From positions 1-54,107 of IMG/VR virus record IMGVR_UViG_3300005617_000340: a stretch of DNA of 54,107 nucleotides, one strand, 5' to 3'. Within the stretch, counting starts at the first letter, position 1. Each line of letters begins with the position of its first letter. The position numbers were made by a program, and so were the translations under genes. The DNA comes from a virus. This document shows positions 1 to 54,107 of this stretch, one piece after another. The notes under the pieces were generated by a model. The model was not told the origin of the DNA. It saw only the letters and a program-made list of their open reading frames with translations, and made no database searches.

Positions 1-1422
1 CACTGGCGAAGTTTCTGTTCTCTGGATAGCAGCAGAGGAAGACACATTCGCAAGTAGCGTTCTTGTAATGACCGCTGTAGAACTTACATTGCTCTGCTCT
101 GTTCTGGAGATGGCGCCAGAAGAAGTAACACTCGATGTAACAGTGCGAGAGATCGCCGCAGACGACGAGACGTCCGAGGTTCTGGTTCGAGTGATAGAAG
201 CGGATGAAGAAACTTCAGTCGCGCCAACACCAGAGACCGATACAGACGCAGAGGTAGTACAGTCGCTTACTTCTCTTCGACTGATCGCAGCAGAAGAAGT
301 GACGCTTGTAGCCTGAACTCGAGTGATATTGAAGGCATCAGTGAGCGTGATTGCTTCACTGAAAGACAGTAAGAGATTAAGAACTTTTAGAAGCTCGTCG
401 GTAAGAGTAAAAGAATCGCTGGCAGTAACTCTATATTCGAGTAAAACATCGATGGAATCATTCCAATTCTCTGAAATATCATCGCTAACAGCTATGTTAA
501 GACCGATAGTGTGCTTTTCTGCATCAGCAAGCAGATTTATTGAATCTGACAGGGCCATTCTCTGAGCGAGCAGTAACTGATGAGCATCAGCCCAATTCGA
601 TATAGAATCGGCAAACGTAATATTGTAGGATTTGAGTTTTGCAACAGAGTCCGCCCAAGCATTCAGGTTGTCACTGAATGTCTTAGGGATGCCAGCCTTG
701 ATTGAAACAGCATCCGCCCAATTGTTGATACTGTCATTCAAGGTAAGAGTTAAGACAGAAGTAGTATAGGTAATGACTAGCTTTGGATCGCTGGTAGTTC
801 CTGATGTTTCAGCGCATTCCCAAAATACTACAGCGCCTCCCCTATCTGGAAAGGTTTCATTCAGTCCTGGTGTCGGCGCGATATTATCAATGTCGGCCAC
901 AACACGCATTCCAAAATGGGTTACACCAGTCTTTGAAATATTGCCGCGCCCTGTCGAGTTAAGTGTGAAGCTGAAATAAATTCCTGTCAGCAAGGTATCT
1001 ACTTCACAATCAGAATCCGACTGCGCAGTAGAACCGATCGAATTGAAGTCCGAGGTTGTATAAGTAACGTTTGAACTGATCGAGTTTGTGACCAATCGAA
1101 CGAATTGCGGCTCGATTGGAGCAGAGAGATCGGTATGCGAGGCTTGCGGCTTAACAGAAAGAGTCGCTGCGCTGATGGTCGCACCTGAACCGAGAGCCGA
1201 CGTATCGAAATTCATCAAGGCGCGAATTACACTGTAGTGATTAACTCCAAGAGTGACGCCAACTGAATTCTCAGTTGTCATCGTAACAGGACCGCTGGCA
1301 TCAATGGTGTCGGCCGTGCTGTGGGCGGTACTATAGCTAGTATTATCGTTTACACCAATGTCGCCGTCGACACTGGTTGTACCTGGATTTCCAGAATCCG
1401 GAAAGACAGTTAATACAGCCAT
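1..1422 (-). CDS. Repeat-rich tail fibre/decoration protein (C-terminus outside window)
   Basis: Open frame of 474 codons running off the left edge. It begins MAVLTVFPDSG. The N-terminal ~230 residues are a Ser/Thr/Asn-rich beta-type region with a phrase like NHYSVIRALMNFDTSAL, resembling secreted DNRLRE-like beta domains. Then follow copies of a phrase like LNDSINNWAD and, near the window edge, a ~14-residue repeat around SSSAAISRT. The same LSDTLNNWAD phrase occurs in the protein at 2437-5118, so the two share a module. First of the leftward structural block as read from the window edge. The role as an adsorption or decoration fibre is inferred from composition and position. Confidence 0.75.
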   Translation of the reverse strand, partial: MAVLTVFPDSGNPGTTSVDGDIGVNDNTSYSTAHSTADTIDASGPVTMTTENSVGVTLGVNHYSVIRALMNFDTSALGSGATISAATLSVKPQASHTDLSAPIEPQFVRLVTNSISSNVTYTTSDFNSIGSTAQSDSDCEVDTLLTGIYFSFTLNSTGRGNISKTGVTHFGMRVVADIDNIAPTPGLNETFPDRGGAVVFWECAETSGTTSDPKLVITYTTSVLTLTLNDSINNWADAVSIKAGIPKTFSDNLNAWADSVAKLKSYNITFADSISNWADAHQLLLAQRMALSDSINLLADAEKHTIGLNIAVSDDISENWNDSIDVLLEYRVTASDSFTLTDELLKVLNLLLSFSEAITLTDAFNITRVQATSVTSSAAISRREVSDCTTSASVSVSGVGATEVSSSASITRTRTSDVSSSAAISRTVTSSVTSSGAISRTEQSNVSSTAVITRTLLANVSSSAAIQRTETSPV

Positions 1423-1430
1423 AGGAGTCT

Positions 1431-1757
1431 CTATGCACGTTGCGCCCAAGCGATCAATACTGAATCGCTGACAATTTGTTTCAACGCTGTATCAGGATCA
1501 ATCACGACATTTTCAACCTCAATTTCGCCGACTAAAATGTTGTTCGTTTGTATTGTCCGCGTAGTCCCATCCGGAACTTTGATTGGAGGATTCCGAAATA
1601 TAAAATCATCTAGAAGCTCTGAACCATTCTGACTGGCCTTTATCCGCAAGATCAGATCATTGCCGTTATGCGACATAGACAGAATTCTAATTGTTACTCC
1701 TTCGACGACGAAAGGATCCGGGATAGAACATGCCGCTAAGATCTGAGCGTTTGCCAT
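1431..1757 (-). CDS. Small hypothetical protein in tail-fibre operon
   Basis: 108 residues, begins MANAQILAAC. One gap base separates its start from the stop of the upstream gene at 1759, and it sits 8 bases before the downstream fibre gene, so it belongs to the leftward tail operon. Mixed alpha/beta composition, no signal or membrane segment, no recognised motif. Probably a structural or assembly accessory protein by position only. Confidence 0.7.
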   Translation of the reverse strand: MANAQILAACSIPDPFVVEGVTIRILSMSHNGNDLILRIKASQNGSELLDDFIFRNPPIKVPDGTTRTIQTNNILVGEIEVENVVIDPDTALKQIVSDSVLIAWAQRA

Positions 1758-1758
1758 A

Positions 1759-2427
1759 TCAAGCTCCTACAACTCGAACTGCTGCTGCCGCCCCATCATC
1801 GAAACTTGCCCATGTAATTGAGACAGGACCAGTCCCAAGATGATAGCCGGCCGCCGCTTCATTCTGAAATGTCATATCATTGAAAGTTTGCACCTGGTCA
1901 AATACCGGATCTCCCCCGTCATTTGTACTTGCACCGATTCCCACCGCAGCGTCGTTGGCGGTTAAGTTTGTAGGAAGCAGAGATATTGTCGTTCCGCTCG
2001 TAGGAGTGTTTCCTATTGCAACATCCCCGAGAGGACATGGAGTGGTCTGATGTGCGTGTTCGAGCAATAACACGTTGACAGTGGCAGTTATATTGGAAGA
2101 GAAGTTAATTGTGATGTCTCCCGATCCAGCCGGCGCTGTAATAACCCAGATTAAAACCATTCCATTACCTAGTGAGGCTTGTTCTGTAACCACTTCTGAA
2201 GGCGTACCGGTGAGCCCTAGTCCCAAATCTATTGACATAATAGAAACTCCATCTGGCGCATTGGCTCCAACAAGCACCAGAAGAACCGGATTGGTTCCCG
2301 AGACAGTAATATCCTGAACAGCTAGCTGCCCTCCAAAGGCAGATGTCCCATCTATGTCGTCAACATAGGCTACAGCCGTACTTACGGTCGATCTCACATG
2401 CCATTCTCCTATAACTGTGGCCGGCAT
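1759..2427 (-). CDS. Structural protein, beta-rich
   Basis: 222 residues, Gly/Thr/Val/Asn-rich with alternating beta-like stretches (for example VLLVLVGANAPDG) and few charges, the composition of phage head or tail decoration proteins. Starts MPATVIGEW, 9 bases after the stop of the 2437-5118 gene. No catalytic motif is seen. A tail-tip or decoration role is inferred from context. Confidence 0.7.
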   Translation of the reverse strand: MPATVIGEWHVRSTVSTAVAYVDDIDGTSAFGGQLAVQDITVSGTNPVLLVLVGANAPDGVSIMSIDLGLGLTGTPSEVVTEQASLGNGMVLIWVITAPAGSGDITINFSSNITATVNVLLLEHAHQTTPCPLGDVAIGNTPTSGTTISLLPTNLTANDAAVGIGASTNDGGDPVFDQVQTFNDMTFQNEAAAGYHLGTGPVSITWASFDDGAAAAVRVVGA

Positions 2428-2436
2428 AGATCTCCA

Positions 2437-5118
2437 TCAACGAGCGCTGAAATTGTCCAGGTGGAATCCGGTTGTCGAAGATGCGGCTCCAGCAAAGCGA
2501 ACTCCAGCCTTCCCCGCGGCCGAAATTGCTGAATCAGTTACTGAAATCTCTGTCACTCCATTGACCAAAACAGAAATTGACGTGCCGCTCATGATTAGTT
2601 TAACAGTCTTACTCGTACCGTTAGTAGGAAGTTGGTTAGTACTGCTGCCAATTGTAGTTGCTGTGCCTGCCACGATCTTACGCAATTCCCAAGAAGTTCC
2701 GTTGTTCAGCCTGATGATATACATCGTATTGGCTGTGGTATCCATTCGACCGCATATAGCAGCATTGACGGAAGTTATAGCCGCAGCAAAGAAGTCTGCT
2801 TGAACGTAATAATCAGCCGATGGAGGACTTGCAGAATAGTAGTAAGCTGCCGTTCCGTTGGGGAATATCCGATCGGTTGCCGCATCAATCGTTGCTGTCG
2901 AGGTATATGAAGCGTCTGGATGAGAAACGATCGTTCCGCCTACTTCCGGTGTGTGAGAAGCCAACGTCAGATCGCTTGCTTCTGTGAATGTGTCCGTAGC
3001 AAAGTCAGATCCAAAAGCCTTCACAAATCCATCAGCCCAATTGTTGAGTGTGTCAGAAAGAACCAATTCTCCAGGCGTGGATGAAGTTGAAAAAGTCTGG
3101 TCGGCACTGAGAGCGTAGTTGCCAGCGAGATCGCGACTCTTGATTCTGTAATGATATAAGGTTCCCTGTGACAGACCGGTCAATGTCACAGAATGATGAT
3201 TAGCGAGCGTCGGATCGAAAGTAGTGATCTGGCCATAAAAGTTAGTCGAACCCCATTCAATTTGTGTTGTTGCTGGCTCGTCCGTATCCCATGTAATAGT
3301 CGCATCCGTTTGATTGGGAGTGCCGCTACTGATGTTGCTGATTACCGGATCTGTAAAGTCTTGAAGGGCAGGACCAATCTCTCCAACAAACGATTCGATA
3401 TTGGTATCGTGACCCCAGGCAGTTGCCGCTGCGTTTGAATGCGCGCTCGTAAATGCTACTGAGACTCTTCCATCGGTATTCGTGCTTGTTTGATCTATGA
3501 TTCTCGTCTCACCACCAACCGTGAGTTCTCCACCTATCGTTGTTTCTCCAGAGATCCCCAGGAATGTAGTGCCAGAGCCGGTGAAGTTGCGACTGCTAGC
3601 ACTGTTAGATATTGTGCCGGTAACAGTTCTATGTCGCAGTAGATTCATATTCGAGGCGAATATGAAACTGGCCGGGTATCGATTCGCTGTAATAACCTTG
3701 GAGAGATTAGCTCGAGCAGAAAACCAATAATGAGATTCAGGCGCCGGCGAACCGCCTGGGACTCCAAAGCCTGTTATACGAGTACGAAGATGGCAGAGTC
3801 TTCGAACTTCTGTACCATCGACTTTAATCAATATAGCTTCGTTATAATATTTCTTCCAGACACCAGCAGAGGCCCAATCCGCTCGGATGATTGTCGAGAG
3901 CAACGCCGTACCCAGGGCCGGATCGATACGTCCATCGTAGTAGCTGATAAGACAATAATGATGGCCTCGATGATTCGAAAAACTGAGATGTCCTGTCAGA
4001 TTAAAATCCGGAAATCCGAATAAACAAGTTACCGATCCATCTGACAGCTTGTACTTGAAGATCCCATTATTTGCACAGCCTGATGGAGGCGTATCAGGAG
4101 AATTCGCTCCATCTATGAGCAGAATCTCACTTCCATCTACATCTCTTCCAGTCGATGCGTGCCCTCCGAATGGTGCAATAGCCCTGATGAAATTGAAGTT
4201 CTTATCGTACATGATCATTCGTGCCAGATAACTAGCAGTCAGACCAGACGCAGTAGTAGTGAAGTTCGAATTGACTGTACAATGGAGATCGTCTTCTATT
4301 GAGATCACATAACGGCGCTGTCCTGAAGCTGTAATGTAAGCGCCTTGTGTAACCTGACTCAGGAAAGAAGTACCTGTTCCTACAATGATAGAAGAGCCGT
4401 TGGAGATAGCGACGGTGCCGGTAAGATTCCTGGTGGTATTTAATCTGGCTAGAACATTATTATCAGGTGTGACTTCGGCCCACAGAACATTCTCACTTGT
4501 CAGGCTGAAATTTTTAATTCCCCCGACCTTGCCTGTCGAGAATTGATAAACACAATACCTTTCACCGTCACAGAAGATGGGAATGTGATCTCCATCTTCA
4601 GACAGATCGACGTCGCCCCCACCAAAAGTGATGGAACTGGCGCTCGGCAATCCACCAGTTCCATCAAAAGTAGCAACGGTTGAATGTGTGGTGTTAGAGA
4701 TCCTAAATGATTTCAACTGATTGCTGTTGTGGTAATACAACAGGTCAGGATCTTTGGTGCTCCAATAGGCTTCAGCAGAGCCAGCAATACTCGGATTGAC
4801 AATCAGAGTGCCGTCAGAAGTACTTACTATTTTGTACCCGCCGCCGCCACCCGCAGAGATTAGCAACAGCATTGTGCTGTTTACGTTGAAGGCGCTGTGC
4901 GGTGAATACTCCTGGGTGAAGCTTTCATTAGCGTCGTCCCAATCCGAGACTTTCCTGATGATCGTCCCGTAATCATCGACATAGGTTGAGCCCTTCGCCG
5001 GGACCGTGAATCCTGAATTGTAGTTTGTTGGAACATGCGGAAGTCCGTCATCCAGCAAACCAGCAATAATTACGGCCGGCGAGCCGAGTTTTAATCTTCC
5101 TATGAACGACGCAGACAG
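2437..5118 (-). CDS. Large tail-fibre-like protein with FN3 and lectin-like domains
   Basis: About 893 residues if read from the CTG at 5118-5116, which directly follows the TAA of the upstream gene and has AAAGGAGC 7-8 bases before it. The in-frame TTG at 5058 is the other candidate, but the extra residues (GRLKLGSPAVIIAG) look like real coding sequence. The N-terminal ~500 residues resemble a beta-propeller-type surface protein. A fibronectin type III-like segment lies around ISNISSGTPNQTDATITW and LYHYRIKSRD. After a LSDTLNNWAD linker, the C-terminal ~190 residues resemble a LamG/concanavalin-like jelly roll ending GFHLDNFSAR. Probably binds host surface glycans. Confidence 0.8.
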   Translation of the reverse strand: MSASFIGRLKLGSPAVIIAGLLDDGLPHVPTNYNSGFTVPAKGSTYVDDYGTIIRKVSDWDDANESFTQEYSPHSAFNVNSTMLLLISAGGGGGYKIVSTSDGTLIVNPSIAGSAEAYWSTKDPDLLYYHNSNQLKSFRISNTTHSTVATFDGTGGLPSASSITFGGGDVDLSEDGDHIPIFCDGERYCVYQFSTGKVGGIKNFSLTSENVLWAEVTPDNNVLARLNTTRNLTGTVAISNGSSIIVGTGTSFLSQVTQGAYITASGQRRYVISIEDDLHCTVNSNFTTTASGLTASYLARMIMYDKNFNFIRAIAPFGGHASTGRDVDGSEILLIDGANSPDTPPSGCANNGIFKYKLSDGSVTCLFGFPDFNLTGHLSFSNHRGHHYCLISYYDGRIDPALGTALLSTIIRADWASAGVWKKYYNEAILIKVDGTEVRRLCHLRTRITGFGVPGGSPAPESHYWFSARANLSKVITANRYPASFIFASNMNLLRHRTVTGTISNSASSRNFTGSGTTFLGISGETTIGGELTVGGETRIIDQTSTNTDGRVSVAFTSAHSNAAATAWGHDTNIESFVGEIGPALQDFTDPVISNISSGTPNQTDATITWDTDEPATTQIEWGSTNFYGQITTFDPTLANHHSVTLTGLSQGTLYHYRIKSRDLAGNYALSADQTFSTSSTPGELVLSDTLNNWADGFVKAFGSDFATDTFTEASDLTLASHTPEVGGTIVSHPDASYTSTATIDAATDRIFPNGTAAYYYSASPPSADYYVQADFFAAAITSVNAAICGRMDTTANTMYIIRLNNGTSWELRKIVAGTATTIGSSTNQLPTNGTSKTVKLIMSGTSISVLVNGVTEISVTDSAISAAGKAGVRFAGAASSTTGFHLDNFSAR

Positions 5119-6402
5119 TTACTTGCTCCTTTTCTTCGGCTTGTGTCCATTGCCATAGCCGTTCGTCTTGGCGCTCAGACGTTGAGAGCGAATCTCCTTC
5201 ACTCCGGCCTTATCTCCCAACTTAGGAATCGACGGAGGCACTTTCCAAGCCCTCGCATATATATTGTAGCCTTGAAGCTCAAAGTCGATCCTCTTGAATC
5301 CGCGTTCCGTGAGCATGCCTTCAAGCACTTTGGGAGTGAAACAGAACTTGTGGAAGTTTTCGCTATAAGTTTGCGCTCCATAGAGAACGTTTAGAACATC
5401 ATCATTCATGGCGCCGGCCTTGATCTGATCAGCCGCCCACTCGATGTTCGGAAGGACGAGGCGCAACTCTCCATCCGGCTTCATGATGCGAATCCATTCA
5501 TCCAAGACACGATTTACATCTGCCCGGGGGAAATGCTCGAGGACGTGAGAACTGAACACCACATCCATTTCTCCGGTTGCGAACGGCAAAGAGCCTAAGT
5601 CCGCGCGATAGTCGACGCCGGGTAATTCTCGGATGTCGACTCCAAGAACTTCGCCTTCGCCAGTCTCGTATTTGCTCTCACCACAACCGAGATCGACAAT
5701 CTTCTTGTCGCCCTTCTTGACACCGGCTCTGCGCATTGGCAGGCAATCCGGAGGCAGTTTCGTTGGCTGCATAGTGTCGCAAGACCAGTGATCTGCAATT
5801 ACCGAGGCATCCGCCCAAATGGATCCGTCGCCGTATACGTCTTTGACCTGCGCACAGAAACTCAGATCTTCTGTCCAGACTTCTCCCTTGGGTACTCCAT
5901 CCCAATATGCCTGGAAGTTGTCGATCGTTCTGAAGTATGGCTTCTCTAGTTTCTTGAAGACGTCAACTCGGATCAGAGTGCAACCCATTGCAATCCCATC
6001 GACTTCAAAGAGTTCGCCTAAGTGCCAATCCCAATATGGCCCCTTACCAAGACCGCGGAAAATCATCGGCATCGGGGGAGGCGATTTGTGACAATAAATT
6101 CCACCAACCACCATCATTTCAGGGTGGTGCTCCATCTGATAAATCAATTGTCGAAGAGTGTGACCCGGTGCCGCCACATCTTCATCGAGAAAGAACAGAT
6201 ACTTGGAATTCTGCGCGATTGCCTGCTCTGCAAACCAGTTCCGCGCTTTGTCGATCGGCTGCATCCAGGTAGATGCGGTTGTCATGTTGAAGCACATGGG
6301 TGGGTGAAGCTGCGAGTAAGCAAAGATCATTTGGGGGTGAACGGGTCTTCCGGACAGAGGAATCCCGAAAGTCAATCCGGTAAACATCGGATATCCAGCC
6401 AT
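5119..6402 (-). CDS. Fused glycosyltransferase-methyltransferase
   Basis: 427 residues. Residues ~1-225 look like a GT-A glycosyltransferase (nucleotide-sugar donor): KYLFFLDEDVAAPG supplies the acidic metal-binding motif, and a later ...VDGIAMGCTLIRVDVF and TEDLSFC match this fold. Residues ~235-400 are a class I SAM methyltransferase, with the SAM-binding VDLGCGESKYETGEGE followed by LGVDI and an acidic SSHVLEHFP loop. A basic tail (KPKKRSK) ends the protein. It lies between tail-fibre and further glycosyl/methyltransferase genes, suggesting that it builds or caps sugars on virion proteins or host glycans. The two-enzyme fusion is seen in one open frame. Confidence 0.85.
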   Translation of the reverse strand: MAGYPMFTGLTFGIPLSGRPVHPQMIFAYSQLHPPMCFNMTTASTWMQPIDKARNWFAEQAIAQNSKYLFFLDEDVAAPGHTLRQLIYQMEHHPEMMVVGGIYCHKSPPPMPMIFRGLGKGPYWDWHLGELFEVDGIAMGCTLIRVDVFKKLEKPYFRTIDNFQAYWDGVPKGEVWTEDLSFCAQVKDVYGDGSIWADASVIADHWSCDTMQPTKLPPDCLPMRRAGVKKGDKKIVDLGCGESKYETGEGEVLGVDIRELPGVDYRADLGSLPFATGEMDVVFSSHVLEHFPRADVNRVLDEWIRIMKPDGELRLVLPNIEWAADQIKAGAMNDDVLNVLYGAQTYSENFHKFCFTPKVLEGMLTERGFKRIDFELQGYNIYARAWKVPPSIPKLGDKAGVKEIRSQRLSAKTNGYGNGHKPKKRSK

Positions 6403-6423
6403 AAGTCTCCTTCGATTCGAAAG

Positions 6424-7005
6424 TTATTTACGAGGTATCAAGGTCGCTACCAGGTCTTGAGCGGCCTCTTTCCAGAACGAAACGGCGTGCTGCTGATATT
6501 CTTGATTGCGCGCGACGATCATGGGATGCAATCCATATCCCAAGGTGTACTCAAAATCGCAAGTGTATCCAGATCGGTCGACATAATTTTGCGCGTCTCT
6601 CCATTGCTTATTCAACGTTGGATACCATGCTTCAGAGATCGGAGCTTCTTGATTTCCAGTATCTCCATACGCTTTAGCCGAAGCCCAATATGGAGTCATG
6701 ATCAACGCTTTGGCTCCAGGCTTGAGTACGCGATAAAGCTCATTAGCAAAATGAACTCGGTCCTTTTGTGAGAAATACTGGAGTAAATAATTTGCTTGGA
6801 CCTCATCTACGGAATCATTAGCCCAAGGCCAAGGTTGCAACAGATCGACAACCTGAACACCTTCCCATTCATTGATGTCGACTCCCAAAAAACCTTCGGG
6901 TTTGTTTTGCCCTTTGCCGGTACCGAGATCGAGTCTTAGTAATGTGTCGTCGGATGGAGTTTTGGGAGAGGACCATTCTTTGAATTTCAATCTTGATTTG
7001 CTCAT
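6424..7005 (-). CDS. SAM-dependent methyltransferase
   Basis: 193 residues. The SAM-binding loop LRLDLGTGKGQNKPEGF is followed by LGVDINEW, then a DLLQPWPW / VQANYLLQYF acidic segment and RVLKPGAKALIMTP, the order expected for a class I methyltransferase. Slightly short for the family. Its neighbour on each side carries a glycosyltransferase module, so a sugar or tail-protein substrate is likely. The substrate itself is not visible. Confidence 0.85.
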   Translation of the reverse strand: MSKSRLKFKEWSSPKTPSDDTLLRLDLGTGKGQNKPEGFLGVDINEWEGVQVVDLLQPWPWANDSVDEVQANYLLQYFSQKDRVHFANELYRVLKPGAKALIMTPYWASAKAYGDTGNQEAPISEAWYPTLNKQWRDAQNYVDRSGYTCDFEYTLGYGLHPMIVARNQEYQQHAVSFWKEAAQDLVATLIPRK

Positions 7006-7017
7006 ATTCTGTCTTAT

Positions 7018-7761
7018 CTAGTAAACAAAATCCTCTTCGAGTGAATAGTGTCCTACTTTCACAGAACAGTCAACAGCACATCTATAACCATATTTACGAG
7101 CATCCGACCAGAAGTAGAGATCTTGCGTGCTCAATCCATCTCTAGTTTGTGTAACAAACCACGGGCGCCGTAGCTTCTTGTCTTTGAACATATTTAGCCG
7201 CCAGAGATTAAATCCCATACCAGTACCGCAGCATTCGACCAACCCGCCAGTCGGATCTGGTAGTTGCGGTCTGAAATTCAGTTTCGGATCTTTCGGATCT
7301 CCCCAGATCTGCGCAACGCCACCAGCTTGTCCATCCCCTTGACGTCCCTTGGTAAAGTACAACCCGCCAATACAGGCAAATTGAGGATTGGCTTCCATCC
7401 GTTCTATCAGTCGCAGAACACCATCGGCCGGAGGCATATTGTCATGCTCTAACGTAAGTATCCATTCCCAGGTGCTCAACTCCGGATGAAGCAGGATCTG
7501 CTCAATTGCGGTTGAATAAGCTTCACCAACCTCCAAACCAATTGCGAGCATTCGTACAACAGGATTGTTGGGAGGGAAGGAGAGATTCCAATGACTCAAT
7601 GCGACTTTAGCTGCGATTGTTTCAGACGTTGGTAGTAAAACGATGAGTCGCTGTCTCTTCCAGGATTTGCTTTTGTCTAGACGAGATCTTGTTTTGCCGA
7701 GATCGCCGTTGTTGAGACCGGCAGTTTCCAGATTTTGAATGAGAAGTTGGGGCTTTTTCAT
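7018..7761 (-). CDS. Glycosyltransferase (GT-A fold)
   Basis: 247 residues. After a short N-terminus there is a Rossmann-like strand (RLIVLLPTSETI), then WILTLEHDNMPPADGVL with the Asp-x-Asp-like metal site, and later CCGTGMGFNLWRL and TQDLYFWSDARKYGYR, which match the phage GT-A family also seen in the fused protein at 5119. Likely acts with the adjacent methyltransferases on surface glycans. The acceptor is unknown. Confidence 0.8.
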   Translation of the reverse strand: MKKPQLLIQNLETAGLNNGDLGKTRSRLDKSKSWKRQRLIVLLPTSETIAAKVALSHWNLSFPPNNPVVRMLAIGLEVGEAYSTAIEQILLHPELSTWEWILTLEHDNMPPADGVLRLIERMEANPQFACIGGLYFTKGRQGDGQAGGVAQIWGDPKDPKLNFRPQLPDPTGGLVECCGTGMGFNLWRLNMFKDKKLRRPWFVTQTRDGLSTQDLYFWSDARKYGYRCAVDCSVKVGHYSLEEDFVY

Positions 7762-7770
7762 GCAGAGATA

Positions 7771-8874
7771 TTAATAAGAACTCTGGGCCCAATTCCAGTA
7801 AATTCTTTGATTGCTCGCAAGATTCCTCATGTCGGATGTCCCGACATTCGTAGGAGGAACCGTGCTGGTAGACGCATACGATCCGTGAAACTGTTGAAAC
7901 ATTGAAGAAGAATTAGAGACGGACTGACCTAATCTCTTGAACCCTTGCCCGACAAATTCAGATACATAGACACGACTCTGAGTTGTCATCATCGTTCCTG
8001 TACTATAGTTCGTACCGGAGGAACTAGATGAACTGCTATACATATTAGCAAGCCAATAATCTCCAGCCGGAAGCGTCGTTGCAAAGGGAAATAATTCAAA
8101 CCGACTACCAGTAATGTATGCTGCTACTCCTGTAATTAAATTATCAGCCAGGGTCGATGCCGCAGTGCTAACCGCAGTTGATGTAGAACCCGACTGCGAT
8201 GTTGAACTGTATGTCACTCCACCAGCGGTATTCCACTGAGCAGGGAAGCTGGCTGTTAAGAAATTGGAAATGACAACGCCAGTTGTTGTACCACCAACCA
8301 CACTAGAAGTAACACGACGCTCCCAGGTAAAGAGCATCGAACAATCGGCGCTCCAAATTGATTCGAGTCTTGTAGTGTTCGCTCCAGTTCCTAATTGATA
8401 AAGCGCAAGTTTGTTACTAATCGTTTGTGTGAGAGTTACCGATCCTGTGCTTACAGATGAATAGACAGCCCCATTCTTAAAGATCGAAGAATTAACGGCC
8501 ATCAGAATTCCAATCTGACCGCTCGTTAGCGCAAAGGGAAGGAAGAACGGATCGAAATACCAAGTGCCAATACCTGCTGTCACCATGTTCGAAGCTACCA
8601 CAGGCAAGGGCTCAAAATAGCCCAGAGTATCGAGTCCGGCTGTAAGTCCACCGGCGCCCGTCGCACTTGATAATCCATTGTTGAAAGAAAAGAGGCTGGC
8701 TATCTCGGAGCCGGTAAGCGAAAGAGTCAGATTGTGTGCCGAATTCCAATCGGAAGGACGAACAATATTTGTTGCTAGAACCGAAGCCGATCCACCAGAA
8801 CTATTCCCAACCGTGACTGTACCAGTCCAGTCGGCAATGGTGTCGCTCTTAGCATGTTGAATAGTAAGCGGCAT
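7771..8874 (-). CDS. Virion surface/decoration protein
   Basis: 367 residues, Ser/Thr/Gly-rich, beginning MPLTIQHAKSDTIADWTGTV. The phrase VRPSDWNSAHNLTLSL is typical of phage tail-associated surface proteins I have seen. Serine runs (SSSSSSG) mark flexible loops. It lies between a methyltransferase and a glycosyltransferase and may be a target of these enzymes (inference). Its start overlaps the stop of the methyltransferase gene by one base. Confidence 0.7.
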   Translation of the reverse strand: MPLTIQHAKSDTIADWTGTVTVGNSSGGSASVLATNIVRPSDWNSAHNLTLSLTGSEIASLFSFNNGLSSATGAGGLTAGLDTLGYFEPLPVVASNMVTAGIGTWYFDPFFLPFALTSGQIGILMAVNSSIFKNGAVYSSVSTGSVTLTQTISNKLALYQLGTGANTTRLESIWSADCSMLFTWERRVTSSVVGGTTTGVVISNFLTASFPAQWNTAGGVTYSSTSQSGSTSTAVSTAASTLADNLITGVAAYITGSRFELFPFATTLPAGDYWLANMYSSSSSSSGTNYSTGTMMTTQSRVYVSEFVGQGFKRLGQSVSNSSSMFQQFHGSYASTSTVPPTNVGTSDMRNLASNQRIYWNWAQSSY

Positions 8875-9440
8875 TAAAGTTCTAGCTTCCTCAGCAACGC
8901 GCCAGATGGCTGAGACTTGAATGCAAAGGCCAAAAGATTCATTCCATCGCTCGCCGTCATGACTTTTACAAATCCTGCTTCGCTCAGAGTCTTAGCAAGA
9001 GAATTCTCAAGGAATCCTGTTTTGTGGCAGTAGTACAAGTTCCCTTGAGAGATCATCTTACCCCATCCATAGATAACATCGTGAAATGATATAGGGCCGC
9101 CTGGAGAGTTGTACCAAATCTCATTAATATCCCGGCCGCTCGCTAGCGCTTCAAAGACCGCGCTCATGTCTGGAACTGCTATATGTGCAAAGCCGCTCGG
9201 CTTCAACACGTGAAGAAATCCCTTCAAAACAACAGGAACCTCGTGCCTATGAAAATGCTCGAGGTTCTGAAAACAAATGACGCCATCATACTTTGAGGGT
9301 CGAAGAGTTCTTAGCTCTCTTGCGTCACATACAATATCAGGATTGACTCTAGGATCTATATCAAGCGAATCCTGATTCCACCCCTTATAAATCTCAGGAA
9401 CATCTTTAGACCCGCCGCTGCCTACGTTTAGTAATCTCAT
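8874..9440 (-). CDS. SAM-dependent methyltransferase
   Basis: 188 residues. Begins MRLLNVGSGGSKDVPEIYK with the glycine-rich SAM loop at the extreme N-terminus, then SLDIDPRVNPDIVCDAREL, QNLEHFHRHEV and GFLHVLKPSGFAHIAVPD, in class I methyltransferase order. Such short forms usually act on sugars or small molecules in cell-surface glycan clusters. Start overlaps the stop of the small gene at 9437-9607 (ATGA), so the two are translationally coupled. Confidence 0.85.
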   Translation of the reverse strand: MRLLNVGSGGSKDVPEIYKGWNQDSLDIDPRVNPDIVCDARELRTLRPSKYDGVICFQNLEHFHRHEVPVVLKGFLHVLKPSGFAHIAVPDMSAVFEALASGRDINEIWYNSPGGPISFHDVIYGWGKMISQGNLYYCHKTGFLENSLAKTLSEAGFVKVMTASDGMNLLAFAFKSQPSGALLRKLEL

Positions 9441-9607
9441 TGCGGAGATTCTAGTAAAGAGGCAAGGTGTGGCGCAATGGTCAATTTTTCACCAAGCTTA
9501 CTCATTGCATCAGCCAGGGTTCTCCCAGAAGCTGCGACATCATACAAGCACACATACCAAATACCATGTGCGCTCAATACAATGTCGAGCTTCTGAGAGA
9601 AGTACAT
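9437..9607 (-). CDS. Small hypothetical protein (56 aa)
   Basis: A 56-residue frame, MYFSQKLDIVLSAHGIWYVC..., read leftward. Its ATG overlaps the TGA of the structural gene ending at 9607 and its TGA overlaps the ATG of the methyltransferase at 9440. This double overlap strongly supports it as real although it is short. No recognised domain. Confidence 0.65.
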   Translation of the reverse strand: MYFSQKLDIVLSAHGIWYVCLYDVAASGRTLADAMSKLGEKLTIAPHLASLLESPQ

Positions 9608-10116
9608 CAGTTCGAAATCGTATAGCTAATGCTCAATGTGTTGCTGGTCGCCTTGCTGATTGTCGAGAACGTCACGTGACTCAACATCGTGCCGGCCGTC
9701 GCCGCAGACGTGTTGAACAAACCAGCTTCACCTAGAGTTCCGGTCGCCTGGTCTGTTGCGAACGTGACTTCCGCGCGCCAGCTTGGAGGATTGCTGGTCA
9801 GGTTTGTCGTCGTCATCGTACCGATGGTGAGACGACCCACTGTCGCAGTAATCTCTGAGCCGAGTGCTGTGTCCGATGTCGCCGGCGCTGTGGTCGACGT
9901 TCCAACAGCGATCGAATTGATCGTAGTAGACGGAGGCGAAGATGACTGGATACGTTCAAGAACCCACCGGCGCCCCGCGGTGACTACCGTGTTGTCGACC
10001 TTCCGATAATCGATCTGCTCACCGGTCTCGGCGTTGTACACCCCGATCTCGATGCAGCCACGCAAATGGATAACATCGGATAGTTCATTCTTCTTACTGA
10101 TCTTTCTCTTGGCCAT
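9607..10116 (-). CDS. Phage tail/head structural protein
   Basis: 169 residues from the second of two consecutive ATGs (better spacing from GGGAGC). Begins MAKRKISKKN. The middle (GEQIDYRKVDNTVVTAGRRW) followed by a Thr/Ser/Ala-rich beta region is a pattern common in phage tail-collar or decoration proteins. The stop overlaps the start of the next small gene. Confidence 0.7.
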   Translation of the reverse strand: MAKRKISKKNELSDVIHLRGCIEIGVYNAETGEQIDYRKVDNTVVTAGRRWVLERIQSSSPPSTTINSIAVGTSTTAPATSDTALGSEITATVGRLTIGTMTTTNLTSNPPSWRAEVTFATDQATGTLGEAGLFNTSAATAGTMLSHVTFSTISKATSNTLSISYTISN

Positions 10117-10249
10117 CATCGCTCCCTGGACCGCGCTCTGCGGCTTCTTGAATTAAACAAACATGATTCGAACTTGCTGGCTTCCCACACTGCCCACAAC
10201 TCAACTGCACCGCCACGTGATCTTCTTGAGTCATCTTGTCTCGAAACAT
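10094..10249 (-). CDS. Small protein with CxxC motif (51 aa)
   Basis: 51 residues, MFRDKMTQEDHVAVQLSCGQCGKP..., preceded by a good ribosome site (AGGAG five bases before ATG). It contains one CGQC pair and overlaps the next gene's start in a different frame. Too short to assign. Confidence 0.6.
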   Translation of the reverse strand: MFRDKMTQEDHVAVQLSCGQCGKPASSNHVCLIQEAAERGPGSDDGQEKDQ

Positions 10250-10313
10250 TTAATCTCCTATTGAGCTCCAGGACGGAGCAAAGAGAGTGAACGCAGGCGG
10301 CTCACTCGGCGAG

Positions 10314-10736
10314 CTAGACCTTCACAGCGGAGAGTTGAAACGCCACGGCTCCTGGATCCTCGTGCTCTGGCGGGCAATTGCCTATCTTTCCATTGACCCA
10401 GGCGAACAATCGCCCTTCTACTCGAGACCCGATATCCCTTCCATATCCAAAGACCGTTGCAAGAAGAGTCGTATGAGGATCTTCTATTGCTGCACTTCGG
10501 CGCCGATACCAGATAGGCGAACTGCCCAAGGGAATCGGAATTTCACAAACCGGATGACCAGCCCAATCGACAACCTGCAACTTGCAAGGATTCGGCCACG
10601 CTTCCATAATTGTGCTTCCGGCTGGTTTCTCTTCGATCATTCGTCCGTCTGCATAAATCAACCGCCAGAAGACCGGATCCGGATTGGGCCTATTCCCCAG
10701 GCGGGAATTCTGCACGTATGGCTGCCTTAATTGCAT
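10314..10736 (-). CDS. Hypothetical protein (140 aa)
   Basis: 140 residues, Pro/Trp-rich and globular (DPVFWRLIYADGRMIEEKPAG, IWYRRRSA). Its N-terminus overlaps the preceding gene by 47 bases, so a slightly later start is possible. No recognised domain. Part of the leftward structural operon. Confidence 0.6.
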   Translation of the reverse strand: MQLRQPYVQNSRLGNRPNPDPVFWRLIYADGRMIEEKPAGSTIMEAWPNPCKLQVVDWAGHPVCEIPIPLGSSPIWYRRRSAAIEDPHTTLLATVFGYGRDIGSRVEGRLFAWVNGKIGNCPPEHEDPGAVAFQLSAVKV

Positions 10737-10935
10737 CTAACTGTTCCTGACTCGTGATTTGCGGCCTCTTACCTCTCGTGAGTTCCCAATTAGCCGGAGA
10801 ACCGGATAGATTCCCTTCACCATCCACTATCGCACGGCCGAGATGCTCCAATCCTTCGACAGGCTCATATCCTGAAAACGGATCTCCCTGTTCAGCATCG
10901 GCGGCGGCTTCCGTTGATAAATCCTGATTTTCCAT
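10690..10935 (-). CDS. Small acidic hypothetical protein
   Basis: 81 residues from MENQDLSTEAAADAEQ. Acidic N-terminus, then an alpha-helical C-terminus (SQEQLDAIKAAIRAEF). GAGAG lies upstream of this ATG. An in-frame start at 10971 is weaker. No known domain. Confidence 0.55.
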   Translation of the reverse strand: MENQDLSTEAAADAEQGDPFSGYEPVEGLEHLGRAIVDGEGNLSGSPANWELTRGKRPQITSQEQLDAIKAAIRAEFPPGE

Positions 10936-10992
10936 AACGACTCTCAAGGAGATAGTAACAATCTTCTGCAAGTTACAAGAGAAACTTGGTTT

Positions 10993-11631
10993 CTAAGGCT
11001 TTGTGTTTCTTTGAATTTCCCTCGAGAGATCCCGAAGGACATCCGAATGTGCCTTGACTTGCCCGACAAGCTCGTTGATTGGTTTCACCACTTCTTTCAT
11101 TTCCTCGGCATGCTTGGCTGTCTGAGCTTCCATACCAGCCTTAGTAGCAGCCAGGACCGATTGAAGCATAGACTCATGACGAGTGCCCTGATCTTGTTGA
11201 GCCTGCAAGTACTTCTCTTGAGCAGCGGTGCTACGAGCTTCTAATTCACTAGCCCGATGTTCAGAAGCTTCGAGCCGTTCTCGATAGAGATCAACCATCT
11301 GTGTCCAAGATTTCTGGGATTGTTCCTGGATATTCGCCGTAAAGGTTTGGAAGGCCGGACCTGCTTTCTTAGCAAAGATGTATATCGCAAGCACCCCAAC
11401 CGCCAAGAACACGATCGGAGTCCCAACATCTTTAATCAACGTGGCGACCCCGCCAATCCCACCAACTTGTTCAGATTGCAAGGCCGCTGCGGGAGAGATC
11501 GTTGCAACTCCAGCATTCACAATCATGCTCATAGCTTGAAGCAGCAATGAAAAGACAAAGCTGAATGCAGCCGCGCCGATAAGTAGCTTACACCAATCTA
11601 ATGCAGAAACAAGACCTGGCTTTTTAGGCAT
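10993..11631 (-). CDS. Membrane-anchored coiled-coil protein
   Basis: 212 residues. Two hydrophobic helices (around LLIGAAAFSFVFSLLLQAM and TPIVFLAVGVLAIYIF) are followed by ~110 charged, heptad-like residues (RERLEASEHRASELEARS, EMKEVVKPINELVGQ). Overlaps the 11631-11852 gene by one base. Together with that gene and 11862-12401 it forms a cluster of membrane/coiled-coil proteins typical of lysis or tail-membrane modules. Exact role unknown. Confidence 0.7.
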   Translation of the reverse strand: MPKKPGLVSALDWCKLLIGAAAFSFVFSLLLQAMSMIVNAGVATISPAAALQSEQVGGIGGVATLIKDVGTPIVFLAVGVLAIYIFAKKAGPAFQTFTANIQEQSQKSWTQMVDLYRERLEASEHRASELEARSTAAQEKYLQAQQDQGTRHESMLQSVLAATKAGMEAQTAKHAEEMKEVVKPINELVGQVKAHSDVLRDLSREIQRNTKP

Positions 11632-11852
11632 TATGGATGCAAACCCCCTTGTGTCCCAGTGATTTGCAACAGGAACACGATTAAAAAGATCACTCCGATA
11701 ACAACAATGATTGCCAGGGCGTACCTCTTGAGCGGTTCTGGCAAAAAGTTATTCGCCAGATACCAAACAAGGCCAATCACAATAAAGAAGATCAGTATCC
11801 AGACGAGTAACTGGATCAGTCCCGGCATCGCAAACGCTAAAACTGGTAACAT
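11631..11852 (-). CDS. Small two-helix membrane protein, holin-like
   Basis: 73 residues with two transmembrane helices (IQLLVWILIFFIVIGLVWYL and ALAIIVVIGVIFLIVFLLQI) joined by a short PEPLKR loop. Size, topology and position match small phage holin-like proteins. No biochemical motif proves holin activity, so the call is an inference. Confidence 0.65.
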   Translation of the reverse strand: MLPVLAFAMPGLIQLLVWILIFFIVIGLVWYLANNFLPEPLKRYALAIIVVIGVIFLIVFLLQITGTQGGLHP

Positions 11853-11861
11853 AGTTCCCCC

Positions 11862-12401
11862 TTAAGGCTGTTTAAGATACGTGAAAATCACGATCAGTGT
11901 TGCTATCAACCCAATTCCAGCAATGAGATAACCCCAACCAGAATTGAGGCCGGCGCCTCGCCCTTGCTGTAAAGATATCGCCGCCGCAATCGGCGCCAGA
12001 GTCGCTTCGAGTTTCTCTACAGCGGCTTTAAGATCATCCTTAGTTGCATATAATCCTCGCTCGCTGTTGATTTGTTCGCGAAGCTCGTTCGCTTTTTCGT
12101 CTTTATAAATCTGAATCTGACGAGCAAGATCCAGAGCATCTCGATCAGCTTGCTCTTTAATCTTCAGAGCTTTTTCACGCTCTTGTGCTATTTCATAATA
12201 TCTGCGATCTCTTTCTCCGTGCGTTAAAGCTCGTTCAGCAGCGATATCAGCATATCTGCGATCTCTTTCCTGAAGGATCGCTACATTCATTTCTCTCATC
12301 AGACTGATAGCTAGTAAATCGTCTTCACGTAATCGCCTAAAATGCTCATGAAGAGTATCTACAGTCCATCCACTGACCTGCTTTTCAGTTTCTCCTGACA
12401 T
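11862..12401 (-). CDS. Coiled-coil protein with C-terminal membrane anchor
   Basis: 179 residues from MSGETEKQ, chosen because TGGAGAT precedes that ATG. A longer start at 12440 overlaps the upstream gene. Central coiled coil with repeated ERDRRYADI / ERDRRYYEI units, then a C-terminal transmembrane helix (GWGYLIAGIGLIATLIVIF). A common phage architecture next to holin genes. Could be a spanin-like or tail accessory protein. Confidence 0.65.
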   Translation of the reverse strand: MSGETEKQVSGWTVDTLHEHFRRLREDDLLAISLMREMNVAILQERDRRYADIAAERALTHGERDRRYYEIAQEREKALKIKEQADRDALDLARQIQIYKDEKANELREQINSERGLYATKDDLKAAVEKLEATLAPIAAAISLQQGRGAGLNSGWGYLIAGIGLIATLIVIFTYLKQP

Positions 12402-12439
12402 ATCTCCATCTAAATGGTAACAGGAGAAAACGAACGGCA

Positions 12440-13039
12440 TTATGAAATGGCGATGTCAGACTGAATTTCACTCCCCCATGTATCCCATCCTGGGGTCTTA
12501 GGCCAAAGCGGATGGACAGGACGAGCAAACATCTCAAGACGGCGGGCTTCGGGATACATAATCTCTATGCGTTTTCGAACTTCATCCGGCTTGCGGCTGT
12601 GTTCCATTCTCTTATGAAAAATCACAGAAGGCGTCAACGAAAGAGCCGGCTTCATCGAACCTTTCACACCAAGCAGAACGAGCTCTAAATTACTTCCGGT
12701 GTAATATCCAGGGCCGGCAATCGGTTTGCCCTTCTTATCCAGTTTAGTCCAAGAAAACGCCACAGTTGAATAGCGGAAACCGCACGCTCGGAGAAATTCC
12801 AAAGCGAAATCCAACCTCGGACAGGTAGCCCATAAAAATAGAGCGGAGTTTTCAGCAGAGATGCTATGGACCCAAGGCGCCAATGCAAGAATTTCGTCAT
12901 CCTTCATTGTTGGATAGCGCCGACTGGTGCCGCCACCGAAATAGCTGCGGCAGTTCGTCTTCCATTTTCCATTTGGTTGTGGTTTCCGATCTCCGTAGTA
13001 CCACGGAGGATCAGAAAGGATCACATCGTATTGGGGCAT
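12440..13039 (-). CDS. MT-A70-family adenine N6-methyltransferase
   Basis: 199 residues from MPQYDVILSDPPWYY. DPPW is the catalytic motif of this family. The LFLWATCPRLDFALEFL, SNLELVLLG and PLWPKTPGWDTWG segments follow in the usual MT-A70 order. It methylates adenine in DNA (or RNA), most likely phage DNA, to block host restriction. It lies in the structural operon, not beside a nuclease, so no complete restriction system is present here. Confidence 0.9.
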   Translation of the reverse strand: MPQYDVILSDPPWYYGDRKPQPNGKWKTNCRSYFGGGTSRRYPTMKDDEILALAPWVHSISAENSALFLWATCPRLDFALEFLRACGFRYSTVAFSWTKLDKKGKPIAGPGYYTGSNLELVLLGVKGSMKPALSLTPSVIFHKRMEHSRKPDEVRKRIEIMYPEARRLEMFARPVHPLWPKTPGWDTWGSEIQSDIAIS

Positions 13040-13063
13040 GCAGGAAGGATATGACAAAAAGAA

Positions 13064-13726
13064 TCAAGAGGCTAGTAAAATCATCTCGGGCTTGCCATCC
13101 CACGTAAAATTCCACAGCTTCATGATCTTTTGTAGAGCCTCTTGCCTTACTTGTTCGGTCTGGCGATGCAGAGACAAATAAAGAGGAATCTTCAAATTTC
13201 GAATGAATCCAGCCATAGCTGGAAGGATCAGAGCTTCCGCACCTTCAACGTCCATCTTAATCAAACCACAATCGGTTATCTTGTGCTCTGTAAAGAACTC
13301 TTCCAGCGTGACAGTTTTTACCTTGATGCCGTTCTCGGAGCACATTAGAGAAGATTCGGAATTCCCCCATTGACTCTTATTTCCAAAGACCGCGGTGCCG
13401 GCTGTGTTTGATATCGCCCTTGAATCCAAAGTCACGTTCCCAATCTTATTCTCCACAAGATTGTATTCCAATTCATTGAGCGCGATCGGATCGGGTTCGA
13501 CAGCATAAACCCATCGACATCTGCGCGCGGCGTATAAGGTGAAAGGGCCTACCCAGGCGCCGATATCGACAAAAGAATTGTTGGCAAGATAGAGATCGAG
13601 AGATCGAAAGAACCACGGCTCCCAAAGACCAAGCTCAACCTGGTCCCAGAAATCCCAAGTTCTGGTGAGTGGTGAACTGACTACCCTGAATGACTCGCCG
13701 CAGATTTCAACGAATCTCCAGTTCAT
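13064..13726 (-). CDS. FkbM-type SAM methyltransferase
   Basis: 220 residues from the ATG whose first base overlaps the upstream stop (TAATG). A longer frame starts at 13747. FVDIGAWVGPFTLYAA is the SAM loop, VYAVEPDPIALNELEYN the acidic second strand, and DCGLIKMDVEGAEALIL the FkbM signature. Family members O-methylate sugars or related surface groups. Fits the nearby glycosyl/methyltransferase set. Confidence 0.88.
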   Translation of the reverse strand: MNWRFVEICGESFRVVSSPLTRTWDFWDQVELGLWEPWFFRSLDLYLANNSFVDIGAWVGPFTLYAARRCRWVYAVEPDPIALNELEYNLVENKIGNVTLDSRAISNTAGTAVFGNKSQWGNSESSLMCSENGIKVKTVTLEEFFTEHKITDCGLIKMDVEGAEALILPAMAGFIRNLKIPLYLSLHRQTEQVRQEALQKIMKLWNFTWDGKPEMILLAS

Positions 13727-14265
13727 TAGGATTCCGTCCAACTCCAACGCAGAGTCGGGGTCGCTACGGAAGCTCCGGCGGTTGTATTTGTCGCATCGAC
13801 ACCGAGGGTCACTTCAACGAGATTGCCCTTTCTGCCTGTAGTGCTGAAGGGGCCGGCTGCATAAACCGAAGCCACATTGATAACCGGGACTGCAATGACG
13901 TTGGTGTTGTTGCCGCCAGCAGGAACAACCGGAGCGGTCACATTGTTGTCCCCGGTATCGGCCGGCGCAGCCGTCGCCTGAACATAAGAGCCTTCTGCGT
14001 GGTCAGTTCTATGCCATAGTTTGGTACCGGTAGTCGTCTCATTGGCGACCTTTCCGATCATAACGCTTGTCATAGACAAGGAACCGGTGGCTGTGATCTC
14101 GAGGATAAAGGACTTGACGTAGGAAAAGGCGGTGCCGGTGGCGGTCGGTGTCGGTATTGGCGTTACGCCTACCGCGTCGTCAATTCGAGAGAACTTGACA
14201 GCCGAAACCGGGGCGATGCTCGGCCCAGATCCGGTCGCCAGGTCTATTTGTACCGTCATCGCCAT
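13726..14265 (-). CDS. Phage structural protein
   Basis: 179 residues, first gene of the leftward block, preceded by GGAGG eight bases before its ATG. Beta-rich and Thr/Val/Ala-rich (TGSLSMTSVMIGKVANETT, NVIAVPVINVASVYAAG), ending TLRWSWTES. Composition is typical of head-tail or decoration proteins. No enzymatic motif. Confidence 0.68.
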   Translation of the reverse strand: MAMTVQIDLATGSGPSIAPVSAVKFSRIDDAVGVTPIPTPTATGTAFSYVKSFILEITATGSLSMTSVMIGKVANETTTGTKLWHRTDHAEGSYVQATAAPADTGDNNVTAPVVPAGGNNTNVIAVPVINVASVYAAGPFSTTGRKGNLVEVTLGVDATNTTAGASVATPTLRWSWTES

Positions 14266-14326
14266 AGCCTATACCTCCGCTAATTTCCTGATTTCAGAAT
14301 ATCAGGAGGCATCAATTTGCGGTTTT

Positions 14327-14348
14327 GTCTCGCCTATGAAACAAAAAG
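14327..14348 (+). promoter_or_regulatory. Putative operator (copy A of TATGA-ACAA motif)
   Basis: A TTGTCTCGCCTATGAAACAA core that closely matches the sequence at 23056-23077 and partly that at 16733-16752. Imperfect dyad (TTTTGT ... ACAAAA). It abuts the -35 box of the promoter at 14350, so a phage regulator could act here. Function inferred from repetition. Confidence 0.4.
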
Positions 14349-14349
14349 C

Positions 14350-14378
14350 TTGACAAGGTTTTTGTTCGGAGTTAAGAT
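14350..14378 (+). promoter_or_regulatory. Sigma70-type promoter for the tRNA block
   Basis: TTGACA at 14350-14355, 17-base spacer, TAAGAT at 14373-14378. Points rightward into the tRNA/small-gene cluster. Confidence 0.7.
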
Positions 14379-14569
14379 CGCCTCGATCGCAATCCGGCTA
14401 GGGATTTTAGAACGATGAGACAGTTATCCACAAAGCAAAAACCGGCAGAACGGACACCACATACATGGTGTTCAGGGACGTCACGTTCCCTGACCGTCAA
14501 TAAGCCCGGATCGATACAGGCAAACCCGGCCTCGGGTAGCTATATCGATTTTGTGGAATCCTAATAAAG

Positions 14570-14590
14570 CGGGAGCGAATCCCGCTCCCG
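14570..14590 (+). other. GC-rich hairpin
   Basis: CGGGAGCG and CGCTCCCG form an 8-bp stem with a 5-base loop in the leader before the first tRNA. No U-tract follows, so it is not a clear terminator. Possibly a leader or processing structure. Confidence 0.4.
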
Positions 14591-14711
14591 AAATCCAGAT
14601 CAGATCAGAAAGTAGGGGGCGAATTCAAACCGCTTTGGAGCATCGGCTCCTGAGTTTTTTGATAATTGAATACGCCCTTATATTTTCGCGTCCTACTTTT
14701 ACTGGACGCAT

Positions 14712-14796
14712 GCGGTAGCGCCGAAGTTGGAGAGTCGGGGGAGTCTGTAAAACTCTTGCTCTTGTAGCTGAACAGGTTCGAATCCTGTCTACCGCA
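14712..14796 (+). tRNA. tRNA-Tyr(GTA)
   Basis: Acceptor GCGGTAG pairs CTACCGC. Anticodon loop CTGTAAA, long class II variable arm as expected for bacterial Tyr tRNA, T loop TTCGAAT, A73. First tRNA of the cluster. Confidence 0.92.
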
Positions 14797-14856
14797 ATAT
14801 TCGTTCTTGGTTGATATAGTTGAATTGTCCCTATACCTCACGAAAGGAAAACAACT

Positions 14857-15081
14857 ATGCAATGCATTTTCAGAGTGACAGGTGTAACCGAAGCACCTAT
14901 TCGAGAAGGCGACTTGGAATTTGACGGCTATCGATTCGAACTGACCGGCGAAGACGGAGTTAGCTCTGCTGTCCTCTTCGCAAAGACGCAGGAATTCGAA
15001 AACCTCAGTATAGTAAAGGGAACATTTGAACTATCTGAGATACCTCTCGGCCCTCCGCAGCCGGCCGAAACAAATGGGTAA
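14857..15081 (+). CDS. Small hypothetical protein
   Basis: 74 residues, MQCIFRVTGVTEAPIREG..., with AAAGGA seven bases or so before ATG. Beta-rich acidic protein (FDGYRFELTGEDG). Sits between tRNA-Tyr and tRNA-Trp. No recognised family. Confidence 0.7.
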   Translation: MQCIFRVTGVTEAPIREGDLEFDGYRFELTGEDGVSSAVLFAKTQEFENLSIVKGTFELSEIPLGPPQPAETNG

Positions 15082-15105
15082 TCATTCCCCGCCTTCGGGC
15101 GGGAT

Positions 15106-15188
15106 GGGGGTGTGGCTCAATGGTACGGCACTGGTCTCCAAAACCAGCGGGCGAAAGCTCATTCCAGGTTCGAATCCTGGTACCCCCG
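15106..15188 (+). tRNA. tRNA-Trp(CCA) with class II (Ser-like) variable arm
   Basis: Acceptor GGGGGTG/TACCCCC, anticodon stem CTGGT/ACCAG, loop CTCCAAA giving anticodon CCA, G73. The variable region is 16 bases with a GGGC-GAAA-GCTC hairpin, whereas bacterial Trp tRNAs have a ~5-base variable loop. The D arm and variable arm resemble the neighbouring Ser tRNAs (see findings). Confidence 0.88.
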
Positions 15189-15207
15189 ATTTTTAACAGG
15201 AGGCAAT

Positions 15208-15384
15208 ATGGCCAAGAAAGACACTCCGGAGCTCAAGTCGAGCACGGCCATATTGCCGTGTTCTTGTGAACATTCCTTTCAGGATTCTCAATACGGGAAG
15301 CAGATGAGAGTCCACAATCTACAAACAAAAGAAGTCAACGGGAAATTTTCGTACGCGTGTACAGTTTGTGCCAAAATCAAATAG
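15208..15384 (+). CDS. Small conserved phage protein with CxC motif
   Basis: 58 residues, MAKKDTPELKS..., preceded by AGGAGG. Pattern LPCSCEHSFQDSQYGKQMR-VHN and a C-terminal CTVCAKIK, likely a zinc-binding knuckle. Similar small proteins occur in many phages (from memory). The TAG stop overlaps the first bases of tRNA-Ser(CGA). Confidence 0.78.
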   Translation: MAKKDTPELKSSTAILPCSCEHSFQDSQYGKQMRVHNLQTKEVNGKFSYACTVCAKIK

Positions 15385-15468
15385 AGACGATCCGGCTGGA
15401 TGAGGGGCACGTTTCGAAAACGTGTAGCGGTATCCATTCCGTTGCGAGTTCGAGTCTCGCCGTCTCTG
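15383..15468 (+). tRNA. tRNA-Ser(CGA)
   Basis: Acceptor AGAGACG/CGTCTCT. Anticodon stem CACGT/ACGTG with loop TTCGAAA. Long class II variable arm (21 bases), T loop TTCGAGT, G73. Confidence 0.9.
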
Positions 15469-15478
15469 CTCTCTCTTA

Positions 15479-15560
15479 GGACCGATGCTGTTGAAAAACA
15501 CAGGGCAGGTGTGAGGAACGAACGGCCCGCAAGGGTACGCACTGCCACCTCAGTCGGTCC
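15479..15560 (+). ncRNA. Structured spacer RNA a
   Basis: 82 bases closed by GGACCGA/TCGGTCC. Inside, GGCAG and CTGCC and AGGTG and CACCT can pair. No reading frame or tRNA features. Lies between two Ser tRNAs and is therefore probably released by their processing. Family not recognised. Confidence 0.45.
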
Positions 15561-15570
15561 GAAGAATCTT

Positions 15571-15652
15571 GGAGAGATCGCCTAATGGTATGGCACTGCG
15601 TTGGAAGCGCAGCGGGCTTCGTCCTGTGGGGGTTCGAGTCCCCCTCTCTCCG
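15571..15652 (+). tRNA. tRNA-Ser(GGA)
   Basis: Acceptor GGAGAGA/TCTCTCC, loop TTGGAAG with anticodon GGA, 16-base variable arm, T arm GGGGG-TTCGAGT-CCCCC, G73. Confidence 0.9.
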
Positions 15653-15656
15653 CCAT

Positions 15657-15779
15657 CACCTGCGTGGATCCCGGCAGGTAAAATCCGTTGAGGGGCCGGG
15701 ATTGGGAGCGCCTGCGAGCCAGTCCGGAGAAATCCGATCTCTAATGGGAACTCAACGTCCCTAGAACAGTGGGCAATAT
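15657..15779 (+). ncRNA. Structured spacer RNA b with pseudoknot
   Basis: Hairpin ATCCCGGC/GCCGGGAT (15668-15702) whose loop contains CGTTGAG, perfectly complementary to CTCAACG at 15751-15757 (pseudoknot). An alternative hairpin ACCTGC/GCAGGT would exclude the first. A CGGA-GAAA-TCCG tetraloop hairpin lies between. Looks like a folded regulatory or stable RNA between two Ser tRNAs. Class unknown. Confidence 0.5.
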
Positions 15780-15781
15780 TT

Positions 15782-15863
15782 GGAGATGTCGCCTAATGGT
15801 ATGGCACTGGTTTGCTAAACCAGCGGGGTAATTCCTGTGCGGGTTCGACCCCCGCCATCTCCG
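15782..15863 (+). tRNA. tRNA-Ser(GCT)
   Basis: Acceptor GGAGATG/CATCTCC, anticodon stem CTGGT/ACCAG with loop TTGCTAA, 16-base variable arm, G73. Reads AGC/AGU. Confidence 0.92.
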
Positions 15864-15868
15864 CTTCT

Positions 15869-15951
15869 GGTGAGTTCGGCATGGGCAGGCCAACCTGTTT
15901 TGAAAACAGACGAGGGTAATACCCCGGTGGGTTCGACTCCCACACTCACCG
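15869..15951 (+). tRNA. tRNA-Ser(TGA)
   Basis: Acceptor GGTGAGT/ACTCACC, loop TTTGAAA with anticodon TGA, class II variable arm (CGAGGGTAATACCCCG), G73. The first anticodon-stem pair is a C-A mismatch. Confidence 0.88.
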
Positions 15952-15957
15952 CTTTCT

Positions 15958-16031
15958 GGACCCGTAGCTCAATTGGACAGAGCGCCACGCTTCGAACGTG
16001 GAAGTTGTAGGTTCGAGTCCTATCGGGTTCA
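15958..16031 (+). tRNA. tRNA-Arg(TCG)
   Basis: Acceptor GGACCCG/CGGGTTC, anticodon stem CCACG/CGTGG with loop CTTCGAA, T loop TTCGAGT, A73. Confidence 0.93.
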
Positions 16032-16039
16032 TCACTTAT

Positions 16040-16113
16040 GCCGGGTTGGCGGAATTGGCATACGCGCTAGTCTTAGGAACTAGTCTTTAAGGGTTCGAGT
16101 CCCTTACCCGGTA
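16040..16113 (+). tRNA. tRNA-Leu(TAG), short variable loop
   Basis: Acceptor GCCGGGT/ACCCGGT, Leu-like D arm, anticodon stem CTAGT/ACTAG with loop CTTAGGA. Variable loop only TCTTT (5 bases) although bacterial Leu tRNAs are normally class II. A73. Confidence 0.88.
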
Positions 16114-16121
16114 CTTCTCTC

Positions 16122-16195
16122 GCGGGTGTGGCGGAATTGGCATACGCGCAACGTTGAGAACGTTGTTTTTGGAGGTTCGAGTCCTCTCATCCGCA
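16122..16195 (+). tRNA. tRNA-Leu(GAG), short variable loop
   Basis: Acceptor GCGGGTG/CATCCGC, anticodon stem CAACG/CGTTG with loop TTGAGAA. Variable loop TTTTT, T arm GGAGG-TTCGAGT-CCTCT, A73. Confidence 0.88.
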
Positions 16196-16222
16196 TCGTG
16201 AATAATCCAGTTCAAGGAGAAA

Positions 16223-16504
16223 ATGAAGAAAATAATTCTGGCTGTAGTTGTTTTGTTAGCTGTTGTGATCCTACCTGCATTGTCTCAACAATGTGACGGT
16301 TGTATGCAGATTGTATGCGAGCCGGCGATTTCGACGGCTTCCGGTTGGGGCTTTACTTCCGGTTCGGCCTCAGCAGACGCAATAGCAAATGCACGAGCAG
16401 GATGCTACGCTCACGGACAATCAGCCGGAGCATCAACTGTATCCACCCAATATTGGGGTGTGTACTTTACTGGATACGCCAACGTTCAGTGTAACTGCAA
16501 CTAA
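16223..16504 (+). CDS. Secreted cysteine-containing small protein
   Basis: 93 residues with an N-terminal signal peptide (MKKIILAVVVLLAVVILPALSQQ) followed by a small Ser/Ala/Gly-rich domain with CDGCMQIVCE near the start and VQCNCN at the end. AAGGAG precedes the ATG. Clearly related to the protein at 42455-42733, which shares the VQIVCE ... TAS ... C ... G ... W-Y ... V-C-C pattern. Likely exported to the periplasm or surface. Role unknown; a lysis, superinfection or toxin-like role cannot be told apart. Confidence 0.78.
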   Translation: MKKIILAVVVLLAVVILPALSQQCDGCMQIVCEPAISTASGWGFTSGSASADAIANARAGCYAHGQSAGASTVSTQYWGVYFTGYANVQCNCN

Positions 16505-16512
16505 CTGACATT

Positions 16513-16567
16513 GGGGTTGACTGGCGATGACGCAGGGATAAGCTCCTGAGTACTAAGCAGCAACCCC
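16513..16567 (+). ncRNA. Structured spacer RNA c
   Basis: 55 bases closed by GGGGTTG/CAACCCC with an inner AGG-GATAAG-CTCCT hairpin. The 5' part (GGGGTTGACTGGCGATG) resembles the 5' part of spacer RNA d at 21269. Between a gene and tRNA-Leu(CAA). Confidence 0.4.
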
Positions 16568-16577
16568 TCTTACATAC

Positions 16578-16651
16578 GCCGGTGTGATGCAATTGGCAGA
16601 CATGGTAGTTTCAAAAACTATCTCTTAAGGGTTCGAGTCCCTTCATCGGCA
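16578..16651 (+). tRNA. tRNA-Leu(CAA), short variable loop
   Basis: Acceptor GCCGGTG/CATCGGC, anticodon stem GTAGT/ACTAT with loop TTCAAAA. Variable loop CTCTT, A73. Confidence 0.87.
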
Positions 16652-16654
16652 TTC

Positions 16655-16727
16655 GCGGGTGTGGTGTAGCGGCTAACACGCAACCTTGCCAAGGTTGAGA
16701 CCGAGGGTTCGAATCCCTCCACTCGCT
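16655..16727 (+). tRNA. tRNA-Gly(GCC)
   Basis: Acceptor GCGGGTG/CACTCGC, anticodon stem CAACC/GGTTG with loop TTGCCAA, T loop TTCGAAT, U73. Confidence 0.93.
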
Positions 16728-16732
16728 TGATT

Positions 16733-16752
16733 TCCTGTACTAGCTATGATAC
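16733..16752 (+). promoter_or_regulatory. Putative operator (copy C of TATGA-ACAA motif)
   Basis: CTGTACTAGCTATGATACAA precedes the HNH gene at 16767. It shares TATGATACAA with the copy at 23056. Weaker dyad than the other copies. Confidence 0.3.
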
Positions 16753-16766
16753 AAGGAATTCGAAGA

Positions 16767-17063
16767 ATGAAGCTCAGTCGGCTTTACAGCAGAGATCCTT
16801 ACTGCTATTGGTGTGGAGTCTTGACAATTTTGTATAAGCGAAAGAATGAATGTCCACCACACAACGCCGCGACCAAAGATCATTTGATAATGAAGCGAAA
16901 CAGATGGCGAGAAGACAACAATCTTTGGGTGTTGGCGTGTTACCGATGCAATCACTATCGAGGTTTGATCCAGAGCAACAGTCTGAAGCCAGAGGACAGT
17001 CCTCAACGAGCGAGAAGACGCACACAGCTATTAAATGATTGGATTAATGGGATGAAGCAATGA
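16767..17063 (+). CDS. HNH endonuclease
   Basis: 98 residues from MKLSRLYSRD, chosen because AAGGA stands 8 bases before this ATG. An upstream in-frame ATG at 16746 lies inside the regulatory motif. CYWCG and CYRCN supply the two zinc-binding Cys pairs and ATKDHLI the catalytic His. Short free-standing HNH proteins in phages act as homing or packaging nucleases. The stop overlaps the next start (ATGA). Confidence 0.87.
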   Translation: MKLSRLYSRDPYCYWCGVLTILYKRKNECPPHNAATKDHLIMKRNRWREDNNLWVLACYRCNHYRGLIQSNSLKPEDSPQRARRRTQLLNDWINGMKQ

Positions 17064-17737
17064 AGATTCACGGAGGGAAGAAAGATTATTGGGATACGGC
17101 GTTAGGTTACGGCGTAGATCCTACTCTTCATTACAACCGCAAAGAAAAAGAACTGGATTACGGAAATCTTAAGGCCGCGCTTCCTACGGAACTAACCCGG
17201 TTTCTCGATCACAATGCTGGTTGGGGTTCCTGGCACCGCAATATAGTAGATCGATTCGTAATAGGATTCTGTGGTCGAATCTTTCCTTGCATCTACGTTG
17301 AAAGAGCACTATTCGCTCGTGGACCATTAGAGATTCATTATCTCTACGATGCTGAAAACGCCATACAAGTTTTGGATCTCAAAGATCTAGATCATTCTTC
17401 ATGGTTCCGGAGACACTGGCGAGGAATGGATCCCCTTAAAGCAAAAGAATTCTATTCCTTTACCAACAGCGTCCATGACGAGATCTTCGCTGAAATCAAC
17501 GCTCCAATCTTCACTCTCAAGACTAAGAATGGTCGAGATCACATAATCTCAACCAATCCTAATCTTAAAGAATTGCAGTTCTATAAGATTGTGGATAGCT
17601 TCACAGCATTTCAAGAGATTGCGATGTATCTTAGCAATCAGTTGGTCCGTAGAGATAAGCCTGATGAAATTGCTGATAAGTACAAGATAAGTCAGCACGG
17701 ATTCGATCCAACTTACAGCTTTAGGAAACGACCATGA
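17060..17737 (+). CDS. Conserved phage hypothetical protein (225 aa)
   Basis: 225 residues, MKIHGGKKDYWDTALGYGVD... It has no signal or membrane segment and is rich in aromatic residues (FRRHWRGMDPLKAKEFYSF). I recall similar proteins in other large phages but no function. Coupled by overlap to the HNH gene before it and the gene after it. Confidence 0.8.
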   Translation: MKIHGGKKDYWDTALGYGVDPTLHYNRKEKELDYGNLKAALPTELTRFLDHNAGWGSWHRNIVDRFVIGFCGRIFPCIYVERALFARGPLEIHYLYDAENAIQVLDLKDLDHSSWFRRHWRGMDPLKAKEFYSFTNSVHDEIFAEINAPIFTLKTKNGRDHIISTNPNLKELQFYKIVDSFTAFQEIAMYLSNQLVRRDKPDEIADKYKISQHGFDPTYSFRKRP

Positions 17738-17973
17738 ATTATCTTATGCCGGATGATCTCGCTACTTTCACGCCCATCGACTGGCTTAAACAGGAAACTG
17801 TTTACTGTATCACCTGTAATGGAACTGCTGATGTTTTCCAGCCGCTCTATGAGCAATGCGGTGTGACCTTCACAAGAGAATGGAAAGCCGGCGAAGAATG
17901 GCTTGTCTTATGCCCAGGCAACAATCCGAACAAAGTAAAAAAAGTATCGAACAACAAAGTTGAGCATGTTTAG
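17734..17973 (+). CDS. Hypothetical protein (79 aa)
   Basis: 79 residues, MNYLMPDDLATFTPIDWLK... Contains CITC and two more Cys that could bind zinc. Its TAG stop shares its last base with the first base of tRNA-Cys. Confidence 0.7.
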   Translation: MNYLMPDDLATFTPIDWLKQETVYCITCNGTADVFQPLYEQCGVTFTREWKAGEEWLVLCPGNNPNKVKKVSNNKVEHV

Positions 17974-18045
17974 GTGGGGTGGCCGAGAGGCAATAGGCGT
18001 CGGTCTGCAAAACCGATTACGCGGGTTCGATTCCCGCCCCTACCT
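17973..18045 (+). tRNA. tRNA-Cys(GCA)
   Basis: Acceptor GGTGGGG/CCCTACC, anticodon stem TCGGT/ACCGA with loop CTGCAAA, T loop TTCGATT, U73. Confidence 0.92.
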
Positions 18046-18050
18046 CTTGA

Positions 18051-18126
18051 GCAGGCATAGCCCAATTGGTAGGAGGCACCAGCTTTAAACCCTGGACAGT
18101 GACGGGTTCGAATCCCTCTGCCTGCA
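18051..18126 (+). tRNA. tRNA, probably Leu(TAA); anticodon register uncertain
   Basis: Acceptor GCAGGCA/TGCCTGC is perfect. The anticodon stem is read as CCAGC/CCTGG with a C-C mismatch next to loop TTTAAAC, giving TAA (Leu, UUA), which completes the Leu set. In the other register the loop CTTTAAA would give TTA, an ochre suppressor, but then most stem pairs fail. The T stem is weak (three G-C pairs). A73. Confidence 0.65.
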
Positions 18127-18128
18127 TT

Positions 18129-18344
18129 ATGAATGACAATGACGATGATTGCCCGAATTGTGGGAAGTCTCAGATCGAGACTCGAACAGAAACACAGACT
18201 GTGCAGTATAAATGCACGATTCTAAACATAGACATTCCGGTAAGGAAATGTTTGGACTGCAACTTCGAATACACAGATCACGAAGCAGAAGATCTGATAG
18301 ACACAGCCATCAGAGAATGGCGGTTCTATCATGAAAATAAGTAA
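18129..18344 (+). CDS. YgiT-like zinc-finger protein
   Basis: 71 residues, MNDNDDDCPNCGK..., with CPNCG and CLDC pairs ~30 residues apart, then FEYTDHEAEDLIDTA, the pattern of small YgiT-type antitoxin zinc fingers. No toxin partner is adjacent. The ATG lies three bases after a tRNA with no clear ribosome site, so initiation is weak or occurs after tRNA processing. Stop overlaps the next start. Confidence 0.7.
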   Translation: MNDNDDDCPNCGKSQIETRTETQTVQYKCTILNIDIPVRKCLDCNFEYTDHEAEDLIDTAIREWRFYHENK

Positions 18345-18607
18345 TGGCAGTTTACGTCGATCACGGTCGAATAGCTTTTCGTGGAATGCTGATGTGTCAC
18401 ATGGTCGCTGACACATTAGAAGAACTTCACGAGATGGCAGACAAGATAGGACTGAAGAGAACGTGGTTTCAGCCCTACAGCAGCCCTCACTACGATATTA
18501 GTCAGAGCAAACGAAGTCTTGCTGTAGCTGAGGGAGCAATAGAAATTGATATGAGGCAACTCGCCCGGTTACTTCGAAAGTGGCGAGAACAAAAGATGGG
18601 GTCGTAG
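18344..18607 (+). CDS. DUF4031 family protein
   Basis: 87 residues, MAVYVDHGRIAFRGMLMCHM..., matching DUF4031: an N-terminal VYVD, ADTLEELHEMADKIGLK, WFQ..PHYDIS and KRSLAVAEGAIEID. Function unknown; widespread in phages and actinobacteria. Its TAG stop is bases 8-10 of tRNA-Glu(TTC). Confidence 0.88.
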   Translation: MAVYVDHGRIAFRGMLMCHMVADTLEELHEMADKIGLKRTWFQPYSSPHYDISQSKRSLAVAEGAIEIDMRQLARLLRKWREQKMGS

Positions 18608-18671
18608 ACGAATTGGTTAAGTCACTTGACTTTCACTCAAGAGATTGCGGGTTCGAACCCCGTCGACCCTA
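18598..18671 (+). tRNA. tRNA-Glu(TTC)
   Basis: Acceptor GGGGTCG/CGACCCT, anticodon stem CTTGA/TCAAG with loop CTTTCAC. Overlaps the last 10 bases of the DUF4031 gene, whose stop codon it contains. A73. Confidence 0.92.
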
Positions 18672-18676
18672 ATAAA

Positions 18677-18910
18677 ATGGCGAAGAAACTTTACAGTCTG
18701 GATGTCCGCGGTAAGCAACACGAATGGGGATTTCACATCTACGCCGATCCAAAGCACGTCGAAGACTGGCGCGCGGACGGATTGGAAGTATATGAGATCT
18801 GTAATGTCGTTCCTGTGTGGATTGTTGATATGGGATTACTTCGAGTCTGGTGTTTCTTTCAGGACATATTCCATTTCAAGAATCCATTTGAATCGAAAGA
18901 TGAAGATTGA
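18677..18910 (+). CDS. Hypothetical protein (77 aa)
   Basis: 77 residues, MAKKLYSLDVRGKQHEWGFHI..., beta-rich N-terminus with DPKHVEDWRADGLEVYEI, then a hydrophobic VVPVWIVDMGLLRVWCFF segment that may be a single membrane helix. Stop two bases before tRNA-His. Confidence 0.75.
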   Translation: MAKKLYSLDVRGKQHEWGFHIYADPKHVEDWRADGLEVYEICNVVPVWIVDMGLLRVWCFFQDIFHFKNPFESKDED

Positions 18911-18911
18911 T

Positions 18912-18984
18912 GGCGGCCGAGGCCGATAGGTGAGGCGCAAGGCTGTGGACCTTGTTGTAGAGAGTTCGAGTCTCTCCGGTCGCC
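18912..18984 (+). tRNA. tRNA-His(GTG)
   Basis: Acceptor GCGGCCG/CGGTCGC with an encoded extra G-1 opposite C73, the His identity pair. Anticodon stem CAAGG/CCTTG with loop CTGTGGA. Confidence 0.92.
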
Positions 18985-18986
18985 CT

Positions 18987-19250
18987 ATGAGACTAGATGA
19001 AATTTTCCGGGATGGTGTAGCTGGCAACACGCGTGGCTCTGGCCCACGAGCCGAGAGTTCGATCCTCTCTCCCGGGGCTTTACCCGCATCAAGGTATGGG
19101 TGTAATAAATGTAAGAACACATTCAGTCTGCCCATACCAAAATCGGTTCGGTGCAAACGGTGTGGAAGTAATTACCTGACCTGGATCAACAGCGAAGAAG
19201 TTCTTGAATACATCAGAACAAATGATCCAGACTTCAAGGACAGACAATGA
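18987..19250 (+). CDS. Putative zinc-ribbon protein overlapping tRNA-Gln
   Basis: The C-terminal ~55 residues (YGCNKCKNTFSLPIPKS, CKRCGSNYLTW) form a convincing zinc ribbon with two CxxC pairs. The only in-frame ATG after the previous tRNA is at 18987, which makes the N-terminus run through tRNA-Gln on the same strand, without a ribosome site. An undetected non-AUG start near 19080 is equally possible. Confidence 0.5.
   Translation: MRLDEIFRDGVAGNTRGSGPRAESSILSPGALPASRYGCNKCKNTFSLPIPKSVRCKRCGSNYLTWINSEEVLEYIRTNDPDFKDRQ
19006..19077 (+). tRNA. tRNA-Gln(CTG)
   Basis: Acceptor TCCGGGA/TCCCGGG, anticodon stem CGTGG/CCACG with loop CTCTGGC, T arm GAGAG-TTCGATC-CTCTC, G73. Confidence 0.9.
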
Positions 19251-19459
19251 GCGACGAAGAGATAGATCGATTAAAGAAAGCCGTTACAGAAGGAAACGTT
19301 CATTGCGTCGGATGTGGTCGAGTACGCAAGATAGCGTTTGTAGGAGCGCATCCAGATGAACCAGCAGAAGTAGCTTGGCTGGAAGGCCCACTGAACGGTG
19401 ATTACGTTTCACTCTACAATTGCGAGCTATCTGATTTTGTCAGAACATCAGCTATTTAA
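19247..19459 (+). CDS. Hypothetical protein (70 aa)
   Basis: 70 residues, MSDEEIDRLKKAVTEGNVHC..., with CVGCGRVRK that could be half of a zinc site and a third Cys later. Start overlaps the preceding stop (ATGA). No known family. Confidence 0.7.
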   Translation: MSDEEIDRLKKAVTEGNVHCVGCGRVRKIAFVGAHPDEPAEVAWLEGPLNGDYVSLYNCELSDFVRTSAI

Positions 19460-19463
19460 TTAT

Positions 19464-19536
19464 GCCGGCTTGGTGTAACTGGTAACACGCCCGCCCGATT
19501 AGCGGGATAGTCGGGGTTCAAATCCTCGAGCCGGTA
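19464..19536 (+). tRNA. tRNA-Ile(GAT) with C33
   Basis: Acceptor GCCGGCT/AGCCGGT, anticodon stem CCCGC/GCGGG with loop CCGATTA: anticodon GAT but position 33 is C instead of the near-universal U. T loop TTCAAAT, A73. Confidence 0.8.
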
Positions 19537-19540
19537 CTTT

Positions 19541-19614
19541 GGCGTTGTAGGCAAACTGGCTAAGCCGCCTGCTTCTCAAGCAGGAGATCGCGGGTTCGAA
19601 TCCCGTCAACGCCA
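19541..19614 (+). tRNA. tRNA-Glu(CTC)
   Basis: Acceptor GGCGTTG/CAACGCC, anticodon stem CCTGC/GCAGG with loop TTCTCAA, T loop TTCGAAT, A73. Confidence 0.92.
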
Positions 19615-19616
19615 TT

Positions 19617-19691
19617 GGGGTATTGGGGGAGTCTGGAGTCCCCGCTTCCCTGTCACGGAAGAGATCACGGGTTCAAATCCCGTATGCCCCG
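19617..19691 (+). tRNA. tRNA-Asp(GTC)
   Basis: Acceptor GGGGTAT/ATGCCCC, anticodon stem CTTCC/GGAAG with loop CTGTCAC, T loop TTCAAAT, G73. Confidence 0.92.
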
Positions 19692-19696
19692 CTTTT

Positions 19697-19770
19697 GGCC
19701 CCGTAGCTCAGTTGGACAGAGCAGACGGCTTCTATCCGTACGGTCGGGGGTTCGAATCCTCCCGGGGTCA
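19697..19770 (+). tRNA. tRNA-Arg(TCT)
   Basis: Acceptor GGCCCCG/CGGGGTC, anticodon loop CTTCTAT, T loop TTCGAAT, A73. The outer anticodon-stem pair is G-A. Confidence 0.9.
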
Positions 19771-19773
19771 TAC

Positions 19774-19845
19774 GCGTCCAAAGCTTTGCAGGCGAAGCAC
19801 AGGTCTCTTAAACCTGGGAGCAGAGTTCGATCCTCTGTGGACGCA
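19774..19845 (+). tRNA. tRNA-Lys(CTT)
   Basis: Acceptor GCGTCCA/TGGACGC, anticodon stem CAGGT/ACCTG with loop CTCTTAA, T loop TTCGATC, A73. Confidence 0.92.
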
Positions 19846-19863
19846 TTGAAGATCGGAGATAAA

Positions 19864-20223
19864 ATGGCAACAGCAGATATTTCTGTGCGCTCTTTTCAAA
19901 CAGTGATTGTAGATAATCAGCGGTTCATGACGGCTGGACAATTCGGCACGATCACTTCGACAATACCAAATTTATCTCAGGCGCCGGCACCGAGAGTACC
20001 ATCCAGACCGCCCGGTGTCTATCCTGGCAGCGCTCTTTCTCAGAAAGAATGGGATAAGATTCTTGCCGACGAGAGAGAAGCCGCATTGAAAGAATTGATC
20101 GCTGAAGCCGAGAAGCAAATAGCCGATGCTAAAGCAGAGTTGGCAGCTAAACAAGAAGCAGACGAACCAATGATCGTCGGTGGACGTAAAGTTAGATTCC
20201 TGGCAGAAGAAAATGACATGTGA
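19864..20223 (+). CDS. Hypothetical coiled-coil protein (119 aa)
   Basis: 119 residues from MATADISVRSFQTVIVDNQ with GGAGAT upstream. An N-terminal beta part, a Pro-rich linker (APAPRVPSRPPG), then a helical coiled coil (DEREAALKELIAEAEKQIAD, KAELAAKQEAD). No known family. The next small gene starts inside its last codons. Confidence 0.72.
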   Translation: MATADISVRSFQTVIVDNQRFMTAGQFGTITSTIPNLSQAPAPRVPSRPPGVYPGSALSQKEWDKILADEREAALKELIAEAEKQIADAKAELAAKQEADEPMIVGGRKVRFLAEENDM

Positions 20224-20332
20224 GTGTGGTAGATTGCTTCCTGAGAGCGGGCACGTATGGCATTGTCCATGCGGTGCTCTCTGGCTTCGGCCGGATTGTT
20301 CTGAATCTTGTGAAGGATGGAGGAAGCTCTAA
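20213..20332 (+). CDS. Small Cys-rich protein (39 aa)
   Basis: MTCECGRLLPESGHVWHCPCG..., 39 residues with CEC, CPC and two further Cys, a probable zinc knuckle. Overlaps the gene before (ATGA-like) and its TAA overlaps the next ATG (TAATG), which supports it as a coupled gene. Confidence 0.55.
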   Translation: MTCECGRLLPESGHVWHCPCGALWLRPDCSESCEGWRKL

Positions 20333-20733
20333 TGCCTAGATATGGCTACTGCATCGGCCCCGATACCTACAAGTTCGACACGCAGTTCGGATCTGTCATT
20401 TGGAGTAATGGAGATGTACAGATCATCATCAACAAAGACAAAGCCAGACTGGACATCACTAAGACATTATATTGGAACAACGCAGGCTTAAACAGCAAAC
20501 AGTCTCTACATACTTGCATTACGATTATCGATCTTGTTCCGCCAAAGCCCGGTATCTTTGACGTGTATCCACAGGATCGAATCAAGCTATTTCATGATCC
20601 AGAAAAGACACAATTGACATTCAAAGACGAGACAGAGCAAAGTGTGACCCTCCATTACACGTGGAAACCCAATCGCGGAGCAATCGACATTGGGAGAATT
20701 CCGCATCCTGGGGAAATTCGAATAGGAGCTTAA
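20332..20733 (+). CDS. Hypothetical protein (133 aa)
   Basis: 133 residues from MPRYGYCIGPDTYKFDTQFG. The ATG overlaps the upstream TAA. Predominantly beta, two Cys, no membrane segment. No recognised domain. Followed by the DUF5662 gene 11 bases later. Confidence 0.7.
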   Translation: MPRYGYCIGPDTYKFDTQFGSVIWSNGDVQIIINKDKARLDITKTLYWNNAGLNSKQSLHTCITIIDLVPPKPGIFDVYPQDRIKLFHDPEKTQLTFKDETEQSVTLHYTWKPNRGAIDIGRIPHPGEIRIGA

Positions 20734-20744
20734 CGTACAGATAC

Positions 20745-21263
20745 ATGTCAGATGAGATAGCCCTGCGACCCGAAGCTCGCAGGAAAACAGATGAAAGAGT
20801 CAAAACCCTCAGACACATCGAAGCCGTCAGGAATTACATCAATCTCTGTATCAGAGAGTTGCTTTACAGAGCAGAACGGCACGATCAAACAAAGCTGGAG
20901 TCTCCCGAAGTCGAAATGTTCGACGTCTGGACTGACAAGCTGCGCAACTCAACCTACAATTCGCCCGAGTACCTGGAGTTCAGACAAAAGCTAAAGCCGG
21001 TTCTTGATCATCACTACGCACATAATCGGCATCACCCTGAACACTTCAAGCACGGAATTCAGGATATGACGCTGATTGATCTCGTAGAAATGATCATGGA
21101 CTGGAAAGCTTCCAGCATGAGACACAACGACGGCAACATTCTAAAGAGCATCGCAATCAATCAAGAACGATTTGAATACTCTGACGAATTGCGCCGCATC
21201 TTTGAGAACACCGCAAAGTGGTTCGACTCTCAGGATGTGTTTCACAAGGCCAACGAAAGTTAA
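20745..21263 (+). CDS. DUF5662 family protein
   Basis: 172 residues from MSDEIALRPEARRKTD. Signature elements: ERHDQTKLESPEVEMFDVWT, LKPVLDHHYAHNRHHPEHF, IDLVEMIMDWKASSMRHNDG and KSIAINQERFEYSDEL. The many His and Asp residues suggest a metal-dependent HD-like fold. The family is common in phages and bacteria but uncharacterised. Confidence 0.9.
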   Translation: MSDEIALRPEARRKTDERVKTLRHIEAVRNYINLCIRELLYRAERHDQTKLESPEVEMFDVWTDKLRNSTYNSPEYLEFRQKLKPVLDHHYAHNRHHPEHFKHGIQDMTLIDLVEMIMDWKASSMRHNDGNILKSIAINQERFEYSDELRRIFENTAKWFDSQDVFHKANES

Positions 21264-21268
21264 GTTAT

Positions 21269-21335
21269 GGGCGGGGTGGCTGGCGTTGTAGTTCCAACTG
21301 CGGCGCTCATACTAGTTAGTCGCCCTCGACCCTCC
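21269..21335 (+). ncRNA. Structured spacer RNA d
   Basis: About 67 bases with GTTG/CAAC and GGCG/CGCC inner hairpins and an outer GGGT/ACCC pairing. The 5' part GGGGTGGCTGGCGTTG resembles spacer RNA c (16513). Six bases before tRNA-Met. Confidence 0.35.
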
Positions 21336-21340
21336 AATAC

Positions 21341-21413
21341 GGTCCTGTAGCTCAGTGGTAGCAGCGAACGGCTCATAACCGTGGGGTCGCACGTTCGATC
21401 CGTGCCAGGACCA
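21341..21413 (+). tRNA. tRNA-Met(CAT) 1
   Basis: Acceptor GGTCCTG/CAGGACC, anticodon loop CTCATAA, T arm GCACG-TTCGATC-CGTGC, A73. It lacks the GGG/CCC anticodon stem of initiators, so elongator Met or lysidine-modified Ile. Confidence 0.9.
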
Positions 21414-21416
21414 AAT

Positions 21417-21488
21417 GGGATCGAAGCTTTGACGGTGAAGCATCGCCCTTTTAAGGCGAGGAAGAGGGTTCAAGTCCCTACGGTCCCA
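21417..21488 (+). tRNA. tRNA-Lys(TTT)
   Basis: Acceptor GGGATCG/CGGTCCC, anticodon stem TCGCC/GGCGA with loop CTTTTAA, T loop TTCAAGT, A73. Confidence 0.92.
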
Positions 21489-21496
21489 ATATTTTT

Positions 21497-21676
21497 ATGA
21501 AAAGACTCACCAAGTATCACATCCCTTGTTTACTGGCAGAGATCGACCGGTGGAAAATGAGGCGAGCCATTCAAATGGTGCCTTGGAAATACTTCTACGA
21601 AATCGCCAGAAACCAAGTTTCTCGCCCACGTAGCTCAGTTGGTGGAAGCACCGCCTTGGTAAGGCGGCGGTCGTGA
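21497..21676 (+). CDS. Possible small basic protein running into tRNA-Thr
   Basis: 59 codons, MKRLTKYHIPCLLAEIDRWK..., the last ~16 of them inside the tRNA-Thr gene. No ribosome site. The first 43 residues look protein-like and no other gene fills the gap. Weakly supported. Confidence 0.35.
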   Translation: MKRLTKYHIPCLLAEIDRWKMRRAIQMVPWKYFYEIARNQVSRPRSSVGGSTALVRRRS

Positions 21677-21697
21677 GTTCGAATCTCACCGTGGGCC
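21624..21697 (+). tRNA. tRNA-Thr(GGT)
   Basis: Acceptor GCCCACG/CGTGGGC, anticodon stem CCGCC/GGCGG with loop TTGGTAA, T loop TTCGAAT. Confidence 0.93.
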
Positions 21698-21701
21698 TTT
21701 C

Positions 21702-21774
21702 GGCAACGTAGCTCAGTTGGCAGAGCACACGTCTCATAAGCGTGCCGTCGCGAGTTCGAATCTCGCCGTTGCCA
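21702..21774 (+). tRNA. tRNA-Met(CAT) 2
   Basis: Acceptor GGCAACG/CGTTGCC, anticodon stem CACGT/GCGTG with loop CTCATAA, A73. Body differs from the first Met tRNA, so one may be a lysidine-type Ile tRNA for AUA. Confidence 0.9.
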
Positions 21775-21786
21775 TTCGAGGATGCT

Positions 21787-22032
21787 ATGAAAGAAGTTGA
21801 AAACAAACACGCAAAAGAGATATTCGAAAAACGCAAACAGATCGATCTTCTACACCAGGAAATAAACGACATTGCAAAATCTGTCCTGCCAGATTTTCAT
21901 TTCTTGGACTACAAAGTATCGACGTTCTGGTCTTGCGAAAAGAGTCCTATAGGCGTTTGTGTGTTTCATTTGAATCAGTGGGGACATACAACCGAATGCC
22001 GCTTTTGCGGAGATCCAGAGGAACGAAAATGA
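21787..22032 (+). CDS. Hypothetical protein with CxxC (81 aa)
   Basis: 81 residues from MKEVENKHAKEIFEKRKQID. Helical N-terminus, then FWSCEKSPIGVCVFHL and HTTECRFCGD, a four-Cys set that may bind zinc. The ATG follows tRNA-Met by 12 bases. Overlaps the next gene (ATGA). Confidence 0.68.
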   Translation: MKEVENKHAKEIFEKRKQIDLLHQEINDIAKSVLPDFHFLDYKVSTFWSCEKSPIGVCVFHLNQWGHTTECRFCGDPEERK

Positions 22033-22244
22033 AAAACGGAGCTAGCTTTCGAATCGTAGATCTGAATTCCAACAAGAAATGGGACGTCGAAGTAATTCAA
22101 GGTCGGCGCCAGCACCGCACAGAATACGGCGAGTCGATCGACAACCACTGTGACGGCGCAATCAGCGAGAGCGAATCACAAATCAGTGAAGAGACGCACT
22201 CGAACATTCGGTACGTAAGGAATCCATCTGATATTTCCCGGTAG
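22029..22244 (+). CDS. Hypothetical protein (71 aa), stop inside tRNA-Asn
   Basis: 71 residues from MKNGASFRIVDLNSNKKWDV. Polar, beta-like start then an acidic Ser/Glu-rich tail. The TAG stop (22242-22244) is bases 8-10 of tRNA-Asn. Confidence 0.65.
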   Translation: MKNGASFRIVDLNSNKKWDVEVIQGRRQHRTEYGESIDNHCDGAISESESQISEETHSNIRYVRNPSDISR

Positions 22245-22307
22245 CTCAGTTGGTAGAGCGCGCGGCTGTTAACCGCGATGTCGCAGGTTCGACCCCTGCC
22301 CGGGGAG
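22235..22307 (+). tRNA. tRNA-Asn(GTT) 1
   Basis: Acceptor TTCCCGG/CCGGGGA, anticodon stem CGCGG/CCGCG with loop CTGTTAA, T arm GCAGG-TTCGACC-CCTGC, G73. Contains the stop codon of the preceding gene. Confidence 0.92.
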
Positions 22308-22310
22308 CAT

Positions 22311-22383
22311 TGTAGGGTCGTTTAATTGGCAAGACGCTTGATTGTTAATCAAGTTATTGGGGGTTCGAGTCCCTCCCCTACAG
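22311..22383 (+). tRNA. tRNA-Asn(GTT) 2
   Basis: Acceptor TGTAGGG/CCCTACA, anticodon stem CTTGA/TCAAG with loop TTGTTAA, T loop TTCGAGT, G73. A second, clearly non-identical Asn tRNA. Confidence 0.92.
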
Positions 22384-22392
22384 CCATCTAGT

Positions 22393-22470
22393 GACACCGG
22401 AGTAATGGGTTGCCAACCCCATCGGTTTGATCAACCGTAGTTTCAATATGAGGCTTAAAACACCGGGGTC
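22393..22470 (+). ncRNA. Structured spacer RNA e
   Basis: Outer stem GACACCGG/CCGGGGTC (one mismatch) enclosing two hairpins: GGGTTG/CAACCC-like at 22407 and CGGTT-TGATC-AACCG at 22432. Multibranched 78-base RNA between tRNA-Asn and tRNA-Pro. Confidence 0.45.
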
Positions 22471-22479
22471 CAGTTCTAT

Positions 22480-22554
22480 CTGGAAGTACGATAGCCAGGT
22501 CAATCGGCATGTTTCGGGAACATGAAATCGTGGGTTCGAATCCCACCTTCCAGA
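22480..22554 (+). tRNA. tRNA-Pro(CGG)
   Basis: Acceptor CTGGAAG/CTTCCAG, anticodon stem CATGT/ACATG with loop TTCGGGA, T arm GTGGG-TTCGAAT-CCCAC, A73. Confidence 0.92.
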
Positions 22555-22564
22555 CTTTCTGTAT

Positions 22565-22637
22565 CGGAGTGTAGCCTAGAGGCTCAGGCACTCGGTTTGG
22601 GGCCGAGATCACGCAGGTTCGAATCCTGCCACTCCGA
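22565..22637 (+). tRNA. tRNA-Pro(TGG)
   Basis: Acceptor CGGAGTG/CACTCCG, anticodon stem CTCGG/CCGAG with loop TTTGGGG, A73. Confidence 0.92.
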
Positions 22638-22639
22638 CT

Positions 22640-22891
22640 ATGCCTAAAGAAGAAACAATCAATCTAGATCTCTACCAGTCCACAGCAATCAGACCAGGAG
22701 TCTATCGACACTACAAAGGCAATCACTATCGAGTGATTGGCGAAGTAGTCTTGGACGGACCTAGAACACCAATGGTTCTGTATATTCCTCTCTATGGAAA
22801 AGGTGAACCAACAGTGCGTGATAAAGCAGAGTTCTTGTCGTTGATTGGTGAAGCAGATCAAGTGAGACGTTTTGAATTTGTACACGATTGA
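22640..22891 (+). CDS. DUF1653 family protein
   Basis: 83 residues, MPKEETINLDLYQ..., with RPGVYRHYKGNHYRVIGEVV, VLYIPLYG and a closing RRFEFVHD as in DUF1653, a small beta protein of unknown role found in many bacteria and phages. Starts two bases after tRNA-Pro and stops right at the start of tRNA-Ala. Confidence 0.88.
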   Translation: MPKEETINLDLYQSTAIRPGVYRHYKGNHYRVIGEVVLDGPRTPMVLYIPLYGKGEPTVRDKAEFLSLIGEADQVRRFEFVHD

Positions 22892-22965
22892 GGGTCCGTA
22901 GCTCTAACTGGCAGAGCGCTGGTTTTGCACTCCAGAGGATGTGAGTTCGAATCTCACCGGATCCA
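22892..22965 (+). tRNA. tRNA-Ala(TGC)
   Basis: Acceptor GGGTCCG/CGGATCC, anticodon loop TTTGCAC (closing pair T-T), T arm GTGAG-TTCGAAT-CTCAC, A73. Confidence 0.9.
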
Positions 22966-22968
22966 TTT

Positions 22969-23041
22969 GGGGCCTTAATGTTAATTGGCAGCATGTCAGT
23001 GTCGCATACTGAATGTATGGGTTCAAATCCCATAGGTTCCA
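22969..23041 (+). tRNA. tRNA-Ala(CGC)
   Basis: Acceptor GGGGCCT/AGGTTCC, anticodon stem TCAGT/ACTGA with loop GTCGCAT, T loop TTCAAAT, A73. Divergent D arm. Confidence 0.82.
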
Positions 23042-23055
23042 TTCTTCTCTTGCTT

Positions 23056-23077
23056 TGTTGTATCGCCTATGATACAA
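23056..23077 (+). promoter_or_regulatory. Putative operator, perfect dyad (copy B)
   Basis: GTTGTATC and GATACAAC flank gcctat, an 8-bp perfect inverted repeat just before the gene at 23085. Shares TCGCCTATGA with the copy at 14327. Confidence 0.45.
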
Positions 23078-23084
23078 CCGCCCT

Positions 23085-23411
23085 ATGAACGATTTGATTT
23101 ACAAGGGCATTGTCTTTGGTGTGAAAGGCAAGAACAGAGCCGTAGCGCCCAACGATCTCGTAGAATTAGTCGTTGGGAATGTCCTAGCTGAAATCCCAGG
23201 AATACAAGTCAGACAAGTAAAGATTCATCCAGATGGAAGTCTGGAAGCTTGGGGAGAATTAGCTCGGAAGCACCCGAGAGGCAAACCATTTGTTGAATCT
23301 GCTCTTGAGGAAATACGACTGATTCTTGATGGCGCCGGCTTCATCGTATCGGCAATAGACGCCGACATAGATGATGTCGAGTTAGATAGAGGCCCAACAG
23401 CGTTGGATTAG
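23085..23411 (+). CDS. Hypothetical protein (108 aa)
   Basis: 108 residues, MNDLIYKGIVFGVKGKNRAV..., alternating beta and helix (LARKHPRGKPFVESALEEIRLIL, AIDADIDDVELD). No known motif. Preceded by the dyad at 23056 and followed four bases later by tRNA-Arg(CCT). Confidence 0.72.
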   Translation: MNDLIYKGIVFGVKGKNRAVAPNDLVELVVGNVLAEIPGIQVRQVKIHPDGSLEAWGELARKHPRGKPFVESALEEIRLILDGAGFIVSAIDADIDDVELDRGPTALD

Positions 23412-23414
23412 ATC

Positions 23415-23488
23415 GGGGGTGTAACTCAAATGGACAGAGTACAGGTTTCCTAAACCTGCTGTTGCGGGTTCGAGTCCCGCCATCCCCT
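23415..23488 (+). tRNA. tRNA-Arg(CCT)
   Basis: Acceptor GGGGGTG/CATCCCC, anticodon stem CAGGT/ACCTG with loop TTCCTAA, T loop TTCGAGT, U73. Confidence 0.92.
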
Positions 23489-23506
23489 TAACATTGAAGC
23501 CCGGGT

Positions 23507-23606
23507 GCTGGTCTAATCCTTTGAAAGTAGGATTCGGGAGGAACGATTAGCAGGGGCCGGCTAGCTGCTAGTCGCTGGCTAAGAAGGAACCCCTTAGCGG
23601 ACCAGC
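23507..23606 (+). ncRNA. Structured spacer RNA f
   Basis: 100 bases closed by GCTGGTC/GACCAGC with at least two inner hairpins: AATCCT/AGGATT (23515-23535) and GCTAAG/CTTAGC (around 23578-23597). Located between tRNA-Arg and a small gene. Unknown class. Confidence 0.5.
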
Positions 23607-23615
23607 TTGAACATT

Positions 23616-23753
23616 ATGGAAAAGCAAATCTGTGAAGTCTGTAACGAAGAGATCGGACCAAAAGAATTCCTATGCGGCTGTGAAAGATGCGCCCGCCTGT
23701 TTGGTCCGTGCTGCAATACAGAATCAGACAACTACTGTGTTGATTGCGCGTGA
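23616..23753 (+). CDS. Small zinc-finger-like protein (45 aa)
   Basis: MEKQICEVCNEEIGPKEFLC..., 45 residues with nine Cys in CxxC-like pairs (CEVC, CGCERC, CC, CVDC), a compact binuclear zinc finger. Starts 10 bases after structured RNA f. Confidence 0.62.
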   Translation: MEKQICEVCNEEIGPKEFLCGCERCARLFGPCCNTESDNYCVDCA

Positions 23754-23760
23754 GGACAGA

Positions 23761-23958
23761 ATGAAAGAATTCACAATAAGATTGAAAATCAACGATTTGA
23801 TTATTCCGATATCAGTCAAGGGAGAGTGCATTTCAATAGAAGAAGGCAATCTCTTGGTCATCGCGAATAACGAACTTATATGGGCGGCTGCTCCTGGTCA
23901 TTGGGCGACGTTTGCAGAAGAGTCGACTGCCCATCCAGCAGCCGAGATAGAAAGTTAA
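23761..23958 (+). CDS. Small hypothetical protein (65 aa)
   Basis: 65 residues from MKEFTIRLKINDLIIPISVK with GAGG upstream. Beta-rich (GECISIEEGNLLVIANNEL). The stop overlaps, tail to tail, the stop of the leftward gene at 23955. Confidence 0.65.
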   Translation: MKEFTIRLKINDLIIPISVKGECISIEEGNLLVIANNELIWAAAPGHWATFAEESTAHPAAEIES

Positions 23959-24113
23959 TCGGGAAGAACGGCCCCGGTGACAGGATCCCGGTTGAGATAG
24001 AAAGTTGCCTTGCCTTCCAGATCAATGAAAGCAATCCAACTCATATCTTCCGGTTCAATCCAGCCAGCCCAATGATCGTTCTGCGAATAGCGGCCGACTT
24101 TGATGTTCTGCAT
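23955..24113 (-). CDS. Small leftward protein (52 aa)
   Basis: MQNIKVGRYSQNDHWAGWIE..., 52 residues ending DPVTGAVLPD on the minus strand within an otherwise rightward block. The phrases WIEPEDMSWIAFID and TFYLNRD resemble small phage proteins I recall, which makes it credible despite a weak ribosome site. Confidence 0.6.
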   Translation of the reverse strand: MQNIKVGRYSQNDHWAGWIEPEDMSWIAFIDLEGKATFYLNRDPVTGAVLPD

Positions 24114-24127
24114 GGAGGTAGCCTATC

Positions 24128-24322
24128 ATGATCGCTCAAAAGGCAAAAGCAGGTTATCTCATTCTCTGTATCATAGGTGGCTGCTTGATGATTGGCATGA
24201 CTTTAATAGCCGCCTTTTTCAGGATCGAGAGTGTCCTTATCAAGATTATTCTTTCCGCAATTATAGTGATTGGTTGTGCTTGTTTCGCAATAGGATTTTA
24301 CAAACAAAATATGGTTGGGTAG
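24128..24322 (+). CDS. Two-helix membrane protein, stop inside tRNA-Phe
   Basis: 64 residues with two transmembrane helices (GYLILCIIGGCLMIGMTLIA and IILSAIIVIGCACFAIGF). Its TAG stop (24320-24322) is bases 8-10 of tRNA-Phe. Function unknown. Confidence 0.7.
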   Translation: MIAQKAKAGYLILCIIGGCLMIGMTLIAAFFRIESVLIKIILSAIIVIGCACFAIGFYKQNMVG

Positions 24323-24389
24323 CTCATTTTGGAAGAGCGCTGGTCTGAAAAACCAGAGGTGGCGAGTTCGAATCTCGCTCCAACCACCA
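24313..24389 (+). tRNA. tRNA-Phe(GAA), CCA encoded
   Basis: Acceptor GGTTGGG/TCCAACC, anticodon stem CTGGT/ACCAG with loop CTGAAAA, A73 followed by an encoded CCA. Overlaps the end of the preceding gene. Confidence 0.93.
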
Positions 24390-24408
24390 TTTCTAAACGG
24401 AGGCAACA

Positions 24409-25069
24409 ATGGAAACAGCAGTCATTGAAGTGCGAGCGGCAGAGGGCGGTGACGACGCCAAGCTGCTTGTAACCGACCAAATCAGAGCCTATATGTATGC
24501 CGCGCAGCGGAGGCATCTTTAGGGTTGAGCTCATAGACGAACGGCCAGGATTTGCAGCATTGACGCTCGAAGGCCCTAAAGCCTATGAGATATTCAAACA
24601 AGAAGCAGGCGGGCACCGATGGCAAAGAATTCCTCCAACTGAAAAACGTGGCAGAGTCCAGACGTCAACCGTCACAGTAGCGATCTTTGAAATCAAAGAT
24701 AGTAAGAATCCTGATTTAACGGACATCGAGATCCGAACGACCCGCGGTACTGGTCCAGGAGGGCAGCATAAGAACACAACAGAAAGTTGTGTGATTGCAA
24801 CCCACCGTCCAACCGGACTACAAGCCAGAGCAGATATGCGCTCTCAACATCAAAGCAAAGCGATGGCACTGAAGATCCTGACTGCCAAACTCTTAGACAG
24901 AGACAAGCAGATAACACAGGAGACGCAAGCAGCCGATCGACGAAAGCAGGTTGGAAGCGGAATGCGTGGTGATAAAATCAGGACATACAGCAGCCGGCAC
25001 AATCATGTGGTGGATCATCGCACAGGAAAGCGCTGGAAACTAAACGCCTGGATACGCGGAGAATGGTAA
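24409..25069 (+). CDS. Short RF1-like peptide chain release factor, made by +1 frameshift at CUU UAG
   Basis: Strong ribosome site (ACGGAGG) then METAVIEVRAAEGGDDAKLL, matching the EIRAGxGGDEA region of RF1/RF2. Frame 0 stops at UAG 24520-24522 right after CUU 24517-24519. The +1 frame continues RVELIDERPGFAALTL... to 25069, giving a 219-residue protein. It has GGHRWQRIPPTEKRGRVQTS (P-x-T as in RF1, not SPF as in RF2) and GPGGQHKNTTES (GGQ peptidyl-release motif), then a basic C-terminus. The N-terminal RF domain 1 is absent. The junction carries GGAGG, three bases, CUU, stop, as in bacterial prfB. Expected to release peptides at UAG/UAA and to sense its own activity at the UAG. Domain-1-less relatives (RF-H/ICT1 type) act in ribosome rescue, which is an alternative role. 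Confidence 0.9.
24508..24522 (+). promoter_or_regulatory. Programmed +1 frameshift site
   Basis: CGGAGG (internal Shine-Dalgarno) followed by CAU, then CUU and UAG. Spacing from the Shine-Dalgarno to the slippery CUU equals that in E. coli prfB, where the stop is UGA. Skipping the U of UAG puts ribosomes in the downstream frame. Confidence 0.85.
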
Positions 25070-25072
25070 TAT

Positions 25073-25144
25073 TGCGGGGTAGCTTAATGGTAGAGCGCCT
25101 GTCTTTGGAACAGGTCTATGAGAGTTCGACCCTCTCCCCCGTAG
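25073..25144 (+). tRNA. tRNA-Gln(TTG)
   Basis: Acceptor TGCGGGG/CCCCGTA, anticodon stem CCTGT/ACAGG with loop CTTTGGA, T arm GAGAG-TTCGACC-CTCTC, G73. Confidence 0.92.
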
Positions 25145-25148
25145 CTTT

Positions 25149-25222
25149 GGTCCTGTAGGTTAGATGGATAAACCGCAGCCCTGCGAAGGCTGAGAGCGCA
25201 GGTTCGAGTCCTGCCAGGATCA
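25149..25222 (+). tRNA. tRNA-Arg(GCG)
   Basis: Acceptor GGTCCTG/CAGGATC, anticodon stem CAGCC/GGCTG with loop CTGCGAA, A73. G34 Arg tRNA for CGC/CGU instead of the usual bacterial ACG. Confidence 0.9.
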
Positions 25223-25228
25223 TTTGAT

Positions 25229-25301
25229 GCCGGTGTAGCTCAGTTGGCAGAGCGCCAGTTTTGTAAATTGGATGTCGGGGGTTCGAAGCCCTCCACCGGC
25301 C
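25229..25301 (+). tRNA. tRNA-Thr(TGT)
   Basis: Acceptor GCCGGTG/CACCGGC, anticodon stem CCAGT/ATTGG with loop TTTGTAA, T loop TTCGAAG. Confidence 0.92.
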
Positions 25302-25322
25302 TATTTCTGAAGGGAGAATAAT

Positions 25323-25526
25323 ATGATCCTCGAAGGCGTCCTTTTAGCTAACGTCCTACACAGCATAATGTGGTATGACTACACTGAAAAGGGGTTCCAA
25401 TTTACGAAAGGAGGATCGAACATGCAAAAGCCCGAAGAGACCAATGAAGTTGTCTCTAACGAACTCGAACTCGAGATCGAAGAGATTGAAGAGATGATCG
25501 CTCCCGGCGCAATGTTGTCTGACTGA
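25323..25526 (+). CDS. Small acidic protein with two in-frame starts
   Basis: 67 residues from 25323 (AAGGGAG upstream). A second in-frame ATG at 25422 has a perfect AAAGGAGG site and would give 34 residues, MQKPEETNEVVSNELELEIE... The C-terminus (EEIEEMIAPGAMLSD) is strongly acidic and leader-peptide-like, but no modifying enzyme is nearby, so a RiPP call is not supported. Confidence 0.6.
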   Translation: MILEGVLLANVLHSIMWYDYTEKGFQFTKGGSNMQKPEETNEVVSNELELEIEEIEEMIAPGAMLSD

Positions 25527-25531
25527 AAGCC

Positions 25532-25596
25532 GTGCTGTAGATCGCCAGCGTGGTCCCTAATGATCCTAGTACGGCGCGGTTGTCGATCTACAGCAC
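25532..25596 (+). ncRNA. Structured spacer RNA g, 13-bp perfect stem
   Basis: GTGCTGTAGATCG pairs perfectly with CGATCTACAGCAC around a 39-base apical region (CCAGCGTGG ... CGGCGCGG). It has only a short TTTA after it, so a terminator is unlikely. Lies between a small gene and tRNA-Gly. Confidence 0.5.
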
Positions 25597-25602
25597 TTTA
25601 AT

Positions 25603-25674
25603 GCGGGTGAAGCTCAACGGTCGAGCACTAGCCTTCCAAGCTAGGTCTTGCGGGTTCGAATCCCGTCACCCGCT
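25603..25674 (+). tRNA. tRNA-Gly(TCC)
   Basis: Acceptor GCGGGTG/CACCCGC, anticodon stem CTAGC/GCTAG with loop CTTCCAA, T arm GCGGG-TTCGAAT-CCCGT, U73. Confidence 0.92.
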
Positions 25675-25683
25675 TACTTCTTT

Positions 25684-26082
25684 ATGACACCAAACGAACA
25701 ACTGCAAGCAATCTACGATTCCCTACCGACCATAGAGTGCCAACGAAAATGCCGCGCGGCATGTGGTCCCATATCAATGTCCAACATTGAATGGACTCGA
25801 CTTCGAGAAGCGACGTTCTTCCGCACCCTGGAAGGCGAGCGATTAAACAACACCGAGATCCTTTTAGTCTCGAACAGCGAAGGACGAGTCGATGGCGACA
25901 TTGCCTGTCCTCTCCTGACCATAGACGGCCGCTGTTCAGTCTATAAGCATCGACCCCTGATCTGTCGTCTATTCGGAGTCGTAAAGAAATTACAGTGTCC
26001 ATTCGGATGCGAGCCTTCAAGATGGCTCTCTGACGAAGAAGCATTCAAAATGCTCGAACAGATAAGGACATTGGAATTATGA
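25684..26082 (+). CDS. YkgJ-type (CxxCxxCC) metal-binding protein
   Basis: 132 residues from MTPNEQLQAIYDSLPTIECQ. N-terminal ECQRKCRAACG and the ACPLLTIDGRCSVYKHRPLI-CRLFG block with a closing CPFGC fit the YkgJ/UPF0153 zinc- or iron-chelating family. Family role is metal binding, mechanism unclear. Overlaps the next gene (ATGA). Confidence 0.85.
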   Translation: MTPNEQLQAIYDSLPTIECQRKCRAACGPISMSNIEWTRLREATFFRTLEGERLNNTEILLVSNSEGRVDGDIACPLLTIDGRCSVYKHRPLICRLFGVVKKLQCPFGCEPSRWLSDEEAFKMLEQIRTLEL

Positions 26083-26330
26083 AAGTAACAAGCAGCGAAA
26101 AAATATGCACGGAATGGCGAGTCGACTTGCGAGTCAATGGATTTTATAAAGAAATCCTCGATGGCAAAGCACTATTCAAGTGGTGCTGCGGACGCCGGAT
26201 GCGGAGAATTTCGGGATACCAACAAGTTAGGGGAAAGACTTATCATTTAGGATACGGCACTCCATTAGTTGTTGGTTGGTATTGCGAAGTTTGTGAAAGA
26301 AGAGAAGAGAATTCAGCAGAAATGCTATAA
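26079..26330 (+). CDS. Hypothetical protein with Cys pairs (83 aa)
   Basis: 83 residues, MKVTSSEKICTEWRVDLRVN..., with WCCGRRM and CEVCERR, a likely zinc ribbon. The stop abuts tRNA-Val. Confidence 0.68.
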   Translation: MKVTSSEKICTEWRVDLRVNGFYKEILDGKALFKWCCGRRMRRISGYQQVRGKTYHLGYGTPLVVGWYCEVCERREENSAEML

Positions 26331-26407
26331 GCCCGGTTAGCTCAACCAGGTAGAGCGCTGGTCCTACAAACCAGATGTTATAGGTTCAACTCCTATACCG
26401 GGTACCA
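26331..26407 (+). tRNA. tRNA-Val(TAC) with C33, CCA encoded
   Basis: Acceptor GCCCGGT/ACCGGGT, anticodon stem CTGGT/ACCAG with loop CCTACAA (C at position 33), T arm ATAGG-TTCAACT-CCTAT, A73 then encoded CCA. The only Val tRNA in the window. Confidence 0.85.
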
Positions 26408-26411
26408 TTTT

Positions 26412-26648
26412 ATGAATGAAACGCCGCTGAGTGACGAGCAGTTAAATCTCGTCTGTAAGATAGGACAAGGCGACAACTGTTGTAGCTATATCGCCTGCCT
26501 GCCACCGTTCGAATTCGTGTGCGCCAAACAAATGCCAGACATCTTCTTAGCCATAGAGCGACGGAGAGCGGAAGGAACAATGTCAGCTAAGGGCGACAAT
26601 TGCTCTGGACCCCCAAACTACATCGCGAGGATCGAAAATGCAGTGTGA
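26412..26648 (+). CDS. Hypothetical protein (78 aa)
   Basis: 78 residues, MNETPLSDEQLNLVCKIGQG..., five Cys, no membrane segment. Overlaps the next gene by 11 bases. No family recognised. Confidence 0.65.
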   Translation: MNETPLSDEQLNLVCKIGQGDNCCSYIACLPPFEFVCAKQMPDIFLAIERRRAEGTMSAKGDNCSGPPNYIARIENAV

Positions 26649-26928
26649 TCAATGTGAAGGAATCGCTGTCTGGGATGGTTGTTCAATGAGCACATTAATG
26701 GGTGCTATGTACAATCTCAAAACCGGACACAAACATGATGACAACTGTCTAACTAGAATCTATGTTTGCAACCAGAATTCGGAGCATCAGATAAAGGTCA
26801 GCATACGCCGACGATGCGAAACACCCGGTTGCGAATGGCGTGGAAAAGAAACTTGCTTTTGCCATCCCGGTACAAAACTTGATGATGGCCTGACTAAGGA
26901 AAGTCATGAAGGACACTCAAACGATTAA
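26638..26928 (+). CDS. Cys-rich hypothetical protein (96 aa)
   Basis: 96 residues, MQCDQCEGIAVWDGCSMS..., with CDQC, CETPGCEWRG and CFCH, probably two zinc sites. Overlaps both neighbours. Confidence 0.65.
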   Translation: MQCDQCEGIAVWDGCSMSTLMGAMYNLKTGHKHDDNCLTRIYVCNQNSEHQIKVSIRRRCETPGCEWRGKETCFCHPGTKLDDGLTKESHEGHSND

Positions 26929-27478
26929 GGCAGTACTCAACAAAGAGCAATTGAAGACAACAGAGTCGGTCGGGCGCCGACGAGTGGAATACGCGATCAA
27001 CCACGGTCTTAGAAAGACACGAGGCGGTCTCGATCCTCATGAACGCGGCGCCGCCGAACGACACATTCTCGGAGCGGCATCAGAATACGCAGTAGCGTGG
27101 AAGACCAATCTCTTCTGGCATGAACACATCGGCGACATCGATGCGCGTGATGTAGGCGATCTGATCGAAGTGAGATATGTAAATGATTGGGAACGACGTT
27201 TGATCTTGCATGAGGACAGCGCAGACGACGCACCATTTGTTCTCGTAGTCGCCGAACCGCCAGTCTTTACATTGCGTGGTTGGATAATGGCCTCGGATGG
27301 CAAGCGCAAAGACTGGTGGCAAGATCCAACGAGGAACGGACGTCACGCCTTCTTCGTACCAACGAACCAGTTGAGACCTATGGTAGAGATATTCTGGGTC
27401 ATTGAAGATTTCCGTACCGCTCGTCTCAACGCAACTGTGCCGCCGCGCGCCGCAGCCGGCACCGAATGGTTTAGCTGA
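26906..27478 (+). CDS. Conserved phage hypothetical protein (190 aa)
   Basis: 190 residues, MKDTQTIKAVLNKEQLKTTE... The order ERHILGAASEYAVAW, DVGDLIEVRYV, RRLILHEDSADDAPFVLVV, RGWIM and KDWWQDP...AFFVP matches a protein common in phages that I recall as having a nuclease-like alpha/beta fold. Catalysis not proven. Confidence 0.72.
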   Translation: MKDTQTIKAVLNKEQLKTTESVGRRRVEYAINHGLRKTRGGLDPHERGAAERHILGAASEYAVAWKTNLFWHEHIGDIDARDVGDLIEVRYVNDWERRLILHEDSADDAPFVLVVAEPPVFTLRGWIMASDGKRKDWWQDPTRNGRHAFFVPTNQLRPMVEIFWVIEDFRTARLNATVPPRAAAGTEWFS

Positions 27479-27648
27479 TGGGAACACTGAGCGAGCCTGT
27501 AAAGATCGAAGGCAAATGTCCGAAGTGCGGTGATGATTCTCAACATACGTATCAAATCTGGACTTCGTATGACGAAGCCTTCGAAGATGAAAAGCACAAG
27601 TGCGGAGCCTGCAACTTTATCTGGTGGATTGACGGCATAGATTCATGA
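27478..27648 (+). CDS. Small zinc-ribbon protein (56 aa)
   Basis: MGTLSEPVKIEGKCPKCGDD..., 56 residues with CPKCG and CGAC pairs. Start overlaps the previous TGA and its own TGA overlaps the HNH start, a coupled trio. Confidence 0.7.
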   Translation: MGTLSEPVKIEGKCPKCGDDSQHTYQIWTSYDEAFEDEKHKCGACNFIWWIDGIDS

Positions 27649-27978
27649 CCGAAGTTCGAAAAGGCAAGAGGCGAAAGATTCTCGAACGAGACGGACACCG
27701 ATGCTGGTATTGCGGCCGACCTTTGAAGAGAATTCTAGGCCATCATCCGCACAGATTAGATAAACTCACATTGGATCATCAGGAAGCGAAATGTAGGGGC
27801 GGTTCAAGCTCTATGACCAATCTCGTCGCCTCCTGTTTTGAATGCAACCAGGCCAAAGGACTTAGATGTCGAAGCCTACCGCGCAAAGCTGGAGATGGAC
27901 CTGCCAACCGGCGAGCGTGTTATATTCTGGGGTGAAAAGATGCGCGATGATCTGATCGCCGCACTCTGGTATGAATAG
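27645..27978 (+). CDS. HNH endonuclease with an apparent +1 frameshift
   Basis: Frame 0 gives MTEVRKGKRRKILERDGHR..., with CWYCG, LTLDHQEAKCRGGSSSMTNL and CFECNQAKG (complete HNH core), then an unlikely basic tail to a stop at 27935. Shifting +1 at CTT 27861-27863 continues DVEAYRAKLEMDLPTGERV-IFWGEKMRDDLIAALWYE, which looks like the natural end. AAAGGA stands directly before CTT. Either a mutation, a sequencing error or recoding. The catalytic core is complete in either case. Confidence 0.72.
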
Positions 27979-27986
27979 GAGAGGTC

Positions 27987-28019
27987 ATGCGAAAGTCACG
28001 ACTGAACGCTCCATGTTAG
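27987..28019 (+). CDS. Possible 10-residue leader peptide
   Basis: ATG with GGAGAGG three bases upstream encodes MRKSRLNAPC and stops at TAG 28017-28019, inside the left arm of the hairpin at 28009-28034. Translating ribosomes would open that hairpin. Confidence 0.4.
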   Translation: MRKSRLNAPC

Positions 28020-28034
28020 GAAACTAACATGGAG
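28009..28034 (+). promoter_or_regulatory. GAAA-tetraloop hairpin sequestering a ribosome site
   Basis: CTCCATGTTAG and CTAACATGGAG form a perfect 11-bp stem with a GAAA loop. The right arm contains GGAG of the Shine-Dalgarno for the gene at 28041, so translation is blocked when folded. A protein-binding or leader-coupled translational operator is likely. Confidence 0.7.
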
Positions 28035-28040
28035 GTTCTT

Positions 28041-28343
28041 ATGAGTCGATCGTACAGGAAGCGTCCTTTCTTTGGTGCGTGCAAAGACCAAAGACAGAGC
28101 GAAAAACGAGACAAACAGCTTGCTAATCGCGCGCTGCGACGAGCATTCAGAAACGCAATACATAGAGATCCGGAACTGAGTGTTCCACCATTGATCCGAG
28201 AAGTCAGCAACGTCGACAACTTCGTATCTGATGGTGGCAAAGGCTGGAAAGGATACAGAAAGTATCCAGTTTGGGATGAATTCAATCAGGAGTTCATGAA
28301 GTGGTATGGGCCTGAAGCCTACGCCAAAATGATGAGAAAGTAG
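28041..28343 (+). CDS. Basic hypothetical protein (100 aa)
   Basis: 100 residues from MSRSYRKRPFFGACKDQRQS, placed five bases after the sequestered GGAGG. Very basic N-terminus, then aromatic-rich (GKGWKGYRKYPVWDEF, FMKWYGPEAYAKMMRK). Possibly a nucleic-acid-binding protein that represses its own mRNA (inference from the hairpin). Stop abuts tRNA-Thr. Confidence 0.75.
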   Translation: MSRSYRKRPFFGACKDQRQSEKRDKQLANRALRRAFRNAIHRDPELSVPPLIREVSNVDNFVSDGGKGWKGYRKYPVWDEFNQEFMKWYGPEAYAKMMRK

Positions 28344-28416
28344 GCCGGTGTAGCTCAATTGGCAGAGCGCCTGTTTCGTAAATAGGAGGTTGTGGGTTCG
28401 AGTCCCACCATCGGCC
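28344..28416 (+). tRNA. tRNA-Thr(CGT)
   Basis: Acceptor GCCGGTG/CATCGGC, anticodon stem CCTGT/ATAGG with loop TTCGTAA, T arm GTGGG-TTCGAGT-CCCAC. Confidence 0.92.
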
Positions 28417-28427
28417 CCAGGATTGTT

Positions 28428-28982
28428 ATGAACGTACTAAGCCGACAAGTTCTGTTGCTCAATGCCTCATACGAAGCACTCGGCACAATCAAGACTCGCA
28501 GGGCTATTACTCTCATCTGGAAGGGTGCCGCAGAATTGGTTGTTCGCGATGAGGAAAAAATTGTTCATTCAGCGCATTCCGAATTCCCGGCGCCGAGTGT
28601 CATTCGCCTGACGTGTTATGTGGCAGACATAGCCGGCAAACAGCGACGTTCCAGCACGAAGAAGAACAGAATTCTCATGCGAGACAAGTATCGCTGCCAG
28701 TATTGCGGAGTAAAGGGTGGAAATTTCGACTTGACCGTCGACCACCTGCTTCCGAGATCCCGGGGCGGTACTACTTCTCCCGAGAATCTAGTAGCAGCCT
28801 GCTTTGCATGTAATCAGAGAAAGGGAGACCGAACTCCGGAAGAGGCCAGGATGCCGTTGTTGAAGAATCCTGCGGCCTTAACTTACGGGATGGATCGACA
28901 GATATTGGGACACGAATCTGAGGTTCGTCGCGAGTGGAGAAAGTATCTCTTCCTCGAGGATGCACAAGAGGGCGCGGCATAG
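28428..28982 (+). CDS. HNH endonuclease, bacterial type
   Basis: 184 residues from MNVLSRQVLLLNASYEALGT. An N-terminal RRAITLIWKGAAELV domain, then CQYCGVKGGNFDLTVDHLLP-RSRGG and CFACNQRKGDRTPEEA, the complete HNH core typical of the stand-alone bacterial/phage family. The TAG stop abuts structured RNA h. Confidence 0.9.
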   Translation: MNVLSRQVLLLNASYEALGTIKTRRAITLIWKGAAELVVRDEEKIVHSAHSEFPAPSVIRLTCYVADIAGKQRRSSTKKNRILMRDKYRCQYCGVKGGNFDLTVDHLLPRSRGGTTSPENLVAACFACNQRKGDRTPEEARMPLLKNPAALTYGMDRQILGHESEVRREWRKYLFLEDAQEGAA

Positions 28983-29095
28983 ATGCAAAGGCGCGACAGC
29001 ACTGCTAGCACCGACTGAACTTAGTAGCAGACGACCCTACATAGGGCAACGTTATAAGTGGAAGTATCAGTTCAGCCCGGTAAGCGCCTTTGCAT
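28983..29095 (+). ncRNA. Pseudoknotted structured RNA h
   Basis: Outer 12-bp perfect stem ATGCAAAGGCGC/GCGCCTTTGCAT. Inside, CTGAACT/AGTTCAG forms a second helix, CCCTA/TAGGG a hairpin, and CTGCTA can pair TAGCAG across the second helix (pseudoknot). TTTTG follows the outer stem. A compact, stable RNA of unknown class just upstream of the Ubl/Ro cluster promoter. Confidence 0.6.
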
Positions 29096-29122
29096 TTTGT
29101 TCGACTGGTAATACGATTTCTG

Positions 29123-29151
29123 TTGACAGGCATAAAAAGATCGGTTACTAT
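29123..29151 (+). promoter_or_regulatory. Sigma70-type promoter of the Ubl/tRNA-mimic/Ro cluster
   Basis: TTGACA (29123-29128), 17-base spacer, TACTAT (29146-29151), ~30 bases before the ATG at 29181. The best promoter match in the right half of the tRNA region. Confidence 0.75.
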
Positions 29152-29180
29152 CCTGTTTCACTAGGAAGGAGCACAAAACG

Positions 29181-29408
29181 ATGAGCGCAGTATTAAACTA
29201 CGAGAGAGTTCACATTCGGTTCGAAGGTCGTTCTTTGGATCGCTCGGCGCAGGAGTTGGGAATTGTTGGATCTATGTCTGACGAACAGATTCGTCAGAGG
29301 ATTGCAAACGATCTCGACGTCAGCCTTGCAGCGTTGTCCAACTACGCAGTAGACCGCAACTCTGAGTCTGCTTCGTTGACGATCCGACCGGAAGCTGTAT
29401 ACGGCTAA
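29181..29408 (+). CDS. Putative ubiquitin-like small protein
   Basis: 75 residues, MSAVLNYERVHIRFEGRSLD... with AAGGAG upstream. Size, an initial beta hairpin, a helix around SMSDEQIRQRIANDLDV, a closing strand SASLTIRPEAVYG and a C-terminal glycine fit a ubiquitin-like fold, though sequence identity to ubiquitin is not evident. Lies in the same cluster as an E1/ThiF-like adenylyltransferase (34538). Most Ubls end in GG; this ends YG. Fold and conjugation are inferred. Confidence 0.55.
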   Translation: MSAVLNYERVHIRFEGRSLDRSAQELGIVGSMSDEQIRQRIANDLDVSLAALSNYAVDRNSESASLTIRPEAVYG

Positions 29409-29415
29409 GATGTCA

Positions 29416-29466
29416 GAGGGCGATTCCTCAGTTAGTGAGGGTAGAGTGAGTCTTAAACCCGCCCTC
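29416..29466 (+). ncRNA. Truncated tRNA-like RNA
   Basis: GAGGGCG/CGCCCTC acceptor-like stem, a D-arm-like hairpin CCTC-AGTTAGT-GAGG, then AGTCTTAAACC resembling an anticodon loop, but no T arm. Directly after the Ubl stop. Could be a reduced tRNA mimic or a weak terminator (ATTTTTG follows). Confidence 0.4.
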
Positions 29467-29489
29467 ATAGATTTTTGAAAGTTGAATTC

Positions 29490-29570
29490 ACCGCGCTACG
29501 GCTTGAGAGGCATACACACAACAATCTTGAAAATTGTGCAAGTGAATCCTGCTTCTCTGAAACGCGCGGT
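29490..29570 (+). ncRNA. tRNA-mimic RNA unit 1
   Basis: Terminal stem ACCGCGC/GCGCGGT, internal loop TACGGC opposite GAAA, second helix GAGAGGCA/TGCTTCTC, then ACAC-containing linker. The cap is a single anticodon-arm-like hairpin ACAAT-CTTGAAA-ATTGT (loop as in a UGA-anticodon Ser tRNA). Smallest of the five units. Confidence 0.72.
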
Positions 29571-29582
29571 TATACAGTTCTC

Positions 29583-29656
29583 GCGGCGGAGTGAAACGGA
29601 AATCATCATTCATGGCTCATAACCATGAGATAGTGGGTTCGACTCCCATCGCCGCA
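29583..29656 (+). tRNA. tRNA-Met(CAT) 3
   Basis: Acceptor GCGGCGG/TCGCCGC, D arm TGA/TCA, anticodon loop CTCATAA, T arm GTGGG-TTCGACT-CCCAT, A73. A complete, normally ordered tRNA standing between tRNA-mimic units 1 and 2. Confidence 0.85.
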
Positions 29657-29679
29657 TCCAATATTAGTTCTTTGAATTC

Positions 29680-29819
29680 GCCGCGCAATGGCAGGATAGG
29701 CTTACATACTAGCTCAACGGTAGAGCGCACCACTATGAATGGTGAGGTTGATGGTTCAAATCCATCGTCGGGGTAAAACTCGAAACTCAGCTTTTCCGAA
29801 ACGCGCGGCAAAATAATTG
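29680..29819 (+). ncRNA. tRNA-mimic RNA unit 2
   Basis: Terminal stem GCCGCGC/GCGCGGC, internal loop AATGGC opposite GAAA, second helix GGATAGGCT/AGCTTTTCC, then TACATAC. The cap is in normal tRNA order: D arm GCTCAACGGTAGAGC, anticodon arm CACCA-CTATGAA-TGGTG (ATG), T arm GATGG-TTCAAAT-CCATC. The acceptor strand does not pair with upstream sequence but folds TCGGG back on CTCGA, so no aminoacylatable end exists. Confidence 0.8.
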
Positions 29820-29871
29820 AATGTGATTGGCTGAGTGATTCTTTGTGGATCACAAAGTCTTTCCCGCACTA

Positions 29872-30002
29872 CGGCATAAGTGGCGTACATACAGCCAAAC
29901 AGAAAGTCACAGGTTCAAATCCTGTATCCCCTGCTTGAGGGGGATTAGCTCAGTGGTAGAGCGTCTGTGTATAATGTTGCAGCCTCTTAGAAACGTGCGG
30001 GA
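29872..30002 (+). ncRNA. tRNA-mimic RNA unit 3, permuted
   Basis: Terminal stem TCCCGCAC/GTGCGGGA (compensatory changes against the other units), TACGGC/GAAA loop, second helix TAAGTGGC/GCCTCTTA, GTACATAC. The cap is circularly permuted: anticodon-stem 3' strand ACAGA, T arm ACAGG-TTCAAAT-CCTGT, acceptor 3' strand ATCCCCT, short loop, acceptor 5' strand GGGGGAT, D arm GCTCAGTGGTAGAGC, then anticodon-stem 5' strand TCTGT, which pairs with ACAGA. The module is open at the anticodon and closed at the acceptor end. Confidence 0.85.
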
Positions 30003-30090
30003 CACCTATTGAAATGGAAACCAGCTTGGTTGTGACGTGTTGAGATTATCTATGAATCAAGACGAGTTGGTTTCCTCATACTTTGATTTT

Positions 30091-30221
30091 TCCGCGCTAT
30101 GGCTGGTCGAGCGTACATACGGAGAAAGACGAGACTCATAATCTTGTTAACCTGGTTCGAATCCAGGGACCGCCACCACTTATGGCGGTCCAAACAAAAA
30201 CGCACTTCCGAAACGCGCGGA
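30091..30221 (+). ncRNA. tRNA-mimic RNA unit 4, permuted, no D arm
   Basis: Terminal stem TCCGCGC/GCGCGGA, TATGGC/GAAA loop, second helix with GCGT/ACGC, GTACATAC. Cap: anticodon arm ACGAGA-CTCATAA-TCTTGT (CAU), T arm CCTGG-TTCGAAT-CCAGG, acceptor 3' strand GACCGCC-A-CCA, CTTA, then acceptor 5' strand GGCGGTC. The encoded CCA is inside a loop. No D arm is visible. Confidence 0.82.
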
Positions 30222-30261
30222 TATGCTTTTAGTATTGAGACAAGAAAAGTCCGGAGGCCCG

Positions 30262-30408
30262 ATGGTGGCGAGAGTCGGCGGTCTTGAAAGTTTGATTCCT
30301 GCAATTCAAGAGGAATTGAATATAACGCACGGACTCTATGAAGCCCTAATAAGGCTGGATCGTACACGAGGCTCTGGATACGAGGGAGCTTATCGAGATG
30401 CTCTCTGA
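30262..30408 (+). CDS. Small hypothetical protein inside the RNA array (48 aa)
   Basis: 48 residues from MVARVGGLESLIPAIQEELN with GGAGG five bases before the ATG. Helical, ends YRDAL. Lies between mimic units 4 and 5 in the same direction. An earlier in-frame start at 30223 lacks a ribosome site. Confidence 0.5.
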   Translation: MVARVGGLESLIPAIQEELNITHGLYEALIRLDRTRGSGYEGAYRDAL

Positions 30409-30470
30409 GGCTTGAAAAGTTGCAAGCTGCGATCCAACAGAAGTTGGATGAAGCTCTTTGATTAAAGTTT

Positions 30471-30590
30471 TCCGCGCTACGGCCGGATTTGTGTACATAC
30501 AATATTCAGTGAGATTCTGAACCCCCTCCACCACTTATGGGGGGGAACCGTAAAGGTTACTGTAAAGACCACAAGTTCAAAACGCGCGGA
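30471..30590 (+). ncRNA. tRNA-mimic RNA unit 5, permuted and degenerate
   Basis: Terminal stem TCCGCGC/GCGCGGA, TACGGC loop, second helix GGATTTGTG/CACAAGTTC, GTACATAC. Cap: a T-arm-like hairpin TTCAG-TGAGATT-CTGAA, acceptor 3' strand ending CCCCCTCCA, CCACTTA loop identical to unit 4, acceptor 5' strand TGGGGGGG, and a small D-like hairpin AACC-GTAAA-GGTT. Anticodon arm not evident. Confidence 0.75.
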
Positions 30591-30639
30591 CCCAATGTTC
30601 CCTTTGCTCCTACACAGTCCATACTTGTACCTCTACTTC

Positions 30640-30670
30640 GGGTCCGCACACGCGGACCCTTTTCTTTTTG
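30640..30670 (+). terminator. Rho-independent terminator after the RNA array
   Basis: GGGTCCGC-ACAC-GCGGACCC perfect 8-bp stem followed by TTTTCTTTTT. Ends the array transcript before the HNH gene, which has its own GGAGG next to the U-tract. Confidence 0.85.
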
Positions 30671-30679
30671 GAGGCCCCC

Positions 30680-31279
30680 ATGTCAGCCAAGAAAGCGTCC
30701 GACAAAAGATTCTATCTCCCTTACTACAAGGACAATCCTGACCGTCCAGTCTATGTCGAAGACATAGGTAATCTTCTGAAGATTTCTGGTGTGATCTTCC
30801 AGGGTATGGGAGCGCACCTGATTTGCCTGACTCCCTCGGGATCGATCTTCAATATAGACGACGCTAATGTTGTCCAGCCTTCTTTCGAAGAGTGGGGCGA
30901 CATCATCCGTCGCTCTGACGATCCGGAAATCTTCATCGGAGACGTCGGCGGTTTGAATAAGATCCTACATAGAAAAGTTCGTTGGGAAATCAGTGGCGTA
31001 ACCCAACAGAAGGTGTGGGCAAGAGACAATTTCAAGTGTATGTACTGCGGCCGGCAGATGGGGGAAGTTCAACTGACCATCGATCATTTCATCCCCTTGG
31101 AGCTAGGCGGCGCCAACGACACAAGCAATTATCTCTCAGCCTGCAAACGTTGTAACAAAGACAAAGGAATGAGAGAACCTCTCGAGTTCTGCACCGATAA
31201 AGGATACGACTATTCGGCATTGGTCAGACACTTGAGAAACTACACCATGTTGAAGGAGACTAATGATACAACTCGGTAG
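30680..31279 (+). CDS. HNH endonuclease with an extra N-terminal domain
   Basis: 199 residues from MSAKKASDKRFYLPYYKDNP, with GGAGG five bases upstream. Residues ~20-105 form an unassigned domain (VYVEDIGNLLKISGVIFQG, IFIGDVGGLNKIL). The C-terminal half is HNH: CMYCGRQMGEVQLTIDHFIP-LELGG and CKRCNKDKGM. Placed between the tRNA-mimic array and the Ro60-like gene; it might cut nucleic acid for that system, or be a mobile nuclease that has settled there. Confidence 0.85.
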   Translation: MSAKKASDKRFYLPYYKDNPDRPVYVEDIGNLLKISGVIFQGMGAHLICLTPSGSIFNIDDANVVQPSFEEWGDIIRRSDDPEIFIGDVGGLNKILHRKVRWEISGVTQQKVWARDNFKCMYCGRQMGEVQLTIDHFIPLELGGANDTSNYLSACKRCNKDKGMREPLEFCTDKGYDYSALVRHLRNYTMLKETNDTTR

Positions 31280-31526
31280 TAAAGTCAAAGATACGCTGAC
31301 CGGATTCACCGGCATCGCCACCGCACGAGCGGAGTTTCTTTATGGCTGCACAAGGATCTGCATTGAACCCCAGGACTTAAAAGACGGGGTACCGATCGAA
31401 GCGAAGTACTTCGATGAACAACGAGTTGAAGTAATTGAAGAACGAAAACCGGAAGTGAGCAAAGCAAGCTCCGCAACTACCGGAGGGCCATACGGCAATC
31501 CGCAGCGCGCCCCGGACCCTGCTTAA
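31263..31526 (+). CDS. Conserved phage hypothetical protein (87 aa)
   Basis: 87 residues, MIQLGSKVKDTLTGFTGIAT..., followed by YGCTRICIEPQDLKDG and YFDEQRVEVIEE, a small beta-barrel type seen in many phages and annotated hypothetical. Pro/Gly-rich tail. Overlaps the HNH gene by 17 bases. Confidence 0.75.
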   Translation: MIQLGSKVKDTLTGFTGIATARAEFLYGCTRICIEPQDLKDGVPIEAKYFDEQRVEVIEERKPEVSKASSATTGGPYGNPQRAPDPA

Positions 31527-33119
<1,593 letters not shown>

Positions 33120-33124
33120 CAATT

Positions 33125-33187
33125 AGGGACGGAGTTGCAGCGATTTGTGAATCGATCGCGCTGAGCATGTACAGCAACTCCGTCCCT
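33125..33187 (+). ncRNA. 14-bp perfect stem RNA after the Ro60-like gene
   Basis: AGGGACGGAGTTGC pairs GCAACTCCGTCCCT around a 35-base apical region containing GCGAT/ATCGC. Five bases after the stop codon. No U-tract follows. Could be a Y-RNA-like ligand, a 3' stabiliser or an RNase III target. Confidence 0.5.
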
Positions 33188-33197
33188 TGGTATTTAT

Positions 33198-33413
33198 ATG
33201 AACATCATAGACGCTCTAAGATGGTCCAAAGAAAATGGCCGCAGTATTAGCCGCGAAGACGGAGTTGGTTGGATTCGATACGGAGATGATTTCGTATTCA
33301 AACTGACTGGTATTGATTTGCTGGCTACTGATTGGATACCAACCGCCGCCTTAGTAGAGGAACTTACAGAAGGAAAATACGAGCACGTAGAAACTTACGA
33401 TGTCGATTCATGA
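33198..33413 (+). CDS. Hypothetical protein (71 aa)
   Basis: 71 residues, MNIIDALRWSKENGRSISRE..., with WIRYGDDFVFKLTG and DWIPTAALVEEL. Small alpha/beta protein, coupled by overlap to the next gene. Unknown. Confidence 0.7.
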   Translation: MNIIDALRWSKENGRSISREDGVGWIRYGDDFVFKLTGIDLLATDWIPTAALVEELTEGKYEHVETYDVDS

Positions 33414-34239
33414 TCTGATAGATAATCTCGCAAAGGCCGAAGAAGATTTCCGCCAAACAACTTTTATGGCTCCGTGTCTGAAGGGAGGCAAGGTAGTTGT
33501 TCGCATTCACGGCCTTATAAGAAGCTTCAGACCAGCACCGGGAGATTTCGAGGGGTGGGGAATATTCAAAGCGAAGAAAGTGCAGGCGAGATTCATAGAA
33601 GAAGCCAGCTATCGAATGATCCAGACCTATGTAGGAAATCTCCAGCAATTGAAATGTCGTTTAATACACAAGCTCAAGGATAGGACGTGGCTCGCCTATC
33701 CACATAATGAATCAGATATGGAACAGAGGTTCTGGTCTCCAGCAGGACCGTTCAAGGTTCATCTTGTGGAGGAAGGCGCGCGGTTGGCCGGCATTCAGGC
33801 CGCGTTCGATGGAGCTCACTTCTGGTATGCAGGACCGGACGAAACAACGGATCCAAGTCTAAGCTCAAAGATGCGCCAGGCATTCGACGCCGGACAGGAA
33901 CCGCGGATACCGGGATTGACTCCAGAAATGAAGACCTGCTACATCCTAGCGGCTGTCGAGGCTAAAGAGTTCGCCAAGATGCGAGACGAAGATCGTCTGA
34001 AAGATGCTCTTTCGCTGGCTGGCGGCACTCTCAATGATTGGGCTGATCGAGGCAATGACTGGATGGTGACGTGGCAAACAAAGGACGGAGAAGTTCATCG
34101 ATCGGTTGTATCCAAAGATCTGACCGTCACCAGTGCTGGTATTTGCCTGAGCGGGCAAGATCGAAAATTCGATCTGCATTCTCTAGTCAAAGTCGTAGAA
34201 GATCGAAATAAAGGATGGGACTACGGATGGGACGATTAG
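33400..34239 (+). CDS. Hypothetical protein in the Ro60/E1 cluster (279 aa)
   Basis: 279 residues. The N-terminal ~170 residues form one domain: GGKVVVRIHGLIRSFRPAPG, FEGWGIFKAKKVQARFIEEA, FWSPAGPFKVHLVEEGARLA, DGAHFWYAG. I recall similar proteins beside ThiF-like enzymes and vWA proteins in other bacteria but cannot name a family. The C-terminal ~70 residues are beta-rich and may be a separate domain. One Cys (APCLKGG) near the N-terminus. Confidence 0.72.
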   Translation: MSIHDLIDNLAKAEEDFRQTTFMAPCLKGGKVVVRIHGLIRSFRPAPGDFEGWGIFKAKKVQARFIEEASYRMIQTYVGNLQQLKCRLIHKLKDRTWLAYPHNESDMEQRFWSPAGPFKVHLVEEGARLAGIQAAFDGAHFWYAGPDETTDPSLSSKMRQAFDAGQEPRIPGLTPEMKTCYILAAVEAKEFAKMRDEDRLKDALSLAGGTLNDWADRGNDWMVTWQTKDGEVHRSVVSKDLTVTSAGICLSGQDRKFDLHSLVKVVEDRNKGWDYGWDD

Positions 34240-34538
34240 ATTTACTCGAGGTTATGGAAACGGCGACTCTGGCGTATCCTGATGAATTCCTAAGTGAGTA
34301 TTACAACGAAGAGGGATTACCCAACCATGTTGCCGGTCTTCCACTTGGAGCAGGCGGCGATACTCTTGCGGAGTTTATCGTCAATGAGCTTTACGAGAAA
34401 TGGAATGAAACCGACGACGAGACTCCCGACCACGAACGAGTAGAACTTTGCGCTGAAGCCATTCGAACCGCCCAGGACGAACTGGATAAGGTCGCAGAAG
34501 CTTTGGAAGATTTTGCAAAGAGACTAAGGAGCAAATAA
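34227..34538 (+). CDS. Acidic helical hypothetical protein (103 aa)
   Basis: 103 residues from MGRLDLLEVMETATLAYPDE. Acidic, helical (HERVELCAEAIRTAQDELDK), LAEFIVNELYEKWNET in the middle. Overlaps the genes on both sides (its TAA overlaps the next ATG), so it is part of the same operon. Confidence 0.7.
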   Translation: MGRLDLLEVMETATLAYPDEFLSEYYNEEGLPNHVAGLPLGAGGDTLAEFIVNELYEKWNETDDETPDHERVELCAEAIRTAQDELDKVAEALEDFAKRLRSK

Positions 34539-35179
34539 TGGCAGACTCAACTCTTCACGAAGAATTATATAGATCAAAGGAGGCCATGAAGCGCTTACAG
34601 ACTTTCAAGGTGCTGGTATGCGGCGCCGGCGCCCTCGGTTCTAATATTCTTGAGTCTCTAGCTCGTCAGGGATTCACGAAGCTGTGCGTTGTAGACTTCG
34701 ATAGAGTCGAAGATCGTAATCTATCAACGCAGCCGTACGGCCGACAAAACATAGGACAGAAGAAAACATCAGCCATCGTGAACAAGATCTACAGGGATCT
34801 CGAAATCGACATCCTATGGCAAGCAGTTCACATGGATGCTGGTAACGCCGGGAAATTCATCAAGGGATGGGATTTGATTGTGGACGCGTTCGACAACGCA
34901 CCAAGCCGCAACATCGTGGCTATCAGAGCGAAGCAAGAGAACATTCCTTGTCTCCATGTAGGGATCGCCGAAGATGGAAATTACTCAGAAGGAGTCTGGA
35001 ATCAGGTCTACTCGATACCAGGTGAGATCGAGGATTCAGAGATCTGCAACTACCCTCTCGCCAGAAACCTAGTTTCCATCACTGTTGGTCTAGCATGCGA
35101 ATTGATCGTACAATTCGCAACAACTGGAGTTCAGAACACATTCACCTTTACATTCAAGGACTTAACGATTAACAGGTAA
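34538..35179 (+). CDS. ThiF/E1-like adenylyltransferase
   Basis: 213 residues. FKVLVCGAGALGSNILESLA is the nucleotide-binding glycine loop; CVVDFDRVEDRNLSTQPYG supplies the D-x-D and conserved Arg/Asn; QKKTSAIV gives the conserved Lys; LIVDAFDNAPSRN is the second acidic motif. A late SEICNYP Cys could be the thioester or metal Cys. There is no separate C-terminal domain, as in minimal bacterial E1s that adenylate the C-terminal Gly of ubiquitin-like or ThiS-like proteins. Candidate partner: the protein at 29181. Confidence 0.88.
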   Translation: MADSTLHEELYRSKEAMKRLQTFKVLVCGAGALGSNILESLARQGFTKLCVVDFDRVEDRNLSTQPYGRQNIGQKKTSAIVNKIYRDLEIDILWQAVHMDAGNAGKFIKGWDLIVDAFDNAPSRNIVAIRAKQENIPCLHVGIAEDGNYSEGVWNQVYSIPGEIEDSEICNYPLARNLVSITVGLACELIVQFATTGVQNTFTFTFKDLTINR

Positions 35180-35182
35180 CTT

Positions 35183-35791
35183 ATGGATGAAGAGAAACAA
35201 AAGGATCTGGAAGCAAAGGGATGGAAGGTTGGCGATGTCGATGAACTTCTCGGTATCGCCAAGCTGAATCCCGGTATACGTGTGGGTTCAATAGTGAAAT
35301 GCACGCGCTGTGGTGGCGTCTTGTATGCCAACTTCAATGATGTAGAGCCTGAACAGATCTTGCCGGCTCTTACGGCGACGGCTGCAACCTGGAGAGATCA
35401 CGGCCAGAGTTCTCATACATGCAATCCGCGACCGCCTGAGGATCAGCCTGCTGATGAGATTAGCTATCAACATTGGGTGGATGATCCGGCTTGTCACGAC
35501 GCCCTGTGCTCTTACAAGGCCGAGAGTGGCGTTCCAGAGGCGTCAAATGAGTATCAAAAGCTGCTAGCTGACTTCTATGATCTCAAGAACGCAATCACTG
35601 AAATAGTCACCGAGACAGGCGACGATCTCTGTTGGATGGACATCTATAATAAACTGGCCGGTCTAGTTGGGATCGAATTCAAGCCAGACATGCTCCCACG
35701 CGAGCAAATGCTCGCTAACTGTGAACGCTTCGTGGATAGTTTACTTTCAAAGACCACTTACGTTCCAATTTACGGAAAAGACGCCAAATAA
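35183..35791 (+). CDS. Hypothetical protein (202 aa)
   Basis: 202 residues. The first ~25 residues (LEAKGWKVGDVDELLGIAK) match the N-terminal helix motif of small HTH antitoxin-like proteins. Then a CTRCGG and a second Cys/His region, and a helical C-terminus (LWMDIYNKLAGL-like). No domain named. Starts 3 bases after the E1-like gene. Confidence 0.65.
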   Translation: MDEEKQKDLEAKGWKVGDVDELLGIAKLNPGIRVGSIVKCTRCGGVLYANFNDVEPEQILPALTATAATWRDHGQSSHTCNPRPPEDQPADEISYQHWVDDPACHDALCSYKAESGVPEASNEYQKLLADFYDLKNAITEIVTETGDDLCWMDIYNKLAGLVGIEFKPDMLPREQMLANCERFVDSLLSKTTYVPIYGKDAK

Positions 35792-35808
35792 AGCTCTGAG
35801 TTTCGTGT

Positions 35809-35831
35809 TATAAGCTATAATTACATTGTCG
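35809..35831 (+). promoter_or_regulatory. -10 promoter element close to start codon
   Basis: A consensus TATAAT at 35815-35820 lies about 11 bases before ATG 35832, so the transcript would begin at or within a few bases of the start codon. The -35 region is weak. Confidence 0.45.
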
Positions 35832-36521
35832 ATGTCCAAGTACGAAATAAAATGTGAATGCGGAGCCACAGTCCGATCTCGGACTGGACCCCATTACACA
35901 AGTGTAGGACACTTGCAGGCTTCCAGGATTAAAGCTCTCCTGGGAGAACCTTGCATAACCTATACCGAAATTGGACATCGTTTGGGACTCAGCTACGAAC
36001 GCGTGCGACAATACGCACGAAAATTCAATATGAATGTCGAGAACCGGCGAGATATCTGCTATCTGGAGCAGTTCAAACACAAGAATAAAGCTCTGGATGC
36101 GCTAGCCGAAAAATGTTCAAAGCACGGGCTCGAGCTTGAATTGGTTAGGACGCCATGCGGCACAGTTTCTAAGAGTCAGGTTATGATCGAAGGCCGGACA
36201 TGTGGCATACAAAAAATGACCTGGCATAAGACAGCCGCAGGTAAATCTTACCTGAGCATCAAGCGACCAAAGTTTGACGGGGATTTTATAATCTGGTATC
36301 TACTGACTGACGATCTTTGGCTCATCGTTCCGAAAGACCTTTGGCCACAAGGGCAAACGATGTTTGCGATAGATCCTGCGCAGCCAGGAGCCGACACGGT
36401 GCGTCATGATTGGGCTAGTTATCTCGATGCATGGCATTTGCTTGAAAACAGGCGTGGGGTAGATGGACATCAGAATTTGTCGCCTAACGCCGGACAGTCG
36501 TTTTCTGTAGCTGCAAATTAG
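35832..36521 (+). CDS. HTH protein with unknown C-terminal domain
   Basis: 229 residues from MSKYEIKCECGATVRSRTGP. A zinc-like CxC start, then a sigma-like helix-turn-helix (YTEIGHRLGLSYERVRQYAR), then ~130 residues of mixed fold (GRTCGIQKMTWHKTAAGKSY, WYLLTDDLWLIVPKDLWP) that resemble nuclease- or HNH-accessory domains. Probably a DNA-binding regulator or site-specific nuclease. Confidence 0.75.
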   Translation: MSKYEIKCECGATVRSRTGPHYTSVGHLQASRIKALLGEPCITYTEIGHRLGLSYERVRQYARKFNMNVENRRDICYLEQFKHKNKALDALAEKCSKHGLELELVRTPCGTVSKSQVMIEGRTCGIQKMTWHKTAAGKSYLSIKRPKFDGDFIIWYLLTDDLWLIVPKDLWPQGQTMFAIDPAQPGADTVRHDWASYLDAWHLLENRRGVDGHQNLSPNAGQSFSVAAN

Positions 36522-36561
36522 AAGTCTGTCCCACACTATTTTTGATTTGGGAGGGACGATA

Positions 36562-37122
36562 ATGGTGAGCGAGATCCTACAACGCCCAACGTGGTCATGG
36601 CTTGGGCACTTTTTCGTGCGTCCTTTTGTGAAAGAAGGAGGTCCGATGTACAGACAAAATGGCAATCCTCACGACCGCGACTCCCTTCCAGATCGCCAGG
36701 ATCCTCGTGGCTATCCAGAAGGATTTGCGTTTGCCTATCAAAATCGTCGGATCTCTGTTCGAGACCTGGACTTGACCACGCTTCTAAAAGGGATCAGAGA
36801 TGCCGTTATCATTGTGGGATTGGTTTTCAGTTGGTTGATTCCAACATTCCGGCCGCCACAGCCAATGCCAAATGTGGACGATCTAAAAGCAGCTTTTAGT
36901 CAAGCGCTCACAGAAGCGTTCGAGTCAAAAGACGTTGCCGACACCGAAAAGCCAGATAAAGCCACGCCTATGAAAGGCACGGCAAAAGGAAAGCCGCGTT
37001 CCGTCCCTAATGTCCCGAAGAAAGATAAAAGTAGCTTCCTGACTGACGACGGATTGAAGGCTACGGAACCTTATATGGCCTATCCTTCTATCCGTGGAGT
37101 CAGCCTGAGCGATAAGCGATAG
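36562..37122 (+). CDS. Single-pass membrane protein with two in-frame starts
   Basis: 186 residues from 36562 (GGGAGGG upstream) or 158 from ATG 36646, which has a perfect AAGGAGGT site. One transmembrane helix (AVIIVGLVFSWLIPTF) after a polar N-terminus. A Lys/Pro-rich linker and polar C-terminus follow. Function unknown. Confidence 0.7.
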   Translation: MVSEILQRPTWSWLGHFFVRPFVKEGGPMYRQNGNPHDRDSLPDRQDPRGYPEGFAFAYQNRRISVRDLDLTTLLKGIRDAVIIVGLVFSWLIPTFRPPQPMPNVDDLKAAFSQALTEAFESKDVADTEKPDKATPMKGTAKGKPRSVPNVPKKDKSSFLTDDGLKATEPYMAYPSIRGVSLSDKR

Positions 37123-37131
37123 GAGACTCTA

Positions 37132-37524
37132 ATGGCTGGATGCGACGGTCCTAATGGCTCGAAGTGGCAAGGCGACAGTTGTACGGCCACATCAGCACAG
37201 ACATCCTGTGATGAGATGGCCGGCACAACTTGTTACTATGCGATTCTCCAATTCATGCAGTTTATGGATCGCTACGCCACACAGGAACAACCCTTTGAAT
37301 TCATGGGCGGCGTTTTTGTCGAAGGCGATAGCGGCCCATTCAGAGTCACTTGCCCTGGCTCTTTGATCGACATCGGCATTGTAGAAGGAACAATAATCGA
37401 CACTTTGAATGGTCGTAAGATCACTCCGAAGTCGATTATGAAGTGGACTCCTGAACGACCATGCCGAGTAGCCGACTTCACTTGTCGATCAGACGGAACA
37501 AAGCATTTGAAGCTTGCCGCCTAA
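37132..37524 (+). CDS. Cys-containing hypothetical protein (130 aa)
   Basis: 130 residues, MAGCDGPNGSKWQGDSCTA..., seven Cys and a beta-rich middle (FEFMGGVFVEGDSGPFRVTC, DTLNGRKITPKSIM). No signal peptide. Its stop overlaps, tail to tail, the stop of dnaN. Confidence 0.68.
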   Translation: MAGCDGPNGSKWQGDSCTATSAQTSCDEMAGTTCYYAILQFMQFMDRYATQEQPFEFMGGVFVEGDSGPFRVTCPGSLIDIGIVEGTIIDTLNGRKITPKSIMKWTPERPCRVADFTCRSDGTKHLKLAA

Positions 37525-38654
37525 ATCAACCGCATCGGCATTAACACATATTCATTGTTCGAGGCCGAAGAGACGAGCGCTGGAGATTCTGCGCCCTTGA
37601 ACTGCATCTTCACTTCATCGTTGGTCTCTTTGTCTAAAAAATCCAGCAAATAGATCGCATTGAATCCGATCTCAAGTGGATCCTTCATCCCTGTTGCTTC
37701 TTTGATTGCGCTCCCGGTCAACACTTCTTTCGCCTGCCCTACGTCCGCAGACTGCGCCGTAATCGTCAACAACTCAGAAGACTCGAGATTGAATTTGACT
37801 CCGTGATTTTGAACATCAGACATCAGACTCGCGCGCCGAATGGCAGCAATCAGGGGATCCTTGAGTATCGTGATTGAGCGATCACAATTCTTAGGAATGA
37901 CCTGAGTGTAATTGGGGAAGTTACCAGCCAGCTTTCTTGCTGTCATCAAGCGGACTCCAACCTGGAAGAACAAGAGATTTTCATCGATCGAGATTCTAAC
38001 GTCAGTGGCTCCCTTCTCGCCAACCAGCTTGAGTAATTCTTGAAGGGCTTTGCGGGGAATGATAGTATCGGAGGCCGTTCTGTTCTCGGAATTCTCTAGC
38101 GGCGCCCAGGAGCGACTCAAGCGATGCCCGTCTGTAGAAATCATCTCTACTGAGTCTTGCTTTATGAGAAAGAGAGATCCGTTGATAGCGTACCGAGATT
38201 CTTCCTGCGAAATTGCATAGAAGGTCTGACGGATAAGAGCCTGCATTGCGGCCGCAGGGATTGTCTGCGCTACAATCGGATTCTCCGGTTTGATCTGAAT
38301 CGACGGGTAGTACTCACGAGCCTGCCCTACCAGCTTATAGTTGGAATTCTGACAGTTGACTTCAGTCTTGAGATCGTCTCTGACATTGAAACTCACTGTA
38401 TCATTCGGGAAATTGTGAATGATGTCGTAGAGTTTTTTGGCCGGCAGCACGACTGCACCAGGTCGCGCGACTTCGGCATTACAACTGGTCTGAAGTGAAA
38501 CATCTAAATCTGTCGCTGTGATTGTAAGAGGTTGGAAGGGTGCTGCTTCTATCAGCACATTAGACAGCATCGGGATTGTTGTTTTTCGTTCTACTACGTT
38601 TTGCAGAAGAGACAGTTCGCGGTCGAGTTGAGCTTTCGCTACGCTGAATTGCAT
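37521..38654 (-). CDS. dnaN: DNA polymerase III beta subunit (sliding clamp)
   Basis: 377 residues, close to the usual ~370. Begins MQFSVAKAQLDRELSLLQNV (first clamp domain), with TTIPMLSNVLIEA, a DGHRLSRS segment, and a C-terminal YVLMPMRLI matching the conserved end of bacterial clamps. Forms a dimeric ring that tethers DNA polymerase. AGGAG precedes the ATG. No phage polymerase is in the window. Confidence 0.95.
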   Translation of the reverse strand: MQFSVAKAQLDRELSLLQNVVERKTTIPMLSNVLIEAAPFQPLTITATDLDVSLQTSCNAEVARPGAVVLPAKKLYDIIHNFPNDTVSFNVRDDLKTEVNCQNSNYKLVGQAREYYPSIQIKPENPIVAQTIPAAAMQALIRQTFYAISQEESRYAINGSLFLIKQDSVEMISTDGHRLSRSWAPLENSENRTASDTIIPRKALQELLKLVGEKGATDVRISIDENLLFFQVGVRLMTARKLAGNFPNYTQVIPKNCDRSITILKDPLIAAIRRASLMSDVQNHGVKFNLESSELLTITAQSADVGQAKEVLTGSAIKEATGMKDPLEIGFNAIYLLDFLDKETNDEVKMQFKGAESPALVSSASNNEYVLMPMRLI

Positions 38655-38805
38655 TGGGGGTTTCTCCTGTTACGCGGCCAACAACTTCTCCACGAATATC
38701 TAAAATATTCGGGTAGGCTTTGACTCTTAAGTTGTAGAGAGTGGTATCCCTGATTATGACACCGTATGTCTGCCAATATTCAGGGTCGTTAATTTGAGTT
38801 CGCAT
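38560..38805 (-). CDS. Possible small protein overlapping the start of dnaN
   Basis: 81 residues, MRTQINDPEYWQTYGVIIRD..., plausible for the first ~50 residues (TTLYNLRVKAYPNILDIRGE) and poor for the last 30, which overlap dnaN in another frame. Fills an otherwise empty 150 bases. No strong ribosome site. Confidence 0.35.
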   Translation of the reverse strand: MRTQINDPEYWQTYGVIIRDTTLYNLRVKAYPNILDIRGEVVGRVTGETPNAIQRSESSTRPRTVSSAKRSRTKNNNPDAV

Positions 38806-38889
38806 TTGAGAAGAGAACGGCTGGACCAGGAATGGAACCGGTCCAGCCGCAGACGAGATCGGAAAAGGTCGAATGTTAACCGATCTCGA

Positions 38890-39381
38890 TTAGGGATTCT
38901 GCTCTGTCAAACCAGCGAACGAAAGGCTGAGGCCCTGTACGGAAGAAGGCGTGCCGGTGGTGACAGTGAAGTTTGCTGCCGCAGTCGCCATGATCGTGCC
39001 ATCATCGAGGGTGACAGTCACCGTGATCGACGCAACGCCCGGGGCGCCGAAGTGGACACTTCCGGAGAAATCATCGGTACCGGGAATGAGCGAAAGCACG
39101 TTCTCATCGCTGGAAGCAACAGCATAGTTAAGATGTGGAGCAGGGGTGATTACATTACCCTCGCTGTCGAGGACGCCGCTTGCCTGGGAAATGCTGTAAG
39201 CAACATCCGGCTGGTCATCTGGCACAACAAACATGATTTTTACTTCTCCTTCCAGATGGAGTTTCTGGTGATGGTGATGGTGGTGAGAATGATTGCAAGC
39301 GGCAAGCAATCCAGACAACAAAGTGATTGTCCGCTCGCCTAGCTCAACGACATGCGTCACTTGAATGTTCATGTCATGCAT
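38890..39381 (-). CDS. Beta-sandwich (Ig/Big-like) protein with His-rich linker
   Basis: 163 residues. The first ~30 (MNIQVTHVVELGERTITLLS) resemble small phage helical proteins; then a HSHHHHHHQK run, then an Ig-like domain (DENVLSLIPGTDDFSGSVHF, ASITVTVTLDDGTIMATAAA). An in-frame ATG with GGAAGGAG upstream after the His run could start the Ig-like domain alone. Likely a virion decoration protein. Confidence 0.65.
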   Translation of the reverse strand: MHDMNIQVTHVVELGERTITLLSGLLAACNHSHHHHHHQKLHLEGEVKIMFVVPDDQPDVAYSISQASGVLDSEGNVITPAPHLNYAVASSDENVLSLIPGTDDFSGSVHFGAPGVASITVTVTLDDGTIMATAAANFTVTTGTPSSVQGLSLSFAGLTEQNP

Positions 39382-39635
39382 TATGCAACCGAAGTCGTGA
39401 GGCCGCTGCCGGGTTCTACTCCGGACGTCTTATTATCAAGTTCGAGTTCACGTAGCGCCCTTTGATAATCAACTTCGAGCCACTTAACCAATCTCGAAAA
39501 CGTCAACAAGTCTGGCATCCTGCCGGACTCCACTCTTGCTAACGTTGCATGCGCTATGCCAATCTCCGGAGCTGCGTCTCGTAAAGTTCTTTTCCCCCGC
39601 TTACGGGATATCCTTCTAGCGAATCTATTAGCCAT
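39381..39635 (-). CDS. XRE/Cro-type helix-turn-helix regulator
   Basis: 84 residues from MANRFARRISRKRGKRTLRD. The HTH is RTLRDAAPEIGIAHATLARV followed by ESGRMPDLLTFSRLVKWLEV, typical of small XRE repressors. Divergent from the gene at 39733, so it probably controls its own and that promoter. Confidence 0.85.
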   Translation of the reverse strand: MANRFARRISRKRGKRTLRDAAPEIGIAHATLARVESGRMPDLLTFSRLVKWLEVDYQRALRELELDNKTSGVEPGSGLTTSVA

Positions 39636-39655
39636 GAGTGTTTCTCTAGTGTGAC

Positions 39656-39685
39656 AGTTTATGGCCCGATGCCATTGCTTGTCAA
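39656..39685 (-). promoter_or_regulatory. Sigma70-type promoter for the XRE regulator
   Basis: Reading leftward, TTGACA at 39685-39680, 18-base spacer, TAAACT at 39661-39656. About 20 bases before the start at 39635. Confidence 0.55.
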
Positions 39686-39732
39686 CCACAAACTATTGTA
39701 TTTTCGTCCGAGTGGGTGTACAAGATTAAGAC

Positions 39733-40155
39733 ATGAGCGCACTGGCTAAATTCTTTAGAAGAGAAGAAGACAAAGAAGATTCCTATCCACCCCTGGTAGT
39801 AATACCACCACCAAGATCCATTCCTGCCAAAGAGGTTGTAATCACGAAAGGTGGTCTCAAGACCGCCTACGCATACATCCTAATGGTTTGGGAAGGACTA
39901 CTTGTTGTATGGGAGATCGTCGGAGTCGCTACATTCTTCTTCTTACTCAAGAAAGATTTGCCAGTCATCAAAAATAACTCCCTGGTTCAAATGGCTTTGT
40001 TCGCCGGCGCCGTCACCGCCCTAGCCGCGTCCTGGGGAGCTTTCGGCTACTCGCTCTACACGAAAATATTCCTGAGCATTCAATTCATAAGAGTGCTCAT
40101 ATTTTTGGGGAGTCCTGTAGACAAGGATTATGAATCAAGAACCAGACCGTCCTAG
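39733..40155 (+). CDS. Membrane protein (140 aa)
   Basis: 140 residues with at least two transmembrane helices (AYILMVWEGLLVVWEIVGVA-TFFF and LVQMALFAGAVTALAASWGA) and a hydrophobic C-terminal stretch. Acidic, Pro-rich cytoplasmic N-terminus. Overlaps the next gene. Confidence 0.72.
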   Translation: MSALAKFFRREEDKEDSYPPLVVIPPPRSIPAKEVVITKGGLKTAYAYILMVWEGLLVVWEIVGVATFFFLLKKDLPVIKNNSLVQMALFAGAVTALAASWGAFGYSLYTKIFLSIQFIRVLIFLGSPVDKDYESRTRPS

Positions 40156-40441
40156 CAAGTTCCAAGTCGGAGACATCGTTTATCGCGTCTATTCACCAGC
40201 CAGATGCGGCGTTGTCACCAAAATAGAATGGGTGCGCCAAGAGCCTCGTCGCGATTGGGGCTACATGGTCACTGTGCAGCTAAACAATAAAAGAAAAGAA
40301 ATAGAGATCGAACACGAGACCGGGTTCCAATTATTCTCAGATCTGATTGCAGATCACATTAAGAAACTCGAGCGCCACCAGAACACATTGAAGAAACTGC
40401 AAGACTTGCGGGATTCTTTGAATATTCAATGGCACGACTGA
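40130..40441 (+). CDS. Small SH3-like hypothetical protein (103 aa)
   Basis: 103 residues. KFQVGDIVYRVYSPARCGVV and VTVQLNNKRKEIEIE look like a small barrel of the SH3/KOW type, followed by a helical tail (IADHIKKLERHQNTLKKLQD). Overlaps both neighbours. Confidence 0.68.
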   Translation: MNQEPDRPSKFQVGDIVYRVYSPARCGVVTKIEWVRQEPRRDWGYMVTVQLNNKRKEIEIEHETGFQLFSDLIADHIKKLERHQNTLKKLQDLRDSLNIQWHD

Positions 40442-40983
40442 ATAAATACCTGAATCGGATCGAAGCGACCGAGACGATAGTTGTAACCAACGAGGCGCAA
40501 AAACGGCGCTTAAGTTGCTACATCTACTTTATGTGTATGATCGCCGGCCGAGGGAAATATCAACGCCGGGGAAACGTCATGCATATGGTGGAGCCGTCGC
40601 CGGTCAGCGGTATGCGGTGTCTTGGATACCCAAGCCGCGGTAAGATATGGCGCGCGATCGCCTGGGTAAAGAGAGTCGCGCCAATAGAAACAAGAGCTTA
40701 CGAAGTTGCTGTTCGCATTCACAAGGAAGCTCTGAATCGATTGGGAATGACGACCAGCTTAGAATCCTGGTCCGATTTATTCTTTGAAAATAGGGGGTGG
40801 TTGCGAAATCGAGCACAGACTGACCCCTTTCAGATCAAATACGATCCGGCTGACTTAGGATCGAGAAAAGAGGAAGAGGCCCGGGCACGACAGGATTTAC
40901 AGGAAATATGGGTTGAAATGGAGAGGCTTCGCAATCTAATATTCGACAAGATGCAAGTACCAGAAGCATTAAGGTTTCTGTGA
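40429..40983 (+). CDS. Hypothetical protein (184 aa)
   Basis: 184 residues, MARLNKYLNRIEATETIVVT..., basic first half with two Cys, helical C-terminus (RKEEEARARQDLQEIWVEME). No named domain. Confidence 0.65.
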   Translation: MARLNKYLNRIEATETIVVTNEAQKRRLSCYIYFMCMIAGRGKYQRRGNVMHMVEPSPVSGMRCLGYPSRGKIWRAIAWVKRVAPIETRAYEVAVRIHKEALNRLGMTTSLESWSDLFFENRGWLRNRAQTDPFQIKYDPADLGSRKEEEARARQDLQEIWVEMERLRNLIFDKMQVPEALRFL

Positions 40984-41012
40984 TCTGGTATTATAGAGGC
41001 AAGGAGATCGAT

Positions 41013-41207
41013 ATGGGAGAAATTGATCACAGCAAGAAAACAGGCAGTTGTGATACGAGCGCAGCCAGAGCTTATCAGCAGCGCCATGATCGCAGCGAGA
41101 GTAAACCCATACATCGGGATCCGGCTTCTACAAACCCATCTGGCGAAGAAGCTATGAAGGTGAAGGCCAAGAAGTCTTCGAAGGATCCAATACCGAAACT
41201 TTACTAG
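41013..41207 (+). CDS. Small polar protein, tandem paralogue A
   Basis: 64 residues from MGEIDHSKKTGSCDTSAARA, with AAGGAG upstream. Shares TSA...Y-QR-DR..S...H-DP with the next gene, so the two arose by duplication. Disordered, basic C-terminus. Confidence 0.65.
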   Translation: MGEIDHSKKTGSCDTSAARAYQQRHDRSESKPIHRDPASTNPSGEEAMKVKAKKSSKDPIPKLY

Positions 41208-41215
41208 GAGAACCC

Positions 41216-41446
41216 ATGAAGAACGTAAAGCCATTGAACACCTCAGCTACGAAAAACTATAAGCAGCGGGTCGATCGCGGAACGAGTCAAGCTCATTCGC
41301 ACGATCCCAGTATTGGAAAGGGCGCAAAGCCAAAAGAGACGGCCGCTCCTAAGACTCCGCCTTCTCCTGGTGGTGCGCCAGCACCGAAGACCCCGGCAAC
41401 TCCGACTCCGAAGGATGGCGGACGCGTAGGCGGATACGGATCGTAG
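41216..41446 (+). CDS. Small polar protein, tandem paralogue B
   Basis: 76 residues from MKNVKPLNTSATKNYKQRVD. N-terminal motif shared with the preceding gene; C-terminus is Pro/Ala-rich low complexity (TPPSPGGAPAPKTPATPTPK). AGGAG upstream. Confidence 0.65.
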   Translation: MKNVKPLNTSATKNYKQRVDRGTSQAHSHDPSIGKGAKPKETAAPKTPPSPGGAPAPKTPATPTPKDGGRVGGYGS

Positions 41447-41447
41447 T

Positions 41448-42077
41448 ATGTCCAGAACAATCAGTCCGGCCAGTCCGGAAGATCCAGATAGTCTACTTCC
41501 CCCGGGCGTACGACAGCGCATGAATGTAACTCTGCTCGAAGGGCAGGGCTACGCCATGTTGCAGGCGCGTATGGCTGGCCGCACAACCTCGCAGATCGCT
41601 ATTGAGTTCGGAATAGAACCAAGCTTAGTAGAAGACATGATCACGAGGGCGTTAAGGGAAGGACTCTCCACCAAACGCTATCAAGAGCTTCAAGTCGGTA
41701 TGCTCACGAAGCTCATGGATTTGGACGAAGAGTTGAACACTCTCAATCGTCGGCTCAGATCCAAGAGTAAACTTCGACATACTGAATTCCCGAAGGGCGC
41801 CGGCTCGCCCCAGGTCTTGTGGGAAGAAGTCAGCAACGTTGCTGAGAAGCGAAAGCTGATTTCAGAACGACGTCAGAATGTATTGGCTGTAAAGGCCATT
41901 CTTGCCTGCGACCCAGGAGAGATCCCGTCAGAAGAGAGAACAACTCAGATGTCGGAAATCATGGGTGCTGTACGGGAAGTTTCCCGAGAGCTTCGAGATG
42001 AAGCTCGAGAAGTCGGCCGACTCGAGGAAAGAGCAAAAGGACCAGTGATTAATATTGGTCCGGAGGAAAAGAAATGA
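41448..42077 (+). CDS. HTH protein, possibly small terminase-like
   Basis: 209 residues. A helix-turn-helix (GRTTSQIAIEFGIEPSLVED) is followed by long helices (LMDLDEELNTLNRRLRSKSK, EIMGAVREVSRELRDEAREV), an HTH plus coiled-coil layout seen in small terminases and other phage DNA-binding proteins. No large terminase is in the window, so the function is open. Confidence 0.62.
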   Translation: MSRTISPASPEDPDSLLPPGVRQRMNVTLLEGQGYAMLQARMAGRTTSQIAIEFGIEPSLVEDMITRALREGLSTKRYQELQVGMLTKLMDLDEELNTLNRRLRSKSKLRHTEFPKGAGSPQVLWEEVSNVAEKRKLISERRQNVLAVKAILACDPGEIPSEERTTQMSEIMGAVREVSRELRDEAREVGRLEERAKGPVINIGPEEKK

Positions 42078-42331
42078 ACTGCAACTGTTCTCGCTGTGGT
42101 GTTGAAGGCCAGTTAGTCCAGGACGAGACGACTCAAGTACCGAATCAGAACATCCTGGATTTGGCACATGCTCCCTGGAATCGCTACGCGCGCCCAGGAG
42201 AAGCGTATCTGTGCGTGACGTGTCTGATGTCGGATCCCGCGTTCAAGGCTCAGCAGGCGGCAGGAGGGCTCGGCAATGAGCCCGGCAGCGGCGCCATCGG
42301 AGATCCCGGCTACCACATTCAGAACTTGTGA
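42074..42331 (+). CDS. Zinc-finger-like hypothetical protein (85 aa)
   Basis: 85 residues, MNCNCSRCGVEGQLVQDET..., CNCSRCG and CVTC pairs ~45 residues apart, then a Gly-rich tail. Overlaps the start of the next gene (TGATG). Confidence 0.68.
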   Translation: MNCNCSRCGVEGQLVQDETTQVPNQNILDLAHAPWNRYARPGEAYLCVTCLMSDPAFKAQQAAGGLGNEPGSGAIGDPGYHIQNL

Positions 42332-42543
42332 TGTTCTATTTCTGGAAATTCGTCCACAACGCCGTAGTTCATCCGCTACTGGCATTCCCCTATGAACCTC
42401 AATGGGTCCAGCAGTTTCATGACTGGACTGCCTCCAAAATGGCAGAAGGAGAATATGAAGAAGAGAATAGCTCTGATCGTGTGTCTACTTTCTATGCTCA
42501 CTATAGCGAGCGCTCAGAACGACCAGGTACAGATAGTCTGTGA
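42331..42543 (+). CDS. Small phage protein with N-terminal hydrophobic segment
   Basis: 70 residues from MFYFWKFVHNAVVHPLLAFP. The phrases KFVHNAVVHPLLAF and FHDWTASKM recur in many phage proteins (from memory). Its C-terminal third overlaps the next gene in a different frame. Confidence 0.65.
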   Translation: MFYFWKFVHNAVVHPLLAFPYEPQWVQQFHDWTASKMAEGEYEEENSSDRVSTFYAHYSERSERPGTDSL

Positions 42544-42733
42544 GGAATCCAGCGCTACCGCCTCGTATTCATCGCTTTTTGAAGGCACCGCCTTCTTGAA
42601 CGCCTGGAACAACGCCAACAATCAATGCGCCAGCCAAGGAAAGATCGCCACCGATGCGACTCACACAATGAACTGTGGTTGGATTTACTGCACAGCCACA
42701 ACGACCGTCAGATGTCACTGTCCCGGTCAGTAG
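42455..42733 (+). CDS. Secreted cysteine-containing small protein, paralogue of 16223
   Basis: 92 residues from MKKRIALIVCLLSMLTIASA with AAGGAG upstream. Signal peptide to about residue 21, mature part VQIVCEESSATASYS ... CASQGK ... MNCGWIYCTATTTVRCHCPG. Same Cys and aromatic pattern as the protein at 16223-16504. Confidence 0.78.
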   Translation: MKKRIALIVCLLSMLTIASAQNDQVQIVCEESSATASYSSLFEGTAFLNAWNNANNQCASQGKIATDATHTMNCGWIYCTATTTVRCHCPGQ

Positions 42734-42740
42734 GTACACA

Positions 42741-42902
42741 ATGATTTGTCCGAATTGCAAAGAAGACGTCGAGCAGAGAAGATTTGGAGATTTTCTGGCG
42801 TGGGTTCACATCAACGGCCAGACTCGAATCTGTGCCGGAGCTACTCCGATCGAACGACCTCTTGATGAGTATGTAGCGTCGGAGACGTTTTCGACAGAGT
42901 GA
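42741..42902 (+). CDS. Small Cys-pair protein (53 aa)
   Basis: 53 residues from MICPNCKEDVEQRRFGDFLA, one CPNC pair and a later Cys. Its 3' end overlaps the leftward gene at 42841 by 62 bases, tail to tail. Confidence 0.6.
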   Translation: MICPNCKEDVEQRRFGDFLAWVHINGQTRICAGATPIERPLDEYVASETFSTE

Positions 42903-43320
42903 TCTTAAAGAACTCCTGCTTGTGAAATCCGTGGTGACAGACCATGTGACCGCAGATCCCGCAGTACGGTATGTCTTCTATCGGCTCGTAAGGCGCGGCC
43001 GGATCGAACGAATGAACACCAGCAACATAGAATAAGTCGAAACTCAATTTGTGTCGGCCGGCCGCGCGTTCTTCCAGCTTCAAAAGCACCACCCGAAGAT
43101 CCCGAATATTTTCCTGATTCGACGGATGTTCGATCTGGTTATCCAGGTATTGAAGTCTTAGGATCAAAGCTCTCAGGACGTGTTGAATCAGAGTCCCTGG
43201 ATAATGCCCGACATTGCCGGGATATCCCGGGCCTTCTCTTTTCACGAAGGTCAGAACTTGCTCGAGAACACCATCGATCGAATCGAGTTGATATTTATGA
43301 CCCGGATCCAATTCTTTCAT
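42841..43320 (-). CDS. Conserved phage hypothetical protein (159 aa)
   Basis: 159 residues. MKELDPGHKYQLDSIDG, LTFVKREGPGYPGNVGHYPG, LIQHVLRALILRLQYLDNQI and VLLKLEERAAGRHK match a family present in many phages (from memory). A CGICGHMVCHHGF zinc-like insert is unusual and sits in the C-terminal third. Confidence 0.78.
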   Translation of the reverse strand: MKELDPGHKYQLDSIDGVLEQVLTFVKREGPGYPGNVGHYPGTLIQHVLRALILRLQYLDNQIEHPSNQENIRDLRVVLLKLEERAAGRHKLSFDLFYVAGVHSFDPAAPYEPIEDIPYCGICGHMVCHHGFHKQEFFKITLSKTSPTLHTHQEVVRSE

Positions 43321-43561
43321 TTTGCAATACCAATATACAGTCTGGACAGATAACTATTCGTTTGGAGCTTGTCGGCGGAACTCTTCGCCGAACCGCTTGA
43401 ACAACATCAGTACCGGCAGGCCATGATTGAGTGATGCAGACGTACCACATACCCGGCACGATGCCAAACCCTCCGGTATCAGCTACGTCAACTTCTTCGT
43501 GACGTCCGCACTTTTGGCATGTGAGATCCTCGGTGTAGCCGGCTGGAGTGCGCTCACTCAT
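43295..43561 (-). CDS. Zinc-ribbon-like protein (88 aa)
   Basis: 88 residues, MSERTPAGYTEDLTCQKCGR..., CQKCG and CPDC pairs ~55 residues apart with Trp/Tyr-rich middle. Overlaps the next gene by 26 bases. Confidence 0.68.
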   Translation of the reverse strand: MSERTPAGYTEDLTCQKCGRHEEVDVADTGGFGIVPGMWYVCITQSWPAGTDVVQAVRRRVPPTSSKRIVICPDCILVLQNERIGSGS

Positions 43562-43932
43562 ACGAACGCCTCTACAGCATGCCAGGTAATGTACGTCCCG
43601 TCATAACTTCGGCTCATGCGTATGGATGGATCGCCAACTGAATACCATTTAGATTTGAGTTTCTGCATGCCTCGTAAGAACTCAGATCGATTGCGGCGAA
43701 GCAGAATAGCGTAGCCAGTGACGAGATCGATTTGTTCTGACTCGATAGCTGAGTCTTTAACCGCAATCGGCTTCGGCATGCAGTACTGATGTAGTTCTAC
43801 ATCGTATTCGTAAAGGGCGGTCTCTCCTGAGACATAAACAGGAACGAACTGAATTTCATAGAATGGATCTCTGCATACAGTTTCATTGCTGATGGCGGCT
43901 GCGAGTTTCTTGAGCACATCTTCTATAGCCAT
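43558..43932 (-). CDS. Hypothetical protein (124 aa)
   Basis: 124 residues, MAIEDVLKKLAAAISNETVC..., beta-rich middle (ETALYEYDVELHQY). No motif. Stop overlaps the next start (ATGA). Confidence 0.65.
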   Translation of the reverse strand: MAIEDVLKKLAAAISNETVCRDPFYEIQFVPVYVSGETALYEYDVELHQYCMPKPIAVKDSAIESEQIDLVTGYAILLRRNRSEFLRGMQKLKSKWYSVGDPSIRMSRSYDGTYITWHAVEAFV

Positions 43933-43939
43933 ATATCTC

Positions 43940-44473
43940 CTATAACGGGGCTGTTGCCAGGAGTCGCCTTTCTACTTCTTCGAATAATTTCGGAGAAGTT
44001 CTCTTTCTAATTCTACAACACGCGAGTTGAATGCTGTCATCGTCTTTGTCGACCAGCTTAGACATAGTAAAACAGATAGGACAGATGACTTTCTTGACTG
44101 GAGCATCGATCTCGAAGTTTTGAGATGTGGCTCTGGATCCGCCCAATTGCCCGCCGATGTAAATCTTCTTATAGCCTTTTACGTGCGGTCCTGATGGAAC
44201 ACCCATTCCGGCCGCGGATAATTGGTGTCGATTGTAAAGGGTCTTGAATATCGGCACGAGACAGAGCGAGAACTGTCTTCCCTGACAGAGACTTTGAGAA
44301 TCTCCGCATTTTCCGATGCCGTGGATGTGTCCCTGATGCACAAGTGCTATTGGATGTCCGCATACATCACAAGTAGGACCGGTACTTAGGAACATGTAGT
44401 TCCAGGCCCAGGCGCAAATGGGGCATGATCCTGTGAATATACGAGAAACGTTTCCGGTCGGAATTATCGGCAT
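43940..44473 (-). CDS. Cys-rich zinc-binding protein (177 aa)
   Basis: 177 residues from MPIIPTGNVSRIFTGSCPIC. CPIC, CDVCGH and CPICF plus CC pairs suggest two or three zinc fingers. A longer frame begins at 44545 but runs through the inverted repeat at 44501. Unknown role. Confidence 0.66.
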   Translation of the reverse strand: MPIIPTGNVSRIFTGSCPICAWAWNYMFLSTGPTCDVCGHPIALVHQGHIHGIGKCGDSQSLCQGRQFSLCLVPIFKTLYNRHQLSAAGMGVPSGPHVKGYKKIYIGGQLGGSRATSQNFEIDAPVKKVICPICFTMSKLVDKDDDSIQLACCRIRKRTSPKLFEEVERRLLATAPL

Positions 44474-44500
44474 AATGACCTTCAAACTCCCGATAAATCG

Positions 44501-44529
44501 ACTTAAAGTACAAATAAGTGACTTTAAGT
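44501..44529 (-). promoter_or_regulatory. 9-bp inverted repeat, putative operator
   Basis: ACTTAAAGT and ACTTTAAGT flank 11 bases, upstream of the leftward gene starting at 44473. A TATAAC -10-like box lies further upstream. Looks like a repressor site in the leader. Confidence 0.45.
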
Positions 44530-44594
44530 TGAAATTTCGGGGCAAAAACCCATTGAGAGCCGGTGAAAAGTGTTATAACCCATGAATTAGTACA

Positions 44595-44864
44595 TCAATT
44601 GGGGATTTCAGGAGTGTACTTTGCATTTTCATATCCCCAAACTATCGGATCGAAGGACGTCATTAATGCATCCAGTTCATATTGCGACACAATCACGCCT
44701 CTTTGTTTGATTGCGGCGCCGGTCATGTAGAGCAAACCGCCGAGTACTTCGTCTATTGTGTAGCCTTGCTCTTGTAATTTATTCATGAGATCGGCAACGA
44801 GATCTCCGATCGCATAAATTCTATCCATGCTGATTGCGATGTTTTCTGATTTAGCTTCTGCCAT
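44595..44864 (-). CDS. Hypothetical helical protein (89 aa)
   Basis: 89 residues from MAEAKSENIAISMDRIYAIG. Helices DLVADLMNKLQEQGYTIDEV and LLYMTGAAIKQRG. Overlaps the previous gene's end. Confidence 0.65.
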   Translation of the reverse strand: MAEAKSENIAISMDRIYAIGDLVADLMNKLQEQGYTIDEVLGGLLYMTGAAIKQRGVIVSQYELDALMTSFDPIVWGYENAKYTPEIPN

Positions 44865-45096
44865 TGTTTTCCAGCATCCTTCGCGTGAGCGTGTCGACGA
44901 CATTCTTAAGAGCCGCAACGCCATACGCATCTTCTGTTGGGAAGTCTATGAGATTGGGATCGTCTCCGTAAAACTCAATGTCTTTCAGGAGAGCTTTAGC
45001 TTTTCTATCTTCTTCACAGAATTCACAGTGAGTGAACATTTTGCCGTGAGGACAAAACGACAGAACACGGCCGGTTCCGGTAATGATCAGGGTCAT
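44851..45096 (-). CDS. Small Cys/His protein (81 aa)
   Basis: 81 residues from MTLIITGTGRVLSFCPHGKM with TGGAGA upstream. CPHG ... HCEFCEED is zinc-finger-like. Helical C-terminus. Overlaps neighbours on both sides. Confidence 0.66.
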   Translation of the reverse strand: MTLIITGTGRVLSFCPHGKMFTHCEFCEEDRKAKALLKDIEFYGDDPNLIDFPTEDAYGVAALKNVVDTLTRRMLENNGRS

Positions 45097-45308
45097 ACAT
45101 TCTCCAGGGGATCGAAGAAGGAGTGATGAAAGCTCTGAGGCCACTTATAGCCATCGAGCAGGACTTCGATGATCCATTCATCTCGGATTCGAATCACGAC
45201 GCCGGTACGAGACTTCTTTCTGCTGACGTTCTTTTCGTCAGCGTGCGCGTTGAACTGAACTAATTGCCCTTCTTTGAATCTATCCCGGGCTTGGACTATT
45301 CTGGCCAT
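45093..45308 (-). CDS. Small beta protein (71 aa)
   Basis: 71 residues, MARIVQARDRFKEGQLVQFN..., a basic small-barrel type (TGVVIRIRDEWIIEVLLDGY). Could bind nucleic acid. Overlaps the genes on either side. Confidence 0.66.
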   Translation of the reverse strand: MARIVQARDRFKEGQLVQFNAHADEKNVSRKKSRTGVVIRIRDEWIIEVLLDGYKWPQSFHHSFFDPLENV

Positions 45309-45553
45309 TGGATGGTCTCCGGATCGTAGTCTTCCATTCTGAACTTTATTGATCCTTCTTGTGAAGTCATATAGAACCGCACCGGTTTGGGGATTCGGCT
45401 TATATCGATTGACTCTTTGATCACTGTTGCCTCTATATTGACCGGACCCATTACAATTCCGTTGTAGTCAATAACAACAGGCGGTTTCTTCTTGAACTTC
45501 AGAAAGAAGCTAGCTAAGAGACTGCCGAGGAATGATCTTCTGTTTAGCGTCAT
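45296..45553 (-). CDS. Twin-arginine-type N-terminus, small protein (85 aa)
   Basis: 85 residues. NRRSFLGSLLASFFLKF is a Tat-like twin-arginine signal with a short hydrophobic stretch, followed by a beta-rich mature part (VVIDYNGIVMGPVNIEATVI). Probably exported or membrane-anchored. Related at its N-terminus to the neighbour at 45550. Confidence 0.7.
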   Translation of the reverse strand: MTLNRRSFLGSLLASFFLKFKKKPPVVIDYNGIVMGPVNIEATVIKESIDISRIPKPVRFYMTSQEGSIKFRMEDYDPETIQWPE

Positions 45554-45681
45554 AGTGTCTCCAGGACTTCAGCGGCGTAGATTTGAAACCAGCGAAGGAC
45601 GATACTATCGGGCTGGCTTGGTTGAATATGAATCAAGACAAAGCCAGCAAAGACACTTCCGAGAAAATCCCGTCTATTCAT
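45550..45681 (-). CDS. Twin-arginine-type small protein (43 aa)
   Basis: MNRRDFLGSVFAGFVLIHIQ..., 43 residues. Twin-Arg motif RRDFLGS and hydrophobic stretch as in the next gene, but almost no mature domain. ATGA overlaps at both ends place it in the same operon. Confidence 0.62.
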   Translation of the reverse strand: MNRRDFLGSVFAGFVLIHIQPSQPDSIVLRWFQIYAAEVLETL

Positions 45682-45908
45682 CTGAGACTCCCATTAAGGT
45701 GATTTCGACAATTGCCTTTATGTGTGAGTGGTACCTCGCCAGTCGATGTAGATGAATCGTAGATGTACTGACAACCATCGTATTCAATCTCTTGGATCTG
45801 AGGGCGAGTATAAGCGCGAGGGGCCGGCAGACTATACAGACCCAGGAGTGTGCAGATGGTTAGAACAGAGCCTATAACAAAACCCTTGTTGAAGATTTTA
45901 TTATTCAT
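45678..45908 (-). CDS. Membrane-anchored or secreted small protein (76 aa)
   Basis: 76 residues, MNNKIFNKGFVIGSVLTICT..., one N-terminal hydrophobic helix (FVIGSVLTICTLLGLYSL) then a polar domain with two Cys (YDGCQYIYDSS, HKGNCRNH). Fits a lipoprotein-like or spanin-like partner but lacks a clear lipobox. Confidence 0.66.
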   Translation of the reverse strand: MNNKIFNKGFVIGSVLTICTLLGLYSLPAPRAYTRPQIQEIEYDGCQYIYDSSTSTGEVPLTHKGNCRNHLNGSLR

Positions 45909-46043
45909 CTATTTCGCCTCCAGAATAGTTCTAATTTCAATTAGGATGGCCGATATTCTAAGCAATAATCCCACTAGAATTCCGGTCATCACACAAATAG
46001 CGAAGAATATTAGGAGAAGCCGATCTTGCATCTTCTCACTCAT
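45909..46043 (-). CDS. Single-helix membrane protein (44 aa)
   Basis: [20 protein letters not shown]..., 44 residues with one transmembrane helix. Its start overlaps the end of recA, and a 17-base start region (GGAGGCGAAATAGATGA) is repeated at its own end for the next gene. Confidence 0.62.
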
Positions 46044-47088
46044 CTATTTCGCCTCCCCTCACTTTCAGTCTCTTTTCAGCCATGACTGCTTCTCTGATTC
46101 TGGTCTCGATCTCCGAAGCGAGTTTTTTATCTCCGACTAAGCGCGCGACGGCCGCAGGTCTGCCCTGGCCGATCTTCTCTCCGGCATAAGAGAACCAGGC
46201 TCCGGACTTCTCGACGATCTTATTGTCGACGGCAAGATCGAGCAGGTCGCCTTCCCGCGAGATTCCCATCCCGTAAATAATATCGAACTCGGCCTCTCTA
46301 AACGGAGGCCCTACTTTATTCTTCACAACCTTCACTTTAGTCCGACCGCCCACGATCTGACTATCTTCGCCGGTGCCGGCCTTGAGTTGACTGATTCTTC
46401 GAATATCTAATCGGACACTCGCATAGAACTTGAGAGCTCGTCCACCGCTCGTTGTCTCTTTGGGACCGAAGCCACCGAAGCTCATGATCTTGTCTCGAAT
46501 TTGATTTATAAAGATCAGACAGGTATTGGTCTTACTCACAATAGCTGTCATCTTCCGGAGCGCCTGAGACATCAATCTTGCCTGAAGCCCCGGTAAAGAA
46601 TCTCCCATCTCTCCGTCTAGCTCTGCTTTCGGCACGAGCGCAGCCACACTATCGATCACTACCACATCCATACCACCTGACTGAATGAGGGCCTCACATA
46701 TTTCTAACGCCTCTTCACCTGAATCCGGTTGACTGATAAAGAGATCATCGATGTTCACGCCAAGTCTTGTCGCGTATCCGGCATCCATCGCGTGCTCACT
46801 ATCTATGTACGCCGCCACGCCTCCGGCTTTCTGAGCTTCAGCCACGATATGTAGAGCGAGAGTCGTCTTGCCTCCGGACTCCATCCCTGAGATCTCCACG
46901 ATTCTTCCCCGCGGTACTCCCCCAACCCCGATAGCCAGATCCAGGCTCAAACAACTCGTCGTAATGGCCTCGACTCTCTCAACCCTCTCATCACCCAATC
47001 TCCTGATCGTCCCTGATCCGTATTTCTTCTCTAACTGCTTCACCGCTTCTGCAATTGCTTTCGATCTCGGGCTGTCATCTCTGGACAT
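46036..47088 (-). CDS. recA: RecA recombinase
   Basis: 350 residues, full bacterial length. Walker A is GMESGGKTT instead of the usual [37 protein letters not shown] (Walker B), [11 protein letters not shown] and the L2-like [14 protein letters not shown] segment are all present. Catalyses ATP-dependent strand exchange for repair and recombination-dependent replication. Start overlaps the preceding gene by 14 bases. An unusual gene for a phage, where UvsX or annealing proteins are commoner. Confidence 0.95.
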
Positions 47089-47761
47089 AAATCTCCTTTT
47101 TGATTTCCTTTTTAACGCCTTCCCACATACTCAACTCTTCCTGGAGTTTCTTAATCTTTGCTCGGATCTCTCGTCTCTTAATCCCGATCGCCTTTGCTTT
47201 TTCTCTTTCCGGTGACTCCGGTATCTCCGGACCCACCACCTGCATCCAGTAATCCGGCGCCTCCCAATCTCCCCACCCAAAGCCATCGAATCTCATATCT
47301 TTCGGCTCGGTCCAATACCAGTCATCAGTCTCTGGTCTGTTTAGGCTTATTCCAATCACAACCACTCCAAGCGGCGGCTTTTCATCTTCCGTCTTGATCC
47401 AGGTCATGGTCTTTGTTTGAGATTGGCAATCACACTCTCTACCGCAAAATACCTCACAGTCAGATCGATGCGAGGTCGCTGTCTTTCCTTCTCGTCTTTC
47501 TGACATAGGCTCTCCTATTCCCATCTTAGACTTCACATAACTCTCCCAAAGAAACTGCCCTTCAGGACTCAAGGCCGATTCTTCTCGGATCCTTCGCATA
47601 GTCCGCTCGATCTCCGGCCCAATGTCCGTCGCCGGCTGCGGCTCCGCAAACTCCACCACAACCCCATCGAATCTCCTAATCCTCTCAGGCATAAATCTCC
47701 TAACGATCTCCGTCAATTCTCTAATCTCTTCCGGTGTCGCACTCTCTACTGAATGTTGCAT
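47075..47761 (-). CDS. DUF551-domain protein
   Basis: 228 residues from [20 protein letters not shown] (a frame six codons longer is open). A Cys-rich centre ([11 protein letters not shown]), then [19 protein letters not shown] ... [16 protein letters not shown], the DUF551 pattern common in phages, and a basic helical C-terminus. DUF551 has no known function. Confidence 0.75.
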
Positions 47762-47964
47762 AAAACCTTCTCTACACAAGGATCACATACTAATGCCTCA
47801 AAATTCTCATTACATGCCTCATTCCGACACATCAAGTAATCCCCACATCCCACACATCCATGTAAATGCCACGCATCTACTACACTCCCATCCTCTCCCC
47901 GCAACCTCACATTACCTTTCCAGCCTTCCGGCATCCCCAACCCATCACTGTCATTTACTGTCAT
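47746..47964 (-). CDS. Zinc-finger-like protein (72 aa)
   Basis: 72 residues, MTVNDSDGLGMPEGWKGNVR..., with CVGCGDYLMCRNEAC and [10 protein letters not shown]. Overlaps the genes on both sides. Confidence 0.68.
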   Translation of the reverse strand: MTVNDSDGLGMPEGWKGNVRLRGEDGSVVDAWHLHGCVGCGDYLMCRNEACNENFEALVCDPCVEKVLCNIQ

Positions 47965-48142
47965 TCCATTCTCCTTCCCATATCTTTCCCATCTCCGGCA
48001 ATTCCCCCTCCCAATCCACCATCCCTACCTCTCGCCTCTGATGTAACATTCCCTCTCCCTCAACCGTCACCTCCAATACCAACTTCTTATACCCAGTCAT
48101 TGGACTCTCAAATACTCTCACTGCCCACAACGCTATCTTCAT
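47951..48142 (-). CDS. Small hypothetical protein (63 aa)
   Basis: 63 residues, MKIALWAVRVFESPMTGYKK..., beta-rich and G-rich in codon choice. Overlaps both neighbours (ATGA-type). Confidence 0.62.
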   Translation of the reverse strand: MKIALWAVRVFESPMTGYKKLVLEVTVEGEGMLHQRREVGMVDWEGELPEMGKIWEGEWNDSK

Positions 48143-48930
48143 ATCTCTTCATACCCCCGTCTCTGCTTCTCCTGTGTCAATGCCCTCTCCATACTCCATC
48201 CCCGATGTAGCCTCCCCGTCAACAACCCCCGATCCCACCCATACTCCTTCGCCCACTCCACAATCCGCTTCCTCTCCCCCTTGTACTCCCTCATCCCATC
48301 ACACTTCCTCATAGGCTTCAAAATCGCCTCCCTCTCATCCATTCCCCTCTCTACCCTCTTCCTCACTTGCCCCGGCTTCTTCCCCTTCTTCCTCGCCCAC
48401 CTGCTCATACTCTCCGTCTTCTCTCCTATCGTTACCAAATGTAACCCTCTCCGCGTCCTGTTGTTATACAGTTCCTCCCTCGTCCCCCATTTCACGTTCC
48501 CCGGCTCATACCCCTTCCCTAAATCGATCCTACATAAAACTCCACCCTCCGGTCGCTTTCCCATATCCCTCAAAAAGTTCTTAAATAAATTCCATCTCAC
48601 ACTTACCTCAATCCCCCTCCCTCCATAATCCCCATACCTCGGATTCTTCTCGTTCCTACACCTCTGCTTCATACTCGACCACGCCCGGTGCTCACCCCGA
48701 TACCTCTCCACAATCCTCCTGTCTACCCACTCCACATTCCCAGGCCCAAATTCCCCCTCCCGATCATCCCTCATTAACATGTGCCACTCACTCGGCCTCT
48801 TCCCCATATCCTCCAGGAAATTCTCAAACTTCTCCCATCTCTCACATACCTCACCCCTCCATCTCATCGCCTCCCATAACTTGTACTCCTTCGTGCTCGA
48901 CTTCGCCTCCACCTTCTTTCCCTTTCCCAT
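48139..48930 (-). CDS. Duplicated AP2/NUMOD-like DNA-binding protein
   Basis: 263 residues. The central HRAWSSMKQRCRNEKNPRYG-DYGGRGIEVSVRW ... DMGKRPEGGVLCRIDLGKGY-EPGNVKW is the AP2/HNH-associated DNA-binding domain of phage homing proteins. The N-terminus has a decayed second copy (EYKLWEAMRWRG, DMGKRPSEW, GPGNVEW). The C-terminus has two NUMOD1-like repeats (SMSRWARKKGKKPGQVRKRV and VEWAKEYGWDRGLLTGRL). No catalytic HNH triad is visible. Purine-rich coding strand unlike most neighbours. Confidence 0.78.
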   Translation of the reverse strand: MGKGKKVEAKSSTKEYKLWEAMRWRGEVCERWEKFENFLEDMGKRPSEWHMLMRDDREGEFGPGNVEWVDRRIVERYRGEHRAWSSMKQRCRNEKNPRYGDYGGRGIEVSVRWNLFKNFLRDMGKRPEGGVLCRIDLGKGYEPGNVKWGTREELYNNRTRRGLHLVTIGEKTESMSRWARKKGKKPGQVRKRVERGMDEREAILKPMRKCDGMREYKGERKRIVEWAKEYGWDRGLLTGRLHRGWSMERALTQEKQRRGYEEI

Positions 48931-49784
48931 AGAAACCTAGTTTCCTCCCCATAAATCTCTGTCTTATCCCTGATACAATACTCCCTCCCTTCCTCCTTTT
49001 CAATAACTATTTCCCATATCCTCAAACCCACATGGAACTTCTAAAAATTTCGCGAACATTGGTGGAGGGGTAGTGTATCCTGGCATCTCTGCCCCTTGAC
49101 TGCATGCGGTTGACCCTCTGCCTTGACCCTCTGACCCTCTGCCATGCCCATGTCTGACCCTCGCAACCGGGCAACCGGGCAGTCATTGTAATGCAATTAC
49201 ACCTAACAAACTTACAGAATTACACGTAAGGCGAACATCGAAAATACACGAAAATAATGCAAGTATCATTCCATAAAAAACGCGTTTAAATGACTTGTAA
49301 GGCATTTTCCCTAGTGTTACCCTTTGTTTGTTTTCAACACTTTAGACTTTGCCCTTGTCTGTATACCCTCTGCCTGTAAGTGTTGTATTTATTAGCATGG
49401 GCAGAGGGTCAAAAATCGCTTGTGATACCCTCATATTTTGCGAAATTTGCAGGGTCAGGGCAACCGGGCATGATCTCTGCCCCTGACCCTCTGCCCTGAC
49501 CCTGACCGGGCATGCGCGAGGCATACATGATGACCGGGCAAGCGGTCTGCCTTGACCCTCGCAACCGGGCAACCGGGCAGGCAGACATGCAGGGTATACA
49601 TGATAGATACAAGGCAGACCGGGCAGACCCTCACAAAGGGGCATCAAAAAAAGATGTTGCAATGGTCAACCGCTTGTGATACTATCCCACCTAGTTTGAT
49701 GGTAGTTTGAACGCAACCGCTTTGTTTGGCCACCTTGCAAGGTGCGTGCTAGGCAAAGCGGAAAACGCGAAAGGGGATTTTTCC
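48931..49784. other. Gene-poor region at the left edge of the word-repeat island
   Basis: 854 bases without a convincing gene. From about 49080 it is built from a small set of words (ACCGGGCA, GACCCTCTGCC, GGGTC). No rRNA, tRNA or clear promoter was found. AT-rich stretch 49190-49330. Confidence 0.6.
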
Positions 49785-50474
49785 ATGCCTCGCGCAAAGA
49801 AACGAAAAACGTTTGACTTGCAAGCGGTCAAGGCAACCCTGACCGCTTACTACATGGTAGATTGCAGGTTGAGTGTATACCGTGACCGCATGCAGGCAGA
49901 GGGTAAAGGCAGACCGGGCAAGGTGGCTTTTATCAAAGGCATACAGGCAAAGGGTAAGCATGCCAAACGTGTTACGCGTGACTTGATTCGAACCATGAAA
50001 CGTATCAATCGGGCATCCATTCTGACTAGTGAACACTGGAAGGGTTTCAGAGATTTGGCTTTTGAGTTTGACCCTTTCAGGTTGCCTGCTAGACGTGACC
50101 ACTTGATGAAACGTACAAGGGGCAAGGTATACGGGCATGCAGGCAGATACAATGGCCGCATGCCCCTTGCCAAAGGGGCAGAGGGTCACGCATACACGCT
50201 AGAGAATGGCGCGCCATTACCCTCTGCCTTAGATTTGCAGGTTGCCCGGTCTTATAGTGAACACAAGGCAGAGGGTCAACACTTGAATGCAACCCTGACC
50301 GCTATAGCAGAGGGTAAGGCAGAGTATCACCTTGCAACCCTGCATGATCTCGCAAGCATGGTTGCCCGGTCACTTAGATTGACCCTCGCGCAACCGCAAC
50401 CGGGCAACCTTAGACTTGCCCCTACAGGCAGGCAGTCAGTTATAGGCATGCCTCGCATAATCAAACGAACGTAA
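49785..50474 (+). CDS. Hypothetical protein in the word-repeat island (229 aa)
   Basis: 229 residues from MPRAKKRKTFDLQAVKATLT. Strongly basic, His- and Arg-rich, no membrane segment. The start is chosen after the inverted sequence at 49730; an in-frame start at 49707 exists. Codons repeat the island's words (QPGN, KAEG, VARS). A terminator follows at once. Unknown, possibly nucleic-acid-binding. Confidence 0.62.
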   Translation: MPRAKKRKTFDLQAVKATLTAYYMVDCRLSVYRDRMQAEGKGRPGKVAFIKGIQAKGKHAKRVTRDLIRTMKRINRASILTSEHWKGFRDLAFEFDPFRLPARRDHLMKRTRGKVYGHAGRYNGRMPLAKGAEGHAYTLENGAPLPSALDLQVARSYSEHKAEGQHLNATLTAIAEGKAEYHLATLHDLASMVARSLRLTLAQPQPGNLRLAPTGRQSVIGMPRIIKRT

Positions 50475-50477
50475 AGA

Positions 50478-50519
50478 AAAGCCACCTTGACCGGGCAACC
50501 GTTTAAGGTGGCTTTTCTT
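50478..50519 (+). terminator. Rho-independent terminator
   Basis: AAAGCCACCTT and AAGGTGGCTTT form an 11-bp stem around a loop containing ACCGGGCA, followed by TTCTT. Ends the 49785 gene. Confidence 0.8.
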
Positions 50520-50653
50520 GTGAGGGTCTGAATTGAGAATGGCATGGCGCAATACTGGCAAAGGGTCAACCGGGCAAGGTGACTTGCTGACCGCTTGCCA
50601 GTGTCGCGCAACACTTAGAAATGCGAAATTTCGAATGTATAAGGTGACTTAAC

Positions 50654-51379
50654 ATGGCAAACTCAAAGGCAGACAAGAAAGATGGTCAGAACGTGACCGC
50701 AACCGCTAACAATGCAACCGCCAAGGCAGAGGGTCTGACCCTTGCAGGTATAGGGGCATCCGCTTTGACGCAAGCCATGCCCCTGATAGCAGGGGCATAC
50801 GGTACGGTTTTCGAACAAGTCAAAACCAAACTGGCCGATAAGTTTGATGCTGACTTGTTCTGGTCAGGGGCATACACGAAAAACGCAAAGGGTCAGGATA
50901 CCCTTGATGCAATCGCCAAACGTCAAGCGGTTGCAACCCTGACCGGAATAAACCCGAATACGGGCAGACCGCTTTTCAAGACAGACAAACTGGCCGCGAG
51001 GGTTTTCGGTTGGTTTTCTCCCATAATTCGGGCAGGCATCCGCAGCATGGCCGAATTCGAGCAAGCCATCGAACGTTTCGGGTCTGCGGAATTAGTCTTT
51101 CGCTACGCCATCGATTTGGGGCCAGTCATTAACTTTGGGCGCAAAGTAGCGGATGCGTTCAAACTCAACCGCAAAGCCACCGTCAAGGTGGCGATTGCAA
51201 ACTTTGACGTTGCCAAGCATGGCGAATTCGCAACCCTGCATTCAAAGGTTGCGGTTGCACAGACCGCAGACCCTACGGTTGACATGTCGAATTTCTATGA
51301 ATGGTCAACCGTGACACTGGCCGCGAGGGTTGAGTCTAACAAACTCGCAACCGTCAAGAAATTGACTGCGGTTGCGTGA
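50654..51379 (+). CDS. Alanine-rich hypothetical protein (241 aa)
   Basis: 241 residues from MANSKADKKDGQNVTATANN. Ala-rich with a mid-region AARVFGWFSPIIRAGIRSMA and ELVFRYAIDLGPVINFGRKV. Same repetitive word usage as the 49785 gene and its own terminator. No family recognised. Confidence 0.65.
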   Translation: MANSKADKKDGQNVTATANNATAKAEGLTLAGIGASALTQAMPLIAGAYGTVFEQVKTKLADKFDADLFWSGAYTKNAKGQDTLDAIAKRQAVATLTGINPNTGRPLFKTDKLAARVFGWFSPIIRAGIRSMAEFEQAIERFGSAELVFRYAIDLGPVINFGRKVADAFKLNRKATVKVAIANFDVAKHGEFATLHSKVAVAQTADPTVDMSNFYEWSTVTLAARVESNKLATVKKLTAVA

Positions 51380-51422
51380 TACCCTGACCGGGCAACCGGG
51401 CAGACCCTTTCAAGGGGCAGAG

Positions 51423-51456
51423 AAAGCCACCTAGTTCATTCTAGGTGGCTTTTTTT
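51423..51456 (+). terminator. Rho-independent terminator
   Basis: AAAGCCACCTAG-TTCATT-CTAGGTGGCTTT with a seven-U tract. Shares its stem core (AAAGCCACCT) with the terminator at 50478. Confidence 0.85.
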
Positions 51457-52091
51457 GTGTCTGCCTTGTTTGCCCCTGCATGCCAGTCAATTATTGACTA
51501 CAGGCAATTGCAGGGGCAGTACACAAGGCATGGGCAGTATTGACCGGGCAGACCGGGCAAGGTGACTTGCTTACTCTGCAAGGTTGTAATTCTGGTATCG
51601 GGTTTTAATAGGTGACTTGCAAAACCCTTAACGCGTGACCCTCTGCTAATGGGTCTGACTGGACAGGCAACCGCTTTGCCTGACTACGGCATGAGAGATC
51701 ATGACCCTTAGAATTGCCAGTCAGTTAATGGCTTGAAACGTTGGGCCATTGCCTTGATTCGACAAACGAACGGGCAGAATGCAACCGGGCAACCGGGCAA
51801 GTATGGTCATTAGAGCAAGTCTCAAAAGTGACCCTCTATTGTCAGGTTGAACGGGTCAACCTTGATTCTAGCGTCAAGGTTGAACGTCAAAGCGGTAACG
51901 GAAAAGTAGCCTTGCGGCCATAACTCTGTCGCTGTTTTGCGTGACGTGCGAATTTTCGCTTTCCTCGCAAGACATGATTGCCAGACGTGTGCAGGTTGGC
52001 GCCCAGGTACTCAACCATCCCGGTTGCGGTACACTGACCGTCAATTGCTTAGTCACCGATCGGGTAACAGATCAGAGATCGGCCGGCAGTA

Positions 52092-52108
52092 GGTCGGGTA
52101 GTGATACC
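52092..52108 (+). repeat. 17-base direct repeat, copy 1
   Basis: GGTCGGGTAGTGATACC, repeated identically at 52267-52283 (175 bases apart) in the non-coding region. Confidence 0.75.
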
Positions 52109-52266
52109 CGATAATCCAGAGGCGATGACTTTTCCTACCTACGACTGGCCGGTCAACCTTTAGTGACCGGAATGCAAACCGCGTAAGCGGGGCAAACGGT
52201 GTTTCCAGTCGACCGTACGAATCTGGCCAGGTGACTGCGCCCAGGTTCAAGTGGCCTTTTGATATG

Positions 52267-52283
52267 GGTCGGGTAGTGATACC
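52267..52283 (+). repeat. 17-base direct repeat, copy 2
   Basis: Second copy of GGTCGGGTAGTGATACC. Both copies are followed by a C/T-GA-AA tail. Confidence 0.75.
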
Positions 52284-52641
52284 TGACAAGTCATGCCCTG
52301 ATAACTCACAACCCATACTTAATCAATTCCAGGTACGGCACAGACGCCAGAACTGTGAATTGCTTAAGTTCAAGTTGTGAGCTCGCGTCGCGAGATCGGG
52401 TGAGCAAGACACCAGAAAGGGAGGGTCACTTATAAAAGCTCAAGTCATGCGCCTGTGACCGCGTGACTCAAAAGAAGCCGCTTTGGTACGCCTCAGAGGT
52501 TCTCAATCCTGTCGGGTTATGCCAGAGACGCACATAGTCACAAATCTGCCAGTCAACGGCAGCGTGCCCATTCTTTTTGGGGAGTTGATCTCGAGATCCC
52601 GCGCTCGGTGGATCTCGCGAACGCACTAACAAACCCGAGTT

Positions 52642-52772
52642 CGGTACTCCATGCCAGTGAGGCGACAAAGCACTCACAGTCTCTGTAGTTCTCGACCCGC
52701 TATCCTCGTATTCGCGAGTGGCAGGCGGGAGAGAGAGACCAGGACAAGCTGCTCAGTGAGCATGGAGTACCG
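52642..52772 (+). ncRNA. Long structured RNA in gene-poor region
   Basis: Outer 12-bp perfect stem CGGTACTCCATG/CATGGAGTACCG. Inside are GTCTCT/AGAGAC, CCCGC/GCGGG and an apical CTCG/CGAG, so most of 131 bases folds as a nested rod. Strand not certain. Similar in design (long perfect closing stem) to the RNAs at 25532, 28983 and 33125. Confidence 0.55.
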
Positions 52773-53218
52773 ATTTAATTTGTATTTCACCATGGAAGAA
52801 ACCACATTTTTATTGGTCTTTTCGCTACTTTTCGTGTCAGACCAATCTCAACAATCCAACCTCGCAAACCCATTTATCAACACTTACGGACTTGTACCGC
52901 GTCAGGATCGCGTGTCAGGCATAGTTAACTAAAACTAAACCTGCTGAAAACACACCACTTACTTCGATACTCACCACATGCCCATACCTCACTCCACCAT
53001 TCAGTTTGTTAACTTGAGTTAACCGTTTTGAGCTAACCGGGTTGAACTTTGCGTCGCCCGCGCGAGAAATCTCAAACGACGAACAACGTTTGAGGTTTTG
53101 TTACCCTTGATCCTGCAATGACCTGGTATTAATCAGGAAAGTGTACCAGTGAAATGGAACAATGTGCAATCACGGTCTGTAACTTTTTGAAACAATCTTA
53201 TAGAGTCAGGAGGGGATA
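52773..53218. other. AT-rich intergenic region with an inverted repeat
   Basis: No convincing gene. Contains repeated GTTAAC/GAGTTAACC-like words (53005-53045) and CTCAAACG/CGTTTGAG at 53071-53094, a possible operator before the rightward genes at 53219. Confidence 0.5.
53071..53094 (+). promoter_or_regulatory. 8-bp inverted repeat, putative operator
   Basis: CTCAAACG and CGTTTGAG around an 8-base spacer, ~125 bases before the ATG at 53219. Confidence 0.35.
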
Positions 53219-53392
53219 ATGGCAGATATGATAGAGGGTATAACAGACACGACTGAGGCGATACTGAGGGATTGGAGAGAGGATCGAAAGAGCGAGTATA
53301 TGTATCCTTCGGTAACGGGTAGATGGGAGGGATGCAGGTATCCGGAGCCTTGTCAGTGTAATGGGTGTAAGTGGGATGAGGATCCGAGGTAG
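53219..53392 (+). CDS. Small hypothetical protein (57 aa)
   Basis: 57 residues, MADMIEGITDTTEAILRDWR..., preceded by AGGAGG. C-terminal CQCNGC is a possible zinc half-site. G-rich codons as in the 48139 block. Confidence 0.65.
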   Translation: MADMIEGITDTTEAILRDWREDRKSEYMYPSVTGRWEGCRYPEPCQCNGCKWDEDPR

Positions 53393-53403
53393 GGGAGGGG
53401 ATT

Positions 53404-53598
53404 ATGGTATGTCCTGGGTGTGGAAGCGAGGACATGTTTGCGGTGGCGGGATGTTTACAGGAGATGGAGTGTTACGAGTGTGAGGTAGTGAGTAAGAATC
53501 CTGATGCAGACTGTCACTGTGAGAAGTGTTGTTGGTGTGGGCGACGGGAAGATGATGGGGGATTAAACAGCTTAGGTTCTGTGCAGGAGAGATACTGA
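53404..53598 (+). CDS. Zinc-binding small protein (64 aa)
   Basis: 64 residues, MVCPGCGSEDMFAVAGCLQE..., CPGCG, CYEC, CHCEKCCWCG, a rubredoxin- or treble-clef-like Cys arrangement. Likely binds one or two zinc ions. Confidence 0.72.
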   Translation: MVCPGCGSEDMFAVAGCLQEMECYECEVVSKNPDADCHCEKCCWCGRREDDGGLNSLGSVQERY

Positions 53599-53677
53599 GC
53601 ACTGCCAATTGGTTAACAGGTGCTTTGTTATTTCATAAAGCCTGCACGGAACCTGGGGTAAACAGGGAGGGGGAAAG

Positions 53678-53923
53678 ATGGCAACGATTGGGGATATTAA
53701 TCAGAGGGCATTCTTGGCGGCGGCCAGGGAGATGAGGTATCAGGTAGATGGTGCAGCGGGGAAGCACAGTGAGCGGCACAATGAGTTGAGTTACCGGTGT
53801 CGGATCCCTGAGCACATGTGGGATGACTTTCAGGAGTTGTATGTGGGTAAGGGAGGGGATGCAAGTTTTCTGGAGTATCGAGATGGGAATGGGAGAACTC
53901 AAGTTGATGCAATTTGGGTGTGA
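53678..53923 (+). CDS. Hypothetical protein (81 aa)
   Basis: 81 residues, MATIGDINQRAFLAAAREMR..., with GGGGGAAAG upstream. Alpha then beta (FLEYRDGNGRTQVDAIWV). Unknown. Confidence 0.68.
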   Translation: MATIGDINQRAFLAAAREMRYQVDGAAGKHSERHNELSYRCRIPEHMWDDFQELYVGKGGDASFLEYRDGNGRTQVDAIWV

Positions 53924-53992
53924 GTCCTATTAGCCTTATCGACCTGGGTGCAAGGATCCGGTCATGCGTAGGGCACAGGACTCAGAAGCGGG

Positions 53993-54028
53993 ATGGCAGC
54001 TTGGTAGGGAGATCAACCAAGCTGCCAT
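53993..54028 (+). terminator. Long hairpin, probable terminator
   Basis: ATGGCAGCTTGGT pairs perfectly with ACCAAGCTGCCAT (13 bp, 10-base loop), followed by TCTTGTGTT. U-tract is poor, so an RNase site or transcript stabiliser is also possible. Confidence 0.5.
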
Positions 54029-54066
54029 TCTTGTGTTCGGATGACGTGTGTAATAAGGAGAAGATT

Positions 54067-54107
54067 ATGAAACGAGTGACAAAAGATGGAGCGGCGATTG
54101 GGTGTGG
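54067..54107 (+). CDS. Start of a gene cut by the window edge
   Basis: ATG with AAGGAG upstream; MKRVTKDGAAIGC is visible before the window ends. Confidence 0.55.
   Translation, partial: MKRVTKDGAAIGC

Follow-up and report, generated by a model that had tools for sequence, protein, structure and literature searches.

Stop codons inside tRNAs and a candidate UAG-gated frameshift in an RF1-type release-factor gene of a tRNA-rich phage

The window analyzed here is the whole 54,107-nucleotide stretch of a virus genome (IMG/VR record IMGVR_UViG_3300005617_000340). In its tRNA array, three genes stop at a TAG made of bases 8–10 of the tRNA downstream, with all positions as an earlier note on this DNA had placed them, and two more ORFs give up stop bases to a tRNA. 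The features concerned are:

17734..17973, + strand, gene with its TAG stop split as TA|G, the G being base 1 of tRNA-Cys (stop at −1)
18344..18607, + strand, DUF4031 gene, with its final codons and TAG stop (18605–18607) within tRNA-Glu
18598..18672, + strand, tRNA-Glu(ttc), bases 8–10 TAG (18597–18672 in ARAGORN)
21497..21676, + strand, ORF extending 53 nt into tRNA-Thr(ggt), with its stop at base 51 of the tRNA
22029..22244, + strand, gene of unassigned function, with its TAG stop (22242–22244) in tRNA-Asn
22235..22308, + strand, tRNA-Asn(gtt), bases 8–10 TAG
24128..24322, + strand, gene for a small hydrophobic, probably membrane, protein, with its TAG stop (24320–24322) in tRNA-Phe
24313..24389, + strand, tRNA-Phe(gaa), bases 8–10 TAG

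The register of tRNA-Glu was set by acceptor pairing, with the count of the 7-base acceptor stem placing base 1 at 18598, the value also given in the earlier note, as against the ARAGORN start at 18597. The three overlapping genes look real: the DUF4031 product matches Pfam PF13223 (2e-27), the 22029 ORF is coupled to the preceding gene by an ATGA overlap at its start, and the 24128 gene has a GGAGG upstream. The latter two have no convincing family match and no tblastn match in the loci pooled for the comparison of UAG-gated and other phages described below.

TAG is the most frequent triplet at tRNA bases 8–10, being present in 281 of 677 distinct tRNAs and in 17 of the 39 tRNAs of the window; because these bases are so often U-A-G, a gene entering a tRNA in the matching frame ends there. 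Across the window and its relatives, with the T4 and KVP40 stretches considered as outside controls entering none of the counts, 19 of 209 gene–tRNA junctions have the stop at 8–10. These comprise 14 TAG, 3 TGA and 2 TAA, in each case following the tRNA's own triplet, and the share of UAG shows no preference beyond the tRNA content (14/19 versus a supply of 84%, p=0.22). Under a random-frame null, the first stop falls at 8–10 in 354 of 2031 tRNA-frame pairs (17%), or in 28% when only pairs with a stop within the tRNA are counted; the observed share of in-tRNA stops at this position (19/47) is slightly above that null (p=0.05), a point which tells somewhat against pure packing. Overall, the three-gene arrangement is not more than expected by chance. 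We consider it probable that two separate phenomena are juxtaposed here, namely tRNA-embedded stops that reflect packing and, as discussed below, a release-factor gene with a UAG-gated +1 frameshift of the prfB type. In a compact tRNA array, genes would reach, and sometimes enter, the next tRNA, with those in the matching frame ending at a UAG that would be supplied by the tRNA rather than selected.

The earlier note had instead raised a regulated device, in which tRNA maturation is coupled to termination: RNase P cleavage would yield non-stop mRNAs, ribosomes would shield the cleavage site, and the balance would be tuned by a UAG-sensing factor. Its geometry agrees with the coordinates at all three junctions, as a cut at tRNA base 1 would remove the gene's stop and a ribosome terminating at bases 8–10 would sit over the RNase P site. 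Moreover, shared transcripts are likely because the tRNA 5′ ends fall within the genes, the tRNA array also harbors the UAG-gated release factor, and the slight excess at 8–10 points the same way. Against this, the stops are not UAG-specific, and they are not commoner in phages with the UAG-gated factor than in others (5/39 versus 8/114, p=0.32, with the tRNA-Phe case added by hand to the 5/39, as the longest-ORF rule for junctions misses it). There is also no trace of conservation of the tRNA stop among DUF4031 relatives, all 10 of the 10 fetched having ordinary stops and variable tails; the sole tRNA in these ten loci (L006, at 13347) is some 3 kb away from it. No tmRNA was found in the window. 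Thus, neither the proposed link of mRNA stability and tRNA maturation to the UAG-sensing factor nor coupling between the release factor and the tRNA-embedded stops is supported, and we regard such a device as very improbable. A promoter scan, with 14 promoter-like sites compared to 17.0 in shuffles, carries no information on separate promoters. A complete stop inside a downstream tRNA is also possible in mitochondrial tRNA punctuation, where the available text of one account reads a nearby stop as a guard against unprocessed transcripts (PMC2220002). The window differs in being phage DNA with standard stops, and stop completion by polyadenylation is not expected in its genes.

Downstream of tRNA-Phe lies the release-factor gene, the parts of which are:

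24409..25069, + strand, whole gene, RF1-type, split by an in-frame UAG within GGAGG-CAT-CTT-TAG
24409..24522, + strand, 5′ part of 37 codons, ending at the in-frame TAG (24520–24522); PCRF match at 4.9e-4
24509..24513, + strand, Shine-Dalgarno-like GGAGG, 3 nt upstream of the shift codon
24517..24522, + strand, putative slip site CTT TAG (+1, CUU to UUU), with the CTT codon at 24517–24519
24521..25069, + strand, +1-frame part with the PxT-type motif PPT and GGQ, stop TAA

This layout is that of the +1 frameshift cassette of prfB, the gene for RF2, with which, going by the available text of two accounts (PMC5009743, PMC12421855), it shares an SD-like element, a short spacer, a CUU slip codon, a stop and a short dead-end peptide. 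While the CUU next to the stop and the SD-like element are both present, the stop is not a UGA read by an encoded RF2; here, the factor is of the RF1 type without domain 1, the shift falls within domain 2, at codon 38, and the window has UAG. The available text of the prfB survey reports TAG in none of 8,164 genomes and, for prfA, no persuasive case of a programmed shift (PMC12421855), and an RF1/UAG counterpart is likewise not known in what is available of the literature on in-frame readthrough (PMC5009743) and prfA (PMC12421855).

The merged protein has 219 aa and matches RF1 chains in the PDB across the junction (residues 3–206, 1.3e-42). Its profile scores favor RF1 over RF2 and PrfH, and the RF1 profile match begins at position 106 of 347, domain 1 being absent. 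A single predicted structure (mean pLDDT 89.3), whose top PDB matches are ribosome-bound RF1, indicates that the joined protein folds as RF1 minus domain 1. RF1 (prfA) is thus its best profile and structure match and shares the PxT-type loop, in this case PPT, and GGQ. However, it is gated by a candidate frameshift and scores below the NCBIfam RF1 equivalog cut-offs (199.2 versus 400 and 196.6 versus 423.25 bits). Like PrfH/RFH, it is a class-I factor without domain 1, but it scores 90.4 bits against the PrfH profile TIGR03072 (cut-off 166.65) and has the PPT loop rather than the gapped SXY loop described in the available text on that family (PMC1586002). Among the relatives, no RtcB was found near the family gene in Minicystis and two Nannocystis genomes; in these genera, the family gene lies far from the RF-1-domain gene that adjoins RtcB.

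A protein-only search with the release factor returned no relatives, and a near-DNA search of phages none of the window; an alignment-based search did find relatives of the factor. The family searches retained the best 80 of 271 and the best 80 of 265 relatives, so that the shares given here are those of this sample. Of 80 loci, 78 were parsed by rule, while L097 and L098 were inspected manually and omitted under those ids, the L098 contig being included as L119; L231 may duplicate L206, and L227, a genome-scan row, looks like a piece of ordinary prfB. A +1 shift is present in 108 of 156 non-redundant records, mostly at one protein position and always at CTT followed by a stop (108/108), which is UGA in 81, UAG in 25 and UAA in 2. 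At 70 of the 108 sites, exactly 3 nt separate the end of an SD-like 5-mer from the CTT codon; such a 5-mer is missing at 27, which counts against the frameshift reading. An anti-SD match of at least 4 occurs at 34 of 41 distinct sites as compared to 26% of control positions. RNA folding at the three tRNA junctions and in the shift region did not exceed that of shuffles (z of −1.65, 0.44, −0.87 and −0.14), and we therefore claim no downstream stimulator.

The frame break could in principle reflect gene decay or an error in sequencing, as it is a one-base shift in a metagenomic contig for which the protein-only search gave no very close relative. However, the same break recurs across the 108 records including isolates, namely the cultured myxobacteria Minicystis rosea (complete genome), Pyxidicoccus fallax and Nannocystis, in which it is therefore not an assembly error. 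Further, the C-terminal domain is conserved, as is GGQ, which is retained in 159 of 160 rows. Decay or error is thus exceedingly unlikely, and these genes constitute a release-factor family separate from RF1, RF2 and PrfH. In place of the shift, 33 further records of the 156 have an in-frame UGA. We considered UGA recoding for these: the long ORFs of L046 and L049 have 1 TGA against 25 and 39 TGG, and no tRNAs with anticodon UCA, CUA or UUA were found. As these two loci are fragments, recoding may still apply in some members, and L031 looks mixed (72 TGA, 59 TGG).

By this reading, ribosomes would reach CTT-TAG after 37 codons while 16S rRNA pairs with the GGAGG upstream; if termination at the UAG is quick, a dead peptide would result, whereas slow termination would let the CUU peptidyl-tRNA slip to UUU, giving the full RF1-type factor. 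Given that UAG is read by factors of the RF1 type, the gene would be expected both to report and to restore UAG termination capacity. The RF1-like factor, which the earlier note had described as sensing UAG, appears to do so more literally than claimed, as its own gene has a putative +1 frameshift gated by UAG; we infer the frameshifting, codon specificity and autoregulation from the sequence.

Several observations weigh against this reading. Most relatives are UGA-gated, and an RF1-type factor with PPT is not expected to read UGA; PPT is present in 15 of 26 UAG-type and 58 of 83 UGA-type members (counts from an earlier pool that included a few duplicates), making the tripeptide no different between the types. 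Because UGA gating prevails and the tripeptide is the same in both, autoregulation cannot be a family-wide rule. Within the window itself, the base 3′ of the UAG is G, as against C in 22 of 25 UAG sites, and the nearest relatives of the protein on the tree are UGA-type. Alternatively, the shift might be real and yet respond to general termination, or, where UGA is the gate, to host RF2, instead of to the factor's own activity, with the UAG of the window being a neutral stop swap. This would fit the repeated interchange of UGA and UAG on the tree (10 changes for 10 TAG rows, starred branches forcing at least 4 of them), which also counts in favor of the frameshift itself, the recognition motif that is unchanged across stop types and the members with in-frame UGA. 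We consider it rather unlikely, as the predicted RF1-type product of the UAG form would read its gating codon, so that the factor would sense itself provided that the predicted specificity is correct. We tentatively posit, at somewhat less than even confidence, a stop-gated class-I release-factor family of tRNA-rich phages and myxobacteria, distinct from RF1, RF2 and PrfH, that senses the capacity for termination. The stop at the shift would alternate between UGA and UAG, with other members using in-frame UGA, and the form in the window would be RF1-type and autoregulated via its own codon, while its substrates would include the genes that end at a UAG inside a tRNA.

The textbook example of a release factor that regulates itself is RF2, and the gene structure seen here suggests a UAG/RF1 counterpart of the prfB switch, which earlier accounts call unknown or did not find. 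Attributing the stops inside tRNAs mostly to packing disposes of a false lead. If an RF1-type family has the same cassette elsewhere in the protein, the device would have arisen repeatedly or changed its place, and a gated family in phages and myxobacteria would allow tests of why certain factors require gating. Finally, these observations suggest that tRNA-rich phages control termination besides elongation.

The window, a virus record of 54,107 bases, carries 39 tRNA genes, all on one strand, with small genes lying among them (14711–29656). The earlier note had placed three stops at tRNA bases 8–10, and all of them are confirmed:

18605–18607, TAG ending the DUF4031 gene, within tRNA-Glu
22242–22244, TAG ending the 22029 gene, within tRNA-Asn
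24320–24322, TAG ending the 24128 gene, within tRNA-Phe

Only a few residues of each protein are encoded by tRNA bases: Gly-Ser, (Ile)-Ser-Arg or Val-Gly. The DUF4031 gene is a genuine family member by its family match; the 22029 and 24128 genes have good starts, and a family search with them returned no convincing match. TAG ends 10 of the 37 long ORFs of the window. A small ORF (21497–21676) extends 53 nt into tRNA-Thr, a deeper overlap than those three. The array also includes a DUF5662 protein (20748–21263; Pfam 1.2e-32), and encoded CCA ends some of its tRNAs (Phe) and not others (Glu).

Base 8 of tRNAs is almost always U and bases 9–10 are mostly purines, a pattern also visible here; TAG occupies bases 8–10 in 281 of the 677 distinct tRNAs from the window and 48 tRNA-bearing loci. 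As a null, every tRNA was read in every frame and the position of the first stop scored: of the 2031 cases, 354 had it at base 8 or 9 and 786 had no stop. The 209 distinct gene-to-tRNA junctions comprise 161 with the stop upstream, one straddling the tRNA start, 19 at bases 8–10 and 28 elsewhere inside the tRNA. A stop at 8–10 in 19 of the 47 in-tRNA junctions is little above the 28% frame expectation (p = 0.05), a small surplus to be expected were short overlaps the best tolerated. These 19 stops (14 TAG, three TGA, two TAA) show no preference for UAG (p = 0.22).

The further proposal, that such UAGs together with a UAG-sensing RF1-like factor couple mRNA stability to tRNA maturation, is not supported. 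Stops at 8–10 occur in 5/39 junctions of phages whose release-factor gene is gated by UAG (counting the tRNA-Phe case, which the junction rule missed and we added), against 8/114 in UGA-gated phages (p = 0.32) and 15/170 in all non-UAG-gated phages pooled (p = 0.54). Relatives of DUF4031 have variable tails and no tRNA at the gene end in the 10 loci examined, the sole tRNA (in locus L006) lying about 3 kb from the gene. With neither an excess in UAG-gated phages nor tRNAs at DUF4031 gene ends, and with such variable tails, nothing points to a conserved device. One phage contig with a DUF4031 relative (L010) also bears a tmRNA gene (12165–12518; tag GATPLALAA).

Taken alone, the tRNA-embedded stops are ordinary; the adjoining release factor is the part meriting a second look. 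A gene finder would start its ORF at 24497; the protein actually starts at ATG 24409, opens METAVIEVRAAEGGDD... and runs for 37 codons to TAG 24520–24522, past which release-factor homology resumes in the +1 frame. The shift site reads CGGAGG CAT CTT TAG G, and a single slip at CTT-T would yield a 219-residue merged protein that aligns to RF1 across the frame junction and bears PPT and GGQ. Its nearest profiles are RF1, yet it scores far under the RF1 cut-offs because domain 1 is absent. In the AlphaFold2 model (mean pLDDT 89.3) the junction falls between helix 14–34 and strand 38–45, and the best PDB matches are ribosome-bound RF1.

Relatives were pooled from two IMG/VR profile searches (best 80 of 271 and best 80 of 265) and a genome scan across Bacteria and Archaea (51), giving 156 records after duplicate removal. 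The +1 break is present in 108 of these, every one at CTT plus a stop (81 UGA, 25 UAG, 2 UAA); the others have an in-frame UGA (33), no internal stop (13) or were unparsed (2). In 70/108 the spacer between an SD-like 5-mer and the downstream CTT is exactly 3 nt; 27/108 have no such 5-mer. On the 68-protein tree the TAG label takes 10 changes for its 10 rows, at least four forced by starred branches. Isolates also have the break, among them Minicystis rosea (complete genome) and Nannocystis with UGA, and Pyxidicoccus fallax DSM 14698 with UAG. The gene has one or more adjacent tRNAs in 46 loci of the best 80 of 271 IMG/VR relatives; among the bacterial loci, 28 of the 51 being examined, this holds for only 3. 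The recognition loop is shortened and lacks PxT in L013 (LR745208.1, protein P0002), L036, L138, L147 and L154, the shift being retained in L013, L138, L147 and L154.

Nannocystis exedens and Minicystis each have RF-1 domains at five places; one is the family gene and the others are:

Other RF-1-domain genes of Nannocystis exedens and Minicystis
Two genes with long frames (357–414 aa), RF1 and RF2 judging by size
One gene beside RtcB, PrfH judging by position
One short gene (144–165 aa), ArfB judging by size

Since it is separate from these four, the family is its own kind of class-I factor. The available text of three huge-phage papers (PMC7162821, PMC6784885, PMC10746230) mentions RF1 and RF2 of phages with no word of a frameshift, and in that of PRFect (PMC10885494) every CUU-stop shift of the RECODE set is prfB. 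We found no matching description of a release factor, whether of phages or of a third kind, that depends on frameshift or readthrough in the literature covered, most subscription papers and preprints lying outside it.

One clade (13 rows of the tree; L077, L058, L063, L087 and others) has instead a single in-frame UGA at the Trp position of host RF1, near the slip site of other members. As stop usage in several such contigs does not look recoded, UGA seemingly serving as a stop, and no UCA tRNA was seen, UGA readthrough in place of the frameshift is a fair guess. Release factors of the huge phages L015–L018, with PPT loops, have one or two in-frame UGAs aligned as Trp, which may reflect UGA recoding.

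By the tripeptide rule RF1 has PxT and RF2 SPF. By analogy with prfB, as described in the available portions of PMC5009743 and PMC12421855, fast termination at the shift-site stop would give a 37-residue dead-end peptide, while slow termination would let CUU slip to UUU and the full factor be made. The same PPT loop is found in 58 of 83 UGA forms, whose gate would be a readout of RF2; among the puzzles of the mechanism this is the largest (the SPF, SXY and RFH loops are described in the available text of PMC1586002). In the window, with UAG as the gate and an RF1-type product, the loop would close on itself.

What the first reader, a model, noticed from the sequence alone, without database searches (positions are those of the whole stretch)
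24409..25069. Phage release factor with a prfB-style +1 frameshift at UAG instead of UGA
Seen: an RF reading frame starts at 24409 with a strong ribosome site, stops at UAG (24520), and continues one base later as the rest of a release factor with GGQ. The junction is CGGAGG-CAU-CUU-UAG. Known: E. coli and many bacterial prfB genes use AGGGGG-UAU-CUU-UGA to sense RF2 scarcity. Here the stop is UAG and the protein has PPT (RF1-type P-x-T) where RF2 has SPF, so the specificity and the sensing stop codon match each other. Autoregulated RF1-type frameshifting on UAG would be a mirror image of prfB. The protein also lacks RF domain 1.
Basis: partly seen in the sequence, partly recalled or inferred. 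Interest (0 to 1): 0.95.

Follow-up and report, generated by a model that had tools for sequence, protein, structure and literature searches.

The report
Frameshift-gated mini release factor in phages
A phage gene for a small protein that ends translation can apparently only be read if the ribosome slips one base at an early stop codon, a switch described until now for a different bacterial gene, and about a hundred relatives in large phages and soil bacteria carry the same switch.

Summary
ORF0 (24409-24522) ends CGGAGG-CAT-CTT-TAG; the release factor continues in the +1 frame at 24521: a 219-residue RF1-type protein (PPT, GGQ) without domain 1. It is neither an error nor a lone case. In 96 distinct loci, the window included, a stop stands at the equivalent place directly after CTT, in most with a Shine-Dalgarno in the prfB register. 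Bacterial carriers include Nannocystis poenicansa, whose finished chromosome also has a canonical prfB with its own cassette, in domain 1. So the gate more likely senses slow termination in general; self-feedback is plausible only in the UAG minority, unless the protein also reads UGA. Relatives carry other gates: an in-frame UGA at that place (also in two alphaproteobacterial genomes), or CTT-stop sites at the N-terminus, once two in tandem. Eight searches of open-access papers showed no cassette outside prfB. Frameshifting, regulation and codon specificity are inferred, not shown.

The parts
24313..24389 (+). tRNA-Phe (gaa), directly upstream; the RF gene sits inside a 39-tRNA array
   Evidence: ARAGORN
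24398..24403 (+). Shine-Dalgarno CGGAGG of ORF0
   Evidence: sequence
24409..24522 (+). ORF0: 37 codons (METAVIEVRAAEGG...AAQRRHL) and stop TAG; N-terminal part of RF domain 2
   Evidence: purifying selection on this segment in relatives, pooled pN/pS 0.16 over 16 pairs
24508..24513 (+). internal Shine-Dalgarno CGGAGG, 3 nt before the shift codon
   Evidence: conserved in most relatives
24517..24519 (+). CTT shift codon (P site)
   Evidence: CTT in 87 of 87 unselected loci with a +1 break
24520..24522 (+). gate stop codon TAG
24521..25069 (+). +1-frame body of the release factor (182 codons and TAA)
24632..24640 (+). PPT tripeptide (residues 75-77), at the position of the RF1 PxT motif
24758..24766 (+). 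GGQ motif (residues 117-119)
25073..25145 (+). tRNA-Gln (ttg), just after the RF stop
16122..16195 (+). phage tRNA-Leu (gag), an anticodon that reads CUU and could be the slipping tRNA
   Evidence: role inferred

Best explanation
The gene makes a domain-1-less RF1-type release factor by an obligatory +1 ribosomal frameshift. The ribosome reads 37 codons of ORF0; its anti-Shine-Dalgarno pairs with CGGAGG, the Leu-tRNA on CUU faces a stop codon in the A site, and if termination is slow the tRNA slips to UUU and translation goes on into the body of the factor. Production therefore rises when release factors are short relative to demand, as expected in a cell flooded with phage mRNA, and falls when termination is fast. 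In the window the stop is UAG, which host RF1 and probably the product itself read, so negative self-feedback is possible here. In the family as a whole the gate is best read as a sensor of slow termination whose stop codon is exchangeable. Shown: anatomy, conservation, purifying selection on both segments, distribution. Inferred: that the shift occurs, that it responds to release-factor supply, and what the product reads.
For: Window anatomy. Homologous gate in 96 distinct loci, CTT in each: 87 unselected, 6 re-filed because CTT was looked for and found, 3 re-filed by inspection of the first stop after the N-terminal segment. C-GGAGG prevails at -12 to -7 and C follows the stop in 62 of 93. 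The same cassette is in canonical prfB of 5 of 8 bacterial genomes with the mini factor (in the other 3 my script found no gene to score), each time 179 residues before SPF, i.e. in domain 1; in both Nannocystis it reads CGGAGGCATCTT, identical to the window up to the stop. ORF0 and the first 30 body codons are under purifying selection (pooled pN/pS 0.16 and 0.30 over 16 chosen pairs). Present in complete chromosomes (Nannocystis poenicansa, Minicystis rosea), beside full-length prfA over the curated cut-off in 7 of 8 genomes. A clade without the residue-37 site has CTT-stop sites at the N-terminus instead.
Against: No expression data of any kind. Most members have a UGA gate but an RF1-type motif, which by the known rule cannot read UGA, so a simple feedback loop fails for them. 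A strong Shine-Dalgarno is missing in some members, e.g. L030, L050, L085, L164, and at the N-terminal sites of L061 and L077. In the window the stop is followed by G, not the commoner C (25 of 93 have G). Some close relatives are continuous with no gate (L026, L084, L161), so the gate is dispensable. In 3 of 93 loci no ORF0 start was found at the usual distance.
Confidence: 0.72

Rival explanations
1. Mirror image of prfB: the RF1-type product reads UAG and represses its own frameshifting, so UAG-gated genes form a true RF1 autoregulatory loop.
For: In the window, UAG gate and PPT motif agree. 19 of 96 gated loci have UAG. UAG-gated phages use relatively more UAG stops: median TAG/(TAG+TGA) 0.44 in 11 records against 0.24 in 19 UGA-gated ones, Mann-Whitney p 0.0098, or 0.018 without one near-duplicate.
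Against: 74 of 96 gates are UGA with the same range of motifs; UAG rows are scattered; UAG-gated proteins are not more RF1-like. The stop-usage link cannot be told from ancestry: only 5 independent pairs lie on supported branches, and in them stop usage goes the same way about as often as the other way (1.2 against 1.1 on average).
Confidence: 0.25
2. The shift site only sets a fixed, reduced yield and senses nothing.
For: The stop drifts among UGA, UAG and UAA and some relatives have no gate at all.
Against: A fixed yield needs no stop codon after CUU, and CTT-stop sites occur anew at another place in the gene in one clade. This is an argument, not a test.
Confidence: 0.15
3. The body is translated from an internal start (e.g. 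ATG 24497) and ORF0 is a leader peptide.
For: The +1 frame has an ATG at 24497 in the window; 59 of 93 loci have some start codon (ATG, GTG or TTG) in that frame between the last stop and 10 codons past the junction.
Against: Only 17 of 93 have an ATG near the junction in that frame, 1 of them with a Shine-Dalgarno; ORF0 encodes conserved RF domain 2 under purifying selection.
Confidence: 0.03
4. Sequencing error or decaying gene.
For: A single frame break in a metagenomic fragment.
Against: 96 loci with the same CTT-stop break, among them complete bacterial chromosomes.
Confidence: 0.01

Closest known systems
Bacterial prfB (RF2) autoregulatory +1 frameshift cassette
   Same: Shine-Dalgarno, 3 nt, CUU, stop, continuation in +1; same register; C often follows the stop (review PMC5009743, passages)
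   Different: RF1-type protein without domain 1; site in domain 2, 38 instead of 179 residues before the decoding tripeptide; the stop may be UAG, UGA or UAA
RF1 / prfA
   Same: best family by profile (prfA 1e-58); PxT position, Gln before it, GGQ; best matches among solved structures are RF1
   Different: lacks domain 1; below the prfA cut-off (199 against 400 bits); recoding gate; PPN, SPT, PET or a shortened loop in some members
PrfH (RFH), domain-1-less class-I factor
   Same: also lacks domain 1, about 200 residues (PMC1586002, passages)
   Different: profile score 90 bits against a cut-off of 167; here a PxT motif; a tRNA instead of the partner gene upstream; the passages read speak of frameshifting for RF2 only
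Release factor gene of a giant virus of amoeba (reference 349 of PMC5009743, known to me only from that passage)
   Same: a viral release-factor gene whose expression is said to need stop-codon readthrough and, separately, frameshifting
   Different: a virus of a eukaryote; I did not read that paper or compare sequences; no CUU-stop cassette is mentioned in the passage
Release factors listed among translation genes of huge phages (PMC7162821, passages)
   Same: same kind of phage; release factors 1 and 2 are mentioned
   Different: the word frameshift does not occur in the held main text

Membership tests
prfB-type frameshift cassette | Shine-Dalgarno 3 nt upstream of CUU directly followed by a stop, body in the +1 frame | tested here: met
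   window; family
prfB-type frameshift cassette | stop codon is UGA | tested here: not met
   UAG in the window; UGA in 74 of 96 loci
prfB-type frameshift cassette | site lies in domain 1 of an RF2 | tested here: not met
   site in domain 2 of an RF1-type protein; prfB in 5 of the 8 bacterial genomes examined has it 179 aa before SPF
prfB-type frameshift cassette | product represses its own frameshifting | not testable with these tools
   needs a reporter or in vitro translation
RF1 (prfA) | PxT decoding tripeptide and GGQ | tested here: met
   PPT 75-77, GGQ 117-119
RF1 (prfA) | score above the curated prfA cut-off, with domain 1 | tested here: not met
   199 against 400 bits; PCRF matched from position 101 only
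RF1 (prfA) | terminates at UAG and UAA, not UGA | not testable with these tools
   needs a release assay
PrfH | score above the PrfH cut-off and the conserved partner gene directly upstream | tested here: not met
   90 against 167 bits; upstream neighbour is tRNA-Phe

The most novel reading that the evidence does not exclude
These mini release factors read all three stop codons in spite of the RF1-type motif, and a single protein serves the phage as its whole termination kit. That would explain why each of 40 phage records examined (34 with the frameshift gate, 6 with an in-frame UGA) holds exactly one class-I release factor although in 11 of 19 sampled UGA-gated phages more than half of the called genes end in UGA, and why the gate stop drifts among UGA, UAG and UAA: any stop would still close the feedback loop. 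In relatives the same factor is gated by other devices: apparent readthrough of an in-frame UGA at a tryptophan position, or one or two CUU-stop sites at the N-terminus.
Probability: 0.22. Interest if true: 0.95.

Novelty: new variant of a known kind. Interest (0 to 1): 0.83.

Why it matters
[quoted passage not shown] Here an RF1-type family uses the cassette at a new place in the protein, with three different stops, and relatives have an in-frame UGA instead. This natural series makes an old question testable: what does the shift sense, its own product, the other release factor, or termination speed as such? It also suggests that tRNA-rich phages watch the termination capacity of the cell.

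Tried and rejected
Sequencing error and internal initiation were tested and rejected. A first scan of viral contigs with the single window protein found nothing; an alignment of seven relatives did. Genetic code 4 as the reason for in-frame UGA: coding rarely goes on after UGA-ended genes in the nine in-frame-UGA phage records that I had labelled so (0 to 3 genes each), but two AT-rich records that I took as code-4 controls did not show it either (0 of 5 and 0 of 4), so the test has no working positive control (which replaced a smaller run); a cruder coverage test said nothing clear. A terminase search meant to count in-frame UGA matched only 6 of 26 records, none with a stop inside. Stop usage against gate: significant unpaired (p 0.0098), not testable on independent pairs. 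Column scan for residues that go with the gate: position 38 is trivial (it is encoded by the stop itself); Q148 is the best other column, p 5e-5 among 651 tests, not corrected for ancestry; P75 differs the wrong way for the mirror-image reading, p 0.008. Shared neighbours among bacterial loci: none beyond Nannocystis, one pair (L231, L234) and the RF gene itself or ORFs overlapping it (a few short matches such as that of L242 at 7573-8476 were not pursued); a Pfam scan of ten neighbours gave no common theme. Dropped rows: of 220 distinct loci, 31 had no N-terminal hit, one (L252, shift of 2) was not pursued, and three (L299, L305, L310) were skipped. Near-duplicates such as L174 and L182 are counted apart in the 96.

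Literature: searches listed no report of a frameshift cassette in an RF1-type or phage release-factor gene; I read listings and abstracts there and passages of four papers. The library is open-access PMC only. A paper on stop-codon recoding in phages that I recalled is not held.

Full report
What is there. The window is an IMG/VR virus record of 54,107 bases, with 39 tRNA genes by ARAGORN and 40 matches to the Rfam tRNA family. Between tRNA-Phe (24313-24389) and tRNA-Gln (25073-25145) lies one gene in two frames. ORF0 starts at ATG 24409 behind CGGAGG and ends at TAG 24520-24522 after 37 codons. The end reads CGGAGG-CAT-CTT-TAG. Skipping the T at 24520 continues the protein for 182 codons to TAA 25067-25069. 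The 219-residue product matches PCRF (second half of the profile only) and RF-1, scores best as RF1 (prfA 1e-58, prfB 1e-35, prfH 1e-25), has PPT where RF1 has PxT, has GGQ, and lacks domain 1. The best matches among solved structures are RF1 proteins.

Is it more than a lone frame break? A protein search of annotated phage records gave matches of at most 43% identity. The best, a 485-kb uncultured phage (L001), has the same break after residue 37, but with CGGAGGGGT-CTT-TGA. De-duplicated, these were 220: 87 with a +1 break, 101 in one frame, 31 without an N-terminal hit, one odd. In all 87 the codon before the stop is CTT. Re-filing moved 6 loci in which CTT-stop was looked for and 3 found by inspection, giving 96: 74 UGA, 19 UAG, 3 UAA. 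In 93 of these the base composition shows C-GGAGG at -12 to -7 and C after the stop in 62; a Shine-Dalgarno run of five or more is at the site in 72 (77%), against 1-19% at seven control offsets. Both sides of the junction are under purifying selection in 16 chosen closer pairs (pooled pN/pS 0.16 and 0.30).

The same genomes show the classical cassette in another gene. For 8 bacterial genomes with the mini factor (6 with the frameshift version, 2 with an in-frame UGA), prfA above the cut-off was found in 7 (the draft of Pyxidicoccus is the exception), and a second, full-length, lower-scoring class-I factor in all 8. I fetched these 8 regions. In 5 my script located SPF and GGQ in one frame, so these are RF2, and all 5 have a CTT-TGA cassette 179 residues before SPF; the other 3 gave nothing to score. 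In the window the gate is 38 residues before PPT. So the cassette is of the same design but at another place in the protein, and on another branch of the class-I factors.

Does the gate stop match the product? In the window it does. In the family it does not: PPT is found in 10 of 19 UAG-gated and 51 of 74 UGA-gated proteins (p 0.19), and S in the first place, the RF2 letter, in 4 of 19 against 3 of 74 (p 0.03, the opposite direction, counts put together by hand). On the tree (162 rows, quick method, junction columns left out) UAG needs 15 changes for 17 rows (shuffled mean 16.5; at least 6 are forced by well supported branches). The window lies in a supported set of 21 rows of which, as labelled there, 16 are UGA, 2 UAG and 3 in one frame. 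The simplest history is a UGA gate with many swaps to UAG and a few to UAA; the tool does not infer the root, so direction is my inference. This goes against a strict RF1 autoregulatory loop as the reason for the cassette, though such a loop may work in the window's phage.

What could it be for? Twelve gated phage records, the window among them, hold 3 to 64 tRNAs each. Each of 40 phage records has exactly one match to the RF-1 family, at the place of the mini factor; many of these records are incomplete. In 11 of 19 sampled UGA-gated phages more than half of the called genes end in UGA. Over 30 records the share TAG/(TAG+TGA) is higher when the gate is UAG (median 0.44 against 0.24, p 0.0098, home-made gene caller), but independent pairs cannot confirm it. 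A phage that brings only one release factor yet ends most genes with UGA either leans on host RF2 or has a factor that reads UGA too. My best reading is that the gate measures slow termination, whichever factor is short, and that the product then adds release capacity.

Other gates on the same gene. A well supported clade of 25 rows has no frameshift but a single in-frame UGA, at the column where the solved RF1 1rq0 has tryptophan (alignment). It includes Gemmobacter caeni (18 tRNAs within 10.7 kb), Jiella sp. and a Rhodospirillales MAG. In the first two, the whole-genome search shows one TGA inside this gene and none in the two full-length factors. In one such phage (G010), of which I held about 88%, tRNA-Trp has the normal CCA anticodon and no UCA tRNA was found. 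This looks like UGA readthrough, the device that the 2016 review calls unknown for bacterial release-factor genes (PMC5009743); that review also mentions a release-factor gene of an amoeba virus that needs readthrough and frameshifting. Whether UGA is a plain stop in all these phages is not proven, because my code-4 controls did not respond. Secondly, in the clade L004/L061/L077 there is no residue-37 site; in L061 and L077 CTT-TGA stands right before the first conserved strand, without a Shine-Dalgarno before it; L004 has CTT-TAA (behind AGGTG) and then CTT-TGA, so that two successive +1 shifts would be needed. CTT-stop at another place in the same gene argues for function.

Limits. Nothing here shows a shifted protein. 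The codon specificity of the product is unknown. Gene calls for stop usage are rough. The literature search covers open-access PMC only.

Noticed in passing
L004 2903-3681 (LR756511.1): Phage RF gene that would need two successive +1 shifts, CTT-TAA (behind AGGTG) and then CTT-TGA; sister loci L061 and L077 have one N-terminal CTT-TGA.
   Followed up: partly
L275 5001-5672, L265 5001-5681, L052, L078 and relatives: RF1-type mini factors with one in-frame UGA at the Trp position, also in genomes of Gemmobacter caeni and Jiella sp.; a candidate UGA-readthrough gate.
   Followed up: partly
L374 11561-11634, L377 14737-14810 and 15137-15210, L379 11974-12049, L409 19530-19604; also L222, L223, L226: CUA-anticodon (amber suppressor type) tRNAs in phage records (G002, G013, G016, G010 and three loci of another clade) whose RF has in-frame UGA; these phages may recode UAG.
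   Followed up: no
L003, L020, L027, L204, L213: AT-rich phages whose mini-RF has two in-frame UGA codons, although UGA-ended genes elsewhere in two sampled records (W01, G025) do not look read through.
   Followed up: partly
L376 17480-17553: tRNA-like gene with an odd four-letter anticodon (ttca) inside the tRNA array of a phage with an in-frame UGA RF.
   Followed up: no
L001, L024, L174, L182, L206, L216, L219, L225: Mini-RFs whose decoding loop is shortened so that the PxT tripeptide is wholly or partly missing; codon specificity unclear.
   Followed up: no
window residue 84 of the fused protein (RVQTS) and relatives: The His of the R-V-H-T-S segment next to the decoding loop is Gln in the window, in 10 of 17 UAG-gated and 28 of 73 UGA-gated rows.
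   Followed up: no
window 31539-33119 and 34538-35179: A protein with a Ro60-type vWA domain and a ThiF-family protein encoded in the same phage fragment.
   Followed up: no

What the first reader, a model, noticed from the sequence alone, without database searches (positions are those of the whole stretch)
29480..30671. Array of five tRNA-mimic RNAs beside a Ro60 (TROVE) gene
Seen: five units with the same frame (CCGCGC stem, UAYGGC/GAAA loop, second helix, GYGUACAUAC-like element) each capped by a different tRNA-derived module, one normal tRNA-Met among them, a promoter at 29123 and a terminator at 30640. Known: Ro60 proteins bind Y RNAs, and bacterial YrlA Y RNAs carry a tRNA-mimic domain lacking a free CCA end. 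Inference: a multi-member Y RNA family serving the phage TROVE protein at 31608, with modules that may capture tRNA enzymes or pose as decoys.
Basis: partly seen in the sequence, partly recalled or inferred. Interest (0 to 1): 0.96.

Follow-up and report, generated by a model that had tools for sequence, protein, structure and literature searches.

The report
Ro60-linked array of tRNA-mimic RNAs
A large phage carries five small RNAs that look like parts of tRNAs mounted on a common stem beside a Ro60 gene, and they belong to a wider family in phages and cyanobacteria whose members also imitate the key working sites of ribosomal RNA.

Summary
Five units (29491-30589) share one frame: a 6-bp helix, a conserved internal loop, a second helix, then GYNUACANAC. 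Four of the five unconstrained folds show it. The modules are different tRNA pieces; U3 is a circularly permuted tRNA with a capped acceptor stem, as in bacterial YrlA Y RNAs (sub-threshold Rfam hit). The neighbour at 31608 is a real Ro60 homologue by AlphaFold/Foldseek.

The proposed test was run and passed. All 11 phage loci examined with this TROVE family, and 78 of 80 bacterial (mostly cyanobacterial) loci, carry such arrays (557 motif hits on the gene's strand, 6 on the other). In 194 cyanobacterial genomes all 8 with the exact motif were among the 16 with the gene. Helices covary. The operon also encodes a small ubiquitin-like candidate with C-terminal Gly, a ThiF/E1 enzyme and, in 8 phage loci, a JAB protease.

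New: in cyanobacteria some modules mimic 23S rRNA (sarcin-ricin loop plus GTPase-associated centre; H69-H71), and an L7/L12 paralogue lies in 32 loci. One phage unit resembles H69-H71.

Best reading: Ro60-held decoys or baits copying translation RNAs attacked by ribotoxins. Identity is well supported; the decoy mechanism is inferred.

The parts
29123..29151 (+). sigma-70-like promoter TTGACA-17-TACTAT upstream of ORF and array
   Evidence: 10 of 12 matches; count in region not above chance
29181..29408 (+). 75-aa conserved protein, candidate ubiquitin-like modifier (C-terminal RPEAVYG, invariant last Gly)
   Evidence: homologues beside TROVE in phages and in 64/80 bacterial loci; no Pfam, NCBIfam or PDB match
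29491..29569 (+). Unit U1: frame plus anticodon-type arm (loop CUUGAAA) and short T-like arm
29583..29656 (+). ordinary tRNA-Met(CAU), between units
29681..29808 (+). Unit U2: frame plus linear tRNA core (D, anticodon, T arms) lacking a normal acceptor
29864..30000 (+). Unit U3: frame plus circularly permuted tRNA, 7-bp acceptor closed by a short loop (YrlA-like)
30092..30220 (+). Unit U4: frame plus anticodon arm (CUCAUAA), T arm and acceptor helix closed over ACCA, no D arm
30472..30589 (+). Unit U5: frame plus T arm and acceptor minihelix closed over ACCA
30640..30669 (+). intrinsic terminator GGGTCCGCACACGCGGACCC-T tract
31608..33119 (+). Ro60/TROVE protein (503 aa), vWA with conserved DxSxS, T, D (MIDAS)
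   Evidence: Pfam vWA_Ro60 33.1 bits; AF2 pLDDT 83.6; Foldseek top hits Ro60/Rsr E 2.7e-11; A2 invariant D302, S304, S306, T364, D388
33400..34239 (+). 279-aa conserved operon protein with invariant Cys (GICLSGxDRxFDL), candidate E2-like, unproven
   Evidence: no database match
34538..35179 (+). ThiF/E1-like adenylyltransferase
   Evidence: Pfam ThiF 100 bits; conserved in phage and bacterial loci

Best explanation
The array encodes five Ro60-associated, Y-RNA-like small RNAs. Each has a common stem (helix 1, conserved internal loop, helix 2, NUACANAC) that is most likely the docking site for the neighbouring Ro60 protein, and each shows a different imitation of a translation RNA at its tip, mostly tRNA bodies held so that no usable CCA end is free. 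The most likely function is decoy or bait: the Ro60 particle displays copies of the RNAs that translation-attacking enzymes recognise (anticodon nucleases and other ribotoxins), so that these bind the copies instead of the real tRNAs and ribosomes and are titrated or handed to the linked ubiquitin-like/E1 machinery. In the phage this would protect translation against host tRNA-cutting defences, alongside its 39 tRNA genes and PrfH-like factor. Shown: the RNAs' design, covariation, gene linkage, Ro60 fold, the E1 gene, and rRNA mimicry in relatives. Inferred: transcription, Ro60 binding, the ubiquitin-like nature of the 75-aa protein, decoy action and its targets.
For: Conserved frame and folds. 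Linkage: 78/80 bacterial TROVE loci, 557 hits on the gene strand vs 6; 8/8 motif genomes are TROVE-positive among 194 (hypergeometric p about 3e-10); all 11 phage loci. Covariation in 209 units: helix-1 pairs 6 and 7 are 98% and 95% paired vs 60% and 58% after shuffling. Modules are tRNAs, linear or permuted: 110/209 found by ARAGORN vs 0-3 in controls. Linear type uses the motif CAUAC as acceptor 5' strand (59/61 with at least 4 of 5 pairs); permuted type has a capped 7-bp acceptor (27/31). So both types lack a free CCA end. Other modules copy only functional spots of 23S rRNA: 34 units vs 2-3 in controls, nearly all at sarcin-ricin loop, GTPase-associated centre or H69-H71, with an L7/L12 paralogue in 32 loci. 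Ro60 fold. YrlA has been proposed as a competitive inhibitor of an anticodon nuclease (PMC7790460).
Against: No expression or binding data. The window array itself shows no rRNA mimic. Some phage relatives (L004, L024, L030) hold complete tRNAs with encoded CCA inside the frame, or tRNAs with free acceptor ends and the frame inserted at the D loop, which a pure decoy would not need. The window's internal-loop sequence (UAYGGC/GAAAC) differs from the CCNAC/RACUU of most relatives. No toxin target is identified.
Confidence: 0.55

Rival explanations
1. Classical Y RNA role: the modules are tethers or gates that bring tRNA- or rRNA-handling enzymes (nucleases such as PNPase, modification or repair enzymes) to Ro60 for RNA quality control or repair, rather than titrating attackers.
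For: Known bacterial precedent: Rsr tethered by Y RNA to PNPase, and rsr-yrlBA-rtcBA operons (PMC7790460). Jumbo-phage TROVE proteins have been proposed as RNA-repair platforms (PMC7824862). tRNA bodies are attached from different sides, which would suit different enzymes.
Against: Does not readily explain copies of the sarcin-ricin loop/GTPase-associated centre plus an L7/L12 paralogue, which resemble a factor-binding site rather than a repair-enzyme substrate.
Confidence: 0.25
2. Damage sensors: the mimics are bait substrates whose cleavage by a ribotoxin is sensed by Ro60 and triggers the ubiquitin-like conjugation cassette (guard system in bacteria, taken over by phages).
For: Constant linkage of the small C-terminal-Gly protein, the E1-like enzyme and, in 8 phage loci, JAB protease to the array; E1 and JAB resemble E1/JAB models of defence systems.
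Against: Partner conjugation genes were detected in only about 43-46 of 80 bacterial loci within the DNA held; the ubiquitin-like protein is inferred from size, C-terminal Gly and neighbours only.
Confidence: 0.12
3. tRNA precursors: the frame is a processing element (leader/trailer or intron) removed, perhaps with Ro60, to give working tRNAs, some from permuted genes.
For: Complete tRNAs with CCA inside the frame, and frames inserted in the D loop of otherwise intact tRNAs, in L004, L024 and L030.
Against: rRNA-mimic modules; truncated modules lacking D or anticodon arms (U1, U5); stop-codon anticodons CUA/UUA in 8 of 77 linear cyanobacterial modules; acceptor strand made of the frame motif itself.
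Confidence: 0.05
4. Decaying tRNA genes that share a spacer repeat by chance or by homing-nuclease activity, with no RNA function.
For: HNH genes flank the array, and some modules are partial tRNAs.
Against: Covarying helices, strand bias and TROVE linkage across phyla, and preserved frame with changing modules.
Confidence: 0.02

Closest known systems
YrlA bacterial Y RNAs (Rfam RF02553)
   Same: tRNA-like domain entered from the anticodon side with a capped acceptor stem (U3); sits next to a Ro60 gene; best Rfam match of U3
   Different: 32.2 bits vs gathering score 69; different stem motif (NUACANAC, UAYGGC/GAAAC); tandem array with exchangeable modules, including linear tRNA cores and, in relatives, 23S rRNA mimics; linked to a ubiquitin-like/E1 cassette
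Ro60/Rsr (TROVE) proteins, e.g. D. radiodurans Rsr 2nvo, human Ro60 9nfa, Thermus phage phiLo Ro60 9l5y
   Same: Same fold (Foldseek E 2.7e-11 to 1.3e-08), vWA domain with conserved MIDAS residues
   Different: About 15% identity; scores only 18.8 bits against the NCBIfam Rsr model (cut-off 900); forms its own clade with cyanobacterial and huge-phage proteins (35-50% identity)
Bacterial ubiquitin-like conjugation cassettes (PRTRC, E1-E2/JAB defence systems)
   Same: Small protein ending in Gly, ThiF/E1-like enzyme and JAB protease as neighbours
   Different: Coupled to Ro60 and an RNA array; the small protein and the Cys-containing protein match no known family
Anabaena trn operon and other cyanobacterial or phage tRNA arrays
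   Same: Long tRNA arrays used under translational stress (PMC10272220); window and L043 have tRNA arrays next to the system
   Different: Array units here are not functional tRNAs; a link to the trn operon is by proximity in some loci only

Membership tests
YrlA Y RNA (RF02553) | Reaches curated Rfam gathering score | tested here: not met
   U3 32.2 bits vs 69; other units no hit
YrlA Y RNA (RF02553) | tRNA-like domain with capped acceptor, ends on anticodon side | tested here: met
   U3 MFE fold and cmscan alignment; partly in U4 and U5; not in U1 and U2
YrlA Y RNA (RF02553) | YrlA Ro60-binding stem sequence | tested here: inconclusive
   cmscan alignment of U3 shows several mismatched pairs in the stem; the family here has its own conserved motif
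Y RNA (general) | Encoded next to a Ro60 gene | tested here: met
   window; 11 phage loci in all; 78/80 bacterial loci; co-occurrence in 194 genomes
Y RNA (general) | Bound by Ro60 through a helix with conserved internal loop | not testable with these tools
   helices covary; binding needs experiment
Y RNA (general) | Linked to rtcBA RNA repair genes | not tested
   RtcB was not searched for across the loci
Ro60/Rsr protein | HEAT-like ring plus vWA fold of Ro60 | tested here: met
   AF2 pLDDT 83.6, Foldseek TM 0.57-0.65 to Ro60/Rsr structures over most of the length
Ro60/Rsr protein | Pfam signatures | tested here: inconclusive
   vWA_Ro60 PF25045 met (33.1 vs 27.7 bits); no match to a TROVE-domain model
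Ro60/Rsr protein | MIDAS residues DxSxS, T, D | tested here: met
   D302, S304, S306, T364, D388 invariant in 23 sequences
Bacterial ubiquitin-like conjugation system | E1-like ThiF enzyme | tested here: met
   Pfam ThiF 100 bits
Bacterial ubiquitin-like conjugation system | Ubiquitin-like modifier with C-terminal Gly | tested here: inconclusive
   invariant terminal Gly but no sequence match to a known Ubl
Bacterial ubiquitin-like conjugation system | JAB/JAMM protease | tested here: inconclusive
   Prok-JAB in L004, L024, L030 and homologues in 8 phage loci; no homologue found in the window
Functional tRNA genes | Free acceptor end and complete cloverleaf | tested here: not met
   U1-U5 lack a free acceptor; linear and permuted cyanobacterial types likewise

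The most novel reading that the evidence does not exclude
A Ro60-based RNP that builds decoys of the translation machinery: arrays of framed RNAs copying tRNAs in several topologies and, in relatives, the ribosome's factor-binding site (sarcin-ricin loop plus GTPase-associated centre RNA with an L7/L12 paralogue) and H69-H71, coupled to a ubiquitin-like conjugation cassette; a chromosomal system in cyanobacteria against ribotoxins that huge phages have adopted as counter-defence.
Probability: 0.4. Interest if true: 0.96.

Novelty: new variant of a known kind. Interest (0 to 1): 0.9.

Why it matters
The role of the tRNA mimicry of bacterial Y RNAs has been an open question, with competitive inhibition of anticodon nucleases as one proposal (PMC7790460). 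A family in which the stem stays constant while the tips copy different tRNAs and, in relatives, the attacked or factor-binding spots of 23S rRNA makes the general answer testable: Ro60 may serve as a holder of translation decoys. It also links Ro60, ubiquitin-like conjugation and translation defence in one operon shared by phages and cyanobacteria, and it offers ready-made RNAs for binding assays.

Tried and rejected
Rfam at gathering level calls only tRNA in the window. Single-sequence AF2 of the TROVE protein failed (pLDDT 45); an alignment of 23 rows worked. A viral scan with P0001 alone found nothing, and the window-specific motif scan of IMG/VR found no copy. Ten of the fourteen contigs from the motif scan gave no TROVE match (L011 and L013, eight); being single hits they are taken as chance. 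The first rRNA BLAST failed because the rRNA locus was in reverse orientation and was repeated. Rfam on the L004 rRNA-like unit alone gave no LSU hit; that unit matches 17 of 18 nt of H71 (E 0.06), so it rests on the cyanobacterial parallels. tRNA-precursor and decayed-tRNA readings were considered and rejected as main explanations. Key background papers (NAR gkw722; Sim and Wolin review) are not held.

Full report
What is in the window. The record is a 54,107-base phage fragment with 39 tRNA genes, nearly all between 14.7 and 28.4 kb. At 29491-30589 five units share a frame: CCGCGC (CCGCAC in U3), UAYGGC (AAUGGC in U2), a second helix, and GYNUACANAC (GCAUACACAC in U1), closed at the 3' end by AAACGCGCGG (AAACGUGCGG, the covarying partner, in U3). 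Unconstrained folding gives helix 1 in all five and the full helix 1 - loop - helix 2 - module layout in U1, U2, U3 and U5. A unit's own arms pair better than arms swapped between units (-19.4 vs -15.4 kcal/mol). U3's fold is a permuted tRNA: T arm, acceptor 3' strand, short loop, acceptor 5' strand, D arm, with the anticodon stem leading into the frame. This is YrlA topology and gives a YrlA hit of 32.2 bits, E=1.8e-4, against a gathering score of 69. U2 is a linear tRNA core without a normal acceptor; U4 and U5 are T-arm/acceptor pieces closed over ACCA; U1 is little more than an anticodon-type arm.

The protein. P0001 (31608-33119) hits Pfam vWA_Ro60. The profile of its family finds human RO60 in the PDB at E=2.9e-6. 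An AF2 model with 23 sequences (pLDDT 83.6) matches Ro60/Rsr structures over most of their length (top E 2.7e-11, TM 0.64; D. radiodurans Rsr TM 0.60; Thermus phage phiLo Ro60 also listed). MIDAS residues are invariant.

The linkage test. The only INPHARED relative of P0001 is a 595-kb uncultured phage (LR756511.1). Directly upstream of its TROVE gene stands an array of at least 14 units with GUCCCCNAC...RCNUACAAAC and closing AACUUGGAC. A scan of IMG/VR for that RNA motif alone gave 14 contigs. All three contigs with more than one hit, and one with a single hit, encode TROVE; the other ten, all single hits, gave no match and are probably chance. A TROVE profile scan added further phage loci; with the window and LR756511.1 all 11 examined have arrays, upstream of the gene or, in L023, downstream. 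Of 236 bacterial relatives the best 80 were kept, nearly all filamentous cyanobacteria, 46-50% identical to P0001 and so closer than the other phages. A relaxed motif has 557 hits on the gene's strand and 6 on the other, in 78 of 80 loci, concentrated within 3 kb upstream. To avoid retrieval bias, 194 cyanobacterial genomes were drawn evenly: the strict motif occurs in 8, TROVE in 16, and all 8 are among the 16 (p about 3e-10 by my hypergeometric calculation). In seven of the eight at least one hit lies 0.3-2.1 kb upstream of the gene on its strand; in G075 the hits lie on other contigs. The reversed-pattern control hit two TROVE-negative genomes once each.

Is it RNA? In 209 non-redundant cyanobacterial units (selected on helix-1 pairs 1-4 only), pairs 6 and 7 form in 98% and 95% vs 60% and 58% after re-dealing the 3' arms, with several pair types; helix 2 also exceeds shuffling, more modestly (6.5 vs 5.7 of 7). 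Internal loops CC[CU]AA/RACUU and the motif NUACA[UCA]AC are conserved.

What the tips are. ARAGORN finds tRNAs in 110 of 209 modules, read linearly or after joining the module to itself (permuted), vs 0-3 in reversed or shuffled controls. In the linear type the frame motif CAUAC is itself the acceptor 5' strand, pairing GUAUG/GUGUG after the T arm (59/61 with at least 4 of 5 pairs); in the permuted type a 7-bp acceptor is capped, mostly by 6 nt. Either way no CCA end is free. Eight of 77 linear modules carry anticodons for stop codons. Thirty-four modules match 23S rRNA (controls 2-3), nearly all at three places: 1915-1947 (H69-H71), 2659-2671 (sarcin-ricin loop) and, combined with the latter in one unit, 1096-1137 (GTPase-associated centre) (helix names from my own knowledge of 23S rRNA). 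The LSU covariance model independently reports a GTPase-centre fragment about 13 kb beyond the edge of the Microcoleus TROVE locus. SRL text occurs on the gene strand in 28 loci and never on the other in the loci tabulated; an L7/L12 paralogue lies within 32 loci. One phage unit (L004:16690-17011) matches H71 over 17 of 18 nt, weak alone but parallel to the cyanobacterial units. In several phages the frame is instead capped by a hairpin loop and inserted into the D-loop region of linear tRNAs, or surrounds a complete tRNA with CCA.

The operon. Conserved across phages and cyanobacteria: a 66-95-aa protein ending in Gly, the array, TROVE, a protein with an invariant Cys (window 33400-34239), and ThiF/E1 (window 34538-35179); in 8 phage loci also a JAB protease. 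I read this as a ubiquitin-like conjugation cassette; only E1 and JAB are supported by family models. The small protein may be ubiquitin-like; no database match supports it. In L004 and L018 a frame hairpin (AACUUGGA..UCCCCAA) sits just before the start codon of the TROVE gene, suggesting autoregulation.

Mechanism. Shown: common stem, variable translation-RNA tips, gene linkage, Ro60 fold. Inferred: the stem docks on Ro60 and the tips occupy enzymes that attack or bind tRNA and the ribosome's factor site. The tips in relatives are not random rRNA pieces; they fall on functional spots and come with the stalk protein of the same site. This favours bait or decoy over RNA repair scaffolding. For YrlA, inhibition of an anticodon nuclease has been suggested (PMC7790460). 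For a phage with its own tRNAs and a PrfH-like factor, protecting translation during infection fits. I give about 0.9 that these are Ro60-linked Y-RNA-like RNAs and about 0.45 that they act as decoys.

Novelty. TROVE genes in jumbo phages and a tRNA-like partner are known in outline (PMC7824862), phage Ro60 structures exist (9l5y), and YrlA tRNA mimicry is known. I found no report of multi-unit arrays with exchangeable tips, of 23S rRNA mimicry on Ro60 RNAs, or of this operon; the open-access library does not hold the main specialist papers, so absence of a report is only provisional.

Noticed in passing
L034:2430, L044:4772, L046:8587, L066:12748 and about 30 other cyanobacterial units: Modules of the same frame copy 23S rRNA spots: sarcin-ricin loop with GTPase-associated centre, or H69-H71.
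   Followed up: yes
L058:8355-8741 and 31 other cyanobacterial TROVE loci: Ribosomal protein L7/L12 paralogue inside the Ro60 RNA array region.
   Followed up: partly
G007:C1:2529711-2529766: LSU covariance model hits a GTPase-centre-like fragment (46.6 bits) outside the rRNA operon, about 13 kb beyond the edge of the TROVE locus; fetched as L114 but not analysed.
   Followed up: no
L004:19955-19985; L018:11992-12022; L023:9960-9990: A frame-like hairpin (AACUUGGA...UCCCCAA, or AACUUGCGCG... in L023) lies just before the TROVE start codon, suggesting autoregulation by the protein.
   Followed up: partly
L004:15807-16400; L024:8750-9720; L030:6600-7130: Frames capped by a hairpin loop and inserted in the D-loop region of linear tRNAs with free acceptor ends: the inside-out version of the Y-RNA-like topology.
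   Followed up: partly
window 24497-25069: PrfH-like release factor homologue (PCRF + RF-1 domains) inside the phage tRNA array; PrfH is known to me (memory) as a partner of RtcB2 in ribosome repair.
   Followed up: no
window 14711-28419: 38 tRNA genes in a phage fragment, with small ORFs between them.
   Followed up: no
window 27645-27935, 28428-28982, 30680-31279; L031:8585-9178: HNH endonuclease genes flank or follow the array; L031 has one in the same place.
   Followed up: no
window 30262-30408: 48-aa ORF with a GGAGG ribosome site between U4 and U5; no relatives sought.
   Followed up: no
L035:9705, L040:9730, L047:9198, L055:5320: A further recurrent module (GGUGCGUACNNGGGUUGUACGCUGCAAGCC...) that is neither tRNA nor matched to rRNA; its model RNA is unknown.
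   Followed up: no
L072:9816, L064:9813: Module AGACCCUAUUAGGUUUAGCCAUAGGUUUACU resembles (by eye, from memory) the 23S AGACCCUAUG..GCUUUACU stretch; a possible fourth rRNA mimic.
   Followed up: no
L083:7980, L089:9144, L093:6090: Palindromic inserts interrupt T loops of several cyanobacterial modules; in L043 a transposase-like insertion splits one unit.
   Followed up: no

Follow-up and report, generated by a model that had tools for sequence, protein, structure and literature searches.

The segment between coordinates 29863 and 30001 of the window, i.e. the entire 54,107-base virus record that was analysed and in which 39 tRNA genes were called, is very likely a Y-RNA-like noncoding RNA, with a basal stem that would dock a Ro60-fold protein and a head that would mimic tRNA. 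It is the third of five units with a common stem, which occupy positions 29490 to 30590 (Table 1). The preliminary description had placed it at 29872-30002; the element itself was real, but it starts at 29863, and the 5' strand of its outer stem (29863-29869) had been cut off. The same description had read the unit as a tRNA body in rotated order with its opening at the anticodon, and the sequence, the fold and a descriptor search all agree with this. From 5' to 3', the head consists of the T arm, the 3' strand of the acceptor, a 6-nt loop, the 5' strand of the acceptor and the D arm, and is closed by a 5-bp anticodon stem. The arms pair as had been claimed, including ACAGA with TCTGT in the anticodon stem, which was found both in the sequence and in the thermodynamic fold. 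The basal stem is in two parts, an outer and an upper helix separated by an internal loop. Inspection of the sequence as encoded revealed no CCA and no anticodon loop, the latter being absent because the Ro-type stem occupies its place. Unit 3 cannot decode, since its acceptor is sealed and it has no anticodon loop, and with no free CCA end it is not chargeable as encoded, as had been proposed.

Table 1. Features of the RNA array and of its surroundings, in window coordinates (E-values are rough)
Feature	Position	Strand	Basis or detail
Promoter-like site before small ORF	29123..29151	+	consensus match only
Small ORF	29181..29408	+	family sits upstream of Ro in 62/80 related loci
Unit 1: common stem, short head without tRNA arms	29490..29570	+	R1 30.0 bits
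Unit 2: common stem, tRNA body in normal order D-AC-T, acceptor-opened	29681..29808	+	R2 60.5 bits, E 1.4e-13
Unit 3: Y-RNA-like unit with circularly permuted tRNA head, anticodon-opened	29863..30001	+	sequence, fold, R1 match 29865-29999
Unit 3, outer (Ro-type) stem	29863..29869 with 29995..30001	+	sequence, fold, stem detector
Unit 3, upper helix	29877..29884 with 29982..29989	+	sequence, fold
Unit 3, conserved motif	29886..29892	+	TACATAC
Unit 3, anticodon stem, 3' strand	29899..29903	+	ACAGA
Unit 3, variable segment	29904..29908		AAGTC
Unit 3, T arm	29909..29925	+	ACAGG TTCAAAT CCTGT
Unit 3, acceptor stem including closing loop	29926..29945	+	
Unit 3, acceptor strands	3' strand 29926..29932, 5' strand 29939..29945		7 pairs, one G-U
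Unit 3, acceptor-closing loop	29933..29938		6 nt, GCTTGA
Unit 3, dinucleotide between acceptor 5' strand and D arm	29946..29947		TA
Unit 3, D arm	29948..29962	+	GCTC AGTGGTA GAGC
Unit 3, anticodon stem, 5' strand	29964..29968	+	TCTGT
Unit 4: common stem, AC arm, T arm and acceptor, D arm missing	30092..30220	+	R1 25.0 bits
Unit 5: common stem, degenerate rotated head	30472..30590	+	R1 27.2 bits
Terminator-like hairpin and T run after unit 5	30640..30668	+	consensus match only
Ro60-fold protein, HEAT-like ring and vWA domain	31539..33119	+	Pfam vWA_Ro60, predicted structure

All arms of unit 3 were recovered by the thermodynamic fold (z -2.97), and 1 of 200 shuffles folded equally well. A descriptor comprising T arm, closed acceptor and D arm matched the whole window at two places on the plus strand and at none on the minus strand, and only the match at 29909 also has an anticodon stem with 5/5 pairs. 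The other one, at 16627, is the junction of two tandem tRNAs, with just 2/5 pairs in that stem. When the whole window was shuffled 200 times with dinucleotides preserved, the descriptor matched once, even without the anticodon-stem test, and these counts reject a chance origin of the arrangement.

The other units of the array share the stem of unit 3 and are opened elsewhere, a difference that the preliminary description had missed. In unit 4, the acceptor carries ACCA and a CTTAT loop, and the anticodon arm is perfect, with the loop CTCATAA. The acceptor loop ACCACTTAT is common to units 4 and 5, both of which also keep ACCA at the acceptor 3' strand. The array lies between the small ORF, for which no Pfam or NCBIfam match was found, and an HNH ORF followed by the Ro60-fold ORF. 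The promoter-like and terminator-like sites suggest a single transcript for the small ORF and the array, promoter-like sites being no commoner in this region than in shuffled sequences. Three HNH endonuclease ORFs are found near the array, at 27645, 28392 and 30668, and the last of them (30668-31279) separates unit 5 from the Ro gene. Units 1 and 2 are separated by a tRNA-Met(CAT)-like gene (29583-29656, 43.2 bits) whose D arm is unusual, and a blastn search of the array region against phages returned a tRNA-Met match only. A further structured element (28983-29095), with 12-nt perfect inverted ends (-42.2 kcal/mol, z -4.3) and not of the Ro-stem type, lies ahead of the small ORF, separating it from an HNH ORF. 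Elsewhere, the window encodes a short release-factor-like protein with a GGQ motif (24497-25069), best matching release factor 1 with the N-terminal part missing, and a ThiF-family ORF (34538-35179).

The Ro60-fold ORF begins 1.5 kb downstream of unit 3. Its product passes the Pfam vWA_Ro60 threshold (33 versus a cut-off of 27.7 bits), gives no Pfam TROVE match and falls below the NCBIfam Rsr equivalog cut-off (18.6 versus 900 bits). A structure model based on 21 aligned sequences reached a pLDDT of 80.4, whereas an earlier model from 2 sequences was poor (51.9). VIA-align superposed this model on human Ro60 with a Z of 20.8 over 433 residues (rmsd 4.5), on Deinococcus Rsr with a Z of 20.3 and on the Ro60 of Thermus phage phiLo (9l5y) with a Z of 18.3, and Foldseek gave an E-value of 5e-11 against Ro60/Rsr structures. 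The predicted protein thus matches the Ro60/Rsr fold over its whole length. In this respect, and in having Y-RNA-like units in the locus, the system resembles known Ro60/Rsr ribonucleoproteins, including those of phages (phiLo, Streptomyces and Mycobacterium phages), although the sequence is too distant for the TROVE and Rsr models and the closest relatives identified come from cyanobacteria. Phage-borne Ro proteins as such are known already, as PMC7824862 mentions TROVE proteins carried by phages and having 'a tRNA-like partner' in cellular organisms. Among viral contigs, the Ro protein as lone query found none, the stem patterns gave 0 matches, and alignments A1 and A2 retrieved a single locus, L004.

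Bacterial genomes were searched using three phage proteins as queries, which yielded 210 relatives, the best 80 of which were kept as related loci. Nearly all of these 80 are cyanobacterial by record title, with 45-50% identity, and the RNA family, which the preliminary description had not recognized, is widespread in cyanobacteria. The stem detector called 268 units in 77/80 loci, 251 upstream of Ro and 17 downstream, and in all 65 loci whose upstream DNA extends over 3.5 kb or more there is a unit upstream of Ro. The order small ORF, RNA array, Ro gene also recurs in cyanobacteria, and linkage to the Ro-fold gene is conserved. Over 84 loci and the window, the detector called 280 units versus 5 on the reverse strands; it mispairs some capped modules of the 595-kb phage LR756511.1 (L001) and may call false units in L001 and L004.

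Covariance models were built without any window sequence. Model R1 was derived from alignment A4, which holds 25 cyanobacterial-family units out of the 49 called with T-acceptor-D heads. When R1 was run on the 54-kb window, unit 3 ranked first and matched over the full length, with 76.8 bits and an E-value of 7.2e-15 (rough, as are those of R2, by the tool's own statement). The other four units scored 30.0 to 21.3 bits and were interleaved with partial matches to junctions of tandem tRNAs, the best of which reached 31.9 bits (21667-21728, model positions 39-101). In the 80 related loci, R1 gave 92 matches of 54.5-141.1 bits. For normal-order heads, the 20 units of alignment A6 were reduced by L055, whose head belongs to a different class, to give A7, and model R2 was made from 19 units; on the window it ranked unit 2 first, again over the full length, with ordinary tRNAs giving partial matches of up to 40.6 bits. 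Both sides change in 18/33 pairs of the 25 A4 units, and 94.0% of the A4 cells are paired, as compared with 85.0% after shuffling and 31-45% in slid versions. The exception to this strong covariation is the anticodon stem, with 70.2% of cells paired, which is due in part to the presence in A4 of heads that lack a complete anticodon arm beside others that have one. At gathering thresholds, Rfam lists no units of this class in the five cyanobacterial loci checked. These sequence comparisons support the membership of unit 3 in a Y-RNA-like, Ro-linked RNA family of cyanobacteria.

The closest known RNA is YrlA, described in PMC8394870 as a basal stem with D, T and acceptor arms that is bound by Ro/Rsr, modified by TruB and DusA and linked to PNPase. 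In YrlA of Salmonella and others (RF02553), both ends form the basal stem, the head contains T, acceptor and D arms, the anticodon stem joins the basal stem and a Ro60-type gene is adjacent. The YrlA-like topology noted previously is upheld: unit 3 has the order T arm, acceptor, D arm, an anticodon stem running into the basal stem, a Ro60-fold gene as neighbour and relatives in a Y-RNA-like family. However, it differs from YrlA in the sequence of its basal stem, in its loop and in its tandem array of five, and its sister units are opened elsewhere or have no tRNA head. As a candidate member of the Rfam YrlA family it was rejected, with 32.2 bits versus a gathering score of 69 (E 1.2e-4 in 1688 bases). 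This sub-threshold score, the missing TROVE match, the low Rsr score, the weak anticodon stem, the lack of a full-length R1 match in L003 and of a convincing unit in L004, and the rough E-values of R1 and R2 are points against the Y-RNA reading.

Genes of red and green algae and of Thermofilum in which the tRNA 3' half precedes the 5' half, with a short loop at the acceptor, share the order of unit 3, and the preliminary description had considered both a kinship with such permuted genes of algae and archaea and a processing into a working tRNA. An RNA spliced and end-processed in this way, as in red algae and some archaea, would account for the permuted halves with an intact body, for the ACCA of units 4 and 5 and for the perfect anticodon arm of unit 4. 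It is nevertheless highly improbable for unit 3, where a Ro-type stem replaces the anticodon loop and a 6-nt loop lacking CCA seals the acceptor; the cyanobacterial relatives likewise keep a stem in place of that loop. The hallmark of permuted tRNA genes is, according to the review PMC3978253, the BHB motif. No strict BHB with flanking helices of 3 or 2 bp was found at the junction of unit 3, and the two relaxed one-bulge matches include the outer Ro stem itself. With neither a BHB at the junction nor an encoded anticodon, and a conserved Ro-type stem instead, the kinship is not supported. Very little probability is also left for a by-product of tandem tRNAs, i.e. a 3' half, a spacer and the next 5' half caught by chance in a stem. 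R1 does match real tandem junctions in part, the CTTGA in the loop of unit 3 equals the tRNA-Cys/tRNA-Leu spacer near 18046-18050, and the loop CCACTTAT of units 4 and 5 resembles the tRNA-Arg/tRNA-Leu spacer TCACTTAT (16032-16039), but such junctions have no anticodon stem, outer stem or upper helix, all of which are present in unit 3, their best score is less than half that of unit 3, and the class is conserved and covarying in cyanobacteria. A tandem-tRNA junction is a fair idea for the origin of the rotated heads and fails as their present identity; a recent origin from the tandem tRNAs of this very phage is weakened by the same class, with similar loops, in cyanobacteria.

Somewhat less improbable, though still unlikely, is a decoy whose rotated head would absorb tRNA-cutting nucleases of the host defence and thereby shield the numerous tRNAs of the phage. 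The many tRNA genes of the window and the anticodon arms kept in units 2 and 4 are in line with it, and PMC7790460 proposes the tRNA-like domain of YrlA as a possible competitive inhibitor of an anticodon nuclease. Yet the anticodon loop that such nucleases read is missing from unit 3, the conserved Ro stem would be needless, and the same units on cyanobacterial chromosomes imply a role that is not phage-specific.

Y RNAs are believed to guide the Ro ring towards its partners. In a Y-RNA-like unit 3, the outer helix, internal loop, upper helix and TACATAC would form the docking site for the Ro60-fold protein, and the head would be rotated such that the anticodon stem runs on into the docking stem while the acceptor is sealed. 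We infer binding of Ro by this stem from the stem itself, the gene linkage and the published work on Salmonella YrlA and Deinococcus Rsr. By analogy with the same two systems, as presented in PMC8394870, PMC7790460 and PMC8058203, the head may tether or orient the Ro ring to a factor reading the tRNA elbow, or to an RNase such as PNPase. The phage would in this case have a Ro-RNA surveillance particle of its own, which it probably obtained from cyanobacteria or has in common with them.

The heads on the common stem were classed by strict rules, using the 280 detected units and 4 added by hand. Out of these 284 heads, 85 could be classed, the 199 unclassified ones being in many cases short or missing one strict rule, whereas 0/14,200 shuffled heads were classed. 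Anticodon-opened T-acceptor-D heads (39) and acceptor-opened D-AC-T heads (38) make up most of the 85; five are AC-T-acceptor-D heads, opened between the D and anticodon arms, two are AC-T-acceptor heads without D arm, one of them unit 4 of the window, and one, in L001, is a T-acceptor-D-AC head opened in the variable region. A hairpin resembling an anticodon arm seems to precede the T arm in at least five of the T-acceptor-D units (L007, L016, L020, L066 3986 and L050 3558), and some of the 39 may therefore be opened between the D and anticodon arms. In the minimum-energy fold of the variable-region unit (L001 5402-5547), the T arm and acceptor are kept and the D and anticodon arms are not. 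L001 also contains seven modules of the reverse design, in which the Ro stem is capped by a short loop; neither the window nor the 80 related loci nor the reverse strands contain any. Three of the seven (4807, 6987 and 7490) fold into tRNA-like shapes in which the acceptor is open and the Ro arm precedes the anticodon arm, and two others have less clear folds.

These heads could represent a series of circular permutations of tRNA on one constant Ro stem, a rotatable adaptor pointing the Ro ring, with the heads of an array as a toolkit; we put this forward tentatively and consider it slightly less probable than its negation. The tRNA shape would turn the Ro ring towards different faces of a tRNA-recognising partner, and in LR756511.1 the RNA ends themselves would have moved, with the Ro stem capped and the acceptor open. 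Relative to the open-licence papers searched, both the family in cyanobacteria and the occurrence of several rotations on a common stem appear to be new. With one stem carrying the tRNA body in different rotations, it becomes possible to ask which face of tRNA is read.

ARAGORN placed 106 of its 256 tRNA calls in the 85 sequences inside Ro-type units (one gene counted twice), and certain unusual tRNA genes in cyanobacterial and phage sequences are therefore probably Y RNA heads. Annotators should be aware that such heads can pass as tRNA genes. Acceptor-opened heads in L005-L084 (e.g. L009 5116-5188) are called tRNA genes with odd anticodons, 16 as 'Pyl' and 26 as 'Leu', since TACATAC takes the role of the 5' strand of the acceptor.

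Among other phage loci, Mycobacterium phage Sparky (L002) contains an unannotated YrlA-like RNA (2329-2453; Rfam YrlA 36.6 bits, R1 40.6 bits) between a tRNA cluster and the annotated Ro-like gene, just upstream of the latter. Streptomyces phage StarPlatinum (L003) gave no full-length R1 match. The third phage-contig relative, L004, yielded no convincing RNA unit, the one detector call having an implausible 389-nt head; there, a single ORF (7770-9743) encodes a fusion of the small upstream protein and the Ro protein, and a JAB-like (11901-12413) and a ThiF-like ORF (13364-13996) are found nearby. In L001, a Ro-type unit at 5680-6010 has a head of ~280 nt containing ACGGTCATAAGGTAGCGA and GGTAATGACGGCCA, which we take to resemble 23S rRNA helices 69-71; blastn of this unit against E. 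coli genomes gave no match. Finally, a capped Ro-type stem without the ACAAAC motif (L001 8957-9000) lies directly before the Ro start codon and could let Ro regulate its own mRNA.
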